64,000 bases of DNA from Chordicoccus furentiruminis. Its GTDB lineage: Bacteria; Bacillota; Clostridia; Lachnospirales; Lachnospiraceae. The stretch spans positions 2,459,001-2,523,000 of the forward strand of contig NZ_CP048829.1 of NCBI RefSeq assembly GCF_019355395.1, written 5' to 3'. Both the position numbers and the translations under genes were made by a program. The notes under the pieces are model-generated. The model was not told where the DNA came from, did no database searches, and saw only the letters and a program-made list of their open reading frames with translations. Below, piece by piece: positions 1 through 64,000 of the stretch; position 1 is the first letter of the stretch, and each line of letters starts with the position of its first letter.

Positions 1-53
1 TGCGTTAATCCTGCTTTTTCACGGAATTCTTTTATTTTTGTAACAAGTGCCAC
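1..53 (-). CDS. XRE-type helix-turn-helix regulator, 5' end only
   Basis: Only the first 17 to 18 codons are inside the window. They read as a GTG start followed by an Ala-Leu-Val-Thr-Lys-Ile-Lys-Glu-Phe-Arg-Glu-Lys-Ala-Gly-Leu-Thr run, the usual opening of an XRE/Cro-type DNA-binding domain. A GGGAG-like ribosome site sits in the last codons of the upstream gene, so the two are translationally coupled. It probably represses the operon from the operators at 481-559; that role is inferred. The call rests on a short stretch. Confidence 0.55.
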   Translation of the reverse strand, partial: MALVTKIKEFREKAGLT

Positions 54-54
54 C

Positions 55-468
55 TCATACTCCCTTCTGATCCATTACCTTGAAAATGATAATTCGCAGT
101 ATGGAAATGATGATCAGCGAAATCATAATAACCCAGCCCATGAAAGATGCAGTATTAGCTACATGCCCCAATGTGCCGCCAATAAATGCAGTCAAAACCA
201 TTGCTGATGTAAATATTTTCAGACAGATGGAGTCACATCTTTTTAAATTTGCTCTTGCAAGCTCATCGATGGGTTCTTTGTGAAATTTCCGGACTCTGTA
301 TGATATCAGGAAAATAAAACATATGATCCCTCCTGCGACAGCATTTTGAATATACGTGTAGGATTCTTTCCAATCCGTTCTTACCCAGCACCAATAGTAG
401 AATGTCAAACCAATGGTAAGAACTGCAGTTTCTGTCATCAATTCTGTAATACTGACTTTTTTATTCAT
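55..468 (-). CDS. small multi-pass membrane protein of unknown function
   Basis: A 137-residue protein with four hydrophobic stretches (about residues 12-30, 42-58, 86-104 and 112-131) and short charged loops, so an inner-membrane protein. An AGGAGG ribosome site lies just before the ATG. It ends two bases before the GTG of a small XRE regulator. Small membrane proteins paired with an XRE gene are common in Clostridia, where the regulator controls both; no enzymatic motif is visible and I do not assign a function. Confidence 0.7.
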   Translation of the reverse strand: MNKKVSITELMTETAVLTIGLTFYYWCWVRTDWKESYTYIQNAVAGGIICFIFLISYRVRKFHKEPIDELARANLKRCDSICLKIFTSAMVLTAFIGGTLGHVANTASFMGWVIMISLIIISILRIIIFKVMDQKGV

Positions 469-480
469 AATGCCTCCTGT

Positions 481-559
481 GTGATATATTTATCACTTGA
501 TGTTATAAATATATCACATTAAAATTACTTGTCAACAATTAATGTGATAAATAATTCAC
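481..559 (-). promoter_or_regulatory. promoter with three phased operator copies
   Basis: Three 16-bp near-palindromes of the form GTGATAWATWWWTCAC lie at 481-496, 502-517 and 544-559. Their starts are 21 and 42 bp apart, so they face the same side of the helix. On the minus strand a TTGACA box (530-535) and a TATATT box (508-513) are separated by 16 bp; the middle operator covers the -10 box. This is the expected layout for autoregulation by the XRE protein encoded downstream. Confidence 0.7.
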
Positions 560-814
560 TTTGTATATTCAGATATACAGTTTCCAGACCGTGATTGACA
601 GCTATGAGGACTCGATGAGTGTGTCTGATTCTGAAAGAATTGTTTAATTGCTAAGAAATGAGGCCTTAAACCGTTAAAAGGATTACAGGAAGTTGCAAAT
701 TATAAGAGCGCAAAAAGACATTATTATATACGGGTTACGCGATTAACCTATTGTGGAATGAGCTTTTTTTAAATACTATGGGACAAAAGCGTAAAGGAGA
801 AACTCAGAAACCCC
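560..814. other. non-coding or decayed stretch upstream of the MATE gene
   Basis: No convincing gene. A short open frame ending near 646 (Asp-Ser-Tyr-Glu-Asp-Ser-Met-Ser-Val-Ser) reads like the tail of a lost protein. I could not place a promoter for the transporter with confidence. A GGAG-like ribosome site at about 796-799 lies roughly 14 bases before the 815 start, which is longer than usual. Confidence 0.4.
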
Positions 815-2140
815 ATGTCAGATAAAAGATTTTTACAAGATGTGCTGCGCATCTCCATACCCGTGGCATTACAATCCATGCTGCAGTCTTCCTTTTCCAT
901 GGTCGATCAGATCATGGTCGGTCAGCTTGGAGATAAAGGTGTTGCTGCAGTTGAAATTGCCGGAAAGCCCAGTTTTATTTATGCGTTCGTCATTGGAGCA
1001 ATCAGTACGATCACAGGAATCATGATCTCGCAGTACATTGGCAACCACAACAGAGAAGCAGAGGAAAAGAGCATCTGTATCAATTTTCTGGTGATGATAT
1101 TAACCGGGCTTACCTTTCTATCTGTTTTCAGTCTTTTCCAGAATCCGTTCGTGGGAATGTTTACGGAAGAAGAGCAGGTAATCACAGAGGGCAGCACATA
1201 TCTCGGGATTATCTCATGGACATTCATTCCGCTGGGGATCTGCAACATTCTGGGGACGGCCCTGCGATGCCGGGACAAATCAACCTGGCCGCTTTATATC
1301 GGCATTTTTTCTGCTTTGCTCAATACAGTTTTAAACTACTGCTTTATATTTGGAAATTTTGGCGCGCCGCGTCTTGGAATAGCAGGCGCCGCATATGCGA
1401 GTGTCATATCCCAGGCAGCAGGAGCACTGATTTCCATCCTGTGTTTTTGCAGATTATATGGGCGGATTCGTATTTCGTTAAGCCTTGGAAAGGCAGGATA
1501 TTCGCAGTACTTTCTGATGCTTCTGCCGATTGTTTTGAATGAGTTTTTCTGGTCCGTGGGACAAAGCGTATACACATATGTTTATGGGCATATGGGAACT
1601 AATGAACTGGCAGGAATGTCGTTGACGGGCGCTGTTCAAGGCCTGACCATGGGAGCATTAAGCGGCCTGTCTCAGGCAGCCGGGATTCTGATCGGCAAAA
1701 GGCTGGGCAGCAGGGAATATGATGCTGCTTATGAGGATTCCAAAAAGCTATGCGGTCTTGGAGTGGCCGGATCACTGGTCTTCACGCTGTTATTGATTTT
1801 GATCAGAAATCCGTATGTTCAGCTGTTCAACGTATCAGGAGATGTTCGCGGAATTGGCGCAGATATTATGGCAGCATTTGCGATCCTGATGCCTGTGAAG
1901 GTACAGAATATGATACTGGGAGGCGGAATCATCCGAAGCGGCGGAAAAACGAAGTACGTCATGATGATTGACATGATGGGAACCTGGCTGATCGGCGTAC
2001 CTCTGGCGCTGCTTACAGGATTGTATTTTAAGATTCCGGTTATCTGGGTCTATTTTGTTTTATCGCAGGAAGAACTGGTCCGTTTGATCATATCTGTTTT
2101 TATGTTCAGAAGCAGAAAATGGATGCATACGCTACAATAA
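815..2140 (+). CDS. MATE-family multidrug/metabolite efflux transporter
   Basis: A 441-residue protein with about twelve hydrophobic segments in two similar halves. The N-terminus (Phe-Leu-Gln-Asp-Val-Leu-Arg-Ile-Ser-Ile-Pro-Val-Ala-Leu-Gln-Ser, then the Met-Val-Asp-Gln-Ile-Met-Val-Gly-Gln-Leu-Gly signature) is typical of bacterial NorM/DinF-like MATE proteins, which export cationic compounds using a Na+ or H+ gradient. The length is normal. It is followed after 3 bp by a LacI-type regulator, so substrate-responsive control of the pair is likely. The substrate cannot be read from sequence. Confidence 0.93.
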   Translation: MSDKRFLQDVLRISIPVALQSMLQSSFSMVDQIMVGQLGDKGVAAVEIAGKPSFIYAFVIGAISTITGIMISQYIGNHNREAEEKSICINFLVMILTGLTFLSVFSLFQNPFVGMFTEEEQVITEGSTYLGIISWTFIPLGICNILGTALRCRDKSTWPLYIGIFSALLNTVLNYCFIFGNFGAPRLGIAGAAYASVISQAAGALISILCFCRLYGRIRISLSLGKAGYSQYFLMLLPIVLNEFFWSVGQSVYTYVYGHMGTNELAGMSLTGAVQGLTMGALSGLSQAAGILIGKRLGSREYDAAYEDSKKLCGLGVAGSLVFTLLLILIRNPYVQLFNVSGDVRGIGADIMAAFAILMPVKVQNMILGGGIIRSGGKTKYVMMIDMMGTWLIGVPLALLTGLYFKIPVIWVYFVLSQEELVRLIISVFMFRSRKWMHTLQ

Positions 2141-2143
2141 CTG

Positions 2144-3163
2144 GTGATGAATATGTGGGATGAAAAGAAGATCCGGATTATTGATATTGCGGATGAATTG
2201 GGCGTCAGTACAGCGACTGTTTCCAATGTCATCCACGGCAAAACAAAAAAGATATCCGACGCAACTGTCAGACGGGTGCAGGAAAAACTCGTTGAAAGGG
2301 GATATATTCCGAATATGGCCGCGACGCTCCTTTCGCAGAACAATTCGCGGATTGTCGGAGTGGTCGTAAATAATCATCCGAAATATGAAGGACATGTTCT
2401 GGAAGACCCGTACATCAGCAGTGCGGTCAATGCGTTATCGGACGCACTGGAAAGCCATGGATATTTTTTAATGCTGAAGAAGACAAGTGACATTATGGAT
2501 ATTGTCCCCTTTGCATCCATGTGGAATATGGATGGAATGGTAATCATGGGGTTCTGCGAAGATGAGTATCAGAAGCTTCGTGACCGCATCAGGATACCAT
2601 TTGTTGTATATGACGGTTTTTTCCAGAATGACAGAAACATCTGCAACCTGATGCTGGATGATTATGACGGAGGAAGGCAGGTCGGTGCGTTCTTCAGAGA
2701 AAACGGCAGAGAGAAGATATTATTTGTAGCGGACAATTGGCTGAAACCGGATTTTGACAGATATGAGGGACTTTGCTCCGGGTATGGAAGAAAAGTGAAT
2801 TTTATGGAAGTACCTATGAGTAAAAAAGAAAGACAGGCACATTATCGGGATATCTTACCGGTATTTCGGGATTATGATTCGGTGTTTGCCGCATCGGATT
2901 ATTATGCGGTTGAAATCATGTACTTTCTGATTCACGCGGGGGTACGCGTCCCGGAAGATATCTGGGTTGTGGGATTTGACGACATGGAGCTATGCAGAAA
3001 TGTCATGCCGCAGTTATCCTCTGTCCGGCAGGATGTGTTTTTGCGCGCGGGAAAAGCAGTGGAGTATCTGGATCGGATGAAAACAGACAGAAGCTATTCG
3101 GTCACGGATAAAATTCCGGTACAGTTCGTTCCGCGGATGAGCTGTGGGAGAAGATCGTATTAA
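2144..3163 (+). CDS. LacI/GalR-family transcriptional regulator
   Basis: A 339-residue protein. Residues 10-56 form a LacI helix-turn-helix (Ile-Ile-Asp-Ile-Ala-Asp-Glu-Leu-Gly-Val-Ser-Thr-Ala-Thr-Val-Ser-Asn-Val). The rest is a periplasmic-binding-protein-like effector domain ending with the usual Gly-Phe-Asp-Asp segment near residue 278. The linker after the HTH departs from the classic hinge. It starts three bases after the MATE stop, so both are probably one transcript. The likely role is ligand-dependent control of the transporter; the ligand is unknown. Either of two adjacent Met codons, or a third at residue 4, could be the start. Confidence 0.9.
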   Translation: MMNMWDEKKIRIIDIADELGVSTATVSNVIHGKTKKISDATVRRVQEKLVERGYIPNMAATLLSQNNSRIVGVVVNNHPKYEGHVLEDPYISSAVNALSDALESHGYFLMLKKTSDIMDIVPFASMWNMDGMVIMGFCEDEYQKLRDRIRIPFVVYDGFFQNDRNICNLMLDDYDGGRQVGAFFRENGREKILFVADNWLKPDFDRYEGLCSGYGRKVNFMEVPMSKKERQAHYRDILPVFRDYDSVFAASDYYAVEIMYFLIHAGVRVPEDIWVVGFDDMELCRNVMPQLSSVRQDVFLRAGKAVEYLDRMKTDRSYSVTDKIPVQFVPRMSCGRRSY

Positions 3164-3280
3164 AAGGAATAAAGTCGGATGCAAAGTGCAATATCGCGGA
3201 GACGATTACGGATTTACGGTAAGATTCCACCGTCGCTGCGGAGAAGGCCGGGGGACAGGTGTGAGTGCCAGTGTCTCTCA

Positions 3281-3717
3281 AGTTGTCCTTTATTATAAAA
3301 AATATGCGGTGGCGTGTAAAAATGAATGATGACGGAATTCACCGTGTGGAGATACCGGAAGTACCAGTTGAGGCGATTCGTGAGGCGGTAATTAATAGCT
3401 TTGCTCACGCACGGTATGACATTGCAGCATGAAATTAGAAAAATATATGCTCTGTGTGGTGCCAAACATGTAAATGTGCCATATGTCAACGAGGAGACTG
3501 CATTTACAATGGAGTTTTCGCGTCAGGACAGAAACTTTTGGATGCACTGGGAGATGAAGAACTCTCTGCTGCAGAATTAATGGAGAGACTGGACCTTTCC
3601 TACAGGCCGGCCTGCCGGAAAAATTATCTGAATCCGGTTCTTGATCAGGAACTGATCGGGATAACGATACCTGACAAGCCGAGCAACCGAAATCAGAAAT
3701 ACAGAAAAAAGAGATAA
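3281..3717 (+). pseudogene. decayed AlbA/HATPase-type ATP-binding protein gene
   Basis: Two out-of-frame pieces belong to one family. At about 3290-3430 the translation contains the conserved Val-Glu-Ala-Ile-Arg-Glu-Ala-Val-Ile-Asn-Ser-Phe-Ala-His segment of divergent-AAA/Schlafen-AlbA_2 ATP-binding proteins and then hits a stop. At about 3520-3717 a second frame gives the C-terminal winged-helix tail of the same family (Leu-Leu-Asp-Ala-Leu-Gly-Asp-Glu-Glu-Leu-Ser ... Ile-Pro-Asp-Lys-Pro). The segment between them and the whole N-terminus are gone. Sequence from 3164 to 3280 shows no other gene. Confidence 0.75.
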
Positions 3718-3909
3718 CTTGGTCGCTCACCGATCAGGATAAGCGACTAAGATACCGACTAAGATAGAATATACACACAGTCAATTGCTGATTGTCTCGG
3801 TGCTTTTTTTGAGATTGATGCACCTGTTAATGCCGTAAGCCTATGAATGACTCTAAAATTTGACAGCTAGCGAGCATGACATTTTTGGGGCTTAAGGCAG
3901 GGACCGACC

Positions 3910-4032
3910 ATGGCTGAGAGACTGAAACTGCTCCGCAGCATGGCAGTTCGCCAAATGAAGACGATATCAGAGATTTCGCTTGAAGAACTCCGGGACTGGA
4001 AGAAAAGAAAGAAGAATAATGTGATAAGCTGA
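3910..4032 (+). CDS. short open reading frame, possibly a remnant
   Basis: Forty codons from ATG encode a highly basic peptide (Arg-Leu-Lys-Leu-Leu-Arg-Ser-Met near the start, Trp-Lys-Lys-Arg-Lys-Lys-Asn-Asn near the end). There is no clear ribosome site and no neighbour it obviously belongs to. It could be the end of a gene cut by the adjacent insertion sequence. The surrounding stretch 3718-4080 holds nothing else I recognise. Confidence 0.25.
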   Translation: MAERLKLLRSMAVRQMKTISEISLEELRDWKKRKKNNVIS

Positions 4033-4081
4033 TATGTAATGGCCATTGTCAAGGGGAAACCTGGCAAAACCACATTGGTTT

Positions 4082-4300
4082 TAACTGAGCACATCCTGAA
4101 GAAGCTCCAGACGTATCAGTCTCCGGCCTTGGCCACTCTGATATACGTGGATTCGGATCGCTCCTTACCTACAGGTCAATGGTCTGCCGAGAGCTCTGCC
4201 GTCTAAAAGCGTGGATCACGGTTTCCCGTGCCGACATAGTTTAGTCGCAGATAGCTCAGACCCATCATGAAGCTGAAGCTTCTTCAGGGTGTGCTCAGTT
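4082..4300. repeat. 28-bp inverted repeat pair beside the IS1111 transposase
   Basis: Two arms beginning near 4083 and ending near 4299 match in inverted orientation over about 28 bp with two mismatches (core TGAGCACATCCTGAAGAAGC against the reverse complement of its partner). They enclose about 160 bp without a gene. They may be subterminal repeats of the IS1111 element or relics of an older insertion. Confidence 0.6.
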
Positions 4301-4438
4301 GTAGTTGGCCGCATAGCGGCGTAAGCCGTCCTATGCGGGATCGTTACCAGAATGACAATGCGACGGTGAGGTCAAGGCCCTGCCGCCGCAGGCGGGGCAG
4401 CTTTGCTGCAGCCTTGACGGAAACGGAACAGTGTCATA
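4270..4438 (-). ncRNA. candidate bridge RNA of the IS1111-like element
   Basis: Directly after the transposase stop the DNA folds into consecutive stems. An outer near-complementary pair ATGACA/TGTCAT (about 4352 and 4438) encloses GTCAAGG/CCTTGAC (4371-4377 with 4413-4419), which itself encloses two small hairpins. Next is CCGCATAG/CTATGCGG (4309-4316 with 4331-4338) topped by CGGC/GCCG, then a CTGAAG/CTTCAG hairpin near 4272-4290. IS1111-group elements are reported to encode their guide (bridge) RNA 3' of the transposase, which fits this position. Transcription and guide loops are not shown. Confidence 0.5.
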
Positions 4439-4442
4439 TGGA

Positions 4443-5564
4443 TCATGCTGTTTCTTCCGTCATCATTCCCCACATGAAGCAGGCAAGTTCGCGGGCAATT
4501 GATGTTTTGACGACATTGACTTTTTTCCCGCACTTCAGGGTCATCCTGTAATACCTCCTGCGGAGACGTTCGTTAGCTTTGTCAGCGTAGGCAATGACTT
4601 CCGGAGGGTTTCCTTCCTGGCGGGCTTTCAGAGCCTTGGATTTGAATCCGATACTCCCGCGTCCGTAGGACTGAGCTGCTTCAACAAGGAGCCTCCTGAC
4701 ATGCGTATTGCCGGCTTTCGTGATCGGGAGTCGGTTGATCCCGTCACCGCTGGAGTCCTCACCGGGGACCAGACCGATATATGAGGCGAACTGCTGAGCT
4801 TTCTGAAACCGTTTGAAATCGCCGACTTCAACGATGACAGCAAGTGCCGTCTGCGTTTTGATGCCAAGGAAACAGCAGAGCTTCCGCACGCTTTCCCGAT
4901 AAGCGTCCTGATCAGCCAGTTCTTCGATACGCCTGTCAAGACGCTCCAGGGTATCGGTAAGTTTATCGTAAGTCAGAAGGTACTCACTAAGGATCTCTTT
5001 ATAGAGTCCCTCTGGTTCAAGGCTCCGTAGCCAGCTGAGATGAGCAGCCGTCCAATGGCTGGCACCGGCATTGTAAATAAAGCCATGGCGGAGGCAGAAC
5101 GCGAGGATCTGCTGCTTGATCTTCTTGAGTGCCAGTTTATGGTCATCCCTCATGCGGATGAACTCCTTGATCTGTTCCTCTTCGGAGGTAGGGACATGTA
5201 CCTTGTGATACGAATGATGAGCGAGGCAGCGAGCGATCACCTCAGAATCCCGCCTATCGGTCTTTTTCTTTTTCTGTACAGGCGACTTCGCCATAGTGGA
5301 AGGAGCGAGTATGATACATTCAACACCATGATCGTTCATCTGATGATATAACGTATAGCCAAGACATCCGGCTTCATAACCGCATATAAACTTACTGTCA
5401 TCGCCGTAGATTCCACGCATGCTTTCGATGTATTCAAGGACAAGCCGATAATCCGGATCAATCTTCACATAATGAGAGCAAGCATCCTCTCTGACTGTAT
5501 AGCAGCAAAGAGAAAAAGAGTTCTTGTGGACATCCATTCCGACGTAGACTGTGGTATTATTCAT
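4443..5564 (-). CDS. IS110-family transposase, IS1111 group
   Basis: A 373-residue DEDD recombinase. The N-terminal RuvC-like domain shows Gly-Met-Asp-Val-His-Lys (residues 9-14), Gly-Tyr-Glu-Ala-Gly (about 62-66) and Lys-Thr-Asp-Arg-Arg-Asp (about 101-106). The C-terminal Transposase_20 domain has the Gly-Leu-Val-Pro-Gly-Glu-Asp-Ser-Ser-Gly segment (about 266-275) with the nucleophilic serine. Length and motifs are intact, so the enzyme is probably active. It catalyses guide-RNA-directed recombination of element and target DNA. It separates a truncated ABC ATPase gene from whatever lay to the left. Confidence 0.95.
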   Translation of the reverse strand: MNNTTVYVGMDVHKNSFSLCCYTVREDACSHYVKIDPDYRLVLEYIESMRGIYGDDSKFICGYEAGCLGYTLYHQMNDHGVECIILAPSTMAKSPVQKKKKTDRRDSEVIARCLAHHSYHKVHVPTSEEEQIKEFIRMRDDHKLALKKIKQQILAFCLRHGFIYNAGASHWTAAHLSWLRSLEPEGLYKEILSEYLLTYDKLTDTLERLDRRIEELADQDAYRESVRKLCCFLGIKTQTALAVIVEVGDFKRFQKAQQFASYIGLVPGEDSSGDGINRLPITKAGNTHVRRLLVEAAQSYGRGSIGFKSKALKARQEGNPPEVIAYADKANERLRRRYYRMTLKCGKKVNVVKTSIARELACFMWGMMTEETA

Positions 5565-5670
5565 TTGGTGGCCTCCATTTGTATGCGGTAATCCCCGTTA
5601 CCATGATTGTGACGATCACAGTTTACAGGTAAATCCGCGATGTTACAAATGTGGGGCCATTACATATTGT

Positions 5671-6048
5671 CTGAACAGGAAAAGAGAGATTACGGTATTG
5701 ATTTCAAGCCACATTCTCGACGAGCTTTCCAGACTGGCAACCCATTACGGCATCATAGACCATGGACGGATGGTAAAAGAGCTCAGTGCAAAGGAGTTAA
5801 ATGCTGCCTGCCAGAAATGTGTGCGGGTGGAGGTCAGTGATACATCGGTGCTTGCGCGTGTCCTGGACGCCATGGGCGTGGAATACCAGATTATTTCAGA
5901 CACAACTGCGGATGTGTTCGCAAGTGTGAATGTAACACAGCTAACGCTGGCACTTGCAAAAGAGAAGTGCGAAGTGCTGTCCATGCAGGAACGGGATGAA
6001 AGTCTGGAGAACTATTTTCTCTCTTTGACAGGAGGTGGGGATCAGTGA
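5671..6048 (+). pseudogene. ABC transporter ATPase, C-terminal remnant
   Basis: The frame resumes in the middle of an ABC ATPase with Leu-Asn-Arg-Lys-Arg-Glu-Ile-Thr-Val-Leu-Ile-Ser-Ser-His-Ile-Leu-Asp-Glu-Leu, the H-loop region, and continues through the usual C-terminal extension of antibiotic-type transporters. Walker A, signature and Walker B regions are missing. The break coincides with the right edge of the IS1111-like element, and no matching 5' piece lies on its other side. The remnant cannot hydrolyse ATP. Its stop overlaps the GTG start of the permease. Confidence 0.85.
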
Positions 6049-6821
6049 TCAGAATGTTGCGAGCCGATTTGAAGCGTCTTTGGAAAAGTGCGGCGCTTCG
6101 TCTTTCTCTCATCGGGATGCTGGCGTTGGCGTCTGCCTTTATGGCAATACAGGCAACCTCTATGGACTATACCGTCCCACTTAGTAGGGTGATATTCCTG
6201 CCGATGAGCATGTATGGCGTATTCATGGGTGCTTTGGTCAGTGTATTTGTGGGGACGGATTTCAGCGATGGCTTCATACGCAATAAGCTGCTGGTAGCAG
6301 ATCATCGAAGCAGCCTGGTTCTTGCTCAAATCTTGGTAAGCTGCATTGCCTGTGCCATCGTGTATGCGATGGTTACCTTGTTTACCGCCGGGGTCGGACA
6401 GTTTTTCTTTGAGAATAACGTCGATAGCCTCACATTTATCCGATTTTTCTTTCTGGGGTTGGGGATGAGCCTTACAACCGGCTGCCTGTATGCTGTTATC
6501 ACCCTGCTGTTCGGCAATAAAACACAGGCGGTGATCCTGTGCATGGGCCTTGCTTTTGTAATGCTTTTTCTCGCCATGCATACCAATTCCATATTGGTGC
6601 AGCCCGAATTTAAGGATGGCGTTCTGAATCCCAAGTACGTTGGGGGAATCCGCAGATTTTTAAGCGGCATCCTCCACGATCTCAATCTCTGCGGGCAGGC
6701 GGCGCAGCTTTCTACCTGGGAGGTCTGGAATCCTGTCCGCATAGTAGTTCTGGATCTTACCATGATCGCCGGAATGTCCGCTCTGGGATGCGGGCTGTTC
6801 CGCCGGAAAAACATCAACTGA
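6045..6821 (+). CDS. ABC-2-type transporter permease
   Basis: A 258-residue membrane protein with six predicted hydrophobic segments and a cytoplasmic N-terminus, as in permeases of bacitracin/lantibiotic-type exporters. It starts at a GTG that overlaps the ATPase stop (GTGA) behind a strong AGGAGGTGGGG ribosome site. Its ATPase partner is truncated, so the transporter is very likely non-functional unless another ATPase substitutes. The gene itself shows no frameshift. Confidence 0.85.
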   Translation: MIRMLRADLKRLWKSAALRLSLIGMLALASAFMAIQATSMDYTVPLSRVIFLPMSMYGVFMGALVSVFVGTDFSDGFIRNKLLVADHRSSLVLAQILVSCIACAIVYAMVTLFTAGVGQFFFENNVDSLTFIRFFFLGLGMSLTTGCLYAVITLLFGNKTQAVILCMGLAFVMLFLAMHTNSILVQPEFKDGVLNPKYVGGIRRFLSGILHDLNLCGQAAQLSTWEVWNPVRIVVLDLTMIAGMSALGCGLFRRKNIN

Positions 6822-7034
6822 CAGCAGAAGGGCAGAGGTGAAGGAGGAACTAATAGACTAACTTCTCATCGAGGTTAGGTTCACCATGCCTAGGAGATAA
6901 GCCCGTCAATGCTGATGGAGGATGAGGTTTCATCCAACTCTATCCTGAAGCGGGTAACGAAGCATTATAATGTCATGATTGAACATAAAGCAGTCGATTA
7001 AGCACCGGCCACTCGTAGCGCCGGGTGGCCACTC
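6822..7034. other. remnant DNA between the permease and peptidase genes
   Basis: A 28-codon frame at 6915-7001 reads like the C-terminal tail of a lost protein (Ser-Ile-Leu-Lys-Arg-Val-Thr-Lys-His-Tyr-Asn-Val). It runs straight into the GGCCACTC repeats. I see no intact gene here. Confidence 0.4.
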
Positions 7035-7055
7035 TCAACGCACCCGTGGCCACTC
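7007..7055. repeat. three GGCCACTC direct repeats at 20-21 bp spacing
   Basis: GGCCACTC occurs at 7007-7014, 7027-7034 and 7048-7055, the last two within GTGGCCACTC. Evenly phased short repeats of this kind mark transposase-binding ends of IS21-like elements, so this is probably one end of a lost insertion. The third copy lies inside the 3' end of the peptidase reading frame. Confidence 0.6.
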
Positions 7056-7571
7056 GGCGGCGCAAAATGCATCCGTATTGGAAAAGGAACTGCTGTAAAC
7101 CGGCAAGACCCGTTTCCAGAACATAAGCCCGTTTACGATCAGAAGTGCTCCGAATCCAATCCTTGCTGCCCACTCGGGCAGCAGAAGTGCGATCCCGTTC
7201 ATATCTCCGCCGCCGAACAGTCCGCACAGAATACTCAGGTAAAGCGGATCGATCAAAAGAAGCGCGACCGTGATGTAATACAGAACTGCGCGAAGCAGTT
7301 TGCTCCTGGCCGTGCCGATCTTCTTTGCAAACGCCGTCAGCAAATATGCCATGCAGAAAGTTGCCACAGCACCTACAAGGCAGAAGATGCCGAGCTGCGT
7401 ATCTGTCATGCGTTCACGGAAAATATCGACCTGCACGCCAAGCCCCATAAATTTTACCTGCCGGAACACCCCTGTAAACAGGGCGTACAACAGGTGTGCT
7501 CCTTCGTGGACAAGATAATAGGCAATCACGGCCGCCAGAATACCGATGTATTGCCGTGTTCTCTTTGACAT
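7035..7571 (-). CDS. M50-like membrane metalloprotease, C-terminus altered
   Basis: From the ATG at 7571, which has a GGAG ribosome site 8 bases upstream, the product is about 178 residues. An upstream in-frame ATG at 7607 is less likely. A His-Glu-Gly-Ala-His motif lies in the first hydrophobic segment (about residues 22-26), followed by three or four more segments, resembling site-2-protease/M50 peptidases that cut within the membrane. The last 15 or so residues are encoded by the repeat block at 7027-7055 rather than family sequence, so the 3' end seems replaced by mobile-element DNA. A second metal-binding motif is not obvious, and activity is doubtful. Confidence 0.6.
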   Translation of the reverse strand: MSKRTRQYIGILAAVIAYYLVHEGAHLLYALFTGVFRQVKFMGLGVQVDIFRERMTDTQLGIFCLVGAVATFCMAYLLTAFAKKIGTARSKLLRAVLYYITVALLLIDPLYLSILCGLFGGGDMNGIALLLPEWAARIGFGALLIVNGLMFWKRVLPVYSSSFSNTDAFCAAEWPRVR

Positions 7572-7639
7572 TGTTTTTCTCCGTTTCCTTTCATTCGTAA
7601 GGTTCAATAAACTGGAAGGTAACTGTTCAGAACCCCTGC

Positions 7640-9091
7640 TTACTGCAGGACGATCTCAGCGTTCCCAGTAAAAGCAGCTGTCAAAGCTTCATAAGCGCTG
7701 ATACCGTGCTTCCTGCCTGTGCTAATGTATGACATGATGTCCAGATAATCCTGCGCCCCACTTTCTGTACGGAAACATCCGGACACCTTGGTTTTTGTTT
7801 TGACATTGCGGACATCGCGCTCCGCCTGGTTGTTATCAAAGGGAACATCGAAGTCCCTGATAAAAAGGCAGACTGATGCCTTGAGTGCCATAAGGCGTTC
7901 GATGAGCGACCGCTCTTTCCCTTTTTTCTTCCGCCCTTTCTTTTTCTTTAGCGGATCTGGGGAAAGAGGACATTCCTCATTTGCCATCATCATAAGCCTG
8001 TCATACTCTGTGTCAAACTTATGAAGGTGATAGTAGCTGAGTTCCGTTTTGCCTTTGACCACCGCTTTATCACGGGCCTTTTTCATGGAACGGAGGAGGG
8101 TCTTGAACCCCGGCGCCCACATGTGTCCCGGACTATACTGTTCAACACCGGTCAGTTCGCGCAGCAGATGTCCATTGCAAACTGCGTGTGTGATATCGTC
8201 ATACTTCCAGTATGGAGACCAGCAGTCATGTACAGCAATACCGCCAAACTTGGTGAGCACACCATTCCCCTCCATGCCGATCTGGCCACGTTTGGTGCTG
8301 ATCGTCTGATAGGTCAGATCCGAAGTGGATGAATTATGCACCCAGATGGTTTTTCCATTCACGTCGGTGCCGGTCTCATCAAAGTTGGCGACCTTCGACC
8401 CGATCAGCATGGACTTTATAGTCTCAAGTGTACCGCCCACTTTTTGGGCGCACTTCGACACCATGGAGGTGATCGTCCCGGTGGACAGGCTGATCCCGAG
8501 AAGGCTTCCCAGCAGGACATGGATCCGCATTGTGCTGACTGCTCCATAGGTGCTCAGCAATCCGGCAAGTACGGAAACGGAATCGCCATACTGTACATAT
8601 GCCCGGATTCCCTCAGGGAATTCCCCGGCCAGGGCTTCCCCCGTACATGGACATGATGCCACCTGGATGGACTGGTGCTCTGTCACCCTGGTTGTGATGA
8701 CTGCATTGACTTCATAACGCTTCTCACCGCAGGTAAATACTTTGCCGCTCATGACGCACTCGTTCAGCCGCGGGCAGGAAAGGCACTTTTTCGGCAAATG
8801 TTTGCTGTATTCATCCGGTTCATGCGGGATCGACATATGGGAGCCCGGATGCCCCTTCTGTCCGCCCTGCTTCTTGCCGGATTTCTGCCGCTGACTTTGA
8901 GGCTTTGGTTTATTGAAACCATCACTGGAAGGTGGCTTGGAACTGTTCTGGGAGTTCTGATTCAGCTGGCGCTGGAGCTCTCGGATAGTTTCCTCTAATT
9001 CCTTGATGGTTTCCGTCAGTGATTGCACAAGTGCGGTGAGATCCGCATTCTGTTTTGCCATTGTTTCGATAATAAGATCTTTGTCATCCAT
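7640..9091 (-). CDS. tnpC: IS66-family transposase TnpC
   Basis: A 483-residue transposase with the family layout: N-terminal coiled coil (residues 10-50), a Ser-Lys-Pro-Pro-Ser-Ser-Asp linker, a Cys-rich zinc-binding region (Cys-Leu-Ser-Cys-Pro, about 104-115) and a DDE core. Catalytic residues appear in Asn-Phe-Asp-Glu-Thr-Gly (about 248), Val-His-Asp-Cys-Trp-Ser-Pro-Tyr (about 289) and Asn-Asn-Gln-Ala-Glu-Arg-Asp-Val-Arg (about 426). The gene is full length. Its start overlaps the stop of the accessory frame by 8 bp, so the two are coupled. Confidence 0.95.
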   Translation of the reverse strand: MDDKDLIIETMAKQNADLTALVQSLTETIKELEETIRELQRQLNQNSQNSSKPPSSDGFNKPKPQSQRQKSGKKQGGQKGHPGSHMSIPHEPDEYSKHLPKKCLSCPRLNECVMSGKVFTCGEKRYEVNAVITTRVTEHQSIQVASCPCTGEALAGEFPEGIRAYVQYGDSVSVLAGLLSTYGAVSTMRIHVLLGSLLGISLSTGTITSMVSKCAQKVGGTLETIKSMLIGSKVANFDETGTDVNGKTIWVHNSSTSDLTYQTISTKRGQIGMEGNGVLTKFGGIAVHDCWSPYWKYDDITHAVCNGHLLRELTGVEQYSPGHMWAPGFKTLLRSMKKARDKAVVKGKTELSYYHLHKFDTEYDRLMMMANEECPLSPDPLKKKKGRKKKGKERSLIERLMALKASVCLFIRDFDVPFDNNQAERDVRNVKTKTKVSGCFRTESGAQDYLDIMSYISTGRKHGISAYEALTAAFTGNAEIVLQ

Positions 9092-9464
9092 TGACCCGCT
9101 CCTTTCCGGAAGCGGTATCCATCAGGATATCACAAGCCTTTTTCATCGAACAGCGGCAGAAACGGGTTTCGCCTTCTGCGGCGGTAAGCTGACTACGAAG
9201 CTCTGCAATAAGGGCATCCTTCTGCGCTATTGTTGCCAGAGCCTGCTCATACAATGCCCTATAGTCTGTATCACTATGGGTCAGGGAAGCAGCATCTGCC
9301 TTTGTCCGCTTTCCCGTCGGGACAATATCGCCTGTGGCAGGATCGATGCGGCCAATCAGCTTGCGGTGGGAACGGGGCTGCTTCAGCTCCTTATCCCAAT
9401 AGGAAACAGACTCATAGACATATGTTATATTGCGAGCTTTATTATGAACCTTTACGATTGCCAT
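9084..9464 (-). CDS. IS66-associated accessory protein
   Basis: 126 residues. The N-terminal half (Asn-Ile-Thr-Tyr-Val-Tyr-Glu-Ser-Val-Ser-Tyr-Trp-Asp-Lys-Glu, then Lys-Leu-Ile-Gly-Arg-Ile-Asp-Pro-Ala-Thr-Gly) resembles the N-terminal segment of IS4/IS1634-type transposases rather than TnpA or TnpB of classical IS66. The second half is a predicted coiled coil. It sits behind AAGGAG, overlaps tnpC by 8 bp and is presumably co-transcribed. A role in transposase assembly or regulation is plausible but not shown. Confidence 0.7.
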   Translation of the reverse strand: MAIVKVHNKARNITYVYESVSYWDKELKQPRSHRKLIGRIDPATGDIVPTGKRTKADAASLTHSDTDYRALYEQALATIAQKDALIAELRSQLTAAEGETRFCRCSMKKACDILMDTASGKERVNG

Positions 9465-9474
9465 GAATCTGTCT

Positions 9475-9516
9475 CCTTAATAGTGTTACTTTTATTATAT
9501 TGTATCACTATTAAGG
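9475..9516 (-). promoter_or_regulatory. palindromic operator around the IS66 promoter
   Basis: An 11-bp perfect inverted repeat, CCTTAATAGTG (9475-9485) and CACTATTAAGG (9506-9516), flanks 20 bp that contain TATAAT on the minus strand (9494-9499). The downstream arm includes part of the AAGGAG ribosome site. A repressor bound to both arms would block the element's promoter. Confidence 0.55.
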
Positions 9517-10017
9517 AAAAATATCAAATGTTACGTGTCACTATTATGTAAAACTATGTCAGTGCAGGGGGTTCTGAACAGTTACGACTACACTGACTTA
9601 TATAAGCCGTGGAGAGCATTTCTGTGACGGATTTCTTCAGGAATATCTGGAGAACAATATGCTTATGAAGCTTCTTTTTCGTATTGACGACTTGCTGATC
9701 GAGTACTACAAGAAGCATAAATTACCGGTATCGTTGCGCTATAAGAATCCGTTGTTCTGGTACGAAACAAGAGAGGATGGCAATCCTGTTCTCGTGAAAG
9801 GGAATGGAGAAAAAAGCGTTTCCGCAGAGAAAAGCGAAATGTTCAACCAAACGGTTCAAAGCCAGCAGGGTTGGCAACGTTCACGTCTTTATATGGATGC
9901 AAACGGAATATGGGATGCGACGGCTTTTGGTGCAACCATGTCTGCAACATTTGCTTACGGACCTGATGATGAGGGGCGATGCTTTACATTCACTTCCTAT
10001 GAAGAAGCAGACAGGAG

Positions 10018-10023
10018 AATGTA
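10018..10023 (+). repeat. target site duplication of the IS21 element, left copy
   Basis: AATGTA, repeated at 12653-12658. The 6-bp length fits IS21-family insertions and defines the ends of the element precisely. Confidence 0.85.
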
Positions 10024-10178
10024 TGTGTAGCGTAAAATAAAAGTACCCGGAATCGGAAACAAAATTCCCCAGTTTCAGAAGGGGAAATCCCCGAAATCGG
10101 AAAGGGACATGTTGTAGCAAACAAACCAATCATTTATCCTTTGTCTAAGCACGACCAAAGGCAAAGGAGGAAAGGAAG

Positions 10179-11654
10179 ATGCTGACTATGTCCCAAATCA
10201 ATGATATCAGAGATTTGAGCCGAAAGGGATATGGGATTTCCAAAATATCATCCCTCACAGGAAAGGATCGCAAGACGATCCGTAAATACCTTGAACAAGA
10301 CGACTTCTCACCGGAGCCGCCTGTGGCGAAATCCAGAACATCCATCGTCACGCCGTACATTGATATCATCACGGAATGGCTTGAGGAGGACCAGAAACAC
10401 TGGTCCAAGCAGCGGCATACTGCCAAGCGCATCCACGAACGCCTGCAGGAGGAATACGGTTTTACCGGAAGCTATGATTCTGTCCAGAAATTCGTGCACA
10501 GAATCCGGACCGATATCCAAACCAAAGGAACACAAGAACTCGTCTGGGAGCCCGGCTGCGCACAGGTTGACTTCGGAGAGGCGGATTTCAATGAGGATAC
10601 CGAATGCGTCCGCCGGAAATACCTTACCGTATCCTTCCCATTCAGCAACGACGGATATAACCAGGTATTTCGGGGCGAAACTGCCGAATGCGTCTGCCAG
10701 GGGCTTCAGGATATCTTCAACTACATTGGGGGTGTCCCTTCGCTTCTTGTGTTCGACAACGCAACCGGCGTTGGCCGCAGGGTCATGGATAAGATCCATG
10801 AGACCGAGCTGTTTGCCCGGTTCCGTGCCCATTACGGGTTCCGTATCCGGTTCTGCAATCCGCATGCCGGATACGAGAAGGGCAACGTCGAGAATAAAGT
10901 AGGTACAAGCCGGCGGAACCTGTTTGTTCCTGTTCCCACATACCACGACATCGAAGAGTTCAACCGCGGCCTTCTTGGCCAGCATGCAAAGAAAGCGGCA
11001 GAAGCCCACTATAAGAAGGGCACTACGATATCAGAGCTCTTTGAAGAAGATAAGAAGCATTTCCTCCCGCTTCCGGCAAAACCGTTCAATGTATGCCGGT
11101 ATGAGACCTGCAAGGCCGACGGATATGGAAAGATCTGCCTTGATGGCAGACATTTTTACTCCACCAAGCCCGAAAACCACAACCAGAAGGTCATGGTCGG
11201 CATCCGCGCCCATTACATAGACATCCTGGAACCAAACGGCGGTCTTCTGGTCCGCCACAGGCGTCAATATGGGGAAAAACGTACCGATCTTACGGATTAC
11301 AGTACATCGCTTGAGATGCTCTCAAAGAATATCGGTGCCTGGCCGAACAGCGGATTTCGGAAGGACGCACCGGAACTGATCCGGGAGTACGTTGACAGCC
11401 AGCCCCGTGCAGGGCGCAAATCCTGTATCCGGATGCTAAGCAGCCTGTCAAAACAGTACGGCTATGAGGCAGCTGTAAACGCGCTGGAGCTCGCCATCAA
11501 AGGCAACAGTGTCAACAAGTCGGATACCGCCATTCTCGCGGCGCGTATCACCGGATACGGCATTGATACTCCGCCGGAACCCGGCCCGTCACTTGTTGTT
11601 TATGACCAGGCCTTTCTGCCCAACCAGGCCACAGACAAGGAGGCGGCATCATGA
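10179..11654 (+). CDS. istA: IS21-family transposase IstA
   Basis: 491 residues. An N-terminal helix-turn-helix (Gly-Ile-Ser-Lys-Ile-Ser-Ser-Leu-Thr-Gly-Lys-Asp-Arg-Lys-Thr-Ile) precedes an rve-type DDE core. The acidic residues are seen in Gln-Val-Asp-Phe-Gly-Glu (about 130), Leu-Val-Phe-Asp-Asn-Ala (about 191) and Lys-Gly-Asn-Val-Glu-Asn-Lys (about 237). An AAAGGAGGAAAGGAAG ribosome site precedes the ATG. It ends with a 4-bp ATGA overlap with istB. Confidence 0.96.
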   Translation: MLTMSQINDIRDLSRKGYGISKISSLTGKDRKTIRKYLEQDDFSPEPPVAKSRTSIVTPYIDIITEWLEEDQKHWSKQRHTAKRIHERLQEEYGFTGSYDSVQKFVHRIRTDIQTKGTQELVWEPGCAQVDFGEADFNEDTECVRRKYLTVSFPFSNDGYNQVFRGETAECVCQGLQDIFNYIGGVPSLLVFDNATGVGRRVMDKIHETELFARFRAHYGFRIRFCNPHAGYEKGNVENKVGTSRRNLFVPVPTYHDIEEFNRGLLGQHAKKAAEAHYKKGTTISELFEEDKKHFLPLPAKPFNVCRYETCKADGYGKICLDGRHFYSTKPENHNQKVMVGIRAHYIDILEPNGGLLVRHRRQYGEKRTDLTDYSTSLEMLSKNIGAWPNSGFRKDAPELIREYVDSQPRAGRKSCIRMLSSLSKQYGYEAAVNALELAIKGNSVNKSDTAILAARITGYGIDTPPEPGPSLVVYDQAFLPNQATDKEAAS

Positions 11655-12451
11655 TCACGGCAATCGCCAGAACTGAGATGGAAGAAAGCATACAAGCCTG
11701 TTGCAAGTCCCTGTTTCTTACTTCCGCGATCCCGGAGTTCATCAAGGAAGACGGCACGCCGAAGCAGATCGAATATCTTGCGGCTGCCCTCCGAAAAGAA
11801 GTTGTCCGCAGGGACGAGAACAAGCGCGAACGTCTGGTCAAACGCGCCCGGTTCCCGGTTTATAAAACGTTCGACGGATATGAATACCGCTGTGTAAAAC
11901 TTCCGCCGGCGCTATCCAAAGAAGATCTGGAAGCTGTCCGTTTCATAGAGCATAAGCATAACCTTGTCCTTTATGGGCCCGTAGGTGTTGGCAAGACCCA
12001 TATGGCGATCGCCGCCGGCGTGAATGCCTGCCGGAAAGGATACAAGGTGCGCTTTTATACAGTGACGGAACTTGTCCTGAAACTGGCAGAGGCCAGGAAG
12101 AATGGAACGCTCGAGAGGCTCCGCAGTGATCTGAACTCCCTTGATCTGCTAATTCTGGATGAGTGGGGATATGTCCCGGTAGACCGTGACGGATCCCAGC
12201 TCCTGTTCCGCGTAATATCAGACAGTTATGAGAGCAAAAGCCTCATTCTTACTACCAATCTGGAATTCTCTAAATGGGGCAGCATATTTACTGATGACCA
12301 GATGGCCGCGGCGATGATTGACCGTCTTGTCCATCACGGGCATCTGCTCCTCTTCGAAGGAAACAGCTACCGTATGGAGCATGCGCTGATGAAGCAGACG
12401 GCACGCCAGCCTGGAGCGGGCGTTGTCAAGGGGACAGACCGCTTGACGTGA
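11651..12451 (+). CDS. istB: IS21-family helper ATPase IstB
   Basis: 266-residue AAA+ protein related to DnaC. Walker A is Gly-Pro-Val-Gly-Val-Gly-Lys-Thr-His (about residues 111-119), and Walker B is Leu-Leu-Ile-Leu-Asp-Glu-Trp-Gly-Tyr-Val-Pro (about 168-178). IstB remodels target DNA and activates IstA. It is full length and coupled to istA by an ATGA overlap. The 200 bp after it hold the right-end repeats of the element. Confidence 0.96.
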   Translation: MITAIARTEMEESIQACCKSLFLTSAIPEFIKEDGTPKQIEYLAAALRKEVVRRDENKRERLVKRARFPVYKTFDGYEYRCVKLPPALSKEDLEAVRFIEHKHNLVLYGPVGVGKTHMAIAAGVNACRKGYKVRFYTVTELVLKLAEARKNGTLERLRSDLNSLDLLILDEWGYVPVDRDGSQLLFRVISDSYESKSLILTTNLEFSKWGSIFTDDQMAAAMIDRLVHHGHLLLFEGNSYRMEHALMKQTARQPGAGVVKGTDRLT

Positions 12452-12924
12452 AGCGGCCGGGCAGTCCCTGAAAAAGAGGCACAGAAAATCCTCAGCCGCG
12501 GAAAACAGTTCCATTCTCTGCCCGACGATGGGCAGGCCTCGGCGGAACCCAGATGAGGAGAAATCATGCCACTTTCCGAAACTGAGGAATTCCCAATACG
12601 AAACTGGGGAATTTTCCTTCCGATTTTGGGGATTTCTTATTGACAAAACACAAATGTATAAAAACCTAACGCCGGAACAAGTGCAAGAATGCCGAAAGAA
12701 TGTTGATGAGTTCTATGCAGATCCTGAGCTTCAGATGCGTTGGAAGGAAGTGATCTTACATCCTATTTGCTTAATCCTAAAGCGGGATGGCTCACTAAAT
12801 CCGATTTCCCTGACGAAAGTCAACCCCGAAGTTGTTGAACGTTATCAGCAACAGACGGTATGTATCGGGGACACGGAATCCTATAAGTGGATATTTGAAA
12901 ACGAATGATGTTGAAAAGATAGAT

Positions 12925-12954
12925 GGGGAGGCAGACATAAACCGTTGCCTCTCC
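12925..12954 (+). terminator. hairpin terminator after the IS21-split gene
   Basis: GGGGAGGCA (12925-12933) pairs with TGCCTCTCC (12946-12954) including one G-U, followed by ATTTTCTT. The T-run is imperfect, so efficiency is uncertain. Confidence 0.55.
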
Positions 12955-13009
12955 ATTTTCTTGATCAAGCGGCCTCGGCCGCTCAGCTCATCACCGGAGA
13001 AATCCGGGG

Positions 13010-13150
13010 ATGTTTAAGGGGATTGGGGCGCTTCCCCAACGAGCGGAAATCGGCTGGGTATATACCCAGACACTGCTCGCACAGAATGTGCCTGGTACAG
13101 AAATTGAAAATCTCAAGCTTGCAGAACTCAAATCGAGATTGAAAAAGTAA
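13010..13150 (+). CDS. small open reading frame upstream of the BREX operon
   Basis: 46 codons from ATG. The product (Lys-Gly-Ile-Gly-Ala-Leu-Pro-Gln-Arg-Ala-Glu-Ile-Gly-Trp near the start, Leu-Lys-Leu-Ala-Glu-Leu-Lys-Ser-Arg-Leu near the end) looks like the C-terminal end of a larger protein whose 5' part is missing. The ribosome site is weak. I cannot name a family, and it may be a remnant. Confidence 0.3.
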   Translation: MFKGIGALPQRAEIGWVYTQTLLAQNVPGTEIENLKLAELKSRLKK

Positions 13151-13221
13151 AGCCGTTGTGATATAATGATCCGCAGTGTTATAGCCACTCAAAGCTCATA
13201 GAAAAGATAAAGGTGAACGAA

Positions 13222-13467
13222 ATGGCAATGAATTACAACAAACTCTGGAAGCTGTTAATTGATAGAAATCTGATGAAGAAAGATTTGCGTGAAATGGCCG
13301 GCCTTTCGACTAATGTGATTGCCAAAATGGGTAAGAACGGAGATGTTTCCACGGAAGTTCTCCGGAAGATTTGCAAAGCCTTAGACTGTGGGTTGGATGA
13401 TATTGTGGAAATAGTGCCAGATCCCGAACCTAGTACAAAAAATGGGACAGCTGGATCTGTACAATAG
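13222..13467 (+). CDS. XRE-family regulator at the head of the BREX operon
   Basis: 81 residues from the ATG at 13222, which has an AAAGGTGA ribosome site 8 bases upstream; a GTG at 13213 is possible. Residues 16-60 form a compact helix-turn-helix of the Cro/C1 type (Leu-Arg-Glu-Met-Ala-Gly-Leu-Ser-Thr-Asn-Val-Ile-Ala-Lys-Met). It ends 18 bp before brxA, so it is probably the first gene of the operon. WYL or XRE regulators commonly sit next to BREX loci and restrain them; a repressor role here is inferred. Confidence 0.85.
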   Translation: MAMNYNKLWKLLIDRNLMKKDLREMAGLSTNVIAKMGKNGDVSTEVLRKICKALDCGLDDIVEIVPDPEPSTKNGTAGSVQ

Positions 13468-13485
13468 ATAATGGAGAATTGCGAG

Positions 13486-14088
13486 ATGAACAGAAAAGAA
13501 TACAGCGCCGGTGCTGTAAAACATTCTTTCTGGTTTATGGAATTCCGCAAGGTCGTATCTCTCCGCCTGGAGGGAAAGACGTGGGAAGAAATAAAGCGTC
13601 TGAATGAGGAAGAGAATATCTTCGGAGCGCCGACGACGCTGCGGGCAACGCAGATTTTCAATACGGTTTCGGCCCGTGTAAAAAGCATGGACGATAGCTT
13701 CTATCCTGTCTTTGAGGCTTGTGATCTGGCCTCTCAGAAGCTCTTTGCGCTTGTGGCTGCCATGACTTATGACGTGCTCTTTGGTGAACTGGTCTATGAG
13801 CTTATCCGGGAGAAAATGATCATCGGCAGCAATGAACTGGCAGACAGTGATCTGAGGATTTTCTTTAAGGATAAACAGCAGCAAAGCGATAAGGCCGCCA
13901 AGTGGACGGAGGCCACAATCAAGAAGCTGATGGTTTCCTACAAATCCATGCTGTATGAGGCGGGCGTGACCAATAAGGCAAAGAATGTCCGTGAGATTTA
14001 CAAGCCTTTACCCGATCCGGCAATGGAACGCTGGATGAAGGATCAGGGAATGAATTATCAGCTGAAAGCAATTACGGGGGTGAGATGA
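13486..14088 (+). CDS. brxA: BREX system protein BrxA (DUF1819)
   Basis: About 200 residues from the ATG at 13486, which is preceded by GGAG at 9 bases; an ATG at 13471 would add five residues. The sequence matches DUF1819/BrxA: Tyr-Ser-Ala-Gly near the start, the Phe-Trp-Phe-Met-Glu-Phe-Arg-Lys-Val helix and the C-terminal Arg-Trp-Met-Lys-Asp. BrxA is a small DNA-binding protein of type 1 BREX phage defence. The first of the core genes in conserved order, it overlaps brxB by 4 bp (ATGA). Confidence 0.93.
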   Translation: MNRKEYSAGAVKHSFWFMEFRKVVSLRLEGKTWEEIKRLNEEENIFGAPTTLRATQIFNTVSARVKSMDDSFYPVFEACDLASQKLFALVAAMTYDVLFGELVYELIREKMIIGSNELADSDLRIFFKDKQQQSDKAAKWTEATIKKLMVSYKSMLYEAGVTNKAKNVREIYKPLPDPAMERWMKDQGMNYQLKAITGVR

Positions 14089-14666
14089 TGGCAGGATTAC
14101 AGGAACGATTAGATCAGATGGAAGCTGCCATCCATAAACCGTCATTCCGGGAAAGCAGCGGAAGGGCAAACGAGGTCAACTATTGGGTGTTTGACTACGA
14201 TCCGGCAAAGGAACTGGAAGTCCGGGAGCGTGTCGAATACATGAGGAAAAAGAATGCGAAAGGCACTGACGGCTTTGAGCTGGTGGTCTTTGATCTGTAT
14301 GACATGATCATGGACTATCTGGAGGAAAAGGACTTCGTGAATTCCTATGTCCGCTATGAACAGCGCCGCGGCTTCGACTATATTATCCGGGCAGCATCCA
14401 CGTCAATGAAGATGAACGAGGACGATAGCATCCTGATCAAGAAGATTGTGGAGCAGACCCCGGAAAACGCGATTGTGTTTTTAATCGGCGTGGGCAAATG
14501 CTACCCACTCCTTCGGTCACATAAGATACTGAACAACCTGCATCAATCTGTGCTGAAAGCACCGGTGGTATTGTTCTTCCCCGGAACATATACCGAGCAG
14601 GAGCTGATTCTTTTCAACGAAATTAAAGACGATAATTACTATCGCGCATTCAAACTTGTGAAGTGA
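14085..14666 (+). CDS. brxB: BREX system protein BrxB (DUF1788)
   Basis: 193 residues, full length for DUF1788. Recognisable features are the Asn-Tyr-Trp-Val-Phe-Asp-Tyr-Asp-Pro segment (about residues 29-37) and Pro-Val-Val-Leu-Phe-Phe-Pro-Gly-Thr-Tyr (about 165-174). BrxB is a core BREX component of uncertain biochemical role, thought to join the BrxC/PglX/PglZ assembly. Two adjacent ATG codons could start it. It sits between brxA and brxC as in type 1 systems. Confidence 0.93.
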   Translation: MMAGLQERLDQMEAAIHKPSFRESSGRANEVNYWVFDYDPAKELEVRERVEYMRKKNAKGTDGFELVVFDLYDMIMDYLEEKDFVNSYVRYEQRRGFDYIIRAASTSMKMNEDDSILIKKIVEQTPENAIVFLIGVGKCYPLLRSHKILNNLHQSVLKAPVVLFFPGTYTEQELILFNEIKDDNYYRAFKLVK

Positions 14667-14675
14667 GGTACGGAT

Positions 14676-17600
14676 ATGCAGATCAAGGAAATGTTCAAAA
14701 AGTCGATCACCCGTGACATCCAGGGCGTCGTTATTGCCGGACAGGGTGAGAAAACCAATATAGCCACAGAGCTTGAAGAGTACGTAGTAACGCCGGAGCT
14801 GCAGCGGCATTTTGCAGATTTCTTCTCTGCATACGCCAAGGGTATCAATGGCGAGACCACCAAGATGGGCGTGTGGATTTCCGGCTTCTTCGGAAGTGGT
14901 AAATCTCACTTGCTGAAGATCCTCTCCTACATTCTGGACAATGAAGTTGTCGGCGGCAAGAGAGCCATTGATTATTTCATAGATGACAAGAAGATCACCG
15001 ATCCGATGGTACTTGCGGATATGCAGCTGGCGGCCAATACCCCGTCTGACATCATCATCTTCAACATTGATGCGAAGAGCGAATCCGATGGTAAATCCAA
15101 TAAGGATGCTATCGTAAATGTCTTCCTGAAAGTGTTCAACAACTCCCTCGGATTCTGCGGAGCAATTCCGTATCTGGCTGACCTTGAGCGGAAACTCACC
15201 GAAGACGGGAAATATGAGCAGTTCAAGGAGACCTACCAGAGAGTGACCGGTCACGACTGGTATGAGGAACGCCATGAATTCCTTTCCAGACAGGACGGCG
15301 TAGTGGATACCCTGATCGAGATGGGTTACATGAGCGAGAAGGCCGCCTGGAACTGGTGCGATGCTGCAATCGGGGAATATCAGATCAGCATAGAAGACTT
15401 TGCCAAGCGCGTGAAGTCATACATTGACCGTCAGGGCAATAATCATCACGTTGTATTCCTGGTAGACGAGATTGGCCAGTACATTGGTGATGATTCCAAG
15501 CTGATGCTAAACCTTCAGACAGTAACGGAAGAACTCGGAAAAGAATGCAAAGGCAAGGCATGGGTCATCGTAACCAGCCAGCAGGACATCGACTCCATCA
15601 CCAAGGTGAAGGGCAACGACTTCTCCAAGATTCAGGGACGCTTTGATACAAGGCTTTCCCTTTCTTCCGCGAACGTGGATACCGTTATCAAGAAGAGAAT
15701 CCTGGACAAGACCGATACGGCTGCACAGACCCTCCGCCTGCTGTATGAGCAGAAAGCTACGATCATCAAGAACCTGATCGTATTCAATGACGGTGTAGAG
15801 AAAAAGCTGTATGCAAACGACAGGGATTTCTCAGAAGTCTATCCCTTCATTCCTTATCAGTTCAATCTGTTGGCAAGTGTGCTGACTTCGATCCGTACCC
15901 ACGGTGCATCCGGTAAGCATTTGTCCGAGGGCGAGCGTTCCATGCTGGCTCTGTTCAAAGAGTCCGCTATGGCACTCAAGGATGAAAACGTCGGGGCAAT
16001 CGTACCGTTCCACCGCTTCTATGATGCGCTGGAGAATTTCCTGGATCACAGCCATAAGGGCGTCATTATCAAGGCTTACGACAACAGTTATATCAATCCG
16101 GATCATAAGGACAAGGACGTTTTCGCTATCAATGTGCTGAAGACCCTGTTCATGATCAAGTACGTCCTTGAGATTGAATCCAACATCGACAATATCACCA
16201 GCCTTATGATCGAGAACATCGACGATGACCGTATTGAAATCAAGGGGCGTGTTGAGAAAGCCCTGAAGGTTCTGATGCGTCAGATGCTCGTTCAGAAGAA
16301 TGGTTCCCATTATGTTTTCCTTACCGATGAGGAGCAGGAAATCAATCGTGAGATCGACAGCCAGAACGTTGAAATGGCCGAGGTCATCAATAAAGTATCC
16401 GAGATGATCTATGAGGATATCTTCACGGATAAGAAGTACCGCTATCCCGCGTTCAATGGCCGCTACTCCTTCAGCTTTAATCAGGCTGTGGATGACAGGC
16501 CTTACAAAGCGAGCCAGAATTTCGATATTGGCGTCCGGGTGCTTACTCCCTGGTATGAAGGCGGCAACGATGACCTGACACTGCGGATGCTCTCCGGTCA
16601 GAAGAGTGAAGTGTTGGTGGTGCTGCCCAACGATGCAGCGTTCCTGGATGAAATCCGGCAGTACCTGAAGATTGAAAAATTCCTGCGCCTGAATACGTCT
16701 ACACAGCTTGCCAAGTACGAAACGATCAAAGAGGCAAAACGTGTGGAAATGCGTGAACGCAATGCGAATGCCAAGCTGTATTTGACGGACAGCCTGAAGG
16801 AAGCAACCATCTATGTGAACGGCGATGTTGCCCGCGTTTCCGCGAAGGAAGTTTCTTCACGCATTACGGAAGCTTTGGGCAGGCTGGTTCAGACCGTTTA
16901 TAACAAGCTTTCCTATATTGATGCGGCTATGGGCGAAGCAGAAATCCGGAAAATGTTCCACTCCACCAACCAGCTGACCCTTGGTCTTGAAGGCGGTACG
17001 GATGCCAACACCCATGCGCTGGATGACGTTTTGCAGTTCATCGCTACCAATACCCATATGCACATGAAGACTTCCATGAAGACGGTCAAGGATCGTTTCA
17101 TGAAAGCCCCCTATGGCTTCGTGGAGGATGATGTGCATTGGCTTGTTGCGCGTCTGTTCAAGCGCGGCGATCTCGCATTCACGGTCAATGGCGCAAGTGT
17201 CAATCAGAACAACAAAACGGATGAAGAACTGATCAGCTTTATCACGAAGAAAGCCTTTGTAGAAAAGCTCCTTCTGGAAGAGCGTATCCGTGTCAACGAA
17301 AAGGACAAGAAGGCTGTCCGTGACGTGATGAAAGAACTCTTCGGCACTGCCGGTGTGGCAGAGGACGAAGACAGCATCATGAAGAACTTCCAGAGATACG
17401 CGCAGAATACCATCAATGAAATACTGCGTCTGGAACCGCAGTATCAGAATTATAAATACCCAGGAAAGAAAGTTCTGGATACCGGCAAGAAGCTGATGCA
17501 GAACGTAATTCAGCTTCAGTCCCCGCTGGAATTCTTTAAGTACGTCTCTCAGAACAGAGAAGACTTCTATGACTTTGCCGAGGATTATGAACCGGTAAAG

Positions 17601-18320
17601 GCATTCTTCAATGGTGAACAGCAGCAGATCTTCACCAGAGCCCTGGATATGCTTGCAATCTATGATGACAGCAAGACTTACATCGTAGATGAGGAACTGG
17701 AAAAGATTGTTGCGGAGATGCGGCAGATCACCAAACAGGATAAGCCGTATCCCAATATCCCGAAGCTTCCCGAACTGCGGAGCCGGTTCATGGAAGTATA
17801 CATGAAGATCCTTCAGCGCGAAGAAAAGCCTGTTCTGGATGCTATCAATCAGGCATGGGCAAGAGTGCTTGAAGTCCTGAACACCAAAGAATATGCGGAT
17901 CAGAAGCGTTCCAAGTATTACGACATGTTCCGGGAAATCCAAGACGGGGCAGAACATTGCAACAACGTATCCTCGCTCAGAAGCTTTGCGGATAAGGCGG
18001 ATGCCTTGAAGATTCGTCTCATGAACGAGATGGATGCTCTGGATCGTCAGATTGCCTACGAAAAGGCGCTGAAAGCCAAGAAAGAGGCTGAAGAAGCCGC
18101 CCGCAAGGCAAAGGAAGAAGGAAAAGAAGTAGAGATCGTCACACCGGTTCCGGAACCTGTGAAGATCAAGAAGACGAAGAACGTCACGATCAAGAACATG
18201 ACGAACACCTCTTCCTGGAGACTGGAGAGCGAGCAGGATATTGACCAGTATCTTGCAGCGCTTAGAAAAGCTCTGATTGAAGAGCTGGAAGGAACGGATA
18301 TCGTAAACGTCGAGTTCTGA
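14676..18320 (+). CDS. brxC: BREX system P-loop protein BrxC
   Basis: 1,214 residues, the normal size. Walker A is Gly-Phe-Phe-Gly-Ser-Gly-Lys-Ser-His (about residues 70-78), and a Walker B-like Val-Phe-Leu-Val-Asp-Glu-Ile-Gly-Gln lies near 260. The C-terminal region (about 1120-1165) is a Lys/Glu/Ala-rich coiled coil. BrxC is a large AAA+-like ATPase required for BREX host methylation and phage exclusion. The frame is intact. It starts 9 bp after brxB and is followed 28 bp later by pglX. Confidence 0.96.
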   Translation: MQIKEMFKKSITRDIQGVVIAGQGEKTNIATELEEYVVTPELQRHFADFFSAYAKGINGETTKMGVWISGFFGSGKSHLLKILSYILDNEVVGGKRAIDYFIDDKKITDPMVLADMQLAANTPSDIIIFNIDAKSESDGKSNKDAIVNVFLKVFNNSLGFCGAIPYLADLERKLTEDGKYEQFKETYQRVTGHDWYEERHEFLSRQDGVVDTLIEMGYMSEKAAWNWCDAAIGEYQISIEDFAKRVKSYIDRQGNNHHVVFLVDEIGQYIGDDSKLMLNLQTVTEELGKECKGKAWVIVTSQQDIDSITKVKGNDFSKIQGRFDTRLSLSSANVDTVIKKRILDKTDTAAQTLRLLYEQKATIIKNLIVFNDGVEKKLYANDRDFSEVYPFIPYQFNLLASVLTSIRTHGASGKHLSEGERSMLALFKESAMALKDENVGAIVPFHRFYDALENFLDHSHKGVIIKAYDNSYINPDHKDKDVFAINVLKTLFMIKYVLEIESNIDNITSLMIENIDDDRIEIKGRVEKALKVLMRQMLVQKNGSHYVFLTDEEQEINREIDSQNVEMAEVINKVSEMIYEDIFTDKKYRYPAFNGRYSFSFNQAVDDRPYKASQNFDIGVRVLTPWYEGGNDDLTLRMLSGQKSEVLVVLPNDAAFLDEIRQYLKIEKFLRLNTSTQLAKYETIKEAKRVEMRERNANAKLYLTDSLKEATIYVNGDVARVSAKEVSSRITEALGRLVQTVYNKLSYIDAAMGEAEIRKMFHSTNQLTLGLEGGTDANTHALDDVLQFIATNTHMHMKTSMKTVKDRFMKAPYGFVEDDVHWLVARLFKRGDLAFTVNGASVNQNNKTDEELISFITKKAFVEKLLLEERIRVNEKDKKAVRDVMKELFGTAGVAEDEDSIMKNFQRYAQNTINEILRLEPQYQNYKYPGKKVLDTGKKLMQNVIQLQSPLEFFKYVSQNREDFYDFAEDYEPVKAFFNGEQQQIFTRALDMLAIYDDSKTYIVDEELEKIVAEMRQITKQDKPYPNIPKLPELRSRFMEVYMKILQREEKPVLDAINQAWARVLEVLNTKEYADQKRSKYYDMFREIQDGAEHCNNVSSLRSFADKADALKIRLMNEMDALDRQIAYEKALKAKKEAEEAARKAKEEGKEVEIVTPVPEPVKIKKTKNVTIKNMTNTSSWRLESEQDIDQYLAALRKALIEELEGTDIVNVEF

Positions 18321-18348
18321 TCCCCAATAGAAAGGAAACGGTGCAGGT

Positions 18349-19395
18349 ATGAATAAGACTGCCATTAAAAACTTTGCCATCTGGGCAAGAAATAAACTGA
18401 TCGCGGATATCAGCTACCGTGCTGGCCTGATGGGGATTACTGCGGACGGTATTCAGAAAGCATTGCCGCAGTCTACCGGAACGACTGAGTTCTACGACAT
18501 CGGCACGGCGGAGCCTTATTCCATCAGCGGAGACGCCGTAAAACAGAGGAAGCATCTAGTAGAGCTGATCCAGCGGAAAGAGAAGGAAACAAACTATAAG
18601 ACTGCCTATAAATATGTTCTGGAGGAGGTTGCCTATACTTGGTTCAACCGCCTGATCGCCGTGCGCTTTATGGAAGTTAATGATTACCTTCCTTCTCATA
18701 TCAGGGTGCTTTCTTCTGACTCCGGAAAGATGGAACCGGATTTGGTGACGAATCCGTTCAGCGCAGGCTTGTCCTTCACTTCGGAGGAAGAACAAGCTAT
18801 CTATCAGCTGAAGCAGGAAAACAAACTGGATGAGGTTTTCCGTATCCTCTTTATCAAGCAGTGCAATGCATTGAATGAAAATCTGCCGGCACTGTTTGAA
18901 AAAACCAGCGATTATACGGAGCTGCTGCTAAATCTGTCAGTCATTGACCAGGACGGCGTAGTCTATCATCTGGTACACGATATTCCGGAAGAAGATTTCG
19001 ATGTGGAACGCGGCGGCCAGGTAGAGATCATCGGCTGGCTGTATCAGTATTACAACACCGAGCCGAAGAATGAAGCCTTTGCAAAGAAAGGCAAGATTAC
19101 CAAAGAAGAAGTGCCTGCGGTCACGCAGCTATTCACACCAGACTGGATTGTACGTTACATGGTGGAGAACAGTCTTGGCCGCCTGTGGGTTGAGGGGCAT
19201 CCGAATGATGACCTGAAAGCAGGCTGGAAATACTATCTGGAAGAAACTGAGCAGGAACCGGGAGTGCAGACAAAGCTGGCTGAAATCCGTGCTGAATATT
19301 CGAAGCTGAATCCGGAAGATATTAAGGTGATCGATGCTAATTGCTCGGTTTTGATACAAGAATACGAAAGCGAAACAAGGCTGAATGTGGCTTAA
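18349..19395 (+). pseudogene. pglX: BREX adenine methyltransferase PglX, N-terminal fragment
   Basis: The frame starts exactly like PglX (Met-Asn-Lys-Thr-Ala-Ile-Lys-Asn-Phe-Ala-Ile-Trp-Ala-Arg) and follows the family for about 329 residues through Gln-Leu-Phe-Thr-Pro-Asp-Trp-Ile-Val-Arg-Tyr-Met. It breaks right after Ile-Lys-Val-Ile-Asp, where motif I (Asp-Pro-x-x-Gly-Ser-Gly-His) should follow. The last 18 or so codons are unrelated. Intact PglX is about 1,200 residues, so the catalytic part is missing. pglZ and brxL do not follow. The system is therefore inactive unless the missing part can be rejoined. Confidence 0.93.
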
Positions 19396-19736
19396 TTAAA
19401 GGGCTTTCCGAGCGGAGGGTTCTTTTTTTATGCTCAGAATTCGGAGCAGATGATGAGTTTTGGTACAGCAGTGCGAAGGCGCTGCCAGAGGGGTGTTCAT
19501 ACTCACACACGATAAAAAATGTGTCAGTATCAATCGTTAAAATGTAAGGCATAGAAAATTCAGAAAATCTTCCCTTGCCCTTCATCTAAAATGAGCATAT
19601 ACTCATAGCTAATCCTCTCCGAGTTTTCGGAGGGGTGTCTTTATCTTATTTCGACCGGAGAGAGTTCCGGCGTCCCGTGCCGTCCGGCACAACCTTTACC
19701 ACATAACTTTTAAATCTATGAAGCGGAGGACAATGA
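19396..19736. other. junction region between broken pglX and the SymE-like gene
   Basis: No convincing gene. It contains a T-run after a weak hairpin near 19402-19430 and a better hairpin at 19613-19633 (CTCTCCGA/TCGGAGGGG) followed by TGTCTTTA. Small inverted repeats (CCGGAGAGAGTTCCGG, GTGCCGTCCGGCAC) lie at 19660-19695 in front of the next gene. Open frames on either strand are short and lack family features. This is the likely edge of whatever interrupted pglX. Confidence 0.5.
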
Positions 19737-20009
19737 ATGGCAAAACTGGTATCCAAGAGAACAACGACAACTGTAACTGAAGAGGTGGAGTTAATTCCGG
19801 CAGTACCCGGGGAGATGAAAGGTCATCGTTTCATGAAAGTAGGTGGTTATGGCACCTACCGCGGGGCTGATGGAAAGGACGTAGGCAAACCGCAGATAAA
19901 CCTGAATGCCAAGTGGCTGGCAGAAGCCGGGTTTGATGTAGGTGAGCAGATAGACGTGGAAGTTCATGAGAATGAACTGGTAATCAGAAAACTGTGTGTG
20001 CAGGCATAA
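19737..20009 (+). CDS. SymE-like protein
   Basis: 90 residues. The C-terminal 45 residues (Pro-Gln-Ile-Asn-Leu-Asn-Ala-Lys-Trp-Leu-Ala-Glu-Ala-Gly-Phe, ending Glu-Leu-Val-Ile-Arg) match the SymE toxin/AbrB-like fold. SymE of Escherichia coli is an SOS-induced type I toxin that lies beside a restriction locus; the present copy also neighbours a restriction island. A GCGGAGGA ribosome site is well placed. Toxicity is not established for Clostridial relatives, and no antisense antitoxin was identified. Confidence 0.75.
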   Translation: MAKLVSKRTTTTVTEEVELIPAVPGEMKGHRFMKVGGYGTYRGADGKDVGKPQINLNAKWLAEAGFDVGEQIDVEVHENELVIRKLCVQA

Positions 20010-20014
20010 TGAAA

Positions 20015-20047
20015 GCGGCGCCAGGGTGATCCTGACGCCGCCGTTTT
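20015..20047. terminator. bidirectional terminator
   Basis: GCGGCG/CGCCGC plus AGG/CCT form a GC-rich hairpin followed by TTTT on the plus strand. It separates the convergent SymE-like and sigma-like genes. Confidence 0.75.
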
Positions 20048-20049
20048 GT

Positions 20050-20697
20050 TTATTCTGCGTTGTACTTCTGCCCGATGGCTTTTGCCCTGTCGAGGTAGTA
20101 GTACACGTTCCGTTTTTTGATGCCGAGCGTGTCGGCAATCTCCTCTGCGGAAAGCCCATCCACGTTCTTTGCCTCAAAGACCTGCGCGATGATGGGGTTT
20201 TCCTTGTCCATCAGCTTCTTGATGTCTTCATACTCCAGTTTTGCCTGGAGCTGCTCCATCATGCGGTTGTCGCCTGCCTCAATTCCAGACTCCAGCATCA
20301 CATCCCGCGAGATGATATCCGGCTCATGCTGATCCCTGTATTCCGGGAAAGGACACTCGGCGCAGCGGTTGCATTCCGGGCAGCGGACGAGCGTCCCGGG
20401 GCGCTTGCCGGGTACCCTGCAGCGTCTTTCGCGGTAGGCATTACGGTGTTTCGTCCTGAGTTCCCCTAAAAGGAACCGGTAGGTATGCTCATCAGCAGGG
20501 GTCAGGTGAACCGTCACCTTCTCGGAACCAATCCGCCAGGTGCGGCACTGATCCCACGTGATGCCCAGGGTTTCAAGCTGCTCACGGTGCTCGATTTCAA
20601 TCGGCGCCGCGAAAATCTCTCTGCCGCTTTTTTCGAGTGCGGACAGTGTCTCGGCCTCAGTCGGGGTGAGGTCAGCCCATTCGATATTCTTTGCCAT
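20050..20697 (-). CDS. sigma-region-4-like helix-turn-helix protein with a cysteine cluster
   Basis: 215 residues. The central part has five cysteines in a Cys-Pro-Glu-Cys-Asn-Arg-Cys-Ala-Glu-Cys-Pro arrangement (about 118-128) that could bind zinc. The C-terminal 35 residues form a sigma-70 region-4-like helix-turn-helix (Leu-Ser-Ala-Glu-Glu-Ile-Ala-Asp-Thr-Leu-Gly-Ile-Lys). There is no region 2, so it is not a full sigma factor. Similar proteins are common on mobile elements of gut Clostridia and are often annotated as sigma factors. It probably regulates genes of its own element; the target is unknown. Confidence 0.65.
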   Translation of the reverse strand: MAKNIEWADLTPTEAETLSALEKSGREIFAAPIEIEHREQLETLGITWDQCRTWRIGSEKVTVHLTPADEHTYRFLLGELRTKHRNAYRERRCRVPGKRPGTLVRCPECNRCAECPFPEYRDQHEPDIISRDVMLESGIEAGDNRMMEQLQAKLEYEDIKKLMDKENPIIAQVFEAKNVDGLSAEEIADTLGIKKRNVYYYLDRAKAIGQKYNAE

Positions 20698-20903
20698 TAG
20701 ATCGTCCTCCGTTTTGGCTGAAACGGAGCCGATCCATATGGCTTGTCAGTATTCTGCTGTTCATGACCACCTCATCGGATTTCTCCGTTTCTGAAAGTGG
20801 TCAGTGGCGTATGACACTGACGTGATTTGTTAGGGGTCGCCTGCTTTGACCATACGCACACCTTCCGGCCGGTCAGGTGCGTCGCCACAGGCGATTGAGT
20901 TAA
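20698..20903. other. intergenic region with a strong stem structure
   Basis: No gene. Between about 20839 and 20897, TCGCCTG pairs with CAGGCGA and an inner ACGCAC/GTGCGT arm forms a second stem, so a structured 3' end or terminator for the small minus-strand gene upstream is plausible. A GACCAC/GTGGTC arm pair lies near 20765-20811. Confidence 0.4.
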
Positions 20904-21095
20904 TCAGTTTCTCAGATCTGCCTCGTAGGCATAGAGTTCGTTGAATACCTCGGAGTAGTAGCATGGATTTAAGTCCTCAAGGCCTGATGCATTGTAGTTG
21001 TTGAAAATCGCCTGGACTGTCTCATACCCAATCTGCTCTCCGACAAAGGCTGCTGACTGCTCGATACTTATTCTCCAGCTTTCGTTGTCGATCAT
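20904..21095 (-). CDS. small acidic protein typical of mobile elements
   Basis: 63 residues from the internal ATG at 21095, chosen because AAGGAG lies directly upstream; the longer frame to 21257 lacks a ribosome site. The Leu-Glu-Asp-Leu-Asn-Pro-Cys-Tyr-Tyr-Ser-Glu-Val-Phe-Asn-Glu-Leu-Tyr stretch recurs in many small proteins of Clostridial conjugative and phage elements. Function is unknown. It supports assigning this stretch to a mobile element. Confidence 0.65.
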   Translation of the reverse strand: MIDNESWRISIEQSAAFVGEQIGYETVQAIFNNYNASGLEDLNPCYYSEVFNELYAYEADLRN

Positions 21096-21237
21096 TGACT
21101 TCTCCTTCCCCAGAGGACTTGCCGTTCCGCAGGCTGGAACCTCTGAATTCTTTGTTGACCGAGGATCGGAACTGCACTTCGGCTTGTCGACGAGCCACAG
21201 TGCTCCTTCGGATGATGCCAGAATAGCGCAGATCAAA

Positions 21238-21353
21238 AGTAATGTATATTCTGACAAAAATACATTACTAATGGCGCTTTTGTTCCATTGCTTACTTGAA
21301 ATTTCTCAGAAGAACAGCTATTATTTATGTATTACATTACTTTTTGCATTACT
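21238..21353. promoter_or_regulatory. repeated AGTAATGTA operator-like motifs
   Basis: AGTAATGTAT (21238-21247) and its exact inverted copy (21260-21269) form a 32-bp palindrome with a 12-bp centre. Further copies in the inverted orientation lie at 21333-21341 and, shortened, at 21346-21353. They sit between a leftward small gene and the rightward zinc-finger gene and could be binding sites of a regulator of either. A weak hairpin with flanking A/T runs follows at about 21365-21400. Confidence 0.5.
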
Positions 21354-21421
21354 TTCTCCGAGAAATAAAAAAAGGAGCCCCTGAGCAGGACTCTTTTGAG
21401 GAAAGATAAAAGGTGATTTGA

Positions 21422-22633
21422 GTGGGAAAAAAAGCGAAAATCGAAGAAAATTTTTTGACGAGCAGTATATTTACCTTTGAATCATATAAGTGCACTTGTG
21501 AAGAGACATCTGTATCTACCAACATCAGCATGCTCCCGGTACCCGCAGTAAAACTGACTCCGGATACCAGGATGAAGGTTTATTTTGCCTTTGGTTCTAA
21601 GGTGGGATTGGTCCGGCTGAATGAAGATGGCTCGATTGCTGAAAGCAACATCCTCGGGAAGCTGGTAGCGATCAATAGAAATGATATCAGGGCTTACTTC
21701 TCCTTTTTTGAGAATAATGGTTTTTTCTTCCCGATTGCAACAGATAAGTCAGAGATTATTGGACTGAACGAACTGCAATTCCTTGTCGGCCGACTGCAGG
21801 CCACGCTTGAACTGATGTCAACGATCACAGATATGTCCCGAACAAGCTACGAGAGAATTATCCGTATGATTTTTTATCACTTGTTTGCCCCAGTTGTCTC
21901 GGTTGAAACAAAAGATGGGAAGTACAAGTATGTATCGGACATTCATCAATACAGCAAATACCTCGAAACGAATAAGGATGCTGACCGAGCTCCGCGCTTA
22001 AATGATACATTCAATAACGAGAATTTCTCTTTTAACGATAACATTGCCGCTTTTTCAATGAATGCAGATTTTGTGGACTCGGTTCTCAATGGGACACCAG
22101 CCGACAGCAAGTACCAAACTCCGCTATTCCAGAATGTGTTCACGGCATATTGTGCGCCGCGTGACGGGAAGCCTAAAACCATGCTGTTCATCAACGACTT
22201 TGTTTTTCATTACTTCTATGAAGTTGGAATTATCGATTACGTCGATTTAGAGAAAACACATTACATTAATGATGAGGTCCATAAGGAGAACTTTACTGAG
22301 CAGCTGAAGAGCGCAGCGGTGAGGACAGCTAAGTTCATTATTAAGGAGGAGATAGAGTCGAATCTGAGACGGGTAAGGCCAACGTATAACACGGCTATAC
22401 TGGAGCCGGCATGGAAGATCGATTCTCTTCTGAGTGCGTTGTACTTTGGTTTGTTTTATATGCGTCCAAACATGGAAACGTATCGGCGTTGTGCAAATCC
22501 AAAATGCGGGGAATTCTTTCCGGTACCGGTTTCATCAAGGAAGAAGAAATACTGCTGTACAGCCTGCATGAACCGAGCTATGGCAGCAAGGAAACGAGCC
22601 AGGGATAAGCTGAGCGAAACAAAATATGAATAA
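21422..22633 (+). CDS. CGNR-type zinc-finger protein of unknown function
   Basis: 403 residues from a GTG; the start is uncertain. The C-terminus has a treble-clef-like zinc site (Cys-Ala-Asn-Pro-Lys-Cys-Gly, about 363-369, then Tyr-Cys-Cys-Thr-Ala-Cys) followed by a basic tail, as in CGNR/ABATE proteins, which are regarded as DNA-binding regulators. The first 340 residues have no motif I recognise. It stands alone, with hairpins on both sides, upstream of the restriction cluster, which is convergent with it. Confidence 0.7.
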   Translation: MGKKAKIEENFLTSSIFTFESYKCTCEETSVSTNISMLPVPAVKLTPDTRMKVYFAFGSKVGLVRLNEDGSIAESNILGKLVAINRNDIRAYFSFFENNGFFFPIATDKSEIIGLNELQFLVGRLQATLELMSTITDMSRTSYERIIRMIFYHLFAPVVSVETKDGKYKYVSDIHQYSKYLETNKDADRAPRLNDTFNNENFSFNDNIAAFSMNADFVDSVLNGTPADSKYQTPLFQNVFTAYCAPRDGKPKTMLFINDFVFHYFYEVGIIDYVDLEKTHYINDEVHKENFTEQLKSAAVRTAKFIIKEEIESNLRRVRPTYNTAILEPAWKIDSLLSALYFGLFYMRPNMETYRRCANPKCGEFFPVPVSSRKKKYCCTACMNRAMAARKRARDKLSETKYE

Positions 22634-22636
22634 AAA

Positions 22637-22665
22637 AACGGAGAGGAAGGTCAATCCTCTCCGTT
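22637..22665. terminator. bidirectional terminator between convergent genes
   Basis: An 11-bp perfect stem AACGGAGAGGA/TCCTCTCCGTT, with a run of seven A on its left that gives a U-run on minus-strand transcripts. It ends the restriction operon and probably also the zinc-finger gene. Confidence 0.85.
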
Positions 22666-22671
22666 AATACT

Positions 22672-23934
22672 TTATGGTTCAAATGGACGCTCAATTTCCC
22701 GAATCAGTTCCTCCTTGTCGGAATCATGATTCCCGTCATAGTTCTTAAGCAAATAACGGGTATCAAACACTATGCCCTGAACCCGTTCGTAGATTTCGGG
22801 ACTATCCGGATGGTCCACCCAGTCCCCGACAGCTTCAGCGACATTCCCAAAGAGGCTGTTGATGCCGAAGTCATTGTTCGTGCGGTTATATGGCATGATA
22901 AATGCATTGAACACCTGAGTGCCGGCGGGGGTCTTCTGATTTTTTACAAACTGGCCATACGTGATCTGCTTGTTTATATCAGAGGACTGTGGCAGAAGCC
23001 CAGGACCGTATTTCGGGAGTATTCCGTAACGATAGTATTTTGCATCAAGTACATAGAACTTCCCACCGTAAATCATTATGGTGTCGGGTTCGAGAGCACT
23101 TGCCTGTTTACCCTTATTCTTACCAAACCTTTCGGTCCATAATCCATGAGGGAAGTAGGCATCCTTGTTTGGTACACCGAAGACTTTATCAATCAGTCTT
23201 TCCCAGACTGTCTCAAATCTGTCCGTTCCGAAATAGAACTGTTTGTCGATGGTCTGATTATCCCGGAATTCGATCATTGCGATCATGGAGCGGAAGAGCA
23301 TCTTATCGTCTACATTATTCGTGCTGCCAAGTTTTGCGTTGAGAGTAGCAAGAAACATATTCTTGTCGAACGTGATGTCTGGCTGCTCGGGAGTATTTGT
23401 GGTATAAATCCAGCCGATTCGTTCGAAACTTTCATACACACAGTACTTGTGAATGCGCGTGATTAAGCGGTTCAAGTCGGGGGTGGAAACACGGACAACC
23501 TGGTTCAGATAGAGAAGAGACTTCCCCTGAACCATTGGAGTTTGCGTTTTTATGGTTCTGCCCCAGTCTGTTTTGCCACGTTTGTCAACCTTATATGTTG
23601 TTTCGGTTTCGGTATAGTAGCTGCCATTGTGATCCAGGTAATAATTAATGACATTCAGGTATGCCTGGATGGGAAAATCCACGGACTGAGGAGCCGTGAA
23701 TTTGTCCATCTCAAGGACTCGGTCTGTTTTCTCAGTGAACGTTGCGAGAACCTGGAACAGGTTCTTTATGTCTCTGCGGAGCTCATCATCCTGTGCAGGC
23801 AATTCATAACCCATAGGGAAATAGATCATCGCATTATTGCTGTCAGCTTTTACGCCGACAAAACGGTCACCATCTCCATTCTGGTTGATATGGCAGTGTT
23901 CTCTAATAACAAAATGCTCACGGTCTATGGCCAT
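22672..23934 (-). CDS. LlaJI-family restriction endonuclease subunit
   Basis: 420 residues matching the RE_LlaJI family, whose members act with a McrB-like GTPase to cut DNA at asymmetric sites. A PD-(D/E)XK-like core is visible near residues 282-298: Leu-Glu-Pro-Asp-Thr-Ile-Met-Ile-Tyr-Gly-Gly-Lys-Phe-Tyr-Val-Leu-Asp-Ala-Lys. It is the last gene of a three-gene minus-strand operon, 18 bp after the AAA+ gene. The recognition sequence cannot be deduced. The frame is intact, and GGTGGTGAG precedes the ATG. Confidence 0.88.
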   Translation of the reverse strand: MAIDREHFVIREHCHINQNGDGDRFVGVKADSNNAMIYFPMGYELPAQDDELRRDIKNLFQVLATFTEKTDRVLEMDKFTAPQSVDFPIQAYLNVINYYLDHNGSYYTETETTYKVDKRGKTDWGRTIKTQTPMVQGKSLLYLNQVVRVSTPDLNRLITRIHKYCVYESFERIGWIYTTNTPEQPDITFDKNMFLATLNAKLGSTNNVDDKMLFRSMIAMIEFRDNQTIDKQFYFGTDRFETVWERLIDKVFGVPNKDAYFPHGLWTERFGKNKGKQASALEPDTIMIYGGKFYVLDAKYYRYGILPKYGPGLLPQSSDINKQITYGQFVKNQKTPAGTQVFNAFIMPYNRTNNDFGINSLFGNVAEAVGDWVDHPDSPEIYERVQGIVFDTRYLLKNYDGNHDSDKEELIREIERPFEP

Positions 23935-23952
23935 GGACTCACCACCAATCTG

Positions 23953-25551
23953 TTATGAATTACTCTTCGGTACGAGCGAATTGTAAATATTTTCCTTAAA
24001 CACGAGAAAACGGCTGTTTCCCTGTGATGTGACGAAAAGGTCAATAACATCTTCCAGACTTTTTACTTTTTCCAGATCAAATACATCCTCCTTGGTAAAT
24101 TTGAAGGCGTCATCCCACAGGTACTTCAGCACCTTTTCGGGAAAACGGCTGATTTGCCGTTCGCTGCCATCGCCGACAGCAAGATCCTCCTCTGAAACGA
24201 AATGGGTGCCAAGACGCTTATCTTCGGAGGACGTCATCCTTATGTTTTTGCCGAGGATGAAATTGTTAATCTCGGTAAAGAAATGCTCCCATGTTACATC
24301 GGTATCAAGGATCTTTGTCCCGGCAAATCGTCTCTCATCCTCTTCATCGTGGAATCTGTTCCTGATCAGTCGCATACTCCATCTGCGCTGAAAAGCCGTG
24401 TCCAAAGTGAAAACATTCTGGTCACTTGTATTCATGGTGCAGAGAATGCACATGTTCGACGGAATTGATACCTTGTGGCTGTCATCCAAATATACGATTT
24501 TTGCTATGTCAGCATTGGTGATTTCATATTCGCTGTTACCGTCCTTGTCGCGGTCAAGCAGTTGAAATACATCTCCGAAAATGGCCGGAGCGTTGCCGCG
24601 GTTCACTTCCTCGATAACCAGGTAATACATCTTTTCGGGGTTGATATAAGCTTTACGAACCAGCTTTGTAAAGGGGCCTGCTGAGAATTCATAGCTTACG
24701 CTACCATCATCAGAAACCTTGGGAAGAATCTGGCCGACGAAATCAGAATATGTGTAATCAGGATGAAAGACCAGACGCTCCATGCGATCTTCATTATCGC
24801 AGTATTCATGTTTGATAGTCCAAGATTTGCCTGCGCCGGGGACACCATATAGAATAATATTAGTTCCACCTTTGATTCTTCGTTCGTCGTAGTGTGCGGC
24901 ATTCGCTGTTACGGAATCTGCTTCATTTCCGGCCTTACTTTGATATTCCTTCATGAAGGCTAATAGCTCAGTCTCAAGGTCATCATACACATCACCATAT
25001 TCGGCGAGATAGTAAATGACGTTTCCAAGGTAGCCGGAAGAGGCATCAGGGACTGCTATTTTTTTAAGTACACAGGAACCAAAAATATCCTTGCAGGAAC
25101 GAGTTGTCACTTTGTTCCCGTCTCTGATGTTAAGAAGTGCTTTGCCGGGCCTGAAATCAGGATCAGCCTGGATGAACTTCAGCATACGATCTTTGTCTTC
25201 ATCGTTATCAAATAATGCAGAAAACTGGTCGTTGTCAGTTCTTCCAGAAGCCAGATCTTTTATGATGTCCTGATTATTTCGAATTCTCAAGTCAAAGAAT
25301 TTACAATATGGATATAAAGCCTGTGCATATTTCTTACACACGACAGCAAGATAGAACCACTGGTTAGAGAAAAATACATTGTTGCTATCAGGCTTTACAA
25401 CAGAGGTGGCTCCGTATACTCTTGCATAGCTTTCTTCTTTTTCAAATATTGCCTGAAGGCGGCTTTGCATTGTTTCGGATAAAACTATTTCAGGTATATC
25501 ACTATCCAAAGCAGGGGGCTGAATATCAGCAGCTGTTAAATCTGAAAACAT
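23953..25551 (-). CDS. McrB-like AAA+ restriction protein
   Basis: 532 residues. The C-terminal half is a McrB-type AAA domain: Walker A Gly-Val-Pro-Gly-Ala-Gly-Lys-Ser (about 235-242), Val-Ile-Glu-Glu-Val-Asn-Arg-Gly (Walker B, about 313) and Thr-Met-Asn-Thr-Ser-Asp-Gln (about 376). The N-terminal half is probably the DNA-recognition part. In McrBC and LlaJI systems this subunit hydrolyses nucleotide and translocates on DNA to activate the nuclease encoded next to it. It lies 24 bp after the methyltransferase gene in one operon. Confidence 0.9.
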   Translation of the reverse strand: MFSDLTAADIQPPALDSDIPEIVLSETMQSRLQAIFEKEESYARVYGATSVVKPDSNNVFFSNQWFYLAVVCKKYAQALYPYCKFFDLRIRNNQDIIKDLASGRTDNDQFSALFDNDEDKDRMLKFIQADPDFRPGKALLNIRDGNKVTTRSCKDIFGSCVLKKIAVPDASSGYLGNVIYYLAEYGDVYDDLETELLAFMKEYQSKAGNEADSVTANAAHYDERRIKGGTNIILYGVPGAGKSWTIKHEYCDNEDRMERLVFHPDYTYSDFVGQILPKVSDDGSVSYEFSAGPFTKLVRKAYINPEKMYYLVIEEVNRGNAPAIFGDVFQLLDRDKDGNSEYEITNADIAKIVYLDDSHKVSIPSNMCILCTMNTSDQNVFTLDTAFQRRWSMRLIRNRFHDEEDERRFAGTKILDTDVTWEHFFTEINNFILGKNIRMTSSEDKRLGTHFVSEEDLAVGDGSERQISRFPEKVLKYLWDDAFKFTKEDVFDLEKVKSLEDVIDLFVTSQGNSRFLVFKENIYNSLVPKSNS

Positions 25552-25575
25552 ACTATAATCGTCCTCCTCCTTCTA

Positions 25576-26727
25576 TTACCTGACCGGCAGTTCTTCAATA
25601 ACATTGATTAATCTTCTTGCAACAGCCCGTACGACTGGGACGGCCACAGAATTGCCAAACTGTTTATAGGCCTGCGTGTCAGAGACGGGAATTATAAATT
25701 GTTCTGGGAAGCCCTGTAATCTGGCACATTCTCTTGGAGTGAGTTTACGTGGGTTTTTCCCATCCTGTTCTATAAGAATTTCACTTCCATCTTTATAGTA
25801 TCTTGCACTGATAGTATTTGTATATGGAGAATCATCGTTGAAAAGAGAGTAGCCGAAGCCATTTCCCTTTTCTTGGTGTTCCTTCTTACGACGCTGATGT
25901 CCCTCCCAAAGAGAGTCGCTTATTGTATATTTTTCATCAACATTATGCTCGAGTATATCGCCAAGACGGGTGGGCTCATAGGTTGGTTCCGGAAACTCAA
26001 AATCATAATCTTCGGGCAGATCGAAGTATTCCCGATCTAAACCAATAATATAAATGCGCTCTCTATTTTGAGGTACGCCAAAATCCCCGGCCCTAAGTAT
26101 TGCATATTTATGATAGTAATTTAGGTTATCGAGGTGCTCTAAAATCACACGAAGAGTCCGACCTTTATCATGGCCTTTTAACTGCTTGACATTTTCTAAT
26201 AAAAAAGCCTTGGGTCGTTTTTCTTTAAGAATCCGTTCAATCTCAAAGAAGAGTGTTCCGCGTGTATCTGAGAAACCTTTCTTTAGACCTGCCTGTGAAA
26301 AAGGCTGGCAAGGAAAGCCACCGAGGAGGATATCAAAATCAGGAATATCTGATGCTTCTATCTTGGTGATATCACCCTGGGGTTCTTCGCCGAAGTTGAC
26401 GCGATATGTTTTTTGGGCGAATTTATCCCACTCAGATGTAAACACACATTTGCCTCCCAGTTCCTGGAAAGGTATACGTATCCCACCGATTCCCGCGAAC
26501 AAATCTATAAAGCGGAACTCACCATCTCCTTGAGCTGGCCTGAAAGGAATCGCTTCGGCAAATCTCATTATGCTGTTATATTCCAACGTGGATGGGGTTG
26601 ATTCGCCGTTTTCCCATCGCCTTAAAGTGCGATCGCCATTTCGCCCCATTCCGAGTGCATCTGCAAAATCTTTTTGAGTAAGGCCAAGCTGCTTACGCTT
26701 TTCCTTGATCTCCTCACTAATGCTCAT
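25576..26727 (-). CDS. DNA cytosine-5 methyltransferase with N-terminal HTH
   Basis: 383 residues. Residues 5-45 form an XRE helix-turn-helix. The remainder carries C5-methylase motifs in order: Asp-Leu-Phe-Ala-Gly-Ile-Gly-Gly (I), Gly-Gly-Phe-Pro-Cys-Gln-Pro-Phe-Ser (IV, catalytic Cys), Glu-Asn-Val (VI), Gln-Asn-Arg-Glu-Arg-Ile-Tyr (VIII) and Gln-Phe-Gly-Asn-Ser-Val (X). It protects host DNA from the restriction genes. The fused HTH suggests autorepression at the divergent promoter region, as known for other HTH-bearing C5 methylases. AGGAGGT precedes the ATG. Confidence 0.95.
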   Translation of the reverse strand: MSISEEIKEKRKQLGLTQKDFADALGMGRNGDRTLRRWENGESTPSTLEYNSIMRFAEAIPFRPAQGDGEFRFIDLFAGIGGIRIPFQELGGKCVFTSEWDKFAQKTYRVNFGEEPQGDITKIEASDIPDFDILLGGFPCQPFSQAGLKKGFSDTRGTLFFEIERILKEKRPKAFLLENVKQLKGHDKGRTLRVILEHLDNLNYYHKYAILRAGDFGVPQNRERIYIIGLDREYFDLPEDYDFEFPEPTYEPTRLGDILEHNVDEKYTISDSLWEGHQRRKKEHQEKGNGFGYSLFNDDSPYTNTISARYYKDGSEILIEQDGKNPRKLTPRECARLQGFPEQFIIPVSDTQAYKQFGNSVAVPVVRAVARRLINVIEELPVR

Positions 26728-26898
26728 TAAGTGCGTACCTCCTAACCGTCGACTCTTAGGTCAAACTGTCCTCATTTTATCACAAATCCGCCCTCTTGGG
26801 AAGGGGAATTTCTAAGAAAATTTCGGAAAATTATGTACATTTCGTCTCCTCCTTGGTAAAATAAAGTGTTAGGCATATTCAAAGGGGGGTGCATCGAA
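26728..26898. promoter_or_regulatory. divergent promoter region of the restriction cluster
   Basis: The 171 bp between the two divergent operons must hold both promoters. An A/T-rich stretch (CATTTTATCACA near 26772, TAAAATAAAG near 26857) offers -10 candidates, but I could not fix -35 boxes. It is the logical binding place for the methylase's HTH domain. Confidence 0.45.
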
Positions 26899-27624
26899 AT
26901 GCCTTTTATTCAGGATTTTCAAGATATAAAAGCCAAAATCAAAACTGACATCTCTCAATCGCAACTCATAATGGATGAAACATTGAGAAGAAGTGGATAC
27001 GATACGGCTTCCCCTGAAGTTCAGTATGATCATATCTACGACATTCTTGCTGCGAGAGATTCTGTGCATAACGATATTCTTGCAGCTGGGTTGACAGAAG
27101 ATGTTAAGGTCACAGGAAGTGTAACTGAATTGATCTGTAAAATAGGGCTGGATGCTGCAGCACAGGGCAGATATGATAAGTTGCCAAAAACATGGGACTG
27201 GATTGGCGATTTTGCCATTATGGGTTCTCCGTTCAATTTGTTCGTTTCTGTGAAAAGCTATAAAGCGAAAGAGCGTCTTATTGTTAGTGGAACCGGACAA
27301 AATGCTGCTCCGGTTGTGGGCTATGGCCTTTTTGATGATCCAAAGGAATGGACCCCGGATCGGGTAAAGCAGTACCGTCAGAGGGGCTTTATTGCAATCT
27401 ATATGCCTCGGACACTGTATGATACTCTTGCGGACATGGATGCATCCAAACCGGGGCTTTCTAAAAAACTGCAGAAGAAGTATGCCAAAGATAAAGGTTA
27501 TCCGGCTACCGAAATACTGAATATTTACGACCGTCCGCTGTTAAGAAAAATCGAGGAATTCACTTCAGATGTCTCTAATGTTTGTTTACCAACAAGCTAT
27601 ACATTAGACTTGTCAAGGTATTAA
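26899..27624 (+). CDS. probable type II restriction endonuclease
   Basis: 241 residues from the ATG at 26899, chosen for its GGGGGG-rich ribosome site; an upstream GTG has none. Residues 95-125 contain Trp-Ile-Gly-Asp-Phe-Ala-Ile-Met-Gly-Ser-Pro-Phe-Asn-Leu-Phe-Val-Ser-Val-Lys-Ser-Tyr-Lys, which fits a PD-(D/E)XK core with Asp and Ser-Val-Lys. I do not recognise the exact family. Position, three bases before vsr and divergent from a methylase, supports a nuclease role. It gives the locus a second nuclease besides the LlaJI/McrB pair. Confidence 0.6.
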   Translation: MPFIQDFQDIKAKIKTDISQSQLIMDETLRRSGYDTASPEVQYDHIYDILAARDSVHNDILAAGLTEDVKVTGSVTELICKIGLDAAAQGRYDKLPKTWDWIGDFAIMGSPFNLFVSVKSYKAKERLIVSGTGQNAAPVVGYGLFDDPKEWTPDRVKQYRQRGFIAIYMPRTLYDTLADMDASKPGLSKKLQKKYAKDKGYPATEILNIYDRPLLRKIEEFTSDVSNVCLPTSYTLDLSRY

Positions 27625-27627
27625 GCT

Positions 27628-28047
27628 ATGGCAGACGTTCATTCCAAAGAGACTCGAAGTTATAACATGTCCAGAATCAGGGGAAAAGATACCAAGCCAG
27701 AGGAAATGGTAAGAAAGTATCTTTTTTCAAAAGGATTACGGTACCGGAAAAACGATAAAAGATTTCCGGGGCATCCGGATATTGTGCTTCCCAAGTATAA
27801 CGTCATTGTCTTTGTTCACGGTTGTTTTTGGCATTTACATGAGAACTGCAAATATGCCAGATTGCCATCCTCTAATGTTGAGTTTTGGGAATCAAAACTC
27901 AATGGTAACAAAAGTCGAGATGAGAAGGTAAAAACTGAACTTGAAAAGATGGGGTGGACAGTTCTGACGATTTGGGAATGTGAATTAAAGACTGATAAAC
28001 GCGAGAAGACACTTCAGACTCTCTATGAAAAAATTGTGGCTTCCTGA
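27628..28047 (+). CDS. vsr: very short patch repair endonuclease Vsr
   Basis: 139 residues with all family marks: Ser-Arg-Ile-Arg-Gly-Lys-Asp-Thr-Lys-Pro-Glu (about 16-26), Pro-Gly-His-Pro-Asp-Ile-Val-Leu-Pro (about 48-56), Val-His-Gly-Cys-Phe-Trp-His (about 65-71) and the C-terminal Val-Leu-Thr-Ile-Trp-Glu-Cys-Glu-Leu. Vsr nicks T:G mismatches that arise when 5-methylcytosine deaminates, so it offsets the mutagenic effect of the nearby C5 methylase. It follows the nuclease gene after three bases. Confidence 0.96.
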   Translation: MADVHSKETRSYNMSRIRGKDTKPEEMVRKYLFSKGLRYRKNDKRFPGHPDIVLPKYNVIVFVHGCFWHLHENCKYARLPSSNVEFWESKLNGNKSRDEKVKTELEKMGWTVLTIWECELKTDKREKTLQTLYEKIVAS

Positions 28048-28059
28048 AAGCAGGTACGC

Positions 28060-28097
28060 CCGGCACCTATTACACATATAGGTGCCGGCGCTTTTTT
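28060..28097 (+). terminator. strong intrinsic terminator after vsr
   Basis: A perfect 11-bp stem CCGGCACCTAT/ATAGGTGCCGG (28060-28070 with 28078-28088) followed by CGC and seven T. It separates the restriction cluster from the convergent prophage DNA polymerase operon. Confidence 0.92.
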
Positions 28098-30085
28098 TAG
28101 TCCTTCTTATAAAAGCTGCACTCATAGCCATCGGCCCGCAGGAGCAGACCCGGTATCCAAGGAGGTGTCCTCCCCATCTGGTCACAGACTTCCTGCAGGG
28201 ACACATCCTTCCTGGCTTCGATGATCAGTTCATCATGAACATGACCGCAGATGAAGCAGTGGGACAGCGTCCGCATTGCGTAGGCAAGAATGTCTCTGCT
28301 GACCGCCTGGACTATGTTCTCCACGAACTTCGGACCGTAGGATTCGATGCGGCTCCATTTCTTTTGTGCATCCACCCCCATGTAAGTGACGGACTCACCA
28401 CCGAACCTGTTCACACCGAGCTTGGGCTTTACATAGGCAAGTACCCTGCCGGAGGGCAGCGTGATGAACAGCATACCGCTCCGCACGGTGAACTCGACGT
28501 TTCCTACCTTCTGAGGAACCTTCCAACGGATGGCGGTCTTGATCGCATTGTCGACCGCCCACCAATAAGCCGTGATATTCGGATTGGATTCCCGCCACAT
28601 GTCTACAAGGGGCTGAAGCTCCTCCTCGGACAGCCCCATCTCAATGGCACCCATCGCTTTGAGAGCGCCGACCGATCCGCCGTAGCCGAGGGCGAGTTCG
28701 GCGATCTTGCCTTTCTGACGGAGGTGGGCGTTCTGGCCGTGCTTCTCGACCGGAACATGGAACATCTGGCTTGCGGAAGCGCAGTAGATGTCGCCGCCCG
28801 TGCGGAAAACCTCTGCGCGCCATTCCTCCCCGGCAAGGTGTGACAGCACACGCGCTTCGATGGCACTGAAGTCGCTGACGATGAACTTGTACCCGGGGCG
28901 CGGCACAAAGGCGGTGCGGATCAGTTCCGACAGAACGCCAGGGACGGAGTCATACAGCATATCGAGCATCTCATAATCTCCCTGTTTTACCAGTTCCCTT
29001 GCCTGTTCCAGATCCTCCATGTGGTTCTGGGGCAGGTTCTGCAACTGAATCAATCTGCCGGCCCATCGCCCGGAACGGTTGGCCCCGTAGAACTGGAACA
29101 TCCCGTGACAGCGGTCATCCCCGCAGACTGCGTTACGCATGGCTTCATACTTGCGGACGCTGCTCTTGGCAAGCTGGAGCCGGAGGGACAGCACCTCTGC
29201 CAGGTCATCAGGAGCGGTCTTTATCATGGCCGCGACTTCCTTCTTTCCCAGGCTTTCCGTCTCCATGCCGTTCTCGGCAAGATACTCCTTCATCTGTGCC
29301 ACCGAGTTCGGGTTTTCAAGCCCTGTCTTTTCCTGCATTTTTGAGGTCAGGCTGTCCTTTGAGAGAGCATCGATCCGGAGGGCTTCCGAAACCATGTCCT
29401 GATCGATCATGATGCCCCGGTCGTTGATTTCCTGGTCGAGGTGGTATTCGTCCCACACGAAATCCGGCACAGGGTAGTTGCGGAGCCGCTCCTGGATCTG
29501 CATCTCGACCTGGACGTCCCGCTCGTTGTATTTTTTGAACAGTTCCCACTTGTCAGGGGCGTGCTCCGGGAGGTTCCAGGTGCGCCCTCCATTGCTCTTT
29601 GTAGGCTTGCATGGGGTGCAGAAGAAGCGGATCAGATCTTTGCCTTCCTTCATTTTCTGCTCCTCAAATCCGAGAGCCGCACCGACCTTCTCCAGGGAAA
29701 GGGGAAGCCCGTTATAAGCAGCCCAGATCATCGTGCACCTCCAGGATGCCGGATCGAGGTATGCGGATGCCGGATCTTCCGTGACGCTGTAGCCGCGGAA
29801 GTACCGGGGATAGTTCCTTCTCAGCCACACGGAGAGACACACCCGCTCGAATGCGGCGTTATAGGCCCACTTGGTGACTGTATCATCAGAGAGGGCGGCA
29901 ATGATTTCTTCCGGGACTGCATCCCCGCAGGCAAGGTCATATACAGTGACGGGGCCGTTGTTCACGGACACGCCGAACAGCAGTATCCCGAAGTCCGGAG
30001 ACTCCGCATATTTATAGGCACCACACTTGGTGATGTCGACGCTTGATTTCGTCTCAAGGTCCAAAGACAGGCTTTTAATATTCAT
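28097..30085 (-). CDS. phage DNA polymerase, family A
   Basis: 662 residues. The N-terminal part is a 3'-5' exonuclease (Leu-Asp-Leu-Glu-Thr-Lys at 8-13, Trp-Ala-Tyr-Asn-Ala-Ala-Phe-Glu near 75, Tyr-Asn-Glu-Arg-Asp near 190). The C-terminal part is the polymerase domain with motif A Ser-Asp-Phe-Ser-Ala-Ile-Glu-Ala-Arg (about 403) and motif C His-Val-His-Asp-Glu-Leu-Ile (about 618). It copies the phage genome. It is the last gene of a leftward operon with DUF2815 and DUF2800 genes, a set often found together in phages of Bacillota. Confidence 0.95.
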   Translation of the reverse strand: MNIKSLSLDLETKSSVDITKCGAYKYAESPDFGILLFGVSVNNGPVTVYDLACGDAVPEEIIAALSDDTVTKWAYNAAFERVCLSVWLRRNYPRYFRGYSVTEDPASAYLDPASWRCTMIWAAYNGLPLSLEKVGAALGFEEQKMKEGKDLIRFFCTPCKPTKSNGGRTWNLPEHAPDKWELFKKYNERDVQVEMQIQERLRNYPVPDFVWDEYHLDQEINDRGIMIDQDMVSEALRIDALSKDSLTSKMQEKTGLENPNSVAQMKEYLAENGMETESLGKKEVAAMIKTAPDDLAEVLSLRLQLAKSSVRKYEAMRNAVCGDDRCHGMFQFYGANRSGRWAGRLIQLQNLPQNHMEDLEQARELVKQGDYEMLDMLYDSVPGVLSELIRTAFVPRPGYKFIVSDFSAIEARVLSHLAGEEWRAEVFRTGGDIYCASASQMFHVPVEKHGQNAHLRQKGKIAELALGYGGSVGALKAMGAIEMGLSEEELQPLVDMWRESNPNITAYWWAVDNAIKTAIRWKVPQKVGNVEFTVRSGMLFITLPSGRVLAYVKPKLGVNRFGGESVTYMGVDAQKKWSRIESYGPKFVENIVQAVSRDILAYAMRTLSHCFICGHVHDELIIEARKDVSLQEVCDQMGRTPPWIPGLLLRADGYECSFYKKD

Positions 30086-30143
30086 ATTGGTTTCCTTTCA
30101 AAAAGGCGGCGGGTGCTGTTCCACCTGCCGCCTCAAACTGTTT

Positions 30144-30314
30144 TTATTCAGTTTCTGCTGCTTCAGCTTCCTCCTGCGGAGCGTCCTTCCCGCGGAGTTT
30201 CTTCCGCACCCATTTCACCAGGCTGACCGCCAGGTATCCGATGAACCAGAGATCCATCGTGATGATCATGATGAAAGCGCACATGACCACGGTTTCTTTC
30301 ATATATTCGTACAT
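30144..30314 (-). CDS. small single-span membrane protein
   Basis: 56 residues with one hydrophobic segment (about 8-33), then a basic stretch (Lys-Trp-Val-Arg-Lys-Lys-Leu-Arg) and an acidic tail. A GAGGT ribosome site precedes the ATG. It lies in the gap between the DUF2815 and polymerase genes and is probably co-transcribed. Function is unknown; the topology suggests a cytoplasmic C-terminus. Confidence 0.65.
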   Translation of the reverse strand: MYEYMKETVVMCAFIMIITMDLWFIGYLAVSLVKWVRKKLRGKDAPQEEAEAAETE

Positions 30315-30374
30315 TGGCTTTTACCTCGTTTCAGTCAGGGCGGCAGGCGGGATGCCCACCGCCCGCGTTGTCAT

Positions 30375-30953
30375 TTATCCCAGAAAATCCTCATCGTCAT
30401 CATCGTCCAGGTCAGCGAAGTCATCCTCGGCACGGCTGTGTCCGCCGAGCGGGGTTCCGTCCGCCAGTTTCTGGATGTTGTTCAGGCCGCATGCGATGCC
30501 GCGGTTGCCGTTGCTGTTGAAGGCGTAAAAGTTGATGGACGCCCTGCCAATGATCCCGGAGTACAGTTCGCTGCTGTCCAGGATGGGGTTGCGGTCGGCA
30601 TCGACCACGCCCGGCTTGGTTGTGCTGTTGGCGTTCACGAACCAGGAGTTGGCGTAAGCCTCGTCACCCTTGCGGTCCTTGTCGCCGTCGCGGAGAGGGG
30701 TCTTAAGGTCAGCAAGGTCGGGGATGAACTTGCTCGTACCTTTCAGCTTGCTCTGGCCTTCCTCGTAGGCTGCCTGGATGGCGGCGCGGATCTTCGCTAC
30801 GGTCACGGTGTCGGACTTCGGGATGATCAGCGAAACGCTGTACTTCGGTGTGCCGCCGCCCAGCGGGACTTTCGGCTCGTTGACGTTCAGATAGGACATG
30901 ACAGTGTTCTTGCCGGTGATAACCTTTGTAGGATTCTTGACTGCGTTACTCAT
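30375..30953 (-). CDS. DUF2815 phage protein, probable ssDNA-binding role
   Basis: 192 residues from the ATG at 30953 (GGAGG ribosome site); a longer frame to 31022 would overlap the upstream gene needlessly. It matches DUF2815: Lys-Tyr-Ser-Val-Ser-Leu-Ile-Ile-Pro-Lys near residue 37, Gly-Ile-Ala-Cys-Gly-Leu-Asn-Asn-Ile-Gln near 150, and a very acidic C-terminal tail (Asp-Asp-Asp-Asp-Asp-Glu-Asp). Such tails are typical of single-stranded DNA-binding proteins. Its constant association with polymerase and DUF2800 genes supports a replication or recombination role. Confidence 0.85.
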   Translation of the reverse strand: MSNAVKNPTKVITGKNTVMSYLNVNEPKVPLGGGTPKYSVSLIIPKSDTVTVAKIRAAIQAAYEEGQSKLKGTSKFIPDLADLKTPLRDGDKDRKGDEAYANSWFVNANSTTKPGVVDADRNPILDSSELYSGIIGRASINFYAFNSNGNRGIACGLNNIQKLADGTPLGGHSRAEDDFADLDDDDDEDFLG

Positions 30954-32079
30954 AATCGTATTCCTCCATAAAATCATTAGCCGCTGCGTTAAACTCCGGA
31001 CGTTTGTCTGTATTTGGAGCAAGAACGGGTTTCCCCTGGGGCTTCACAACCAAACCCCGCAGCAATTCCTCAAATCTCTTTTTGCCTAACTGTCTGGTCA
31101 TGGCTGTGATGCCCAGCAGCTTCTTTTCATAAGGATCGTATCCGGCGTCCGATACGATCTGCGCGACCGCCGCCTCGTCTGTGTACCTGCGGTTGCTCCG
31201 GCCTTCGACCAGTTTGTACCCCGGGTACCTGACCCCGGAGAGCGCCTGGTTCAGCGCATAGGCTTTGATGTCCTCCGCCCAGGAAACCAGTGTGTCTATC
31301 TGCGGCAGGATCGCCGCGATCTCAGTCTCGTCCAGGGTGGGCGCGTCAGCGAAGTCGTACTGCGCGAGTTCCATAGCGTATTCAGCTCGTTTCCGGCAGC
31401 TTGCCTTTACCTTGCAGAACTGGCAGTGGTCGCCCGCATGGAATTCGCCGCCACCCTCATACGCGAGTTTGGCGATCGGGGCGAGGACTTCATCCGCCCA
31501 CTTCAGCAGCTCATCCTTCGTCAGTTCAAAGGTGTCCACGTTCTCACGGCGGGGCTGAAAGATGGAAAGGCGGATGCGGCGGATGTCGTACAGGTCTCCG
31601 AAGGTATCGACCGCGCCGAGGGCATAGCACTTCAGCTGACTGTTGTCGGTGGCTTCGACCAGAACGCCCACACCGAATTTGAAATCGATGATGTGCAGCA
31701 GGTCATCCGCCACGATCACGGCATCGCCGGTGCCGAAACCATGCTCGACCCATTTGGAGAAGTCCAGGGTCTGCTCGACACAGACCAGGGGGTCTTTGCA
31801 CAGCTTCTTTGCCTCTGCCACCTGTTCCATGACGAAGGCAGCGTAGCTTTCGGCGGCTTCCTGCATCTCGGCATCGTAGTACGTCAGGTCTTCGACCGGG
31901 TCCCTGCACGGCATCCCCAGGGCCTTCTCCAGAAGGTACTGGCAGAGTTCGTGCGCGTCCGTGCCCTGCTGGGCATAGGGGCTTCCCCGGTCTTCCTCCT
32001 GGGCGCATAGCTTTGCGCTCGGCGGACAGGCGAGCCATCTGTGGCTGGCTGACGCGGAGAGGTATGCGTGTTTAGGCAT
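30946..32079 (-). CDS. DUF2800 phage protein, Cas4/RecB-like nuclease fold
   Basis: 377 residues. Opens with Ala-Ser-Ala-Ser-His-Arg-Trp-Leu-Ala-Cys-Pro-Pro-Ser, typical of DUF2800. A PD-(D/E)XK core is suggested by Gly-Thr-Gly-Asp-Ala-Val and Leu-His-Ile-Ile-Asp-Phe-Lys-Phe-Gly (about 116-138). A Cys cluster (Cys-Gln-Phe-Cys-Lys-Val-Lys-Ala-Ser-Cys, about 218-227), together with an early Cys, resembles the Fe-S site of AddB/Cas4 nucleases. It probably resects phage DNA for recombination. It overlaps the DUF2815 gene by 8 bp. Confidence 0.87.
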   Translation of the reverse strand: MPKHAYLSASASHRWLACPPSAKLCAQEEDRGSPYAQQGTDAHELCQYLLEKALGMPCRDPVEDLTYYDAEMQEAAESYAAFVMEQVAEAKKLCKDPLVCVEQTLDFSKWVEHGFGTGDAVIVADDLLHIIDFKFGVGVLVEATDNSQLKCYALGAVDTFGDLYDIRRIRLSIFQPRRENVDTFELTKDELLKWADEVLAPIAKLAYEGGGEFHAGDHCQFCKVKASCRKRAEYAMELAQYDFADAPTLDETEIAAILPQIDTLVSWAEDIKAYALNQALSGVRYPGYKLVEGRSNRRYTDEAAVAQIVSDAGYDPYEKKLLGITAMTRQLGKKRFEELLRGLVVKPQGKPVLAPNTDKRPEFNAAANDFMEEYDYE

Positions 32080-32410
32080 TTCCGATCACCTCCGCCTCCG
32101 CCACAACGGTGGCGAGTTCCTCCGGGTCCGTGATCTCGGAAAGCTGCCTTACGCCGTGGGCGGTCAGGATCGCCTTTACCTCGGCACGGTACCCCGTCCT
32201 GGACTTCTCGGCGAGGATGCCCCTGACTTCCTCAAGTGTCCACACCTTCGCGGGTGCTTCTGTCTCGGGAGCCTTTACGGGTTCCTCCTTCGGGATGTCC
32301 TGTTTCTTTGCCGGGGCCTCGGAGCCTTCCAGTGCGGACACGATCTCGTCAATGTCAGCGGAGAGCTTCTTCAGCCCGTCAATGAGAACTGAGATATCTT
32401 TCTTTTTCAT
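32072..32410 (-). CDS. HeH/LEM-like small phage protein
   Basis: 112 residues: an N-terminal helix, an Ala/Pro/Lys/Glu-rich linker (about 28-56) and a C-terminal helix-extension-helix-like domain (Thr-Leu-Glu-Glu-Val-Arg-Gly-Ile-Leu-Ala-Glu-Lys-Ser, then Ala-Ile-Leu-Thr-Ala-His-Gly-Val). Such domains bind DNA in phage replication proteins. It is the first gene of the leftward replication operon, with AAAGGAGG before the ATG and a 33-bp element upstream, and overlaps the DUF2800 gene by 8 bp. Confidence 0.65.
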   Translation of the reverse strand: MKKKDISVLIDGLKKLSADIDEIVSALEGSEAPAKKQDIPKEEPVKAPETEAPAKVWTLEEVRGILAEKSRTGYRAEVKAILTAHGVRQLSEITDPEELATVVAEAEVIGNA

Positions 32411-32441
32411 TGAGGTTTGCCTCCTTTCTTTTGTTCTCGGT

Positions 32442-32652
32442 TTCCTACGCCCAGAAGTGGGTCAGTTTTACAGTGCGATTTGCATTTTTTCTGACCGCTC
32501 CTTTGCGTTCACCTTCCTACGCCCAAAAGTCCGCGGGTTTTACAGTCAGCTTTGAAAAAAAATCAGCCGGGTCGTTTTCCTTCTTAAAAAAGGAAGCGAT
32601 CCGGCTTTTTTCATTTTCTACTGTAAAAACGGCGCTGTTCTGGGCGTAGGAA
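32442..32652. promoter_or_regulatory. divergent control region with three copies of a 33-bp element
   Basis: Each element reads ACTGTAAAA, 12 variable bases, TGGGCGTAGGAA, and is exactly 33 bp. Two copies point left (32442-32474 and 32514-32546, starts 72 bp apart) and one points right (32620-32652). Each oriented copy leads toward a ribosome site of the divergent operons. They are probably promoters or activator sites of the phage; the outer boxes do not match a standard sigma-A promoter. Confidence 0.75.
32565..32606. terminator. bidirectional hairpin in the divergent control region
   Basis: AGCCGG (32565-32570) pairs with CCGGCT (32601-32606), with an inner TTCCTT/AAGGAA stem, a run of eight A on the left and six T on the right. 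It lies between the left- and right-pointing 33-bp elements and would insulate the two operons from each other. Confidence 0.75.
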
Positions 32653-32681
32653 GGCAGAACGATGAAAGGAGACACTTTCCT

Positions 32682-33017
32682 ATGAACAACAGGGACTCAC
32701 CAATTGTATATGTCTGTTCCCCGTATTCCGGGGACGTGGAAAAGAACACGGAGATGGCAAAGCGGTACTGCCGGTACGCCATTGGACAGGGAGTTATTCC
32801 GCTTGCACCGCATCTGTATCTGCCGGCGTTCATATCGGAAGAAACGGAACGGGAGCTGGCGGTCAGCATTGACCTGAAGTTCCTGGAGATGTGCCGGGAA
32901 CTGTGGGTGTTCGGGGACAGGATCAGCAGCGGGATGAAAAAGGAAATTGAATACGCCGGGGAGCTTGGAATCCCAGTGAGATATATCAGGGAGGAAATCA
33001 ATGTACGCGATAAATGA
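32682..33017 (+). CDS. DUF4406/DUF7768 phage protein, deoxyribosyltransferase-like
   Basis: 111 residues beginning Ile-Val-Tyr-Val-Cys-Ser-Pro-Tyr-Ser-Gly and containing Arg-Tyr-Ala-Ile-Gly-Gln-Gly-Val-Ile-Pro-Leu-Ala-Pro-His-Leu-Tyr, the pattern of small Rossmann-like proteins related to nucleoside 2-deoxyribosyltransferases. A role in nucleotide metabolism is suggested but unproven. First gene of the rightward operon; AAAGGAG lies before the ATG, 13 bases after the third 33-bp element. It overlaps the next gene by 17 bp. Confidence 0.75.
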   Translation: MNNRDSPIVYVCSPYSGDVEKNTEMAKRYCRYAIGQGVIPLAPHLYLPAFISEETERELAVSIDLKFLEMCRELWVFGDRISSGMKKEIEYAGELGIPVRYIREEINVRDK

Positions 33018-33330
33018 AGAAGTCAAAAAGATCAACGGTGAACTTGTCGAGACCTTTGAGCGTGAGGTCGCTGACGGCAGCACGGTCCTCCGGGTGGAAG
33101 CCGGGACGACCGGATACAAAGGCGGCGGCAGGAATACCGGAAGCCGCTCTTATCTGTGCATCGACTGCCTGTGCGGTGACTTCCATTTCAGTGAGGTCAC
33201 TGATGAGGACGGGGCTGCCGTGGGCGTGCAGATCGCATGCTGCGGTGATGACGGGCTGAACGCCCTGATGAAGGCGCTGGAGTTCGCGGCACAGGCCATG
33301 AACGACCAGAGGTGTGAAGTTGACGACTGA
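33001..33330 (+). CDS. conserved phage hypothetical protein
   Basis: 109 residues with no family I recognise. It has an alpha/beta composition, four cysteines (Cys-Ile-Asp-Cys-Leu-Cys near 51-56, Ala-Cys-Cys near 79-81) that could bind metal, and an acidic C-terminus. An AGGGAGG ribosome site lies inside the previous gene, so the two are coupled. Confidence 0.65.
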   Translation: MYAINEEVKKINGELVETFEREVADGSTVLRVEAGTTGYKGGGRNTGSRSYLCIDCLCGDFHFSEVTDEDGAAVGVQIACCGDDGLNALMKALEFAAQAMNDQRCEVDD

Positions 33331-33384
33331 CAGAAAACAGGCAGGCCTGCTTTGCGCGGGTCTGCCTTTAGGAGGTTTATTCAA

Positions 33385-34005
33385 ATGAAAGCAATCAGGA
33401 CTGAATACAAAGGATACCGCTTCCGTTCCCGGCTTGAAGCGCGGTGGGCTGTCTTTTTCGATGCCTGCGGCGTTCGTTGGGAATATGAGCCGGAAGGTTA
33501 TGTGCTCCCTGACGGACAGTATTATCTCCCGGACTTCCTTCTTCATGCCGTGACCTTCAACCACGCCGGATACAGCGAAGGTCATGACCTGTTTGTTGAG
33601 GTCAAGGGAAAAATGACAGCGGAAGACGCAGAAAAGATCAGACAGTTCGCGTTCCCGCCGGAAGCGGATGGGGTTGAGATGTGGCTGCCCGAGAAAATGA
33701 ATCCGCTGCTTGTCGTAGGCAATATCCCCGATGGGGAAACGGCCATGCAGCTTGAGATGGAGATTTTCAATAACAACTGCTTCAGGCCGGAGAATTATGG
33801 GATCGAAGCGTTCAACTTTGAAACCGTGGACGGGGACTGCTTTGGTGCTATGCCGGGCATCGGGAAGGACAGAAAGTTTCAGCTGTTCGGTGCGGACAGC
33901 AGCTATACCGGAGATATGGACCCGGTCAGAACGGAAAGAGCCTACAGGCTTGCCCGGCAGGCAAGGTTTGAACACGGGGAGCGGCCGTATGTCAGGAGGG
34001 GTTAA
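33385..34005 (+). CDS. phage PD-(D/E)XK-type nuclease-like protein
   Basis: 206 residues from the ATG at 33385 (AGGAGG site). The N-terminal 80 residues fit a nuclease core seen in many phage proteins: Phe-Arg-Ser-Arg-Leu-Glu-Ala-Arg-Trp-Ala-Val-Phe-Phe (helix with Glu), Tyr-Leu-Pro-Asp-Phe (Asp) and Leu-Phe-Val-Glu-Val-Lys-Gly (Glu-x-Lys). It is probably an endonuclease or DNA-binding derivative acting in replication or recombination. One base separates it from the primase-like gene. Confidence 0.75.
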   Translation: MKAIRTEYKGYRFRSRLEARWAVFFDACGVRWEYEPEGYVLPDGQYYLPDFLLHAVTFNHAGYSEGHDLFVEVKGKMTAEDAEKIRQFAFPPEADGVEMWLPEKMNPLLVVGNIPDGETAMQLEMEIFNNNCFRPENYGIEAFNFETVDGDCFGAMPGIGKDRKFQLFGADSSYTGDMDPVRTERAYRLARQARFEHGERPYVRRG

Positions 34006-36489
34006 ATGCGTGAATTCAAAATAGCCTGCGCCGGCAGCCGGAAGGCTGCCCGTTGGGCAAACCAGAAGGTAACCTGGCCGGATCTCTGCGGCAGGCTGAA
34101 AAACACATCTTACACGTCTGAAACTTCGGAAGAATACTGGGCCATGAGCAAGGATGACCGTGATGCCGCCAAGGACAAAGGCGGATTCGTGGGAGGATAT
34201 CTCAGGAACGGCAGACGCAGAATCGCTGACGTGGAATGCCGGTCCCTTATTACGCATGACGTGGATACTCCGGAGATGGATTTCTATGAGCGGTTTATGA
34301 GGGAGTTCCCGTATGCCGCCATCATTTATACCACGCACAGCCATATGCCGGACAGGCCCAGGTTTCGTGTCGTTATCGCGCTCGAGGAAGACATCGCTCC
34401 CGATCACTATGAAGCAGTGTCCCGTTATCTTGCCGCGGAGTTCGGCATTGAACAGTATGACCCGGTATCGTTTGTGACCAATCAGCTGATGCACTGGCCT
34501 TCGACCTCGAAGGACGCGGAATACATCTGTGAGGTGAAAGAGGGACCGTTCCTGAACGCGGATGTGTACCTGGCAGAGCATCCCGGCTGGGAGGATTATT
34601 CCAACCTGCCTGTTTCCAGCCGGGAGAAGAACCGGAGGGAACGGGACGGAAAAATGCAGGAAGACCCGCTCTCCAAGGAAGGTATTGTGGGAACCTTCTG
34701 CCGGGTGTACGGCATCCAGGATGCCATCAGCAAGTTCCTGTCAGACATATATGCTCCGTCCGCCGTGGACGGCCGGTACGACTATATTCCCGGCGAGGGT
34801 TCCTGCGGTGTCGTAGTCTACGATGACAGGTTTTCCTACAGCCACCACGCCACCGACCCCGCCGGGGGAAAGCTGCTGAACGCCTTTGACCTTGTCCGGG
34901 TGCACCGTTTCGGGGATGAAGATGGAAAAGAATCGTTCCTTAAGATGTGCGCCTTTGCCGAGAGCGATCCCCTGGTGAAGGAGGAACTGGAGAAAGAGAA
35001 GGTGGAGCAGGCGAAGAAGGACTTTGAAGAGATCAGTTCCAAATGGGAAGATCCGATCCCGTTCGGGAAGTATGAACTGGAGGCATTCCCGATTGACGCT
35101 CTGCCTGCTGATATCAGTGCATATGTCCAGGCGGTAGCGGAAAGCACACAGACGCCTGTTGATATGGCCGGGACAGCTGCGCTTGCCGTCGCAGCCATGT
35201 GCTGCCAGGGCAAATATGTGATACAGGGAAAGGCTGACTGGATCGAACCGCTGAACCTTTATACCAATGTCATCGCGCAGCCGTCCGAACGTAAATCCGC
35301 GGTTGAACATCATATCGTCCGCCCCGCGGACAATTTTGAGGTCCAGTATAACCTGCGGAACGCCGCCCGGGTGGAAGGCTCCAAGATGCGGAAACGTATC
35401 CTGGAACGCAGGCAGAAAGCCATCGAGGACAAGGTGGCAAAAGGCCAGGCGGAGCCGGGAGACCTGGAGCAGATCGCGCAGGAGATCGCCGACTTCGAGG
35501 AAGAAAAGCCGCTCCATCTGTATGTGGACGATATCACGACTGAAAAGCTGGTATCCGTTATGGCAGGCAATCATGGCCGTGCGGCGCTGATCTCCAGTGA
35601 GGGCGGCATCTTCGATACCCTGGCAGGCATTTACACCAAGAACGTCAATATCGATGTCATGCTGAAAGCCTACTCCGGGGACACCATCCGGGTTGACCGC
35701 ATCGGGCGGGAAAGCGAGAGCATTATGAACCCCACCCTGACCATCCTGCTGATGACGCAGCCAAAGGTCGTATCCGATGTGCTTGGGAACCCCACGTTCC
35801 GCGGACGGGGACTGACCGCTAGGTTCCTGTACTGCCTGCCGGACTCCTCTGTCGGCGAACGCCGGTTCCAGAGCAGGCCGATCCCGGAAAAGGCGTACCA
35901 GAGATATGAGCAGCGGATCATCAACATGCTGGAGGACGAGTACCCGCAAAGGCCGGAGATTATCACGCTTTCCCCGGATGCTTCAAAGCTGCTGACGGAT
36001 TTCGCGGAGGAGATCGAACCAAAGCTGAAGACCGACTATGCCGAGATTTCTGACTGGGCGGGAAAGCTGGTAGGCAATACGCTTCGTATCGCCGGACTCC
36101 TGTGCAGGGCGGGTGTGTGCCGTGCGCCGGAATTCCTGAATGAGAACGAACACCTGGAGGTCAGCGGCGGGACGATGGCGGATGCCATACGGCTTGGACG
36201 CTACTATCTGAGTCATTCGATGGCGGTGCATGACGCGATTCCCCAGTCATCCATGTACAGGCAGGCGGAAAAGATTCTTCAGATGATACGGGAACGGCGG
36301 CTGGAGGAGTTCACGCGCAGGGACGCCATGCGTTTCTGCCAGACCTTCAAACGGGTTGATGAGATACAGCCCGTACTGGATTTCCTTGAGGATATGGGAT
36401 ATATCGCGTCTGTGGATACCAAACCGAACTACGGCAAGGGAAGGCCGTCATTGCCGAAGTATGTGGTCAATCCATCTGTTTTGTCATAA
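34006..36489 (+). CDS. DUF3987-type phage primase/helicase-like protein
   Basis: 827 residues. The N-terminal 190 residues resemble a primase-polymerase fold (Arg-Ser-Leu-Ile-Thr-His-Asp-Val-Asp near 80, Ile-Ile-Tyr-Thr-Thr-His-Ser-His near 104). The middle is a DUF3987 ATPase with the P-loop-like Gln-Pro-Ser-Glu-Arg-Lys-Ser (about 425) and Leu-Thr-Ile-Leu-Leu-Met-Thr-Gln-Pro (about 577). The C-terminus looks like a winged helix. Such proteins initiate phage replication. The stop lies inside the first repeat of an iteron-like cluster. Confidence 0.85.
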   Translation: MREFKIACAGSRKAARWANQKVTWPDLCGRLKNTSYTSETSEEYWAMSKDDRDAAKDKGGFVGGYLRNGRRRIADVECRSLITHDVDTPEMDFYERFMREFPYAAIIYTTHSHMPDRPRFRVVIALEEDIAPDHYEAVSRYLAAEFGIEQYDPVSFVTNQLMHWPSTSKDAEYICEVKEGPFLNADVYLAEHPGWEDYSNLPVSSREKNRRERDGKMQEDPLSKEGIVGTFCRVYGIQDAISKFLSDIYAPSAVDGRYDYIPGEGSCGVVVYDDRFSYSHHATDPAGGKLLNAFDLVRVHRFGDEDGKESFLKMCAFAESDPLVKEELEKEKVEQAKKDFEEISSKWEDPIPFGKYELEAFPIDALPADISAYVQAVAESTQTPVDMAGTAALAVAAMCCQGKYVIQGKADWIEPLNLYTNVIAQPSERKSAVEHHIVRPADNFEVQYNLRNAARVEGSKMRKRILERRQKAIEDKVAKGQAEPGDLEQIAQEIADFEEEKPLHLYVDDITTEKLVSVMAGNHGRAALISSEGGIFDTLAGIYTKNVNIDVMLKAYSGDTIRVDRIGRESESIMNPTLTILLMTQPKVVSDVLGNPTFRGRGLTARFLYCLPDSSVGERRFQSRPIPEKAYQRYEQRIINMLEDEYPQRPEIITLSPDASKLLTDFAEEIEPKLKTDYAEISDWAGKLVGNTLRIAGLLCRAGVCRAPEFLNENEHLEVSGGTMADAIRLGRYYLSHSMAVHDAIPQSSMYRQAEKILQMIRERRLEEFTRRDAMRFCQTFKRVDEIQPVLDFLEDMGYIASVDTKPNYGKGRPSLPKYVVNPSVLS

Positions 36490-36630
36490 CTGTCATGTGT
36501 GTCATACCATGCCGCATGACATAAAAACGCACGGAATACAAGGCTCTCTGATTTTTGTCATATAGTCATGGACTCCTAAATATAGGCAAAAAAAGATTAT
36601 TTCTTTCTTTCTGAAAATCAGTACAGAAAT
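36482..36630. other. candidate phage replication origin: TGTCAT repeats and AT-rich segment
   Basis: TGTCAT recurs every 9 bp at 36482, 36491 and 36500, with an inverted ATGACA at 36516-36521 and two more copies (TGTCAT 36556-36561, AGTCAT 36564-36569), again about 9 bp apart. An AT-rich stretch with poly-A/T tracts follows (about 36573-36625). Repeats plus an unwinding region right after a primase-like gene suggest an origin; an operator is the alternative. No gene lies between 36490 and 36699. Confidence 0.45.
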
Positions 36631-36699
36631 CCCTTTATGTCTTATAGGGTTCAGACAAAAAGACAAAAATCGGAAATGCCCAGAAACAGGAGGTTTTTA

Positions 36700-37026
36700 A
36701 TGTCTAAGAGCAGAAAAATCGGTTCAGACAGAACTGACATATATGAGAAGAAAATCGAACAGCACCTGGTCAGGGCTGTGAAGGAAGCGGGCGGCATCTG
36801 CCCCAAGCTGGTATCACCCGGCATGGATGGGATGCCCGACCGCATGGTCTTGCTTCCGGGATGCCGGATCGGTTTTGTCGAGGTAAAGGCTCCCGGAAAG
36901 GAGCCGCGCCCCCTTCAGACGAACAGACACAGGATGCTGCGGAAACTGGGCTTCCCGGTCTTCGTCCTGGACGGCCCTGAGCAGATCCCCGGGATCATTG
37001 AGGAGGTGGCGGCATGGCGCACGTGA
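36700..37026 (+). CDS. VRR-NUC domain nuclease
   Basis: 108 residues from the ATG at 36700 (AGGAGG site). It matches the VRR-NUC type of phage nucleases, with Gly-Met-Pro-Asp-Arg-Met-Val-Leu-Leu-Pro (about 44-53) and Gly-Phe-Val-Glu-Val-Lys-Ala-Pro-Gly (about 59-67) giving the Asp and Glu-x-Lys residues. These standalone nucleases cut flapped or branched DNA. It usually lies next to the SNF2-like helicase of the same replication module, as here. Confidence 0.92.
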   Translation: MSKSRKIGSDRTDIYEKKIEQHLVRAVKEAGGICPKLVSPGMDGMPDRMVLLPGCRIGFVEVKAPGKEPRPLQTNRHRMLRKLGFPVFVLDGPEQIPGIIEEVAAWRT

Positions 37027-37349
37027 TACAGCTGACGGACGGGAGCACCCACACAATCTTCGGCGAGAGGGACATCATCTCCCTGGTGGATGAGTACCTG
37101 GGATATGAAGCCCGGACGGAACTTGAGGAACTGCTGTCGGAACATGACCCGGATGCGGACTATATCGATGAGCTGGAATCGGAACTGAAAGGCGCGAAGG
37201 ATCACCACCGGGAGGTGATGGAGCAGCTGCGGACACAGTCTGAAACCATCGCCGGGCTGATCAGGGAGAAGGACATCGACAGGAACGCGCTGTCCAAAGC
37301 CGCCGGGGTCATCGGTTCCATAACCTGGAGGGAACTGAGTGTACGATGA
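37014..37349 (+). CDS. hypothetical phage protein with coiled coil
   Basis: 111 residues. After a short beta-rich start, residues 35-95 are acidic and strongly helical with a heptad pattern, so a coiled coil is likely. No known family. It overlaps the VRR-NUC gene by 13 bp and the next gene by 11 bp, showing tight translational coupling in the replication operon. Confidence 0.65.
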   Translation: MAHVIQLTDGSTHTIFGERDIISLVDEYLGYEARTELEELLSEHDPDADYIDELESELKGAKDHHREVMEQLRTQSETIAGLIREKDIDRNALSKAAGVIGSITWRELSVR

Positions 37350-37575
37350 AAATTATAAGAAACTGGCAAACGCCATCATCCTGCAGGCGGTGAAGGATTT
37401 CAGGCCGGCATACCGCAGGCTGAAGAGGTTTCCGAATGACGCGGCGGCACAGTCCACGGTCAGGGAGATCACGAAGTTCTTCTGTTCGGATTACTTCGCC
37501 GCCCTGACCGACCTGGACGGCCCGGCGCTGCTTAAGCGGATCATGCGGGAGATGGATGAGAAGGGGATCAAATGA
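37339..37575 (+). CDS. small phage protein of unknown function
   Basis: 78 residues, mainly helical, with Phe-Arg-Pro-Ala-Tyr-Arg-Arg-Leu-Lys near residue 20 and Phe-Phe-Cys-Ser-Asp-Tyr-Phe near 50. Similar small proteins often precede SNF2-like helicase genes in Clostridial phages. It overlaps the preceding gene by 11 bp and the helicase gene by 4 bp. Confidence 0.65.
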   Translation: MYDENYKKLANAIILQAVKDFRPAYRRLKRFPNDAAAQSTVREITKFFCSDYFAALTDLDGPALLKRIMREMDEKGIK

Positions 37576-38957
37576 CAATGAAACGACAGGATTTGCATGA
37601 ATACCAGAATTACTGCGTCCGCTTCCTGATGGAGCACCCGGAAGCGATGCTGATACTTGAGATGGGCCTTGGGAAAAGCTGCATAAGCCTTACCGCCATC
37701 CTTGACCTGATGTTTGACAGCTTCGAGGTGTCGAAGGTACTGGTCATAGCACCTTTGCGGGTAGCGAAGACTGTATGGCCGGAGGAGAAAGACACCTGGG
37801 AGCATGCCAGGTTCCTTCGGATGAGCGTGATGGTCGGGACGGCAAAGCAACGGGAAGCGGCTCTGCGGACTCCCGCCGATGTATATGTCATCAACCGTGA
37901 AAACGTGAAGTGGCTGACGGATTACCTGGAGAAACGCCATATCCCCTGGCCGTTCGATATGGTGGTGATCGATGAACTTTCATCCTTCAAGAACCATAAC
38001 AGCCAGAGGTGGAAAGCCCTGCGGAAGGTCCGTCCGAAGATAAAGCGCATGGTCGGCCTGACCGGGACTCCGGCGTCCAACGGGCTGCTTGACCTCTGGG
38101 CGGAAACCTACCTCATCGACAACGGGCAGCGGCTTGGGCGGTTCATCGGCAGGTACCGTGATGCCTACTTCAAGGCGGCAGGCATGAATCCGTACACAGG
38201 GGTCGTGTACAACTACGTGCCTCTCCCAGGAGCGGAGGAGAAAATCTACAGCCGGATATCCGACATCTCCGTTTCCATGAAAGCCTTGGACTACCTGGAC
38301 ATGCCGGAGTTCATCCCCGTCATCCACAGGGTGGATATGGAGCCGGACGAGCGGACACTGTATGAGGAGATGAAGAAGGAACTGCTGGTCAGTGTGGACG
38401 GTGAAGAGATTGATGCCGCCAACGCGGCCGTCCTTTCCGGGAAACTCCTGCAGATGGCGAACGGCGCGATATACACAGACGACCGGGAAATTGTGCCGAT
38501 CCACAGCCAGAAGCTGCTGATGCTGGAAGACCTCATCGAGCAGGCCAACGGCCAGAACGTGCTTGTGGCATATTGGTATCAGCATGACCACAGCCGCATC
38601 ATGGAGCACCTGGCGGCAAAGGGATATACACCGAGGGACATCAGAACCGATGCTGACATTTCCGACTGGAACGCCGGGAGGATACAGGTTGGCCTGATTT
38701 CCCCGGCGAGTGCCGGACACGGACTGAACATTCAGAGGGGTGGCCATATCCTGATCTGGTTCTCCATGATCTGGTCCCTTGAGATGTATCAGCAGACCAA
38801 CGCCCGCCTGTGGCGCCAGGGTCAGAAAGAAGTGGTGACCGCCCATCACATCGTCTGCCGGGATACCGTTGACGAGGATGTCCTGAAAGCCCTGGAGCAT
38901 AAGGACACTACGCAGCAGAATCTCATCGCCGCGGTGAAGGCACACCTGACAATCTGA
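37572..38957 (+). CDS. SNF2-family DEAD/DEAH helicase of phage type
   Basis: 461 residues with helicase motifs in order: Met-Gly-Leu-Gly-Lys-Ser (I, about 31), Val-Val-Ile-Asp-Glu-Leu-Ser (II, about 130), Leu-Thr-Gly-Thr-Pro-Ala-Ser-Asn-Gly (III, about 163), Ser-Ala-Gly-His-Gly-Leu-Asn (V, about 379) and Gln-Thr-Asn-Ala-Arg-Leu-Trp-Arg-Gln-Gly (VI, about 411). It is an ATP-dependent translocase probably acting in phage DNA replication. The start overlaps the preceding stop, and an in-frame ATG two codons later is an alternative. Confidence 0.95.
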   Translation: MTMKRQDLHEYQNYCVRFLMEHPEAMLILEMGLGKSCISLTAILDLMFDSFEVSKVLVIAPLRVAKTVWPEEKDTWEHARFLRMSVMVGTAKQREAALRTPADVYVINRENVKWLTDYLEKRHIPWPFDMVVIDELSSFKNHNSQRWKALRKVRPKIKRMVGLTGTPASNGLLDLWAETYLIDNGQRLGRFIGRYRDAYFKAAGMNPYTGVVYNYVPLPGAEEKIYSRISDISVSMKALDYLDMPEFIPVIHRVDMEPDERTLYEEMKKELLVSVDGEEIDAANAAVLSGKLLQMANGAIYTDDREIVPIHSQKLLMLEDLIEQANGQNVLVAYWYQHDHSRIMEHLAAKGYTPRDIRTDADISDWNAGRIQVGLISPASAGHGLNIQRGGHILIWFSMIWSLEMYQQTNARLWRQGQKEVVTAHHIVCRDTVDEDVLKALEHKDTTQQNLIAAVKAHLTI

Positions 38958-39011
38958 GTCAACCTAATGGCAATCCGGGAAATACAAATCATATTTTCGG
39001 AGGTAGAAGCC

Positions 39012-39473
39012 ATGAGCATTATGTGGAAGTATCTGGACAAGCGGTCCGCGACAATCGCGGCGATCAAGGACTACGAGAGCATGCAGTTCATCATAAAGCA
39101 CACTGATGATGAGATCCGTGCTGAGCGGGACAAGATGTCCGCAGTCCGCAGTCCCGGGTGGGACGGAATGCCCCACGCACACAATCCGAATGCACAGGAG
39201 GAGCGTATCCTGAACGGCATCGAGGAAATCGACATCCTGAAAGAGCGGTACCGTCAGGCCGTGGAATACATGGACTGGTTCAAGCCCGCCTGGGATCAGC
39301 TGACAGAGGACGAGAAGTACGTTCTTGAAACCTTTTATGGTGACGCGAACAGCTACGGCTCCAATGCCGTCTATTACATCGCAGAGTATTTCAAGATTGA
39401 GCAGACATCCGCCTATAAGCGGAAGAACCGTGCGCTTGACCGCCTGACCGTACTGCTGTTCGGAAGACAGTAA
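39012..39473 (+). CDS. ArpU/DUF1492-like late transcription regulator
   Basis: 153 residues from the ATG at 39012, behind CGGAGG; the longer frame from 38967 has no ribosome site. The C-terminal 50 residues form a sigma-region-4-like helix-turn-helix (Tyr-Tyr-Ile-Ala-Glu-Tyr-Phe-Lys-Ile-Glu-Gln-Thr-Ser-Ala-Tyr-Lys-Arg-Lys-Asn). Proteins of this type close the early operon of many Gram-positive phages and activate late genes. It could act on the 66-bp element before metK and the portal gene; that link is inferred. Confidence 0.75.
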   Translation: MSIMWKYLDKRSATIAAIKDYESMQFIIKHTDDEIRAERDKMSAVRSPGWDGMPHAHNPNAQEERILNGIEEIDILKERYRQAVEYMDWFKPAWDQLTEDEKYVLETFYGDANSYGSNAVYYIAEYFKIEQTSAYKRKNRALDRLTVLLFGRQ

Positions 39474-39475
39474 AA

Positions 39476-39516
39476 AAGGCCCTTGAAGTTCCAGGCTGCG
39501 GAACTTCAAGGGCCTT
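39476..39516. terminator. strong bidirectional terminator
   Basis: A perfect 17-bp stem (39476-39492 with 39500-39516, starting AAGGCCCTTG) with a 7-base loop, six A on the left and a T-rich right side. It ends both the rightward replication operon and the leftward MerR cassette. Confidence 0.93.
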
Positions 39517-39521
39517 ATCCT

Positions 39522-39935
39522 TTATGATGCGGTAAGCAGATACTTGGTTGCAGAGGAGATCATTTTTCTCCCGCCCGGAGTAGCTATCAGAACGAGGCCT
39601 CCTGCAGCGGCAACCCATCCCCAGTTCTCAGCCCACCAGCTTGTCGCGGCACCTACGTTCTGGGTCTGTGTCGACTGAAGATCTCTGACACGGCGGGTGT
39701 TGTTCTCTTCCCGCTGATCGTATTCGGCATTGGCCTTCTGGATCAGATCGACTTTCTTTTCCCAGTCGGTGTCTTTGTCTGCGATGATTCCGGCAACCAC
39801 CTGATTGTGATTCTCCTGGCCGCTCATGTTGCAGACCTGCTGTACCAGTTTTTCTGTGTTGAGTGCGTTTTTCTGCGTGTCATCGAGGGACTTCGTGAGC
39901 ACCTCGGCCATTTCTCTTACGTCTTTGTTTTCCAT
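39522..39935 (-). CDS. coiled-coil protein with C-terminal membrane anchor
   Basis: 137 residues. Residues 1-90 are charged and helical, with likely coiled coil. Residues 100-120 (Trp-Gly-Trp-Val-Ala-Ala-Ala-Gly-Gly-Leu-Val-Leu-Ile-Ala) could be a membrane segment, followed by a short basic tail. No known family. It lies 15 bp after the MerR-like gene on the strand opposite to the rest of the module, so it is probably a lysogeny-expressed cargo gene; superinfection exclusion or defence is a guess from position. Confidence 0.6.
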   Translation of the reverse strand: MENKDVREMAEVLTKSLDDTQKNALNTEKLVQQVCNMSGQENHNQVVAGIIADKDTDWEKKVDLIQKANAEYDQREENNTRRVRDLQSTQTQNVGAATSWWAENWGWVAAAGGLVLIATPGGRKMISSATKYLLTAS

Positions 39936-39950
39936 TTGAATTCCTCCATT

Positions 39951-40832
39951 TTAGGATTTGTCTGTTGATTGTTCTTCTTCGTTTGTTTGCAGGGAGCGGA
40001 CGAAACAGTAGATGAAAATTGCTTCTGCCAGGTACGCCGAAAACCCGACGCCGTATTTGTCATCATAGGTTTGGCCTTGCCCACCCTGTGCTACTAAATT
40101 CTTGCCGACACTGTGAAATACATCCAGGTCGGCCCCTTGCTTCTCGAGTGATTCCGTGTAGAGCACGTCAACAAGAGAATACGTTTTCTCCGAGCCGGCC
40201 GGCACATGAAGCATCCACAACTTTCTGATTGAGCGGTAGATGCGGTCACGTAAGTCTAAAAGTTCCGGAGTGTTGGACTTGGCTATAACCGTGTCCTTAT
40301 CTATTCCATGCGCTTTCAGCAGTTCTCGCGACCCCGTTTCATAATCAGATGATCCGACTTTAGGGTCTACCGGAAGAACTTCAAGGTATCGGTCGATATC
40401 ATCTACCCCTTCCTTGTGCGGAAAGGCTGGCAGCTTTCCGACTGAACGTATCGTTTCAGCAAAACCCTGCGCGGTACTCAGATGCTTAGTCTTCCACCGA
40501 AGATCGTTAATTTTTCCGTCCAGAGAACCCCATATCTCTTTGTCCGGGCCTTGTCCCGGAGCAGAGAGTATTTCTTCAATCTGTTCGTTTTTGTATCCGA
40601 GCATCTGCAGCATCCTGATCCACCAGATACGTTCGACCGCATCGCTGCCGTAAACCCAGCACTGAGTGGGACCCGGCTTGCGGAGCGGAGACAGGAGAAC
40701 TGGCTGCCGTTTACCGCTTTTCCGTTTCTTGTCATCGTTTCTTCTGCCGGCCCACGTGCGGAGCGTGTCGTAGGTGACTCCCGGCAGTCTTCGTAACTCC
40801 TGGGACGTATATTCTTTTTTCAAGGTTCGCAC
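39951..40832 (-). CDS. MerR-family-like transcriptional regulator
   Basis: 293 residues. Residues 8-85 form a MerR-type winged HTH: Tyr-Thr-Ser-Gln-Glu-Leu-Arg-Arg-Leu-Pro-Gly-Val-Thr-Tyr-Asp-Thr-Leu-Arg-Thr-Trp, an insertion, then Leu-Gly-Tyr-Lys-Asn-Glu-Gln-Ile-Glu-Glu-Ile-Leu. The remaining 200 residues are an effector part I do not recognise, with a hydrophobic stretch near the end. Two palindromes lie upstream of its start, as expected for self-regulation. It is the first gene of a two-gene minus-strand cassette. Confidence 0.75.
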   Translation of the reverse strand: MRTLKKEYTSQELRRLPGVTYDTLRTWAGRRNDDKKRKSGKRQPVLLSPLRKPGPTQCWVYGSDAVERIWWIRMLQMLGYKNEQIEEILSAPGQGPDKEIWGSLDGKINDLRWKTKHLSTAQGFAETIRSVGKLPAFPHKEGVDDIDRYLEVLPVDPKVGSSDYETGSRELLKAHGIDKDTVIAKSNTPELLDLRDRIYRSIRKLWMLHVPAGSEKTYSLVDVLYTESLEKQGADLDVFHSVGKNLVAQGGQGQTYDDKYGVGFSAYLAEAIFIYCFVRSLQTNEEEQSTDKS

Positions 40833-40842
40833 CCCCTTTTAT

Positions 40843-40895
40843 AAGTGATCACTTCGGTGGTTGTCTGTACTATAACACTTCGGTCTAAGACCGAA
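40843..40895 (-). promoter_or_regulatory. operator region of the MerR-like cassette
   Basis: A 12-bp palindrome AAGTGATCACTT (40843-40854) and a 17-bp palindrome TTCGGTCTAAGACCGAA (40879-40895) share the half-site CACTTCGGT, which occurs at both. Between them on the minus strand lies TATAGT, a likely -10 box. Confidence 0.65.
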
Positions 40896-40931
40896 ACAAG
40901 CCTTTTTTGAAATTTTTTTGAAAGAAACCAA

Positions 40932-41024
40932 TGTCCAAAATCGCGTGGGATGCATATTGCGGAAACTGGTATGCTTATATCGTGAAAAACCGCGCGGAGC
41001 CCCGGAGGATCGTCCTTCCGGGGC
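40932..41024 (+). promoter_or_regulatory. 66-bp shared element and hairpin before metK
   Basis: Positions 40932-40997 match 52527-52592 at about 51 of 66 bases without a gap, with blocks TTGCGGA and CTTATATCGTG unchanged. A perfect GCCCCGG/CCGGGGC hairpin (40999-41005 with 41018-41024) follows in the leader. The element can be read as a short peptide from ATG (40931), but where amino acids agree the codons also agree exactly, which favours a nucleotide-level signal. Confidence 0.65.
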
Positions 41025-41048
41025 TTTCGCCATGAAAGGACGGAAAAT

Positions 41049-42107
41049 ATGAGAATTCTTACATGCGAACAGGTGTCGGACGGTCACCCTGATAAAATCT
41101 GCGACCAGATCGCGGATGCCGTTGTCACCGACTGCCTGCGGCACGACCCCGAATCCCGTGTCGCCATTGAGTGCCTTCTGAAGAACGACCAGCTGATCAT
41201 CGCGGGGGAACTGACCAGCACCCATGAGCCGGACTACCGGAAACTGGTGTATGAGGTCTTTGAGCGCATTGGACGTGGGCGCCTGGGCTATCCCGCCGAC
41301 CTTGATATCGGAATCCTGGTGAAAAAGCAGTCCCCCGACATCGCGCTTGGCGTGGATAAGGGAGGAGCCGGCGACCAGGGCATCATGTACGGCTATGCCA
41401 CCAATGAAACCCCGGAACTGCTGCCGATCCCCTTTGTGGTGGCGACAAAGTTCCTGCAAATACTTAAAAACCATCCGAGCCGGATGTTCCGTGCTGATGC
41501 CAAGGCACAGGTCTCCTATGATTACGATACGGGCCGGATCACGGTATTCCTCTGCAGCGTACAGCACAGCCCGGATGTTGAGGTATCGGATTTCCGCCAT
41601 ATCGTGGAAAGCGCGATGGTACTGGCGGCTTCCGAGTACGCACTGAATACGGATTTTGAAAAGCTGATCAATCCGACCGGCAGGTTTGTCATAGGCGGCA
41701 GTTTTGCCGACTGCGGTGTGACGGGCAGGAAGCTGGCGTGCGATACCTACGGCGGCATCGGCAGGATCGGCGGAGGCGCCCTTTCCGGGAAGGACCCCAC
41801 CAAGGTCGACCGCTCCGGCGCATATATGGCAAGGAAGATCGCAAGGGACATCGTACTTTCCGGGTATGCCGATAAATGCGAGATACAGATCGCCTATGCC
41901 ATAGGAATGACAGACCCCGTATCCGTGAACATCGACTGCTTTGGTACGGAGAGCCAGAATCCCCGCATGATTGAGCAGTTCGTAAAGGACAGCTACGACC
42001 TGACCCCGAGGGCGATGTGTGAGAGCCTTTCCCTGCGGGCGGTGGATTACAACCAGGTCAGCAGCTACGGACACTTCGGGAGGCCGGGCCTTCCCTGGGA
42101 GCGGTAA
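41049..42107 (+). CDS. metK: phage-encoded S-adenosylmethionine synthetase
   Basis: 352 residues, shorter than the 380-400 of cellular MetK. Key motifs are present: Ser-Asp-Gly-His-Pro-Asp-Lys (10-16), Gly-Ala-Gly-Asp-Gln-Gly (about 110-115) and Gly-Gly-Gly-Ala-Leu-Ser-Gly-Lys-Asp-Pro-Thr-Lys-Val-Asp-Arg-Ser (about 241-256). It makes SAM from methionine and ATP, the methyl donor for the two DNA methyltransferases encoded 0.8 kb downstream. The missing length seems to come from shortened loops, so activity is likely. It overlaps the HNH gene by one base. Confidence 0.95.
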   Translation: MRILTCEQVSDGHPDKICDQIADAVVTDCLRHDPESRVAIECLLKNDQLIIAGELTSTHEPDYRKLVYEVFERIGRGRLGYPADLDIGILVKKQSPDIALGVDKGGAGDQGIMYGYATNETPELLPIPFVVATKFLQILKNHPSRMFRADAKAQVSYDYDTGRITVFLCSVQHSPDVEVSDFRHIVESAMVLAASEYALNTDFEKLINPTGRFVIGGSFADCGVTGRKLACDTYGGIGRIGGGALSGKDPTKVDRSGAYMARKIARDIVLSGYADKCEIQIAYAIGMTDPVSVNIDCFGTESQNPRMIEQFVKDSYDLTPRAMCESLSLRAVDYNQVSSYGHFGRPGLPWER

Positions 42108-42466
42108 TGCCTGTGAAACCACGGGTGCCATGTAAGCACCCAGGATGCGCCGCCCTTGTTCCGAGCGGGACAAAGTACTGCGACCTTCACAGGCCGATGC
42201 ACCCGGAGGAGGTGCGGTCAGCGCACAGCCGCGGTTACGGTGCGGCGTGGCAGAAGGCAAGCCGGGCCTTCCTTAAGGCACACCCGCTGTGCGAGGAATG
42301 CATGAAGAACGGACGGTACGTGAAGGCAGCGGTTGTCGACCACATCGTTCCGCACCGCGGTGATGAAAAACTTTTCTGGGACAGAAGCAACTGGCGTCCG
42401 CTGTGCAAACGGTGCCATGACAGGAAGACCCGCCTGCAGGACGAGACGCCGACCTACCACTACTGA
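42107..42466 (+). CDS. HNH endonuclease
   Basis: 119 residues with the phage HNH pattern: Cys-Lys-His-Pro-Gly-Cys and Cys-Asp-Leu-His near the start, Cys-Glu-Glu-Cys (about 63-66), Val-Val-Asp-His-Ile-Val-Pro-His (about 77-84) and Asn-Trp-Arg-Pro-Leu-Cys-Lys-Arg-Cys-His (about 96-105). In HK97-like phages such an enzyme assists terminase in cutting cos ends, though here it lies 8 kb from the terminase. It overlaps metK by one base and has only a modest ribosome site. Confidence 0.93.
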   Translation: MPVKPRVPCKHPGCAALVPSGTKYCDLHRPMHPEEVRSAHSRGYGAAWQKASRAFLKAHPLCEECMKNGRYVKAAVVDHIVPHRGDEKLFWDRSNWRPLCKRCHDRKTRLQDETPTYHY

Positions 42467-42747
42467 CCGGGGGCCGGGGTGCAATCTCTATAGGGCAGAC
42501 CCCCGCAGACCGCCGCCCCCTCTCGCGTTAAAAACCGCGAAATTCGCAGCCCGGGGGCCTGAGGGAGCCGGGGCGGCAGTGCGAAATGGACCCGGAAAGC
42601 GCAGAAACACAAGGGAAACAGCCGTTTTTCCGCAAAAAATCAGTGAGCCAAAAGGCAGTGATGGAGTGATTTCCACCGCTGCCTTTTTTGATGGAGTTTC
42701 GTGCCAGCGCAAAAGCGGCACAGACGTTTCGTGCCAGGGAGGAAGCT
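42467..42747. other. GC-rich spacer with terminator and short repeats
   Basis: No gene. GC-rich sequence (42467-42600) is followed by a hairpin AAAAGGCAG/CTGCCTTTT (42650-42689) ending in six T, a credible terminator. Then TTTCGTGCCAG occurs twice (42697-42707 and 42728-42738) just before the ribosome site of the next gene. Confidence 0.6.
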
Positions 42748-42996
42748 ATGGAATTTGAAGATCCGGATATGAGCGAGTTTATCGCCGGGTGCGCGAAACA
42801 GTTCTGCCCCTGGTGCGGTTCTCCTGTCGTGATGAACCGTGTCGGCAGACGGAAGAAGTTCTGCTCAGACAAGTGCCGGTGGGCATTCTGGAAGTTCGAG
42901 ACCCGGCACAAGGACGTGAAATTAGAAATGGAGGCAAGGCTGAATGAAAACCGCACAGCTGAAGGTGCTGCCGGTCACCGTACTGAAACCGGCTGA
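42748..42996 (+). CDS. small zinc-finger phage protein
   Basis: 82 residues from the ATG at 42748 (GGGAGGAAGC site). A four-cysteine site is evident: Cys-Pro-Trp-Cys (about 20-23) and Cys-Ser-Asp-Lys-Cys-Arg-Trp-Ala-Phe-Trp-Lys (about 41-51). Such zinc-ribbon proteins often precede phage DNA methyltransferase genes and may help recruit them to DNA. It overlaps the methyltransferase gene by 53 bp. Confidence 0.7.
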   Translation: MEFEDPDMSEFIAGCAKQFCPWCGSPVVMNRVGRRKKFCSDKCRWAFWKFETRHKDVKLEMEARLNENRTAEGAAGHRTETG

Positions 42997-44209
42997 GTAT
43001 AACCCGCGCAAAAAGCTGAAGCCGGGTGACAGGGAATACGAGAAGATCAAAAACAGCATCGAGGAGTTTGGCTTTGCCGATCCGCTGGTGGTGAACGCTG
43101 ACATGACGATCATCGGCGGACATCAGCGACTGACGGTGGCGATGGACCTCGGCTTCACGGAAGTCCCCTGCGCCGTGGTCGATGTGGACAAGACCCGGGA
43201 GAAGGCGCTCAACATCGCACTGAACAAGATCACGGGCGCATGGGATGAGAATCTCCTGGCGGACCTGCTGAAGGACATCCAGGACTCCGACTTCGACCTT
43301 GGCAAGACTGGCTTTGACCCACCTGAGATCGAGACGCTCTTTAACAAAGTCCACTCCAAGGATGTGCAGGAAGATGACTTTGACGTGGAGGCGGAGCTGC
43401 AGAATCCCGTGTTCTCCAAGCCGGGAGATCTCTGGTGCCTCGGAAAGCACCGGGTCATCTGCGGAGACTCCACAGGCGAGGAAGTATACACACGCCTGAT
43501 GGACGGGCAGAGGGCAAATCTCGTGCTGACCGATCCACCGTACAATGTGGACGTGGAAGAAACCGCTGGGAAGATCATGAACGACAACATGGCGGATGAA
43601 GATTTTTACAACTTCCTCCTGTCCGCATACCGCTGTATGCACGCCAACCTGGCTGACGATGGCAGCATCTATGTGTGGCACGCCGACACCGAGGGGCTGA
43701 ACTTCCGGAAGGCATTTAAGGACGCGGGCTTCTATCTTTCCGGATGCTGCATCTGGAAAAAGAACGCGCTCGTCCTTGGAAGGTCGCCGTACCAGTGGAT
43801 TCATGAACCCTGCCTGTTCGGCTGGAAGCAGGCCGGGAAGCACCAGTGGTATTCCGACCGCAAGCAGGTGACGGTCTGGGAGTATGACAAGCCGCGCTCC
43901 TCCAAGGATCATCCGACGATGAAGCCGGTGGCGCTCATGAGCTACCCGATCCGGAACAGCAGCATGACGAACGGCATCGTGCTCGACCCGTTCCTCGGCA
44001 GCGGTTCCACCCTGATCGCCTGCTGTGAGACAGACCGTGTGTGCCGGGGCATTGAACTGGACCCGAAATTCGTGGACGTGATCGTGAAGCGGTTCCGGTC
44101 CTGGTGCGGTGAGCATGGGGGCTCCGAAGATGTGTATGTGCTCCGTGACGGGCAGAAACTCACATTCGATGAAGTATGTGCGGGATTGGAGGACGCTGAA
44201 AATGAATAA
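42944..44209 (+). CDS. ParB-fused DNA N6-adenine/N4-cytosine methyltransferase
   Basis: 421 residues. Residues 5-110 are a ParB/sulfiredoxin-like domain (Tyr-Asn-Pro-Arg-Lys, Gly-Phe-Ala-Asp-Pro-Leu-Val-Val, Ile-Gly-Gly-His-Gln-Arg). Residues 165-400 are a beta-class methylase with Thr-Asp-Pro-Pro-Tyr (about 196-200) and Asp-Pro-Phe-Leu-Gly-Ser-Gly-Ser-Thr (about 348-356). It methylates adenine or cytosine N4 in phage DNA, probably to evade host restriction. Its own SAM supply is encoded upstream. It overlaps the next methylase by 8 bp. Confidence 0.95.
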   Translation: MKTAQLKVLPVTVLKPAEYNPRKKLKPGDREYEKIKNSIEEFGFADPLVVNADMTIIGGHQRLTVAMDLGFTEVPCAVVDVDKTREKALNIALNKITGAWDENLLADLLKDIQDSDFDLGKTGFDPPEIETLFNKVHSKDVQEDDFDVEAELQNPVFSKPGDLWCLGKHRVICGDSTGEEVYTRLMDGQRANLVLTDPPYNVDVEETAGKIMNDNMADEDFYNFLLSAYRCMHANLADDGSIYVWHADTEGLNFRKAFKDAGFYLSGCCIWKKNALVLGRSPYQWIHEPCLFGWKQAGKHQWYSDRKQVTVWEYDKPRSSKDHPTMKPVALMSYPIRNSSMTNGIVLDPFLGSGSTLIACCETDRVCRGIELDPKFVDVIVKRFRSWCGEHGGSEDVYVLRDGQKLTFDEVCAGLEDAENE

Positions 44210-46055
44210 GGAAACGCTGACCCTCGGTTCCCTGTTTTCGGGTTCCGGGGGTTTTGAATTGGCGGGCATCCTTTCCGGGATACAGCCCGTGTGGAATTCG
44301 GAAATTGAGCCGTTTGCGGTCCGGGTGACGACAAAGCGCCTGCCGGAGGTAAAGCACTTCGGGGATGTGTCAAAGCTGTCCGGGGCGGAACTGCCTCCGG
44401 TAGACATCATTACCTTCGGAAGCCCCTGCCAGGATATGTCGGTGGCGGGACGAAGGGCCGGACTTGACGGCGAGCGGAGCGGACTGTTCCACCAGGCGAT
44501 CCGCATCATTAAGGAAATGAGGGAGAAAACCAATGGAGAGAAACCGAGATACTGTGTCTGGGAGAACGTCCCGGGCGCTTTCAGCAGCAACGGCGGAGCG
44601 GACTTCAAATCAGTCCTCGAAGCGGTCATCGGCGTCAAAAAACCGTCCTGCGAGGTGCCTGCGCCTGGTAAAAACGGATGGCCCTACGCCGATGTGTACC
44701 TGGGAGACGGATGGAGCGTGGCTTACCGGCTTCTCGACGCTCAGTTCTGGGGCGTTCCCCAGCGCCGCGCAAGAATCTTTCTTGTCGCAGATTTTGGAGG
44801 AGAACGTGCCGGAGACATACTATTTAAGTCCGAAGGCCTGTCAGGGTATTCTGCGGAGGGCTTCGAAGCGTGGAAAACAGCTGCCCGAAATTCTGAAGGC
44901 GGCACTGGAACGGCAGGCGGCATCTGCCTGAACGACCAGGGCGGCGATCGGATGGATGTGTCTGAGGACGTGTCCGGGACGCTCCGGGCGCAGGATCACG
45001 GGCATCCTCCCGTGGTGATGGCGGCGGGTTTCTGCACGGAGCATTCCGCCAGATCCCGCTCCATAGGATATGAGGATGAGATATCTCCCACCCTCCGGGC
45101 GGGTGTGGTTCCCGCCGCGATTGCCCTGGAGCACCATCCGGCTGACTGCCGCATCAGGATCGATGAGGGCGACGCCATCCAGACGCTGACGAGCCGGATG
45201 GGAACGGGCGGGAACAATGTGCCTCTTATCATGACCCCGGACGGTCCGCTCGTCCCGTACACACTTAAGATCCGCTGCGGGAAGGAAGGCGGCGGAAAAG
45301 GCGCCCTTGTGCAGGAGGACAAATCCGCCACCCTTGCTACCAGCAACGATCAGACGCTGTTCGCGCCTTCCGCTTTCGGCATCAGTTCTGACCAGAGCCA
45401 TGCCATGCTCTCCGGCAATCCCCATGCCGGGATCTATGAGGCGAAGACCTCTCGGACGCTTGATCTGAACGGCGGGCATCCCGGATGCAACCAGGGCGGT
45501 ATCGCCGTGGTGGAGAAGGCGTATCCCCTGGAGGGAAACGGGCAGCGGCCGAGCCATCAGGGGGACGGATGGAATGAGTCAGACGCGATGTATACCCTCA
45601 ATGCCACAGAGCATCACGGGGTGGCGGCTCCCGTTTACCACGGCACAAAGAATTCCCATCTCACGCATTTCACTGACGAACCCGCGCTCGACACCCTGGT
45701 GGCTACTGAATATAAGGAGCCGCCCGTGGTGAGCGCCGATCCCTACTACATTGTACGCAGGCTGACACCAACCGAATGCGCGAGGCTCCAGGGCTTCCCG
45801 GACTGGTGGTGCAGCGGGCTTGAAACCGCGGAGCCTTCCGAGGAGGACATTGCTTTCTGGGCGGATGTATTTGAGACACACAGGCAGGTGGTCACCCATG
45901 CGAAGAAGCCGAAGACCCGGAACCAGATCGTGAAATGGCTGAAAGATCCGCACCTGGATTCTTCCGAATACAAGCTGTGGGGCAACGGAGTGGCGCTCCC
46001 GTGCGTATGGTTCGTGCTTTCGGGCATCGTGTATTATGACCAGTTCCGGGGATGA
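44202..46055 (+). CDS. phage DNA cytosine-5 methyltransferase with long variable region
   Basis: 617 residues from the ATG at 44202, which overlaps the preceding stop; the longer frame from 44109 would lie deep in the previous gene. Motifs: Gly-Ser-Leu-Phe-Ser-Gly-Ser-Gly-Gly (I), Gly-Ser-Pro-Cys-Gln-Asp-Met-Ser (IV), Val-Trp-Glu-Asn-Val (VI), Gln-Arg-Arg-Ala-Arg-Ile-Phe (VIII, about 186), then about 330 residues before Arg-Leu-Thr-Pro-Thr-Glu-Cys-Ala-Arg-Leu-Gln-Gly. That region repeats a Thr-Leu-centred segment, often with His/Pro/Val behind it. A multi-target domain or a decayed repeat insert are both possible. Confidence 0.93.
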   Translation: MNKETLTLGSLFSGSGGFELAGILSGIQPVWNSEIEPFAVRVTTKRLPEVKHFGDVSKLSGAELPPVDIITFGSPCQDMSVAGRRAGLDGERSGLFHQAIRIIKEMREKTNGEKPRYCVWENVPGAFSSNGGADFKSVLEAVIGVKKPSCEVPAPGKNGWPYADVYLGDGWSVAYRLLDAQFWGVPQRRARIFLVADFGGERAGDILFKSEGLSGYSAEGFEAWKTAARNSEGGTGTAGGICLNDQGGDRMDVSEDVSGTLRAQDHGHPPVVMAAGFCTEHSARSRSIGYEDEISPTLRAGVVPAAIALEHHPADCRIRIDEGDAIQTLTSRMGTGGNNVPLIMTPDGPLVPYTLKIRCGKEGGGKGALVQEDKSATLATSNDQTLFAPSAFGISSDQSHAMLSGNPHAGIYEAKTSRTLDLNGGHPGCNQGGIAVVEKAYPLEGNGQRPSHQGDGWNESDAMYTLNATEHHGVAAPVYHGTKNSHLTHFTDEPALDTLVATEYKEPPVVSADPYYIVRRLTPTECARLQGFPDWWCSGLETAEPSEEDIAFWADVFETHRQVVTHAKKPKTRNQIVKWLKDPHLDSSEYKLWGNGVALPCVWFVLSGIVYYDQFRG

Positions 46056-46058
46056 AAC

Positions 46059-46172
46059 CTTGTCGGTATTTCCTTCGGATATTAAGCAGATATGAGTTGC
46101 TTTATCTTCCGCGGCGAGTGATTAATACACTACGCCGCGGGACGGCAGAAAAGAAAAACGGAGGTACATACC
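46059..46172 (+). promoter_or_regulatory. repeated leader, copy 1
   Basis: GCAGATATGAGTTGCTTTATC (split as GCAGATATGAG and TTGCTTTATC) near 46086 matches copy 4 at 49679. An 8-bp stem CCGCGGCG/CGCCGCGG (46109-46116 with 46133-46140) encloses GTGATTAATACA, which is shared with copy 2. AAAACGGAGG precedes the next gene. Confidence 0.65.
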
Positions 46173-47063
46173 ATGAGGATCAGTTACAACGTAACAGGAA
46201 ACGAGCGCAAAGCCCTGGTGAAGGTCATTTCCCAGGCAACAGGCGAAAGGGCGGTCTACAAGTTCATGCCGACCTGCGCTTACGACATCGGTTTTTTCAC
46301 GGTCACGAAAGACGGCACCCTTGAGTTTGATGACCGCGCCGACAGCGAGGTGGCCGGGAAGGTTCTGGAGGCTCTTACTGCCGCCGGATACGAAGGCATC
46401 GGGGAAACAGCCGCCGCGGAGCCGGAGGAAGCCGACAAGGCCGCGACAGGGACCGGCACGGCGGAAGAACCCGAAGGGGTCAGCCTGACGGTGAAGCTGC
46501 CGATGGGCAGGCACACGGGGAACACCCTGCGGAACCTCGTAAACCTGGTCTACACGCGGGCAAGCCTTGTGAACAAGGCGCTCGGCACGGATTTCCGGGT
46601 GGATGAGGGACTTGCGGAAGCCCTGCAGGCAGCAGCCCTTTTTAAGGCAGAGGACTTCCTCAGAACAGTCGGAAACTACGAGGAGGAGCACGGCAAAGCC
46701 ATCAGCGGGCTGACCTTCACGCCGGAGGACATCACCTTCGCCTCCCTTCCGGAGACAGCGGAGCCGGAAGCTATGAGGGCCTTTACGGAACTTTGCGCCA
46801 TGATGAACAAACAGGCGCTCGCCCAGAAGCGCATCCAGGCAAAGGCGGTGAACGAGGAGAACGAAAAGTACGCCCTCCGGATCTGGCTTACCCGCCTCGG
46901 CATGAACGGCCCCGATCATAAGGAAACACGGAAGATGCTGATGCGGAACCTTTCCGGACACTGCGCCTTCCGCACGGATGCCGAGAAGGAACGCTGGACG
47001 CGCCGTCAGGCAGAGAAAAGGGAGGCTGCGAGGCAGGCTTCATTATCTGAGGAGCAGTCATAA
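46173..47063 (+). CDS. amidoligase-related protein lacking the catalytic half
   Basis: 296 residues. Two segments match the neighbouring amidoligase: His-Thr-x-x-Thr-x-Arg-Asn-Leu-Val-Asn-Leu ... Leu-x-x-Lys-Ala (about residues 113-134) and Glu-Asn-Glu-x-Tyr-Ala-x-Arg-x-Trp-x-x-Arg-Leu-Gly-x-x-Gly ... Met-Arg-Asn-x-x-Gly (about 229-265). The catalytic Glu and His-Ile-His-Ile residues of amidoligases are absent; the first 90 residues are different and end in an Ala/Glu-rich linker. Relatives are sometimes labelled virulence-related protein. It may be a partner or substrate-binding paralogue of the enzyme; that role is inference. Confidence 0.7.
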   Translation: MRISYNVTGNERKALVKVISQATGERAVYKFMPTCAYDIGFFTVTKDGTLEFDDRADSEVAGKVLEALTAAGYEGIGETAAAEPEEADKAATGTGTAEEPEGVSLTVKLPMGRHTGNTLRNLVNLVYTRASLVNKALGTDFRVDEGLAEALQAAALFKAEDFLRTVGNYEEEHGKAISGLTFTPEDITFASLPETAEPEAMRAFTELCAMMNKQALAQKRIQAKAVNEENEKYALRIWLTRLGMNGPDHKETRKMLMRNLSGHCAFRTDAEKERWTRRQAEKREAARQASLSEEQS

Positions 47064-47086
47064 AATACACAGTTTTCAGGCCGGAT

Positions 47087-47202
47087 CTTTGTCAGAATTA
47101 TGCCCGGAAACAGGGCAGAATTGACTTGCTATATAGTCCTTTCAGAGTGATTAATAACATACCGCAAGGGAAGAAAAACACACTTTGAAAGGAGCCAAAA
47201 CC
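47087..47202 (+). promoter_or_regulatory. repeated leader, copy 2
   Basis: Shares ATCTTTGT-CAGA-TTATG with copies 3 and 4, then GCAGAATTGACTTGCTATATAG (an extended -10-like TGCTATA) and the GAGTGATTAATAACATACCGCAAGGG segment in pieces with copies 1, 3 and 4. A small GCCC/GGGC hairpin lies at 47102-47116. It leads to AAAGGAG and the amidoligase ATG. Confidence 0.65.
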
Positions 47203-48135
47203 ATGACAAACGCAACGGCAAAGCAGATCGAGAACATGAAGACGCAGACCTACGGAGTTGAGGTCGAGATGAACAGCATCACCCGCGAGAACGCGGCGAA
47301 GACGGCAGCCGCCTACTTCGGAACCGGAAGGTACGAGTACACAGCCCGCCGCAACGGCTACGAAACCTGGAGCGCATGGGACGAGGCCGGAAGGGAATGG
47401 AAATTCCAGAAGGACGTCAGCATCGCGGGGTCGGACAGCGAAAAGTGCGAACTGGTAACGCCGGTCCTCCGGTACGCCGACATGGAATTCCTGCAGGGCC
47501 TCATCCGGGAACTGCGCCACGCGGGCGCGAAAAGCAGCCCGAGCAGAGGATGCGGGGTGCACATCCACATCGGAAGCGACGGCCACACGCCGCAGACCAT
47601 CCGCAACCTGGTCAACCTGATGGCAAGCCATGAAGACCAGCTGACCAAGGCCATCGAGATCGGGGCTTACCGCCAGAGCCGGTACTGCCAGACGGTCGAC
47701 CCGGATTTCCTGAAAAGGATCAACAGCCGGAAGCCGAAGACAAACGAAGCCCTCGCAAGGTGCTGGTACAACGGCCCCACGGAAACCGCCCACTACAGCC
47801 ACACACGGTACCGGATGCTGAACCTGCACAGCTACTTCAACCGCTACCACACCATAGAGTTCCGGTGCTTCAACTTCGATGAGAAGACCGAAGAACGGCA
47901 GGGCGGCCTGCACGCCGGACAGCTGAAGGCGATGATCCAGCTCTGCATGGCGATGAGCCAGATGGCAAAGCAGCTCCGGACGGCGAGCCCGAGAAAACAG
48001 CAGACAGAAAACGAAGCCTACGCCTTCCGGTGCTGGATGCTCCGCCTCGGATTCATCGGGGACGAGTTCAAAACGGCAAGGGACTACTTCATGAGGAACT
48101 TCGAAGGCAACAGCGCCTGGAGGCACGCCGCCTGA
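47203..48135 (+). CDS. amidoligase enzyme
   Basis: 310 residues from the ATG at 47203 (AAAGGAG). It matches the glutamine-synthetase-like amidoligase family: Tyr-Gly-Val-Glu-Val-Glu-Met-Asn (about 16-23), Cys-Glu-Leu-Val-Thr-Pro-Val-Leu (about 83-90), Cys-Gly-Val-His-Ile-His-Ile (about 119-125) and Thr-Ile-Glu-Phe-Arg-Cys-Phe-Asn (about 220-227). Such enzymes form amide bonds using ATP; phage examples are predicted to tag peptides or surface structures. Its partner here is a gamma-glutamylcyclotransferase encoded next, a recurrent pair, which could undo gamma-glutamyl links. Confidence 0.93.
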   Translation: MTNATAKQIENMKTQTYGVEVEMNSITRENAAKTAAAYFGTGRYEYTARRNGYETWSAWDEAGREWKFQKDVSIAGSDSEKCELVTPVLRYADMEFLQGLIRELRHAGAKSSPSRGCGVHIHIGSDGHTPQTIRNLVNLMASHEDQLTKAIEIGAYRQSRYCQTVDPDFLKRINSRKPKTNEALARCWYNGPTETAHYSHTRYRMLNLHSYFNRYHTIEFRCFNFDEKTEERQGGLHAGQLKAMIQLCMAMSQMAKQLRTASPRKQQTENEAYAFRCWMLRLGFIGDEFKTARDYFMRNFEGNSAWRHAA

Positions 48136-48185
48136 AGGGAACACGGCGCAGGACCGCACAGCTGAGGAAGGAGACAGCCTCCTCC

Positions 48186-48223
48186 TACCGAGAACCGCCA
48201 CGGAGCGGTCTTTCGGTGGTAGA
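48186..48223 (+). promoter_or_regulatory. two-tier hairpin before the cyclotransferase gene
   Basis: CTACCGA pairs with TTCGG-TGGTAG around an inner ACCGC/GCGGT stem. No T-run follows, so it is more likely a leader or processing structure than a terminator. A GAGGAAGGAG/CTCCTCC pair just upstream could sequester an internal ribosome-like site. Confidence 0.5.
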
Positions 48224-48263
48224 AGGATATCCCCTTCGAATAAACGAAAGGATGGTACAGAGA

Positions 48264-48743
48264 ATGAAGTACTACTTAGCCTACGGAAGCAACCTGTCGG
48301 TGGCGCAGATGCTCCACAGATGCCCGTCAGCGGTCTACGTCGGGTACTCCGACATTCCCGGTTATCGGCTCCTCTTTAAGGGAAGCCAGACAGGAAGCTA
48401 CCTGACCATCGAACCGATGAAGAAACGGACGGTTCCGGTTCTGGTCTGGAAAGTGGACGATGAAGACGAGGCGGCACTCGACCTTTACGAAGGGTATCCC
48501 CGCTTCTACCGGAAGGAAACGATGAAGGTGATGCTGCGGAGCCTTGCGAACCCCCTGGTGGTAGATGAGGTGGAAGCATTTGTCTACATCATGGACGAGA
48601 GCCGGCCGCTCGGCAGGCCAAGCGAGAATTACTACATGGTCTGCCTGGAAGGGTATCTCCGGTTCGGCTTCAATACGAAGATCCTCGAACGGGCCTACCG
48701 GGAAAGCACCGGGAAGAAACACACGGGAGGTGACGGCAGATGA
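48264..48743 (+). CDS. gamma-glutamylcyclotransferase (AIG2-like)
   Basis: 159 residues from the ATG at 48264 behind AAAGGATGG. The fold signature Tyr-Gly-Ser-Asn-Leu (residues 7-11) is present, with the catalytic glutamate in Tyr-Glu-Gly-Tyr-Pro-Arg-Phe-Tyr (about 74-81). The family releases 5-oxoproline from gamma-glutamyl amines. Next to an amidoligase it probably removes or recycles the tag that the ligase adds. Length is normal. It overlaps the DUF4314 gene by 4 bp. Confidence 0.93.
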   Translation: MKYYLAYGSNLSVAQMLHRCPSAVYVGYSDIPGYRLLFKGSQTGSYLTIEPMKKRTVPVLVWKVDDEDEAALDLYEGYPRFYRKETMKVMLRSLANPLVVDEVEAFVYIMDESRPLGRPSENYYMVCLEGYLRFGFNTKILERAYRESTGKKHTGGDGR

Positions 48744-48973
48744 TGTTTCCAAAGAGAGAAACGGTGGAGATGATCCGCAGAATGTACCCGAAAGGGACAA
48801 GGGTGGAACTGGTGGCTATGGATGACCCGCAGGCCCCGCCCATCGGAACAAGGGGCACGGTACTCGGTGTCGATGACACGGGAAGCCTTCTCATGCGGTG
48901 GGACAACGGCTCCGGGCTGAACGTGGTCTGGCAGCAGGATGCGGTGCGGAAGGTTGGTGATCCGGATGACTGA
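48740..48973 (+). CDS. DUF4314 protein
   Basis: 77 residues matching DUF4314: Tyr-Pro-Lys-Gly-Thr-Arg-Val-Glu-Leu-Val (about 16-25), Gly-Thr-Arg-Gly-Thr-Val (about 36-41), Trp-Asp-Asn-Gly-Ser-Gly-Leu (about 53-59). It is a small beta-barrel-like protein common in Clostridial phages and conjugative elements, function unknown. It overlaps both neighbours, so the cyclotransferase, DUF4314 and DUF5049 genes form one coupled unit. Confidence 0.9.
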   Translation: MMFPKRETVEMIRRMYPKGTRVELVAMDDPQAPPIGTRGTVLGVDDTGSLLMRWDNGSGLNVVWQQDAVRKVGDPDD

Positions 48974-49142
48974 GAGGATAAAGGAGCAGATCCTCGCGAT
49001 CAGGGAAACCGGGGAAACGAACATGTTTGACGTCCCGGTGGTGCAGCGGATGGCGTTTGACAGGAATTACTATGAACTGGTCGTTTTCCTTGAAGAGCAT
49101 CCGAAGGAATACGTGCGGTTCATTCTCTACGGAGAGGAATAA
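48966..49142 (+). CDS. DUF5049 protein
   Basis: 58 residues from the ATG at 48966, overlapping the previous stop by 8 bp. Glu-Gln-Ile-Leu-Ala-Ile-Arg-Glu-Thr-Gly, Asn-Met-Phe-Asp-Val and Arg-Met-Ala-Phe-Asp identify DUF5049, a small phage/mobile-element protein of unknown function that regularly follows DUF4314. A helical DNA- or protein-binding role is possible. Confidence 0.88.
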   Translation: MTERIKEQILAIRETGETNMFDVPVVQRMAFDRNYYELVVFLEEHPKEYVRFILYGEE

Positions 49143-49145
49143 TAA

Positions 49146-49269
49146 GCACAAAATAATGTGAATATCTTTGTTCAGATTATGAAGCAGAATTGTCTTGGCT
49201 CCCACGGAACATGACGGTAATATGCACATACCGAAAGGGAAAACAAAGCAAAAAACGGAGGGCAAGGAC
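49146..49269 (+). promoter_or_regulatory. repeated leader, copy 3
   Basis: Nearly identical to copy 4 over more than 100 bp (TAATGTGAATATCTTTGTTC, then ATTATGAAGCAGA; later GGTAATATGCACATACCGAA and AGGGAAAACAAAGC). It differs where copy 4 has TGCTATACT; here the sequence is TTGGCTCCCA, so this copy may be a weak or dead promoter. CGGTA/TACCG can form a small hairpin. Confidence 0.7.
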
Positions 49270-49470
49270 ATGACAGAACTTCAGAATTTCATCGAGAACT
49301 ACGGATTCGGGATCAGTGTAAAGGAACTGGCGCACAGGGCTTACCGCCACATGGAAAGCAAAGGCTGCGAGGTCTGCATTGTCAACGACCGCTACCTCGA
49401 GGTCAACGGAACCACCTACCTTTTCAGCAAGAGCCGCAAGCACGGGCACTGGATTGCAAAAGCATTCTAA
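49270..49470 (+). CDS. small phage protein of unknown function
   Basis: 66 residues from the ATG at 49270 (ACGGAGGGCAAGG site). Alternating charged and hydrophobic residues suggest a compact alpha/beta fold: helix Leu-Gln-Asn-Phe-Ile-Glu-Asn-Tyr, then strands Cys-Glu-Val-Cys-Ile-Val-Asn and Tyr-Leu-Glu-Val-Asn-Gly-Thr-Thr-Tyr. No known family. It is the first gene behind leader copy 3. Confidence 0.6.
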   Translation: MTELQNFIENYGFGISVKELAHRAYRHMESKGCEVCIVNDRYLEVNGTTYLFSKSRKHGHWIAKAF

Positions 49471-49482
49471 GGAGGCAGGAGC

Positions 49483-49635
49483 ATGACAACGGATGAACGC
49501 CTGAGAGCAGAATTTGGTTACCACGAGAATCACGACCTGCCGAGCCGGTTCTGGGAGCCGGAGCCCCCGGAGGACTGGCAGAGGGAACTTACCCCGGAGG
49601 AGGAAGCCGAATTGGATGACCTTCCGTTCGAGTAA
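49483..49635 (+). CDS. small acidic phage protein
   Basis: 50 residues from ATG behind AAGGAGGCAGG, 12 bp after the previous gene. Very acidic (Glu-Pro-Glu-Pro-Pro-Glu-Asp-Trp, Glu-Glu-Glu-Ala-Glu-Leu-Asp-Asp). It could be a DNA mimic or simply a small regulatory protein; no family recognised. Too short for most gene finders, but the ribosome site and coupling support it. Confidence 0.6.
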   Translation: MTTDERLRAEFGYHENHDLPSRFWEPEPPEDWQRELTPEEEAELDDLPFE

Positions 49636-49640
49636 GATCT

Positions 49641-49763
49641 GCACAACATAATGTGAATATCTTTGTTCAGATTATGAAGCAGATATGAGTTGCTATACTC
49701 CGCACCTGACGGTAATATGCACATACCGAAAGGGAAAACAAAGCAAAACGGAGGAAGCAGACC
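49641..49763 (+). promoter_or_regulatory. repeated leader, copy 4
   Basis: The fullest copy: TAATGTGAATATCTTTGTTC, ATTATGAAGCAGATATGAG, the extended -10-like TTGCTATACT near 49691, then GGTAATATGCACATACCGAA and AAAACGGAGG. The CGGTA/TACCG arms can pair. It drives the next two small genes. Confidence 0.7.
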
Positions 49764-49925
49764 ATGAAGAAAAACACCTGGATCGTAAAAGCCTACACCG
49801 GATACAAAACCGGATGGAAGGAAATCAAAAGATTCGACAACCCGGCAGACGCAGACAACTGGCTTTGCAGCTACGTCAGAGAAAACGGCTACAGCATCGC
49901 GGATTTCAACATCATAAGGAAATAA
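49764..49925 (+). CDS. small basic phage protein
   Basis: 53 residues behind ACGGAGGAAGC. Sequence Trp-Ile-Val-Lys-Ala-Tyr-Thr-Gly-Tyr, Ala-Asp-Ala-Asp-Asn-Trp-Leu-Cys and Tyr-Ser-Ile-Ala-Asp-Phe-Asn suggests a small alpha/beta protein. Codon use is strongly biased to C-ending codons, like its neighbours. No family recognised. Confidence 0.65.
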   Translation: MKKNTWIVKAYTGYKTGWKEIKRFDNPADADNWLCSYVRENGYSIADFNIIRK

Positions 49926-49938
49926 GGAGGACAAAGAC

Positions 49939-50214
49939 ATGACAATCAACGAAGGAATGAAAACCTACAGGCTGCCGAACCCCACCACCCCGGAAGACCT
50001 CGAATGCAGATGGAGCAAGGTTCTGAACTTTGGAGACAGGGTTCTCCTCGCGGGATACTACTACAACGGCAGGAACAAGCCCTGCTACTTCGGAGCGGTT
50101 TACGAGCACCTCAACGATGACCTTTCCTGCGAAGGAACCATCGGGCTGAGAGCGGTCAGCGGAGTCGAGTTTGAGGATGACGGCCACGCGATGGCCTGGG
50201 CGATGCAGCAGTAA
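49939..50214 (+). CDS. conserved small phage protein of unknown function
   Basis: 91 residues behind AAGGAGGACAAAG. It has an alpha/beta pattern with Trp-Ser-Lys-Val-Leu-Asn-Phe-Gly-Asp-Arg-Val-Leu-Leu-Ala-Gly-Tyr-Tyr-Tyr in the middle. No recognised motif. It is the last gene of the leader-copy-4 unit before a terminator and the packaging genes. Confidence 0.65.
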   Translation: MTINEGMKTYRLPNPTTPEDLECRWSKVLNFGDRVLLAGYYYNGRNKPCYFGAVYEHLNDDLSCEGTIGLRAVSGVEFEDDGHAMAWAMQQ

Positions 50215-50278
50215 GAAACACACCGATCAGAATATCGGCGGGAACGGCCCGGAAGGGGCTGTTTCTCGTACACACGAA

Positions 50279-50302
50279 AAGACCGAAGGGTCTTATTTTT
50301 TT
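50279..50302 (+). terminator. terminator before the packaging genes
   Basis: AAGACC/GGTCTT stem with a GAAG loop and seven T. A second hairpin (AACGGCCC/GGGGCTGTT, about 50243-50264) lies just upstream. It separates the accessory block from the packaging operon. Confidence 0.75.
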
Positions 50303-50320
50303 ACCCAGAAGGAGGAAGCT

Positions 50321-50521
50321 ATGGCTAAGAAGTTCCTGATAGACAGGACACAGCTTCCGTATGATGCTTTTGTCCCCGACCCGTCATGGCTGGGGCCGAT
50401 TGACGAGGAAGGAGGTGAGCCTGATGGCGACGAGAGGAAGGAAGCCCACGCCGACAGCGATCAAGGAGCTGGAGGGCAATCCGGGCAAAAGAAAACTGAA
50501 CGACAGGGAGCCGAAACCTGA
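50321..50521 (+). CDS. small open reading frame overlapping the small terminase gene
   Basis: 66 residues behind a good GAAGGAGG site. The first 30 residues (Lys-Lys-Phe-Leu-Ile-Asp-Arg-Thr-Gln-Leu-Pro-Tyr-Asp-Ala-Phe-Val) look like real protein. The last 33 are read out of frame within the terminase gene and are low in complexity. It may have been longer or its main use may be to couple translation to the terminase start at 50424. Confidence 0.5.
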   Translation: MAKKFLIDRTQLPYDAFVPDPSWLGPIDEEGGEPDGDERKEAHADSDQGAGGQSGQKKTERQGAET

Positions 50522-50897
50522 GAAGAAGGCGCCTTCCTGCCCGAAATGGCTGGAGCCGGAGGCGAAGAAGGAATGGCGCAGGCTTGCGAAAAAGATGGAA
50601 CTGATGGGGGTGCTGACGGAAGTTGACATGGCGGCTTTCGCGGGATACTGCCAGGCATATGCCAGGTGGAAGGAAGCCGAGGAATTCATCACGCAGCACG
50701 GCACCATCGTGAAGACGCCGAGCGGATACTGGCAGCAGGTGCCGCAGGTGTCCATCGCGCAGACCTATCTGAAAGTCATGAACCGTTTTGCGGAGCAGTT
50801 CGGCCTGACCCCGGCATCCCGCTCCCGCATCATTGCCGATATCTCCGGCGCGGACAGCGGCGATGAACTGGAGGCGCTTCTGGGAGGTGACAGCTGA
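50424..50897 (+). CDS. terS: P27-family terminase small subunit
   Basis: 157 residues from the ATG at 50424 behind AAGGAGGTGAGCC. The N-terminus Arg-Gly-Arg-Lys-Pro-Thr-Pro-Thr-Ala with Leu-Glu-Gly-Asn-Pro-Gly-Lys-Arg is the P27 terminase small-subunit signature. It binds phage DNA at the packaging start and delivers it to the large subunit, whose gene overlaps by one base. Confidence 0.95.
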   Translation: MATRGRKPTPTAIKELEGNPGKRKLNDREPKPEKKAPSCPKWLEPEAKKEWRRLAKKMELMGVLTEVDMAAFAGYCQAYARWKEAEEFITQHGTIVKTPSGYWQQVPQVSIAQTYLKVMNRFAEQFGLTPASRSRIIADISGADSGDELEALLGGDS

Positions 50898-52519
50898 TGG
50901 CAAGGGAACCAAGGCCGGCAGGCTACCCGAAACTGAAGGACTACAAGCCTACTCCCTTCATGCTGCCCACATCCCGGTATGATAAGAAAAAGGCCGACCG
51001 GGCTGTAAAGTTCATTGAAAACCTGTCCCACACCAAAGGCAAGTGGGACGGCAAGCCGTTCTGGCTGCTCCCCTGGCAGGAACAGATCATCCGGGATATC
51101 TTCGGCATCGTGGACGCAAGCGGTCACAGGCAGTTCCGCACAGCCTATATCGAAATCGGAAAAAAGAACGGTAAGTCCGAGCTTGCGGCGGCAGTGGCGC
51201 TGTATCTTCTCTATGCTGACAACGAGCCGTCCGCGGAAGTGTACGGCGCAGCGGCAGACCGGCAGCAGGCGTCCATTGTTTTCGATGTGGCCAGGCGCAT
51301 GGTGGAAAAGGCACCGGCGCTGTATAAGCGCTCCAAGGTTGCTGCCGCCACCAAGCGGATCGTGAACTATTCCAATGCCGGTTTCTACCAGGTCCTCTCT
51401 GCTGAGGTCGGGACCAAGCATGGCCTGAACGTTTCCGGGCTTGTCCTGGACGAAGTTCATGCCCAGCCGAACCGGAAGCTGTATGACGTGCTTACAAAAG
51501 GCAGCGGCGACGCCCGGGAGCAGCCGCTGTATTTCCTGATCACGACCGCAGGGACGGATAAGGAAAGCATCTGCTATGAACTGCACACGAAGGCCCTGGA
51601 CATCATGGCGGGAAGGAAGGTCGACCATACCTTCTACCCCGTGGTCTACGGGCTGACGGATGACGATGACTGGACGGACGAGACAAACTGGTATAAGGCG
51701 AACCCCTCCCTGGGGCAGACCATACAGATCGACCGTGTGCGTGATGCCTTCCGGGAAGCGCAGGAAAACCCCGCCGAGGAGAATGTGTTCAAGCAGCTCC
51801 GTCTAAACATGTGGGTGTCCTCCCTGACCCGGTTCATTCCGGAGCAGATATATGATCTCGGGAACATACCCATCGACATGGAATCCTTAAAGGGCCGTGA
51901 CTGTTACGGAGGACTGGATCTTTCCAGCACCGGGGACATCACGGCTTTTGTGCTGATGTTCCCGCCAAGGAACGAGACAGAGAAATATATCATGCTGCCG
52001 TTTTTCTGGATACCGGAGGATACGATACCCCTCCGTGTCCGCAGGGCATCGGTGCCGTATGACGTATGGCATCAGCAGGGCTACATCAACGCGACTGAGG
52101 GGAACGTGATCCACTATGATTTCATTGAGAAGTTCATCGAAAAACTCGGTGAGCAGTATCACATCCTGGAAATTGCCTTTGACCGATGGGGAGCCGTGCA
52201 GATGGTGCAGAACCTTGAGGGCATGGGCTTTACGGTCGTTCCGTTCGGCCAGGGCTTCAAGGACATGAGCCCGCCCACGAAGGAGTTCTACAAACTTCTG
52301 ATGGAGGGAAAGATCATCCACGGCGGCAATCCGGTCATGCGGTGGATGAGCGGCAACGTGGTGGTCGACAGGGATGCCGCGGAGAACATCAAGCCGACCA
52401 AGGCGAAATCCCCGGAAAAGATAGACGGCATTGTGGCGGCGATCATGGCGCTTGACCGCTGCATCCGGCATGAGGAGCACGGCAGCGTCTATGATGAGCG
52501 CGGCCTGATGGTGTTCTGA
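50897..52519 (+). CDS. terL: terminase large subunit
   Basis: 540 residues. The ATPase domain has Lys-Trp-Asp-Gly-Lys-Pro-Phe, a P-loop-like Ile-Gly-Lys-Lys-Asn-Gly-Lys-Ser (about 88-95) and Leu-Val-Leu-Asp-Glu-Val-His (about 180-186). The nuclease domain starts with Gly-Gly-Leu-Asp-Leu-Ser-Ser-Thr-Gly-Asp (about 337-346) and ends with Lys-Ile-Asp-Gly-Ile-Val-Ala-Ala (about 510). It powers DNA packaging and cuts the concatemer. Full length, and one-base overlap with terS. Confidence 0.97.
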   Translation: MAREPRPAGYPKLKDYKPTPFMLPTSRYDKKKADRAVKFIENLSHTKGKWDGKPFWLLPWQEQIIRDIFGIVDASGHRQFRTAYIEIGKKNGKSELAAAVALYLLYADNEPSAEVYGAAADRQQASIVFDVARRMVEKAPALYKRSKVAAATKRIVNYSNAGFYQVLSAEVGTKHGLNVSGLVLDEVHAQPNRKLYDVLTKGSGDAREQPLYFLITTAGTDKESICYELHTKALDIMAGRKVDHTFYPVVYGLTDDDDWTDETNWYKANPSLGQTIQIDRVRDAFREAQENPAEENVFKQLRLNMWVSSLTRFIPEQIYDLGNIPIDMESLKGRDCYGGLDLSSTGDITAFVLMFPPRNETEKYIMLPFFWIPEDTIPLRVRRASVPYDVWHQQGYINATEGNVIHYDFIEKFIEKLGEQYHILEIAFDRWGAVQMVQNLEGMGFTVVPFGQGFKDMSPPTKEFYKLLMEGKIIHGGNPVMRWMSGNVVVDRDAAENIKPTKAKSPEKIDGIVAAIMALDRCIRHEEHGSVYDERGLMVF

Positions 52520-52526
52520 CCAGAAG

Positions 52527-52621
52527 TGTCCAGAATCGCGAGAGATTGGACTTGCGGATTCTGTTATCCTTATATCGTGGAAAACTGCGAGGGCCGCCCG
52601 GGATGCCGGGAGGTCCTTTTT
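52527..52621 (+). promoter_or_regulatory. 66-bp shared element and terminator-like hairpin before the portal gene
   Basis: 52527-52592 is the second copy of the element found before metK. It is followed by a CCCGG/CCGGG hairpin with five T (about 52593-52621), which resembles an intrinsic terminator or attenuator between the element and the portal gene. Phage transcription would need to read through it. Confidence 0.65.
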
Positions 52622-52644
52622 GACGTTACGGGAGGAAATGGCCT

Positions 52645-53982
52645 ATGGGATTTTTTGAATGGCTGGGCATCAGCCCGAGGGATGCCCCTGATCTGCCGCG
52701 GGTGGAGGACAGCGTCCGGGACTCCGGGCAGACGTTCGTCTTCGGACGGGCGGACTCCGGCGAGCGTGTGGATGAAAAGAGCGCGATGCAGATTGCTACG
52801 GTCTATGCCTGCGTGAGGCTCCTGGCGGAAACGGTGGCGGGGCTTCCCCTCCATCTGTACCGCTTCACGGATGACTCGGAGAAGGGCAAGGAACGCGCGA
52901 AGGACCATCCGCTGTACAAGCTGCTTTACCGGCAGCCAAACCCGGAGATGACATCGTTCTCCTTCCGAGAAGTGATGATGACGCATCTTCTGCTGTGGGG
53001 CAACTGCTACGCGCAGATCGTCCGGGATGGCAAGAACGGCATCCTGGGGCTGTACCCGCTACTCCCGGAGAACGTTGAAGTCGACCGTGATGAGAAGGGA
53101 CAGATCTATTACATCTACCACGCCTATACGGATGAAAAACCGGGCGAGACAAATAAGGATATTTTCTTCCGGAGGGATGAGATATTTCACGTTCCGGGAC
53201 TTGGATTCAACGGGCTTGTGGGTTTTTCCCCCATCGCCATGATGAAAAATGCCCTCGGCACAACGCTTGCCGTGGAGAAATACGGCAGCAGCTTCTTCCG
53301 GAACGGCGCACAGCCGTCAGGCGTCCTGGAACATCCGGGGGTGCTGAAGAATCCGGAGAAGATCCGGGAGAACTGGTCGGATGTGTATGGCGGGGCCAAC
53401 AACGCCCACAAGGTGGCTGTCCTGGAGGAAGGGATGCAGTACAAAGCCATCTCCCTGCCTCCGGAGGACTCACAGTTCCTGTCAACCAGACAGTTCGGAG
53501 TGAACGAGATATGCCGGATCTTCCGTGTTCCCCCGCACATGGTGCAGGACCTTGAGCATGCCACGTTCAGCAACATCGAGCACCAGAGCATCGACTTCGT
53601 GGTACATACACTGACGCCCTGGCTTGTGCGGTTCGAGCAGGCAATCGTTAAGGACCTGCTGATGGAGGAAGAACAGGATACTTATTTTCCGAAGTTCAAC
53701 GTGGACGGGCTGCTCCGCGGCGACTACCAGTCCCGCATGCAGGGGTACGCCACGGGAATCAGCAATGGATTCCTGTCCCCCAATGATATACACCGTCTGG
53801 AAAATATGGACCTGATCCCTGCGGAAAAAGGCGGCGATGACTACTACCTGAACGGGGGCTACGTGAAACTGGCCGATGCCGGGAAGCAGCAGGCCGCCGC
53901 GGCAAAACCAGAGCCGGAACCGGACACACAGGAGAACCCGGAGGAAAAGCCGGAGAACAGAAAGAGAGGTAAACGACAGTGA
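52645..53982 (+). CDS. HK97-type portal protein
   Basis: 445 residues with family landmarks: Thr-Val-Tyr-Ala-Cys-Val-Arg-Leu-Leu-Ala-Glu-Thr (about 52-63), Pro-Leu-Tyr-Lys-Leu-Leu (about 90), Trp-Gly-Asn-Cys-Tyr-Ala-Gln-Ile (about 117-124) and Phe-Arg-Val-Pro-Pro-His-Met-Val (about 292-299). Twelve copies form the DNA entry ring of the head. An AGGGAGG-like site precedes the ATG. It overlaps the protease gene by 4 bp. Confidence 0.97.
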   Translation: MGFFEWLGISPRDAPDLPRVEDSVRDSGQTFVFGRADSGERVDEKSAMQIATVYACVRLLAETVAGLPLHLYRFTDDSEKGKERAKDHPLYKLLYRQPNPEMTSFSFREVMMTHLLLWGNCYAQIVRDGKNGILGLYPLLPENVEVDRDEKGQIYYIYHAYTDEKPGETNKDIFFRRDEIFHVPGLGFNGLVGFSPIAMMKNALGTTLAVEKYGSSFFRNGAQPSGVLEHPGVLKNPEKIRENWSDVYGGANNAHKVAVLEEGMQYKAISLPPEDSQFLSTRQFGVNEICRIFRVPPHMVQDLEHATFSNIEHQSIDFVVHTLTPWLVRFEQAIVKDLLMEEEQDTYFPKFNVDGLLRGDYQSRMQGYATGISNGFLSPNDIHRLENMDLIPAEKGGDDYYLNGGYVKLADAGKQQAAAAKPEPEPDTQENPEEKPENRKRGKRQ

Positions 53983-54764
53983 AGAAATTCTGGAACTGGA
54001 TTCGGGACGACACGGGAGGCAGGATCCTGCGCCTGGAAGGACCCATTGATTCGGAGTCCTTCTGGGGCGATGAGATCACGCCCGCGATGTTCCGCCAGGA
54101 ACTTGAAGCGGAGGAAGGCGACCTGACCGTCTGGATCAACTCCCCGGGCGGGAACGTGTTCGCCGCCGCTGAGATATACACGATGCTGAAGGATTACAAG
54201 GGAGCCGTCACGGTGAAGATCGCGTCCATCGCGGCATCGGCAGCGTCCGTGGTGGCGATGGCGGGAAGCCGGGTGCTGATGTCCCCGACGGCCCTCCTGA
54301 TGATCCATGACCCCTCCACCATCGCGATGGGCAACACCAAGGCGATGGAACAGGCCATCACCACGCTGAATGAGGTGAAGGAGTCCATCATTAACGCCTA
54401 TGCCGCCAAAACGGGACTCCGGCATAACAAGATCGCCGAGCTTATGAGCAACGAGACCTGGATGAACGCGAAGAAGGCTGTGGAGCTGGGCTTTGCGGAC
54501 GAAGTCCTCTATGAGGACAAGGGAAAGGAACCGGAGCCGGAAGAAGGCGGAGACGCAGATCCGAAAACTGCTGAACCGGTTCTTGAGGCACTCCTCTATC
54601 AAGGCCGAGTGACGGACATGGCAGTGCTGAATTCCCTTGGCGTGAAGGATACGGCGCCGGAGGAGAAGGAGCCTGACGTGCCGCGCATCGGCATGGACGG
54701 AAAGACGGAAACAGGGGCCATGCCCTACGAGATCTTAAAGAGACAGCTGGACTTCCTCAGATGA
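53979..54764 (+). CDS. ClpP-type head maturation protease
   Basis: 261 residues. Residues 20-180 form a ClpP-like fold: Ile-Asn-Ser-Pro-Gly-Gly-Asn-Val (about 53-60), Ala-Ser-Ala-Ala-Ser-Val-Val-Ala-Met-Ala-Gly-Ser (about 86-97, catalytic Ser) and Met-Ile-His-Asp-Pro-Ser (about 107-112, catalytic His). It cleaves scaffold regions of the capsid protein during head maturation. The C-terminal 75 residues are an acidic linker, possibly scaffold. Standard position between portal and capsid. Confidence 0.95.
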   Translation: MKKFWNWIRDDTGGRILRLEGPIDSESFWGDEITPAMFRQELEAEEGDLTVWINSPGGNVFAAAEIYTMLKDYKGAVTVKIASIAASAASVVAMAGSRVLMSPTALLMIHDPSTIAMGNTKAMEQAITTLNEVKESIINAYAAKTGLRHNKIAELMSNETWMNAKKAVELGFADEVLYEDKGKEPEPEEGGDADPKTAEPVLEALLYQGRVTDMAVLNSLGVKDTAPEEKEPDVPRIGMDGKTETGAMPYEILKRQLDFLR

Positions 54765-54810
54765 GGGTCCGGCTTTTTCTATGTTCAATTATGAAAGGAT
54801 GGTAAATACC

Positions 54811-56034
54811 ATGAGCAAGATTATCGAACTGAGGAATAAGAGAAACACCCTGTGGGAGCAGACGAAGGCATTCCTTGAGCAGCACAGGGACGAGAACGGC
54901 CTCGTGAAGGCGGAGGCTGTCGAGCAGTACAACAAGATGGCGGCCGACGTGAAAGCCCTGGGTGATGAGATCACCCGCCTGGAGGAACAGGCCGAGATGG
55001 ATGCAAAGCTGTCCCAGCCGACCTCCACCCCGGTACATTCCGACCCGAAGGACGGCAAGAAGAAAAACGTCCGCGCGACTGCGACCGCTGAGTATTCCGA
55101 GGCATTCTGGAACATGCTACGCGGCCGCATTTCCAATGAGGCACTGGAGGGCCTTTCCATCGGCGAGGATGAGAAGGGCGGCTATACCGTGCCGGATGAA
55201 TTTGAGCGCAAGCTGGTCGAAGCCCTGGAGGAGAACAACATTTTCCGTGGCCTTGCCACTGTGATCCGTACTTCTTCCGGTACCCGCAAGATCCCGATCG
55301 CCGAGGACTCCGGTGAGGCGTCCTGGATCGATGAGGGCGAGGAGATCCCGGAAGCTGACGCGACCTTCGGCCAGACCACGCTTGCAGCCTACAAGATGGG
55401 AACCATGATCAAGATCAGCAACGAGTTGCTCCATGATTCCGCTTTCGACCTGGCATCCTATATCGCGCGCCGTTTTGGCGTCCGCATGGGCAATGCCGAG
55501 GAGAAGGCGTTCATCCAGGGTGACGGGCAGGGCAAGCCCCTCGGCCTCCTGGCTGAAACCGGCGGCGTTCCGGTCGGCGTGACTGCCGCATCTGAAACCG
55601 CTGTGAAGTTTGACGAGATCTTTGACCTCTACTACTCGCTGAAGTCCCCGTACCGCAAGAAGGCGAAGTTCCTCTGCAACGAGGCGCTTCTGCTTCAGCT
55701 GATGAAGATCAAGGACAAGAACGACAACTATATCTGGAAGCCCTCCCTTGAGGTCGGCAAGCCGGATACCGTGCTGTCCCGTCCGATCATTACCAGTTCT
55801 TATATGCCCTCCATCACGGCGGGACAGAAGGCCCTGCTGTTCGGCGATTTCTCTTACTACTGGATCGCTGACCGCCAGAACCGCACCTTTAAGCGTCTGA
55901 ATGAACTGTACGCCCGCACTGACCAGGTTGGCTTCATCAGCACACAGCGTGTTGACGGCAAGCTGATCCTGCCGGAGGCTATCCAGGCGCTGAAGATGAA
56001 GGGAACCGCTCCGGCGGCAAATGCGGAAGGCTGA
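54811..56034 (+). CDS. HK97-type major capsid protein
   Basis: 407 residues from the ATG at 54811 (GAAAGGATGG). Residues 1-85 are a charged coiled-coil delta/scaffold region probably removed by the protease. The HK97 core follows (Gly-Gly-Tyr-Thr-Val-Pro-Asp-Glu-Phe near 122, Glu-Glu-Lys-Ala-Phe-Ile-Gln-Gly-Asp-Gly near 230, Tyr-Met-Pro-Ser near 330). It is the main shell protein. Its codon use (strong preference for C/G-ending codons) suggests high expression. Confidence 0.97.
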   Translation: MSKIIELRNKRNTLWEQTKAFLEQHRDENGLVKAEAVEQYNKMAADVKALGDEITRLEEQAEMDAKLSQPTSTPVHSDPKDGKKKNVRATATAEYSEAFWNMLRGRISNEALEGLSIGEDEKGGYTVPDEFERKLVEALEENNIFRGLATVIRTSSGTRKIPIAEDSGEASWIDEGEEIPEADATFGQTTLAAYKMGTMIKISNELLHDSAFDLASYIARRFGVRMGNAEEKAFIQGDGQGKPLGLLAETGGVPVGVTAASETAVKFDEIFDLYYSLKSPYRKKAKFLCNEALLLQLMKIKDKNDNYIWKPSLEVGKPDTVLSRPIITSSYMPSITAGQKALLFGDFSYYWIADRQNRTFKRLNELYARTDQVGFISTQRVDGKLILPEAIQALKMKGTAPAANAEG

Positions 56035-56053
56035 TAACGGGAGGTGATCGATC

Positions 56054-56368
56054 ATGGCACTCGTTTCGCTTGATGAAGCCAAAGGGTACCTCCGGGTGGA
56101 TACGGCGGATGAGGATGCCATGATCGGTATCCTTTTATCTGCTGCCGAAAGGCTCTGCGCTGATGTGGCGAGGTTGACAAATGAACAGTGGGAGGCGGTC
56201 AACTCCGATACGGAGGACGCCTCCCTTACTCCTATTCGGGAAACTATGAAGGTGGCGATCCTCTATGCCCTTGGGTATCTCTTTGAGCACCGGGAGGAAG
56301 CGGATCATCACGAGCTGACGCTGACACTCCGATCGATCCTTTTTGCCATTCGGGAAGGGGCGGTGTGA
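56054..56368 (+). CDS. head-tail connector protein, gp6-like
   Basis: 104 residues beginning Val-Ser-Leu-Asp-Glu-Ala-Lys-Gly-Tyr-Leu-Arg-Val-Asp, the classic opening of gp6/gp15-type adaptors that bind the portal ring. AGGTGATCG precedes the ATG. It is the first of four small connector genes, each overlapping or touching the next. A distinct base composition (lower GC than the capsid gene) starts here. Confidence 0.92.
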   Translation: MALVSLDEAKGYLRVDTADEDAMIGILLSAAERLCADVARLTNEQWEAVNSDTEDASLTPIRETMKVAILYALGYLFEHREEADHHELTLTLRSILFAIREGAV

Positions 56369-56706
56369 TGAATATTGCAGGACTTCGGACCCGGATCACC
56401 ATTCAGAAGAATGAGACCGTGACGGATAAGTATGGAAACCATAAATCTGTATGGACCGATTATTTCAAGTGCTGGGCTACGGCTGTGACCAGCGGCCTTT
56501 CCACGAAAGAGGAAGAAGCTGCTGGGCATACAGTGGAGGCGGATCGGTTGGATATGACCGTTCGATATTCCTCTGAGACCGCTGCGGTGAATTCCAAGCA
56601 GTACCGTATTCTTCTGGGCAATCGGATCTATAACATCCAGTCGATTGACGAGATGGGATTTAAGCATAACAGCCGGAAGATACACACTGAGCTTTCTGAG
56701 AGGTGA
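56368..56706 (+). CDS. phage head-tail adaptor/closure protein
   Basis: 112 residues from the ATG at 56368; an adjacent GTG is less likely. Arg-Thr-Arg-Ile-Thr-Ile-Gln-Lys-Asn-Glu-Thr-Val-Thr-Asp-Lys-Tyr-Gly-Asn and Tyr-Arg-Ile-Leu-Leu-Gly-Asn-Arg-Ile-Tyr-Asn-Ile identify the SPP1 gp16-type stopper family. It plugs the DNA exit and joins head to tail. One-base overlap with the connector gene. Confidence 0.93.
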   Translation: MNIAGLRTRITIQKNETVTDKYGNHKSVWTDYFKCWATAVTSGLSTKEEEAAGHTVEADRLDMTVRYSSETAAVNSKQYRILLGNRIYNIQSIDEMGFKHNSRKIHTELSER

Positions 56707-56711
56707 GCGCG

Positions 56712-57095
56712 ATGGGAAAGAAGATACAGATTGATGAGTTGGCGGATGCTGTAAATGAACAGCTCGAAGAGTACAGCAAGCTCTCTGCGGAAGTGGTGAA
56801 AACGGCAGTTACGAAAGCTGGTAATTCTGTAAAGAAGGGCATCGGAGAGAGTGCTCCGAGGCAGACAGGAAGGTATGCAAAAAGCTGGCGCACGAAGAAG
56901 ACCAAAGAGACCTCTACAGAGCTGGAGGTGACGGTGTATTCACCGACCCGTTATATGCTGGCACACCTCCTTGAGCACGGACATGCAAAACGGAATGGTG
57001 GCCGGGTCCGGGCAATCCCGCACATCGCACCGGCTGAGGAGGCTGCAGAAGAAGAGCTTCTTCGTGATATCGAAAGGGGCCTAAGAGATGGATGA
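56712..57095 (+). CDS. HK97 gp10-family tail component
   Basis: 127 residues from the ATG at 56712 behind GAGGTGAG. Signature features are the helix Ile-Asp-Glu-Leu-Ala-Asp-Ala-Val-Asn-Glu-Gln, the Ser-Ala-Pro-Arg-Gln-Thr-Gly-Arg-Tyr-Ala-Lys-Ser-Trp segment (about 47-59), and Leu-Glu-His-Gly-His (about 88-92). The family contributes to the head-tail interface or tail completion. It overlaps the next gene by 8 bp. Confidence 0.93.
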   Translation: MGKKIQIDELADAVNEQLEEYSKLSAEVVKTAVTKAGNSVKKGIGESAPRQTGRYAKSWRTKKTKETSTELEVTVYSPTRYMLAHLLEHGHAKRNGGRVRAIPHIAPAEEAAEEELLRDIERGLRDG

Positions 57096-57435
57096 GATAA
57101 ATGAACTGCAGGACCTGTTGGACCTGCTTACAGAGATGGGGCTCCCTTTCGCATACGATCATTTCGCGGAGGGCGAGTCCCCAAAACCTCCGTTTATTAC
57201 CTATCTGATCCCAGGAAGTGATCATTTCTCTGCGGATGGAAAGGTTTATCTGAAAGTGGATGTCGTGCACATCGAGCTTTACACCGATGAGAAAAGTCCG
57301 GCTGCGGAAATAATTATCGAAAATGTACTCGATGCCCACGACATTTTTTATGAGAAAACAGAAGTCTGGATCGAGAGCGAAAAGCTCTACGAAGTCCTGT
57401 ACTCCTTTGAAAGGAAGGTAAGCTATGGCGAATAA
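57088..57435 (+). CDS. probable tail terminator/completion protein
   Basis: 115 residues with Pro-Pro-Phe-Ile-Thr-Tyr-Leu-Ile-Pro-Gly (about 35-44) and Val-His-Ile-Glu-Leu-Tyr-Thr-Asp (about 60-67), as in gp11/gp17-like tail completion proteins. Position between the gp10-family gene and the major tail protein gene supports the assignment. It overlaps the tail gene by 11 bp. Confidence 0.8.
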   Translation: MDEINELQDLLDLLTEMGLPFAYDHFAEGESPKPPFITYLIPGSDHFSADGKVYLKVDVVHIELYTDEKSPAAEIIIENVLDAHDIFYEKTEVWIESEKLYEVLYSFERKVSYGE

Positions 57436-58027
57436 GAAAAACAAGGTGAAGTACAACCTCAAAAATGTACACGCAGCGGTGCTGACCAAAGGCGATGACG
57501 GCACCTTTACGTATGCGACGCCGGTGGCAATCCCGGGTGCGGTGAGCCTTTCGCTCGATGCAGAGGGAGATTCTTCTCCGTTCTATGCAGACGGCATCGT
57601 GTACTTCAGAAGCACATCGAACAACGGATATTCCGGCGACTTGGAAATCGCGCTGGTACCGGAGTGGTTCCGCACGGAGATCCTGCAGGAGGAGAAGGAT
57701 GCAAATGGTGTTCTGATCGAAAGATCGGACGTTACCGAGTCTGTCTATTTTGCCCTGCTCTTTGAGTTTGATGGTGACATCAACGCAATCCGTCATGTGC
57801 TGTATAACTGCACGGCCTCTCGTCCGTCCATCGAATCTCAGACCAAAGAGTCCAGCATTGAACCGGGAACGGAAACGCTGGCCCTGACTGCAGACCCGAG
57901 GGAGGATGGCCTTGTGAAATCCCGTACCGGAGATGAGACCAGCACGGCCACCTATAACAACTGGTATAAGAATGTCTATGTTCCCTCGCCTGCACTTTCT
58001 GGCGGCAGCGGAAATAGCGGTTCCTGA
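57425..58027 (+). CDS. major tail protein
   Basis: 200 residues of the phi13/TP901-like major tail family: Lys-Tyr-Asn-Leu-Lys-Asn-Val-His-Ala-Ala (about 9-18), Ala-Ile-Pro-Gly-Ala-Val-Ser-Leu-Ser-Leu-Asp-Ala-Glu-Gly (about 36-49), Tyr-Ser-Gly-Asp-Leu-Glu-Ile-Ala-Leu (about 72-80). Its hexamers stack into the tail tube. A Gly/Ser-rich C-terminus is present. AAGGTAAG precedes the ATG. Confidence 0.93.
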   Translation: MANKKNKVKYNLKNVHAAVLTKGDDGTFTYATPVAIPGAVSLSLDAEGDSSPFYADGIVYFRSTSNNGYSGDLEIALVPEWFRTEILQEEKDANGVLIERSDVTESVYFALLFEFDGDINAIRHVLYNCTASRPSIESQTKESSIEPGTETLALTADPREDGLVKSRTGDETSTATYNNWYKNVYVPSPALSGGSGNSGS

Positions 58028-58040
58028 TAGGAGGTAGCGT

Positions 58041-58418
58041 ATGCTTCAGAAGACAGTCAACATCTGCGGGAAAGATGTAAATTTCCGGTCCTCGGCCTCT
58101 GTGCCGAGGCTGTACCGGGCTAAGTTTGGCAGAGACATTTTCAAAGACCTCTCCAAATTGGAGAAGGCATACAAGGATAGAGGCGGTGAGGAAGCCTCTG
58201 CGATGGAGATTGAGGATCTGGAGATCTTCGAGAACGTCGCTTATATCATGGCGTTTCATGCTGACCCTACTATTCCGAAGACCATTGATGAGTGGCTCGA
58301 TCAGTTCGACATGTTTTCGATTTATGAGGTGCTGCCGGAGATCTTGGAGCTTTGGGGAACTAACCTCATTACGGATGTCGAAGCTAAAAAAAACCTCAAA
58401 AAAGTAACCGGGAAATAA
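58041..58418 (+). CDS. tail assembly chaperone, short form (gpG-like)
   Basis: 125 residues, with Phe-Arg-Ser-Ser-Ala-Ser-Val-Pro-Arg-Leu-Tyr-Arg (about 14-25) and Arg-Asp-Ile-Phe-Lys-Asp-Leu typical of Gram-positive phage gpG analogues. It coats the tape measure during tail assembly. Near its 3' end lies A-AAA-AAC (58388-58394) in the correct frame for a -1 shift. AGGAGGTAGCG precedes the ATG. Confidence 0.9.
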   Translation: MLQKTVNICGKDVNFRSSASVPRLYRAKFGRDIFKDLSKLEKAYKDRGGEEASAMEIEDLEIFENVAYIMAFHADPTIPKTIDEWLDQFDMFSIYEVLPEILELWGTNLITDVEAKKNLKKVTGK

Positions 58419-58588
58419 CGACAGCACTGTTCCTCCTTCGGTGCCTGGAGGTCGGGTTATCCATTCCGGATCTCGACCTCCTTACCATCGGAATGGTACT
58501 GGATATCTGGACTGAAAAAGGAAATGACGATGCCGACTATGGTGCAACGGTACGTGTGGCCGATCAGTCGGACTTCGATAAATTCTGA
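58041..58588 (+). CDS. tail assembly chaperone, -1 frameshift product (gpGT-like)
   Basis: A -1 shift at 58388-58394 puts the ribosome into a frame open from 58394 to the TGA at 58586-58588, adding about 64 residues (Leu-Phe-Leu-Leu-Arg-Cys-Leu-Glu-Val-Gly-Leu-Ser-Ile-Pro, then Leu-Thr-Ile-Gly-Met-Val-Leu-Asp-Ile-Trp). That content (Met-Val-Leu-Asp-Ile-Trp ... Glu-Lys) is typical of the T half of these chaperones. Such shifts are a conserved feature of siphophages and set the ratio of the two forms. The downstream frame has no start of its own. Confidence 0.8.
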
Positions 58589-58599
58589 TGGAGGTGTGT

Positions 58600-58908
58600 A
58601 TGGAGATTATCTGTGATCAGTGTGGCGCGGTGATCGGGAAGCCGGATTGGGTAACGATCCGGGATGGCGAGCTGGAACACACCTATTTTGTTTGTGATGA
58701 CTGTGGGGCGGCATATCAGTTTTCAGTGACGGATAAAAAGCTCCGGCAGAATATCGAGAAGTATAAAGAGATGGCGCAGCGTCTGAAACAAAAGAAATGC
58801 AGCGAGGCATTCCAAAGACGGGTGCAGCGTCTGAAGGAAGACAACGTGAAGCGGAGCCGGGAGCTTAAAGAAAAGCATCCCCTGCCTCCGCTTTTTCTGA
58901 CGGAATAA
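58600..58908 (+). CDS. small zinc-ribbon phage protein
   Basis: 102 residues from the ATG at 58600 with GGAGGT five bases upstream; an ATG at 58588 overlaps the frameshift stop. Two Cys-x-x-Cys pairs (Cys-Asp-Gln-Cys near 5-8, Cys-Asp-Asp-Cys near 32-35) form a zinc ribbon, followed by a basic helical tail. It sits between the chaperone and tape-measure genes; function unknown. Confidence 0.75.
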   Translation: MEIICDQCGAVIGKPDWVTIRDGELEHTYFVCDDCGAAYQFSVTDKKLRQNIEKYKEMAQRLKQKKCSEAFQRRVQRLKEDNVKRSRELKEKHPLPPLFLTE

Positions 58909-58932
58909 GGAAGGAAAGGAGGCGGCTAATCT

Positions 58933-61900
58933 ATGGCGAATCGAATCAAGGGTCTGACCGTGGAGATCGATGGATCGACTACTGGTCTTGATAAAGCCCT
59001 TAAGAATGTCAATTCCACCATAAAGAATACCCAGACACAGCTCAAGGATGTACAGCGCCTCCTGAAACTTGACCCCTCGAACACGGAGCTCCTTTCACAG
59101 AAGCAGCGACTCTTAAAAGAAGCGATCGGCGCGACGAAGGATAAACTGGAATCCTTAAAGACTGCGCAGGAACAGGCAAAGCAGCAGCTTGAGAACGGGA
59201 CACTCGGGCAGGATAAATATGATGCCTTACAGCGGGAGATTGAGGAGACCGAACAGGCCCTGAAAAATCTGGAGTCCCAGGTCTCCACAACCTACTCGGC
59301 GCTGGAGAAGATTGATGAAACCGGGAAAAAGCTGCAGCAAGCTGGGGATAAAATCGCAGGTGTCGGAAAGACCCTCACGACCCATGTGACGGCTCCGATT
59401 GTGGGCATCGGGGCAGCAGCAGTGAAAACGACTGCAGATTTTGATGCCCAGATGTCGAAGGTACAGGCGATTTCCGGAGCGACCGGCAAGGATTTTGATG
59501 ACCTCAGGGCTAAGGCCCGCGAGATGGGAGCCAAGACCAAGTTCTCGGCATCTGAGGCCGGGGAAGCCTTCGAGTACATGGCGATGGCCGGATGGAAGAC
59601 CGGCGATATGCTGGATGGCGTCGAGGGTATCATGAATCTGGCGGCAGCCTCCGGTGAGGATCTGGGTACAACCTCGGATATCGTGACGGACGCACTCACT
59701 GCCTTCGGTCTGTCGGCAAAGGACTCCGGCCACTTTGCGGATATCCTTGCGGCGGCCAGTACAAACGCCAACACGAACGTATCCATGCTGGGTGAGTCCT
59801 TCAAATATGCAGCGCCTGTGGCAGGTTCCCTTGGCATTAGTGCAGAGGATACGTCTGTCGCTCTCGGCCTTATGGCAAATGCCGGTATCAAAGCGTCGCA
59901 GGCGGGTACGTCCCTACGGACGGGCCTCACCAACCTTGCGAAACCGACGAAGCAGATGCAGACCTACATGGACAAGTACAACATTGCCCTTGTAGAAAAC
60001 GATGATGGTTCCATTAATCTCCGGGAGACGATGATCTCCTTACGAGAGAAGATGGGAAATCTGTCCGAGTCCGAGCAGGCAGCTGCAGTTTCCGCGATCT
60101 TCGGGAAAAACTCGATGGCCGGTTGGCTTTCCATTATTAATGCATCAGATGATGACTTCAATAAGCTGACCGGTGCGATTGATAACTGTGATGGATCGGC
60201 TGAGAGCATGGCCGAGATCATGCAGGACAACCTTTCCGGACAGCTCACAATCCTGAAATCTCAGCTTGAGGAGCTGGCGATTTCCTTTGGGGATCTGCTT
60301 ATGCCGATCATCCGGAAGGTGGTCGCAGCAGTGCAGGCTTTTGTAGATAAGCTGAACGGAATGAGTGATGCACAGCGGGAGACCATTATCAAGGTGCTGG
60401 CGCTGGTGGCAGCGATCGGACCACTCCTACTGATACTTGGGAAGGTCATATCCATAGTTGGCTCTGCTATGTCCGGCTTTGCCAGCCTTGGGAAAGGGAT
60501 CATCTCCCTTGGAACAAAGATGCAGAGCCTTGGCGGGATCAGCGGTGTGCTGGGAAAAGCGATCGGCTTTCTGACGTCACCCATTGGGCTGGTCATTGCT
60601 GCGGTGGCCGTTCTGGTTGCGGCCTTTGTGCATCTGTGGCAGACAAATGAGGAGTTCCGGGAAAAGGTGACTGCGATCTGGGAGAAGATCAAGTCGATTT
60701 TTTCCGAATTTGTGGAGGGCATCAAGGAGCGCCTTGCTAACCTTGGTATCAGCTTTGAAGACATCACAGCGACAATCGGTAAGATCTGGGATGGCTTTTG
60801 TAATCTGCTGGCTCCGGTCTTTATTGCCGTTTTCGAGATCATTGAAAACGTGCTGGAGACGGTGCTTGGTGTGCTGACCGGCCTCTTCGATGTCTTTGCC
60901 GGGATCTTTACCGGGGATTGGGACATGGTATGGACCGGGGTGAAGGAGATCTTCACTTCCATCTGGAATGGCATCAAGGGAATTTTCGAAGCGGTGCTGA
61001 ATGCGATCAAGGGTATCGCAGATACGATCCTTGGCTGGTTTGGCACAGACTGGGAAACCTTCTGGACTGGCATTAAGACCTTTTTCGTAAACCTGTGGAA
61101 CGGAATCAAAACTTTCTTTACGAACACATGGAATGCGATCAAGACTTTTGTCACCACGGTGCTGACTGGCATCCGGGATTTCTTCGTGAATATCTGGAAC
61201 GGGATCAAGACTACAGTATCCACGGTGGTGACCGGCATCCAGACGACCGTGACCACAGTGTGGAATGCGATAAAAACATTCTTCACTACGATTCTGACCG
61301 GAATTAAGACGACTTTTGAAACCGTATGGAATGCGATTAAAACCACAGTATCCACGGTGGTCAATGCCATCAAGACAACCGTCACTACGGTATGGACCGC
61401 GATCAAAACGACAGCGGAATCCATCTGGAATGCAATCAAGACTTTCTTTACCACGACCCTGAATGCGATAAAAACCACATTCTCTACGGTCTGGAATGCA
61501 GTGAAGACAGCGGTCACAACCGTATGGAACGGAATCAAAACCACGGCCTCCACGGTGTGGAATGCGATCAAGACTTTCTTCACCACGACCCTGAATGCGA
61601 TCAAGACGACCTTCACCACGATCTGGAATTCGGTGAAGACGACGGTCACAACCGTATGGAATGGGATTAAAACGACGGCGACGACGGTATGGAACGGCAT
61701 CAAGACATTTTTTAGCACGACACTAAATTCCATCAAGACCACGTTCTCCAATATCTGGAACGGAATCAAGTCGACGGTGACGACCATTGGCAGCAGCATC
61801 AAGACCTCCGTAACTACGGCCTGGAATAACATCAAGAGCTCGCTTTCGACTACGATGACCAACATCAAAACGGCGGCCTCCAACGCGTGGACGGGAATGA

Positions 61901-62475
61901 AGACCAGCATCGGTACGATCGTTGATGGAATCAAGACGAAGGTCTCTGGTGTGTTCGACGGTATTAAAACTGCTGCTTCTACTACCTGGAATAATATTAA
62001 GTCGGCCATGACCAGCCCGATTGAAACAGCAAAGACCACGATCAGTAATGCGATAGAACGGATTAAGGGGCTCTTCAATTTCACGTGGAGCTTCCCGAAA
62101 CCGAAGATGCCGCATTTCTCTTGGTACTGGCAGGATGTCGGTGGCATTCTTTCTATTCCGATGATTTCAGTGGACTGGTATAAGAAGGCCATGGATGCTG
62201 GTATGATCCTGAATTCCCCGACGATCTTTGGCATGATGAACGGACAGCTCCTCGGGGCTGGAGAAGCAGGATCGGAGACGGTGGTCGGTACACACAGCCT
62301 GATGGACATGATCCGGCAGGCCGTTGGCAGCGTTGAGCGTGCCATGAATATATACTACGGTGGCGTGACGGTGAATGTTTACAGCCAGCCGGGACAGGAT
62401 ATTTCAGAGCTTGCTGATGAGATTGAGGAACGTATCAACATGAACGTCGCAAGAAGAGCGGCGGCATTTAGCTAA
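58933..62475 (+). CDS. phage tail tape measure protein
   Basis: 1,180 residues. Residues 10-120 are coiled coil. A TP901-type tape-measure core follows (Gly-Ile-Gly-Ala-Ala-Ala-Val-Lys-Thr-Thr-Ala near 158, Ala-Met-Ala-Gly-Trp-Lys-Thr-Gly-Asp near 218), then hydrophobic segments near 495-530 and 545-570. From about residue 660 to 1050 an 11-residue unit of the form Thr-x-x-Trp-Asn-x-Ile-Lys-Thr is repeated about 30 to 35 times. It sets tail length and passes into the host membrane. No peptidase or lysozyme motif was recognised. Confidence 0.97.
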   Translation: MANRIKGLTVEIDGSTTGLDKALKNVNSTIKNTQTQLKDVQRLLKLDPSNTELLSQKQRLLKEAIGATKDKLESLKTAQEQAKQQLENGTLGQDKYDALQREIEETEQALKNLESQVSTTYSALEKIDETGKKLQQAGDKIAGVGKTLTTHVTAPIVGIGAAAVKTTADFDAQMSKVQAISGATGKDFDDLRAKAREMGAKTKFSASEAGEAFEYMAMAGWKTGDMLDGVEGIMNLAAASGEDLGTTSDIVTDALTAFGLSAKDSGHFADILAAASTNANTNVSMLGESFKYAAPVAGSLGISAEDTSVALGLMANAGIKASQAGTSLRTGLTNLAKPTKQMQTYMDKYNIALVENDDGSINLRETMISLREKMGNLSESEQAAAVSAIFGKNSMAGWLSIINASDDDFNKLTGAIDNCDGSAESMAEIMQDNLSGQLTILKSQLEELAISFGDLLMPIIRKVVAAVQAFVDKLNGMSDAQRETIIKVLALVAAIGPLLLILGKVISIVGSAMSGFASLGKGIISLGTKMQSLGGISGVLGKAIGFLTSPIGLVIAAVAVLVAAFVHLWQTNEEFREKVTAIWEKIKSIFSEFVEGIKERLANLGISFEDITATIGKIWDGFCNLLAPVFIAVFEIIENVLETVLGVLTGLFDVFAGIFTGDWDMVWTGVKEIFTSIWNGIKGIFEAVLNAIKGIADTILGWFGTDWETFWTGIKTFFVNLWNGIKTFFTNTWNAIKTFVTTVLTGIRDFFVNIWNGIKTTVSTVVTGIQTTVTTVWNAIKTFFTTILTGIKTTFETVWNAIKTTVSTVVNAIKTTVTTVWTAIKTTAESIWNAIKTFFTTTLNAIKTTFSTVWNAVKTAVTTVWNGIKTTASTVWNAIKTFFTTTLNAIKTTFTTIWNSVKTTVTTVWNGIKTTATTVWNGIKTFFSTTLNSIKTTFSNIWNGIKSTVTTIGSSIKTSVTTAWNNIKSSLSTTMTNIKTAASNAWTGMKTSIGTIVDGIKTKVSGVFDGIKTAASTTWNNIKSAMTSPIETAKTTISNAIERIKGLFNFTWSFPKPKMPHFSWYWQDVGGILSIPMISVDWYKKAMDAGMILNSPTIFGMMNGQLLGAGEAGSETVVGTHSLMDMIRQAVGSVERAMNIYYGGVTVNVYSQPGQDISELADEIEERINMNVARRAAAFS
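60915..62080 (+). repeat. 33-bp coding repeats in the tape measure gene
   Basis: Roughly 30 to 35 imperfect 33-bp units encoding the 11-residue Trp-Asn-x-Ile-Lys-Thr repeat. They stay strictly in frame. The same sequence opens long false frames on the other strand. Confidence 0.85.
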
Positions 62476-62488
62476 GGGAGGATGAGAG

Positions 62489-63193
62489 ATGCACACTTTT
62501 ATCTATAACGGGAAGAAGTCGCAGGACTATAACCTCATCCTCTCTGGTGAGGATACCTGGAAAAAATCGATGCCGGATGTGGAGCGAAGGCAGATCCCCG
62601 GTCGAAACGGGGACCTCATCCTATCCAATCACCGATACAGCAATGTTGAGCTGACCTATCACGTTGGTATCAAACGGGACTTTGATCGGAACTTCACAGC
62701 CTTCATGAATTTCCTCCTGAAGGAGCCGGGCTATCACCGATTGGAGGATTCTTACCATCCGGATTATTACCGGATGGCAGTGCTGGATAAGGAGATCAGT
62801 CCGGAGCTGGGGTTTCAGAACTACAGCGGCTCTTTTGACCTGACCTTTTCCTGTATGCCGCAGCAGTATCTGAAGTCTGGAGAGCGCCAGCAGGTGCTTA
62901 CCGGCTCCGGTACTGTGTTTAATCCCACCATCTACGATGCAAAACCACTGCTCAGGATTTATGGGCAAGGGCGGCTCACGGTAGGAGACGAGCAGGTGAC
63001 GGTGACAGAGAATGACTCCTTTATTGATCTTGACTGTGAGCTGGAGGACGCCTTCCGCGACACCATCAACCTGAACGGCTGCATTGAGCTATCGACAGGA
63101 GACTTTCCGGTATTGAAACCGGGCAGCACCAACATTACCTTCGGGTCCGGCATCACGAAGGTAGAACTGATCCCAAGGTGGTGGTGTCTATGA
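62489..63193 (+). CDS. distal tail protein (Dit-like)
   Basis: 234 residues, with the N-terminal pattern of Dit/SipA proteins: Asp-Tyr-Asn-Leu-Ile-Leu-Ser-Gly (about 13-20), Ile-Pro-Gly-Arg-Asn-Gly-Asp-Leu (about 36-43), Glu-Leu-Thr-Tyr-His-Val (about 53-58), Tyr-Ser-Gly-Ser-Phe-Asp-Leu-Thr-Phe (about 112-120). It forms the ring at the tail tip that carries the receptor-binding machinery. AGGGAGG precedes the ATG, and it overlaps the next gene by 4 bp. Confidence 0.93.
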   Translation: MHTFIYNGKKSQDYNLILSGEDTWKKSMPDVERRQIPGRNGDLILSNHRYSNVELTYHVGIKRDFDRNFTAFMNFLLKEPGYHRLEDSYHPDYYRMAVLDKEISPELGFQNYSGSFDLTFSCMPQQYLKSGERQQVLTGSGTVFNPTIYDAKPLLRIYGQGRLTVGDEQVTVTENDSFIDLDCELEDAFRDTINLNGCIELSTGDFPVLKPGSTNITFGSGITKVELIPRWWCL

Positions 63194-64000
63194 AGCCGAT
63201 TCTTTATCCTGCAGGTGAGACAGAGTTTCGCAATAATGGCCTTGGCAGGCTGTCAGAAGCGACGAAGTGTCTGGTGACGGAGGAGCGGAATGGTCAGTAT
63301 GAGCTGGAAATGCAGTATCCGATCACCGGACGTCATTATAAAGAGATTTTGGAGGAACGGATCATCGCTGCCCGCCATGACGACAGCGATGACATCCAGC
63401 CTTTTCGTATTTATAAAATCACTCGTCCCATGAACGGGATCGTAACGGTATCCGCAAGGCATATCAGTTATCAGCTTTCAAAGGTAGCGGTGATGCCGTT
63501 TTCCGCAAATACCTGCGCGGAGGCACTTGCAGGGATGATCACAAACAGCGTGGGTGATTGCCCGTTTTCCATATGGACCGATAAGCTGCTGCAGGCGAAT
63601 TTTACGGTGGATGTTCCTTCTTCCTTCCGGTCGCTTTTGGGAGGAGTAAGCGGGTCCATTCTTGATGTCTATGGTCCCGGGGAATACGAATGGGATAAGT
63701 TCACCGTGAAATTTCACACGCACAGGGGCTCCAATCAGGATGTGATGATCCGCTACGGGAAAAACCTGACTGATGTAAAGAAGACCACGGATACCAGTAA
63801 TCTCTGGACGGGCATCCTGCCTTATTGGGCCGGGACGGATGAAGCAGAGCAGGCAGTACTGGTGACGCTGCCGGAAAAGGTCGTTTATTCGGATGCGGTG
63901 GATGATTTCGTTTACCGCATGGTTGTTCCGGTAGATCTGTCCTCGGCTTTTCAGGAACAGCCGACTGTGGAGCAACTCAGATCCCGGGCTAGGTCCTATG
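63190..64000 (+). CDS. tail-associated protein (gp18/Tal N-terminal type), partial
   Basis: The first 270 codons of a gene that continues past the window. Glu-Arg-Asn-Gly-Gln-Tyr-Glu-Leu-Glu-Met-Gln-Tyr-Pro (about 32-44), Pro-Phe-Arg-Ile-Tyr (about 71-75) and Val-Ser-Ala-Arg-His-Ile-Ser-Tyr-Gln-Leu (about 87-96) match the N-terminal domain of phage minor structural/tail-lysin proteins of Gram-positive siphophages. It overlaps the Dit gene (ATGA). Any peptidase or receptor-binding part is outside the window. Confidence 0.92.
   Translation, partial: MKPILYPAGETEFRNNGLGRLSEATKCLVTEERNGQYELEMQYPITGRHYKEILEERIIAARHDDSDDIQPFRIYKITRPMNGIVTVSARHISYQLSKVAVMPFSANTCAEALAGMITNSVGDCPFSIWTDKLLQANFTVDVPSSFRSLLGGVSGSILDVYGPGEYEWDKFTVKFHTHRGSNQDVMIRYGKNLTDVKKTTDTSNLWTGILPYWAGTDEAEQAVLVTLPEKVVYSDAVDDFVYRMVVPVDLSSAFQEQPTVEQLRSRARSY

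Follow-up and report, generated by a model that had tools for sequence, protein, structure and literature searches.

It is known that serine recombinases leave a two-base core and a symmetric attP, and that the pglX gene of BREX systems can be altered by DNA recombination (phase variation). The A118 prophage in the comK gene of Listeria reportedly works as a phage regulatory switch, in what is called active lysogeny. Insertions of serine-integrase elements into methylase genes were already described in streptococci: ICEs with three serine integrases insert in hsdM, snf2 and other methylase genes, and the targets of mobilizable elements with serine integrases are snf2, traG and maff2 (available parts of PMC4701971, PMC12942858, PMC7563491 and PMC5357655). 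Excision of such ICEs when the target gene is needed is discussed as a possibility by the authors in the accessible text of PMC4701971. In E. coli BREX, according to the accessible text of PMC6326788, loss of brxB, brxC, pglX or pglZ ends both methylation and defence, removal of brxL ends defence and removal of brxA is without effect.

The locus described here lies in the single-contig genome (3,267,205 bp) of Chordicoccus furentiruminis. The window, i.e. the whole stretch of 64 kb that was analysed, comprises bases 2459001-2523000 of this genome, and its numbering is extended to the right beyond position 64000 (Table 1). A complete BREX type 1 set (brxA, brxB, brxC, pglX, pglZ and brxL, identified with PADLOC) is split across both sides of a large element. 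The preliminary description of the window had claimed that pglX is normal for about 329 residues and then turns foreign, and that pglZ and brxL are missing from the window, and both statements hold: residues 1-332 of the 5' half fit the PglX model (PADLOC PDLC02521, E 5.4e-128), foreign sequence starts after residue 329 and continues for 19 residues to a stop ending at 19395, and pglZ and brxL lie beyond the window. The frame with the 3' half begins with foreign residues and is PglX from Val-Gly-Asp-Pro-Cys-Met-Gly-Ser-Gly onward. It is followed directly by a second, intact copy (pglX2), the 5' part of which is 87% identical to that of the interrupted copy (pglX1) over query bases 1-987 of 1,388, about 64 kb to the right; this match stops at 19335, one base past the GA at the break. 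Both 5' parts are on the same strand, and not in the inverse orientation of pglX phase variation by inversion. Over 574 aligned positions the right half of PglX1 has 50% identity to PglX2, which is shorter by about the last 320 residues of PglX1. Gaps between the pglX1 right half, pglX2, pglZ and brxL are 3, 14 and 22 bp, the last three genes being consecutive open frames. A QatA-like gene (90087-91976, PADLOC E 6e-133) is situated directly 3' of brxL and, judged from its sequence, the locus may be a larger defence island.

Table 1. Features of the interrupted BREX locus and of the integrated element (window coordinates; positions above 64000 are in the numbering extended to the right).
Feature	Position	Strand	Remarks
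brxA	13471-14088	+	PADLOC BrxA, E 9.2e-71
brxB	14085-14666	+	PADLOC BrxB, E 1.3e-66
brxC, 1,214 aa	14676-18320	+	PADLOC BrxC, E 0, residues 1-1212
pglX first copy (pglX1), 5' half	18349-19395	+	328 codons and split Asp codon, 19 foreign residues, stop
Integrated element, 60,829 bp	19333-80161	+	left 44.7 kb inside the window (19333-64000)
attL GA core	19333-19334	+	first two bases of the Asp codon before Pro-Cys-Met-Gly
attP half-arm in attL	19335-19359	+	25 nt, last bases TTTGATACAA
LlaJI-like restriction endonuclease	22672-23934	-	cargo, Pfam
AAA_5 ATPase	23953-25551	-	cargo, Pfam
C5 cytosine methylase with HTH	25576-26727	-	cargo, Pfam
Phage helicase/primase	34006-36489	+	PHROGs
S-adenosylmethionine synthetase	41049-42107		cargo, Pfam
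Terminase large subunit	50897-52519	+	PHROGs
Portal	52645-53982	+	PHROGs
Major head protein	54781-56034	+	PHROGs
Tail tape measure protein	58933-62475	+	PHROGs
Serine recombinase R1, 604 aa	75209-77023		element right end
Serine recombinase R2, 524 aa	77008-78582		element right end; stops 1.6 kb before attR
pglX1 3' half frame, 936 aa	80015-82825		PADLOC PglX, E 0, profile positions 306-1165
attR GA core	80162-80163		partner of the attL GA
pglX2, intact, shorter, 874 aa	82829-85453		directly 3' of the pglX1 right half
pglZ	85468-87990		outside the window, PADLOC
brxL	88013-90073		outside the window, PADLOC

The two GA dinucleotides are 60,829 bp apart. When the flanks are rejoined at this core they form one frame of 1,215 codons, with the join Val-Ile-Asp / Pro-Cys-Met-Gly, and the rejoined pglX1 aligns to the intact pglX2 with 0 gaps over 1,404 nt across the join (identity per 60-nt bin is 50-58 for the five bins to the left of the join and 53-60 for the seven to its right). 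As the pglX remainder starts at the homologous base with no gap in these 1,404 aligned nt, chance is not a reasonable account. In attR, TTGTATCAAA starts 25 nt before the right GA and is followed by 15 nt up to the core, and in attL the left GA is followed by 15 nt and then by TTTGATACAA, the mirror of TTGTATCAAA about the core; all ten outer arm bases are mirrored (10/10), with their outer end at the same distance of 25 nt from the core on the left and on the right. No target sequence was lost, the core is short and the rejoined gene is whole, as characterizes a serine-integrase insertion. A tRNA attachment site was rejected, no tRNA genes being present in the 64-kb window. The preliminary description proposed that an element had integrated into pglX, with the rest of the gene, pglZ and brxL past its right end, and suggested looking there for an in-frame 3' part after Val-Ile-Asp and for an integrase gene. 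All of these were located: the 3' part lies 60,829 bp to the right and gives the open 1,215-codon join, and two large serine recombinases, R1 and R2, are found at the right end of the element. It had named a missing pglX remainder or a simple deletion as grounds for abandoning the proposal; the remainder is present and nothing is lost at the join.

The R1 and R2 genes overlap by 16 bp, and both proteins possess Resolvase, Recombinase and Zn-ribbon domains (Pfam), i.e. each is a full-domain recombinase near an end of the element, as expected of serine integrases. A search of the same genome with R2 found six places, R1, R2 and four more at 404-408 kb and 505-506 kb; at the element R1 and R2 are the only two, and not the triplet of serine integrases of Tn1806-like elements. 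We scanned 10 element proteins against PHROGs and 10 more against Pfam, plus five others (R1, R2 and three small ones). Terminase, portal, head, tail and lysis (endolysin) genes, the set of a tailed temperate phage, were all matched in PHROGs, which gave further ParB-like and methylase matches, and DNA polymerase A is also among the cargo (Pfam). The earlier claim that mobile-element and prophage DNA follows the break is thus borne out by the tailed-prophage genes and other cargo among the 20 proteins scanned in the two databases. At the left end of the element the first + strand ORF of the list (19737-20009) encodes a SymE-like protein (Pfam SymE_toxin, E 5.2e-13). A LlaJI-like restriction set and an S-adenosylmethionine synthetase are carried by the prophage that splits the host BREX methylase, and from gene content it looks as if the element interrupts one defence system and carries part of another.

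Of 299 genomes sampled from the family, 34 contain a match (E <= 1e-20) to a query of 490 aa that spans the break site and was taken from the intact pglX2. Two of the matches listed are interrupted at this position, that of our genome and that of G151, where residues 328-482 only are matched, preceded by an arm of the same kind, then GA and then Asp-Pro-Cys-Met-Gly-Ser-Gly-His. The left pglX half of G151 is absent among the matches listed, and there was no match to an R1/R2-type recombinase within the 19 kb examined. In two other genomes (G219 and G210) brxA-B-C-pglX-pglZ-brxL are in order on one strand with uncut pglX (1,219 and 1,237 aa). A long and a short pglX in tandem, as in our genome, are present in G332 (L233; open frames of 1,224 and 872 aa). 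Such a tandem in one BREX operon is thus seen in two genera of the family, and the short pglX2 may be a kept form and not a broken one. The same junction in pglX was found elsewhere, in L117/L230 (one contig), L196, L228, L234 and L073, and a further pglX match backs our own case, L117, L196, L228, L073 and L234, plus the decayed L043, whose pglX half has stops after such an insertion. In L073, a MAG contig, a pglX 5' half with the arm adjoins brxC. No R1/R2-type match is present in the examined DNA of L228 or L234. Five viral stretches match the pattern: L230, which is the L117 contig, L228, which also has the further pglX match, and L227, L229 and L231, where the motif is the evidence.

To see the junction in a wider set, relatives of R2 were fetched without regard to their target, as the best 80 of 580 genome stretches and the best 80 of 599 viral stretches, together with loci from the genus that have about 1.5 kb of flank only (one of these, L026, is our own locus again). 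The 189 fetched loci and our own give 190 rows; many of the relatives are MAGs, in which chimeric contigs are possible. A regular expression for methyltransferase motif I, run over the 189 loci on both strands and in any frame, had 13 matches, and 13/13 are situated to the right of R2 on the strand of R2 and directly after the arm and GA, with one arm base changed in L196. The arm-GA junctions of the 190 rows were labelled as motif I (30), serine-recombinase catalytic motif (25), other recombinase motifs (5), comF-like (2), amidase-like (1), intact attP (6, our own element not among them), other (5) and none (116). Eleven labels, including motif I for L043, L139 and L073, were assigned by hand on reading the motif, the recombinase, comF and amidase names were read from the motif and not from a model, and the 30 motif-I rows include near-copies (L071/L164 and L150/L153, with identical R2, and L044, which is close to L047). 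Among the 116 loci with no arm junction to the right of R2, many stop a short way past R2, and different sites may be used in others. An exact attP scan of viral contigs, with the very strict pattern of 10-base arms and 15+GA+15, found two contigs.

In a quick tree built from the 74 rows with a label we counted 18 label changes against 36.9 in shuffles (0/200 as low, to which the near-copies contribute), 11 against 23.5 for motif I versus all other labels, and three for motif I versus the recombinase motif alone. By these counts target choice tends to follow recombinase lineage, but the rows at motif I do not form a single clade. In the seven closest recombinases (R2 identity at least 78%, our own included) the junction is at motif I in five and not in L037 and L041; the five targets are pglX (our own and L117), a type I methylase (L038), a type IIG-like methylase (L039) and a small class I methyltransferase, not a DNA methylase (L040). 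Sister lineages (L060, L062, L065, L108, L112 and others) have the arm-GA junction at an apparent Asp-Asp-Gly-x-Ser-Gly-Thr catalytic motif, and we read these as integrases that landed in other serine recombinase genes. In L078, L126 and L088 the junction is at a comF-like Asp-Asp-Ile-x-Thr-Thr-Gly (two loci) or an amidase-like Asp-Pro-Gly-His-Gly-Gly (one locus).

The right halves of 26 of the 30 motif-I rows were cut out and, with L075, L153, L164 and L191 left unscanned, 22 were scanned, all of which (22/22) match methyltransferase models. For L117 and L196 this was PglX in PADLOC, and for the other 20 a Pfam model. In 13 of the 20 rows matched in Pfam, position 52 of the N6_Mtase profile (best match) falls on residue 1 of the half. 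Other target types are MmeI-type, type IIG (PADLOC; L067 and L137) and DUF6094 (L083), and the targets of L071, L113 and L116 are linked to helicases and match methylase models weakly. These targets, which are type I, type IIG, helicase-linked and BREX methyltransferases, do not support an aim at BREX alone. Both ends can be seen in type I genes too. An HsdM_N frame of Clostridium sporosphaeroides DSM 1294 (KB911068.1) ends at GA and a mirrored arm, with an N6_Mtase half 55,644 bp away, and in Veillonella seminalis (NZ_RQUZ01000004.1) the distance from the HsdM_N end at GA and arm to the N6_Mtase half is 52,679 bp; we infer that in each species the two hsdM halves were one gene. These came from a search for the HsdM_N family in 10 genomes, seven of which had a match; six loci were opened and three of them end at GA with a relaxed arm, the third being L092, a MAG with the right half on another contig (in the two named species it is on the same contig). 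A search for the left-arm pattern in 11 genomes had 8 matches, none of which is a methylase half on reading.

From all these results the locus is best explained by a temperate-phage-like element of 60.8 kb which entered the first pglX gene of the tandem pair by site-specific recombination of the serine-recombinase kind, a reading to which we give a probability of about 0.87. Our confidence was slightly lowered by the lack of recombinases in L228 and L234 and by the scattered motif-I rows. R1 and/or R2 would be the recombinases that integrated the element, the putative attP being arm-GA-arm and the putative attB the DNA encoding methyltransferase motif I, Asp-Pro-x-x-Gly-Ser/Thr-Gly. The R1/R2 lineage would use motif I as a general landing site, with BREX pglX as one of several targets. 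In the integrated state PglX1 would be split just before the SAM-binding motif and brxABC would be 61 kb away from pglX2-pglZ-brxL; BREX would then be off or, given a promoter in the right half, would have PglX2 as its only PglX, and excision would restore the operon exactly. Excision of the element is plausible as a prediction. A wider proposal, that paired large serine recombinase lineages adopted motif I DNA as their att site, so that lysogeny reversibly switches an immune or epigenetic system off and excision switches it on, in whichever motif-I methylase is hit (BREX, type I or type IIG), is tentative and in our opinion doubtful.

The break could be attributed instead to a deletion or rearrangement between the two pglX copies, which have 87% identical 5' parts at one locus. 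Both pglX1 halves are present with nothing lost, mirrored arms around a GA core agree with serine integration and the same kind of junction recurs in other genomes; the gap-free join and the mirrored arms rule this origin out for practical purposes. The effect of integration on defence is less certain. With PglX1 split and brxABC separated BREX should suffer, given the effects of deletions in E. coli, and while the element is integrated BREX would most likely be off or reduced. Loss of defence, as proposed in the preliminary description, is uncertain since pglX2 is intact directly downstream with pglZ and brxL. The main rival is therefore a switch of specificity, in which PglX1 is inactivated, pglX2-pglZ-brxL are transcribed from the right end of the element and BREX works with PglX2 recognition. 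These three genes are open and adjoining, PglX2 at 50% identity to the right half of PglX1 may recognise different sites, the tandem of long and short pglX is also found in G332, and the right end of the element has seven promoter-like sites, six on the + strand, against 3.0 expected (sd 1.8). However, consensus promoter matches are weak evidence, PglX2 is without the C-terminal part mentioned above and the upstream brxABC products are also required, and we consider such a switch possible but rather unlikely.

Slightly less probable still is an insertion that can no longer excise, in a BREX operon that is broken and drifting. Excision is a prediction from sequence, and the L043 pglX half did acquire stops after such an insertion, but in our genome both pglX1 halves are open and rejoin without change, the recombinases and scanned structural genes are open with long profile matches, and intact attP-like sites are present in 6 of the 190 rows (our element not among these). 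A split PglX1 that works as two polypeptides, with the catalytic half made from a start inside the element, would be in accordance with a cut just before the catalytic motifs and with an ATG and open frame in the right half; the stretch leading up to the Asp codon belongs to the element, however, and this reading is very improbable.

On this reading the phage enters through that part of an anti-phage gene whose DNA is under the strongest constraint. The host cannot easily mutate motif I DNA without loss of the enzyme, and comparable DNA is found in further methylases with motif I. Immunity would become coupled to prophage induction if excision were under regulation. The sequence of arm, 25 nt, GA and motif I offers a simple means of locating element ends and of predicting attB for many serine recombinases, an enzyme class that is used as genome tools.

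The available parts of PMC12829572 and PMC9009780 mention no such methylase-gene insertion. In the open-access literature searched, a scope mostly without subscription papers, we found no report of a BREX gene as the target of a serine-recombinase element or of a motif-I codon rule. Insertion in methylase genes is already known from streptococcal ICEs, and the BREX case and the motif-I rule appear new within that literature.

As with A118 in comK, the host gene is split by a serine-recombinase prophage and precise excision would make it whole again; here, unlike there, the target is an anti-phage gene, and excision and regulation are predicted only. As in the phase variation of BREX pglX, pglX is changed by DNA recombination and an extra pglX copy lies nearby, whereas here the second copy is direct and intact and the change is the insertion of a mobile element. 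Tn1806-like and other streptococcal ICEs are similar in having tandem serine recombinases and in splitting methyltransferase genes, their targets being hsdM, an snf2-linked methylase and an Eco57I-type methylase, all three of which were used by one element (available parts of PMC12942858, PMC4701971 and PMC7563491). The accounts of these ICEs, in the parts available, give the target genes by name; the motif-I codon is not mentioned, and no BREX gene is among the targets. As described in the same parts, these ICEs are conjugative, have three integrases and use a GG-centred repeat (TGGG-GGGA or -GGGT), in contrast to the two recombinases, the tailed-phage gene set and the GA core of the element in pglX1.
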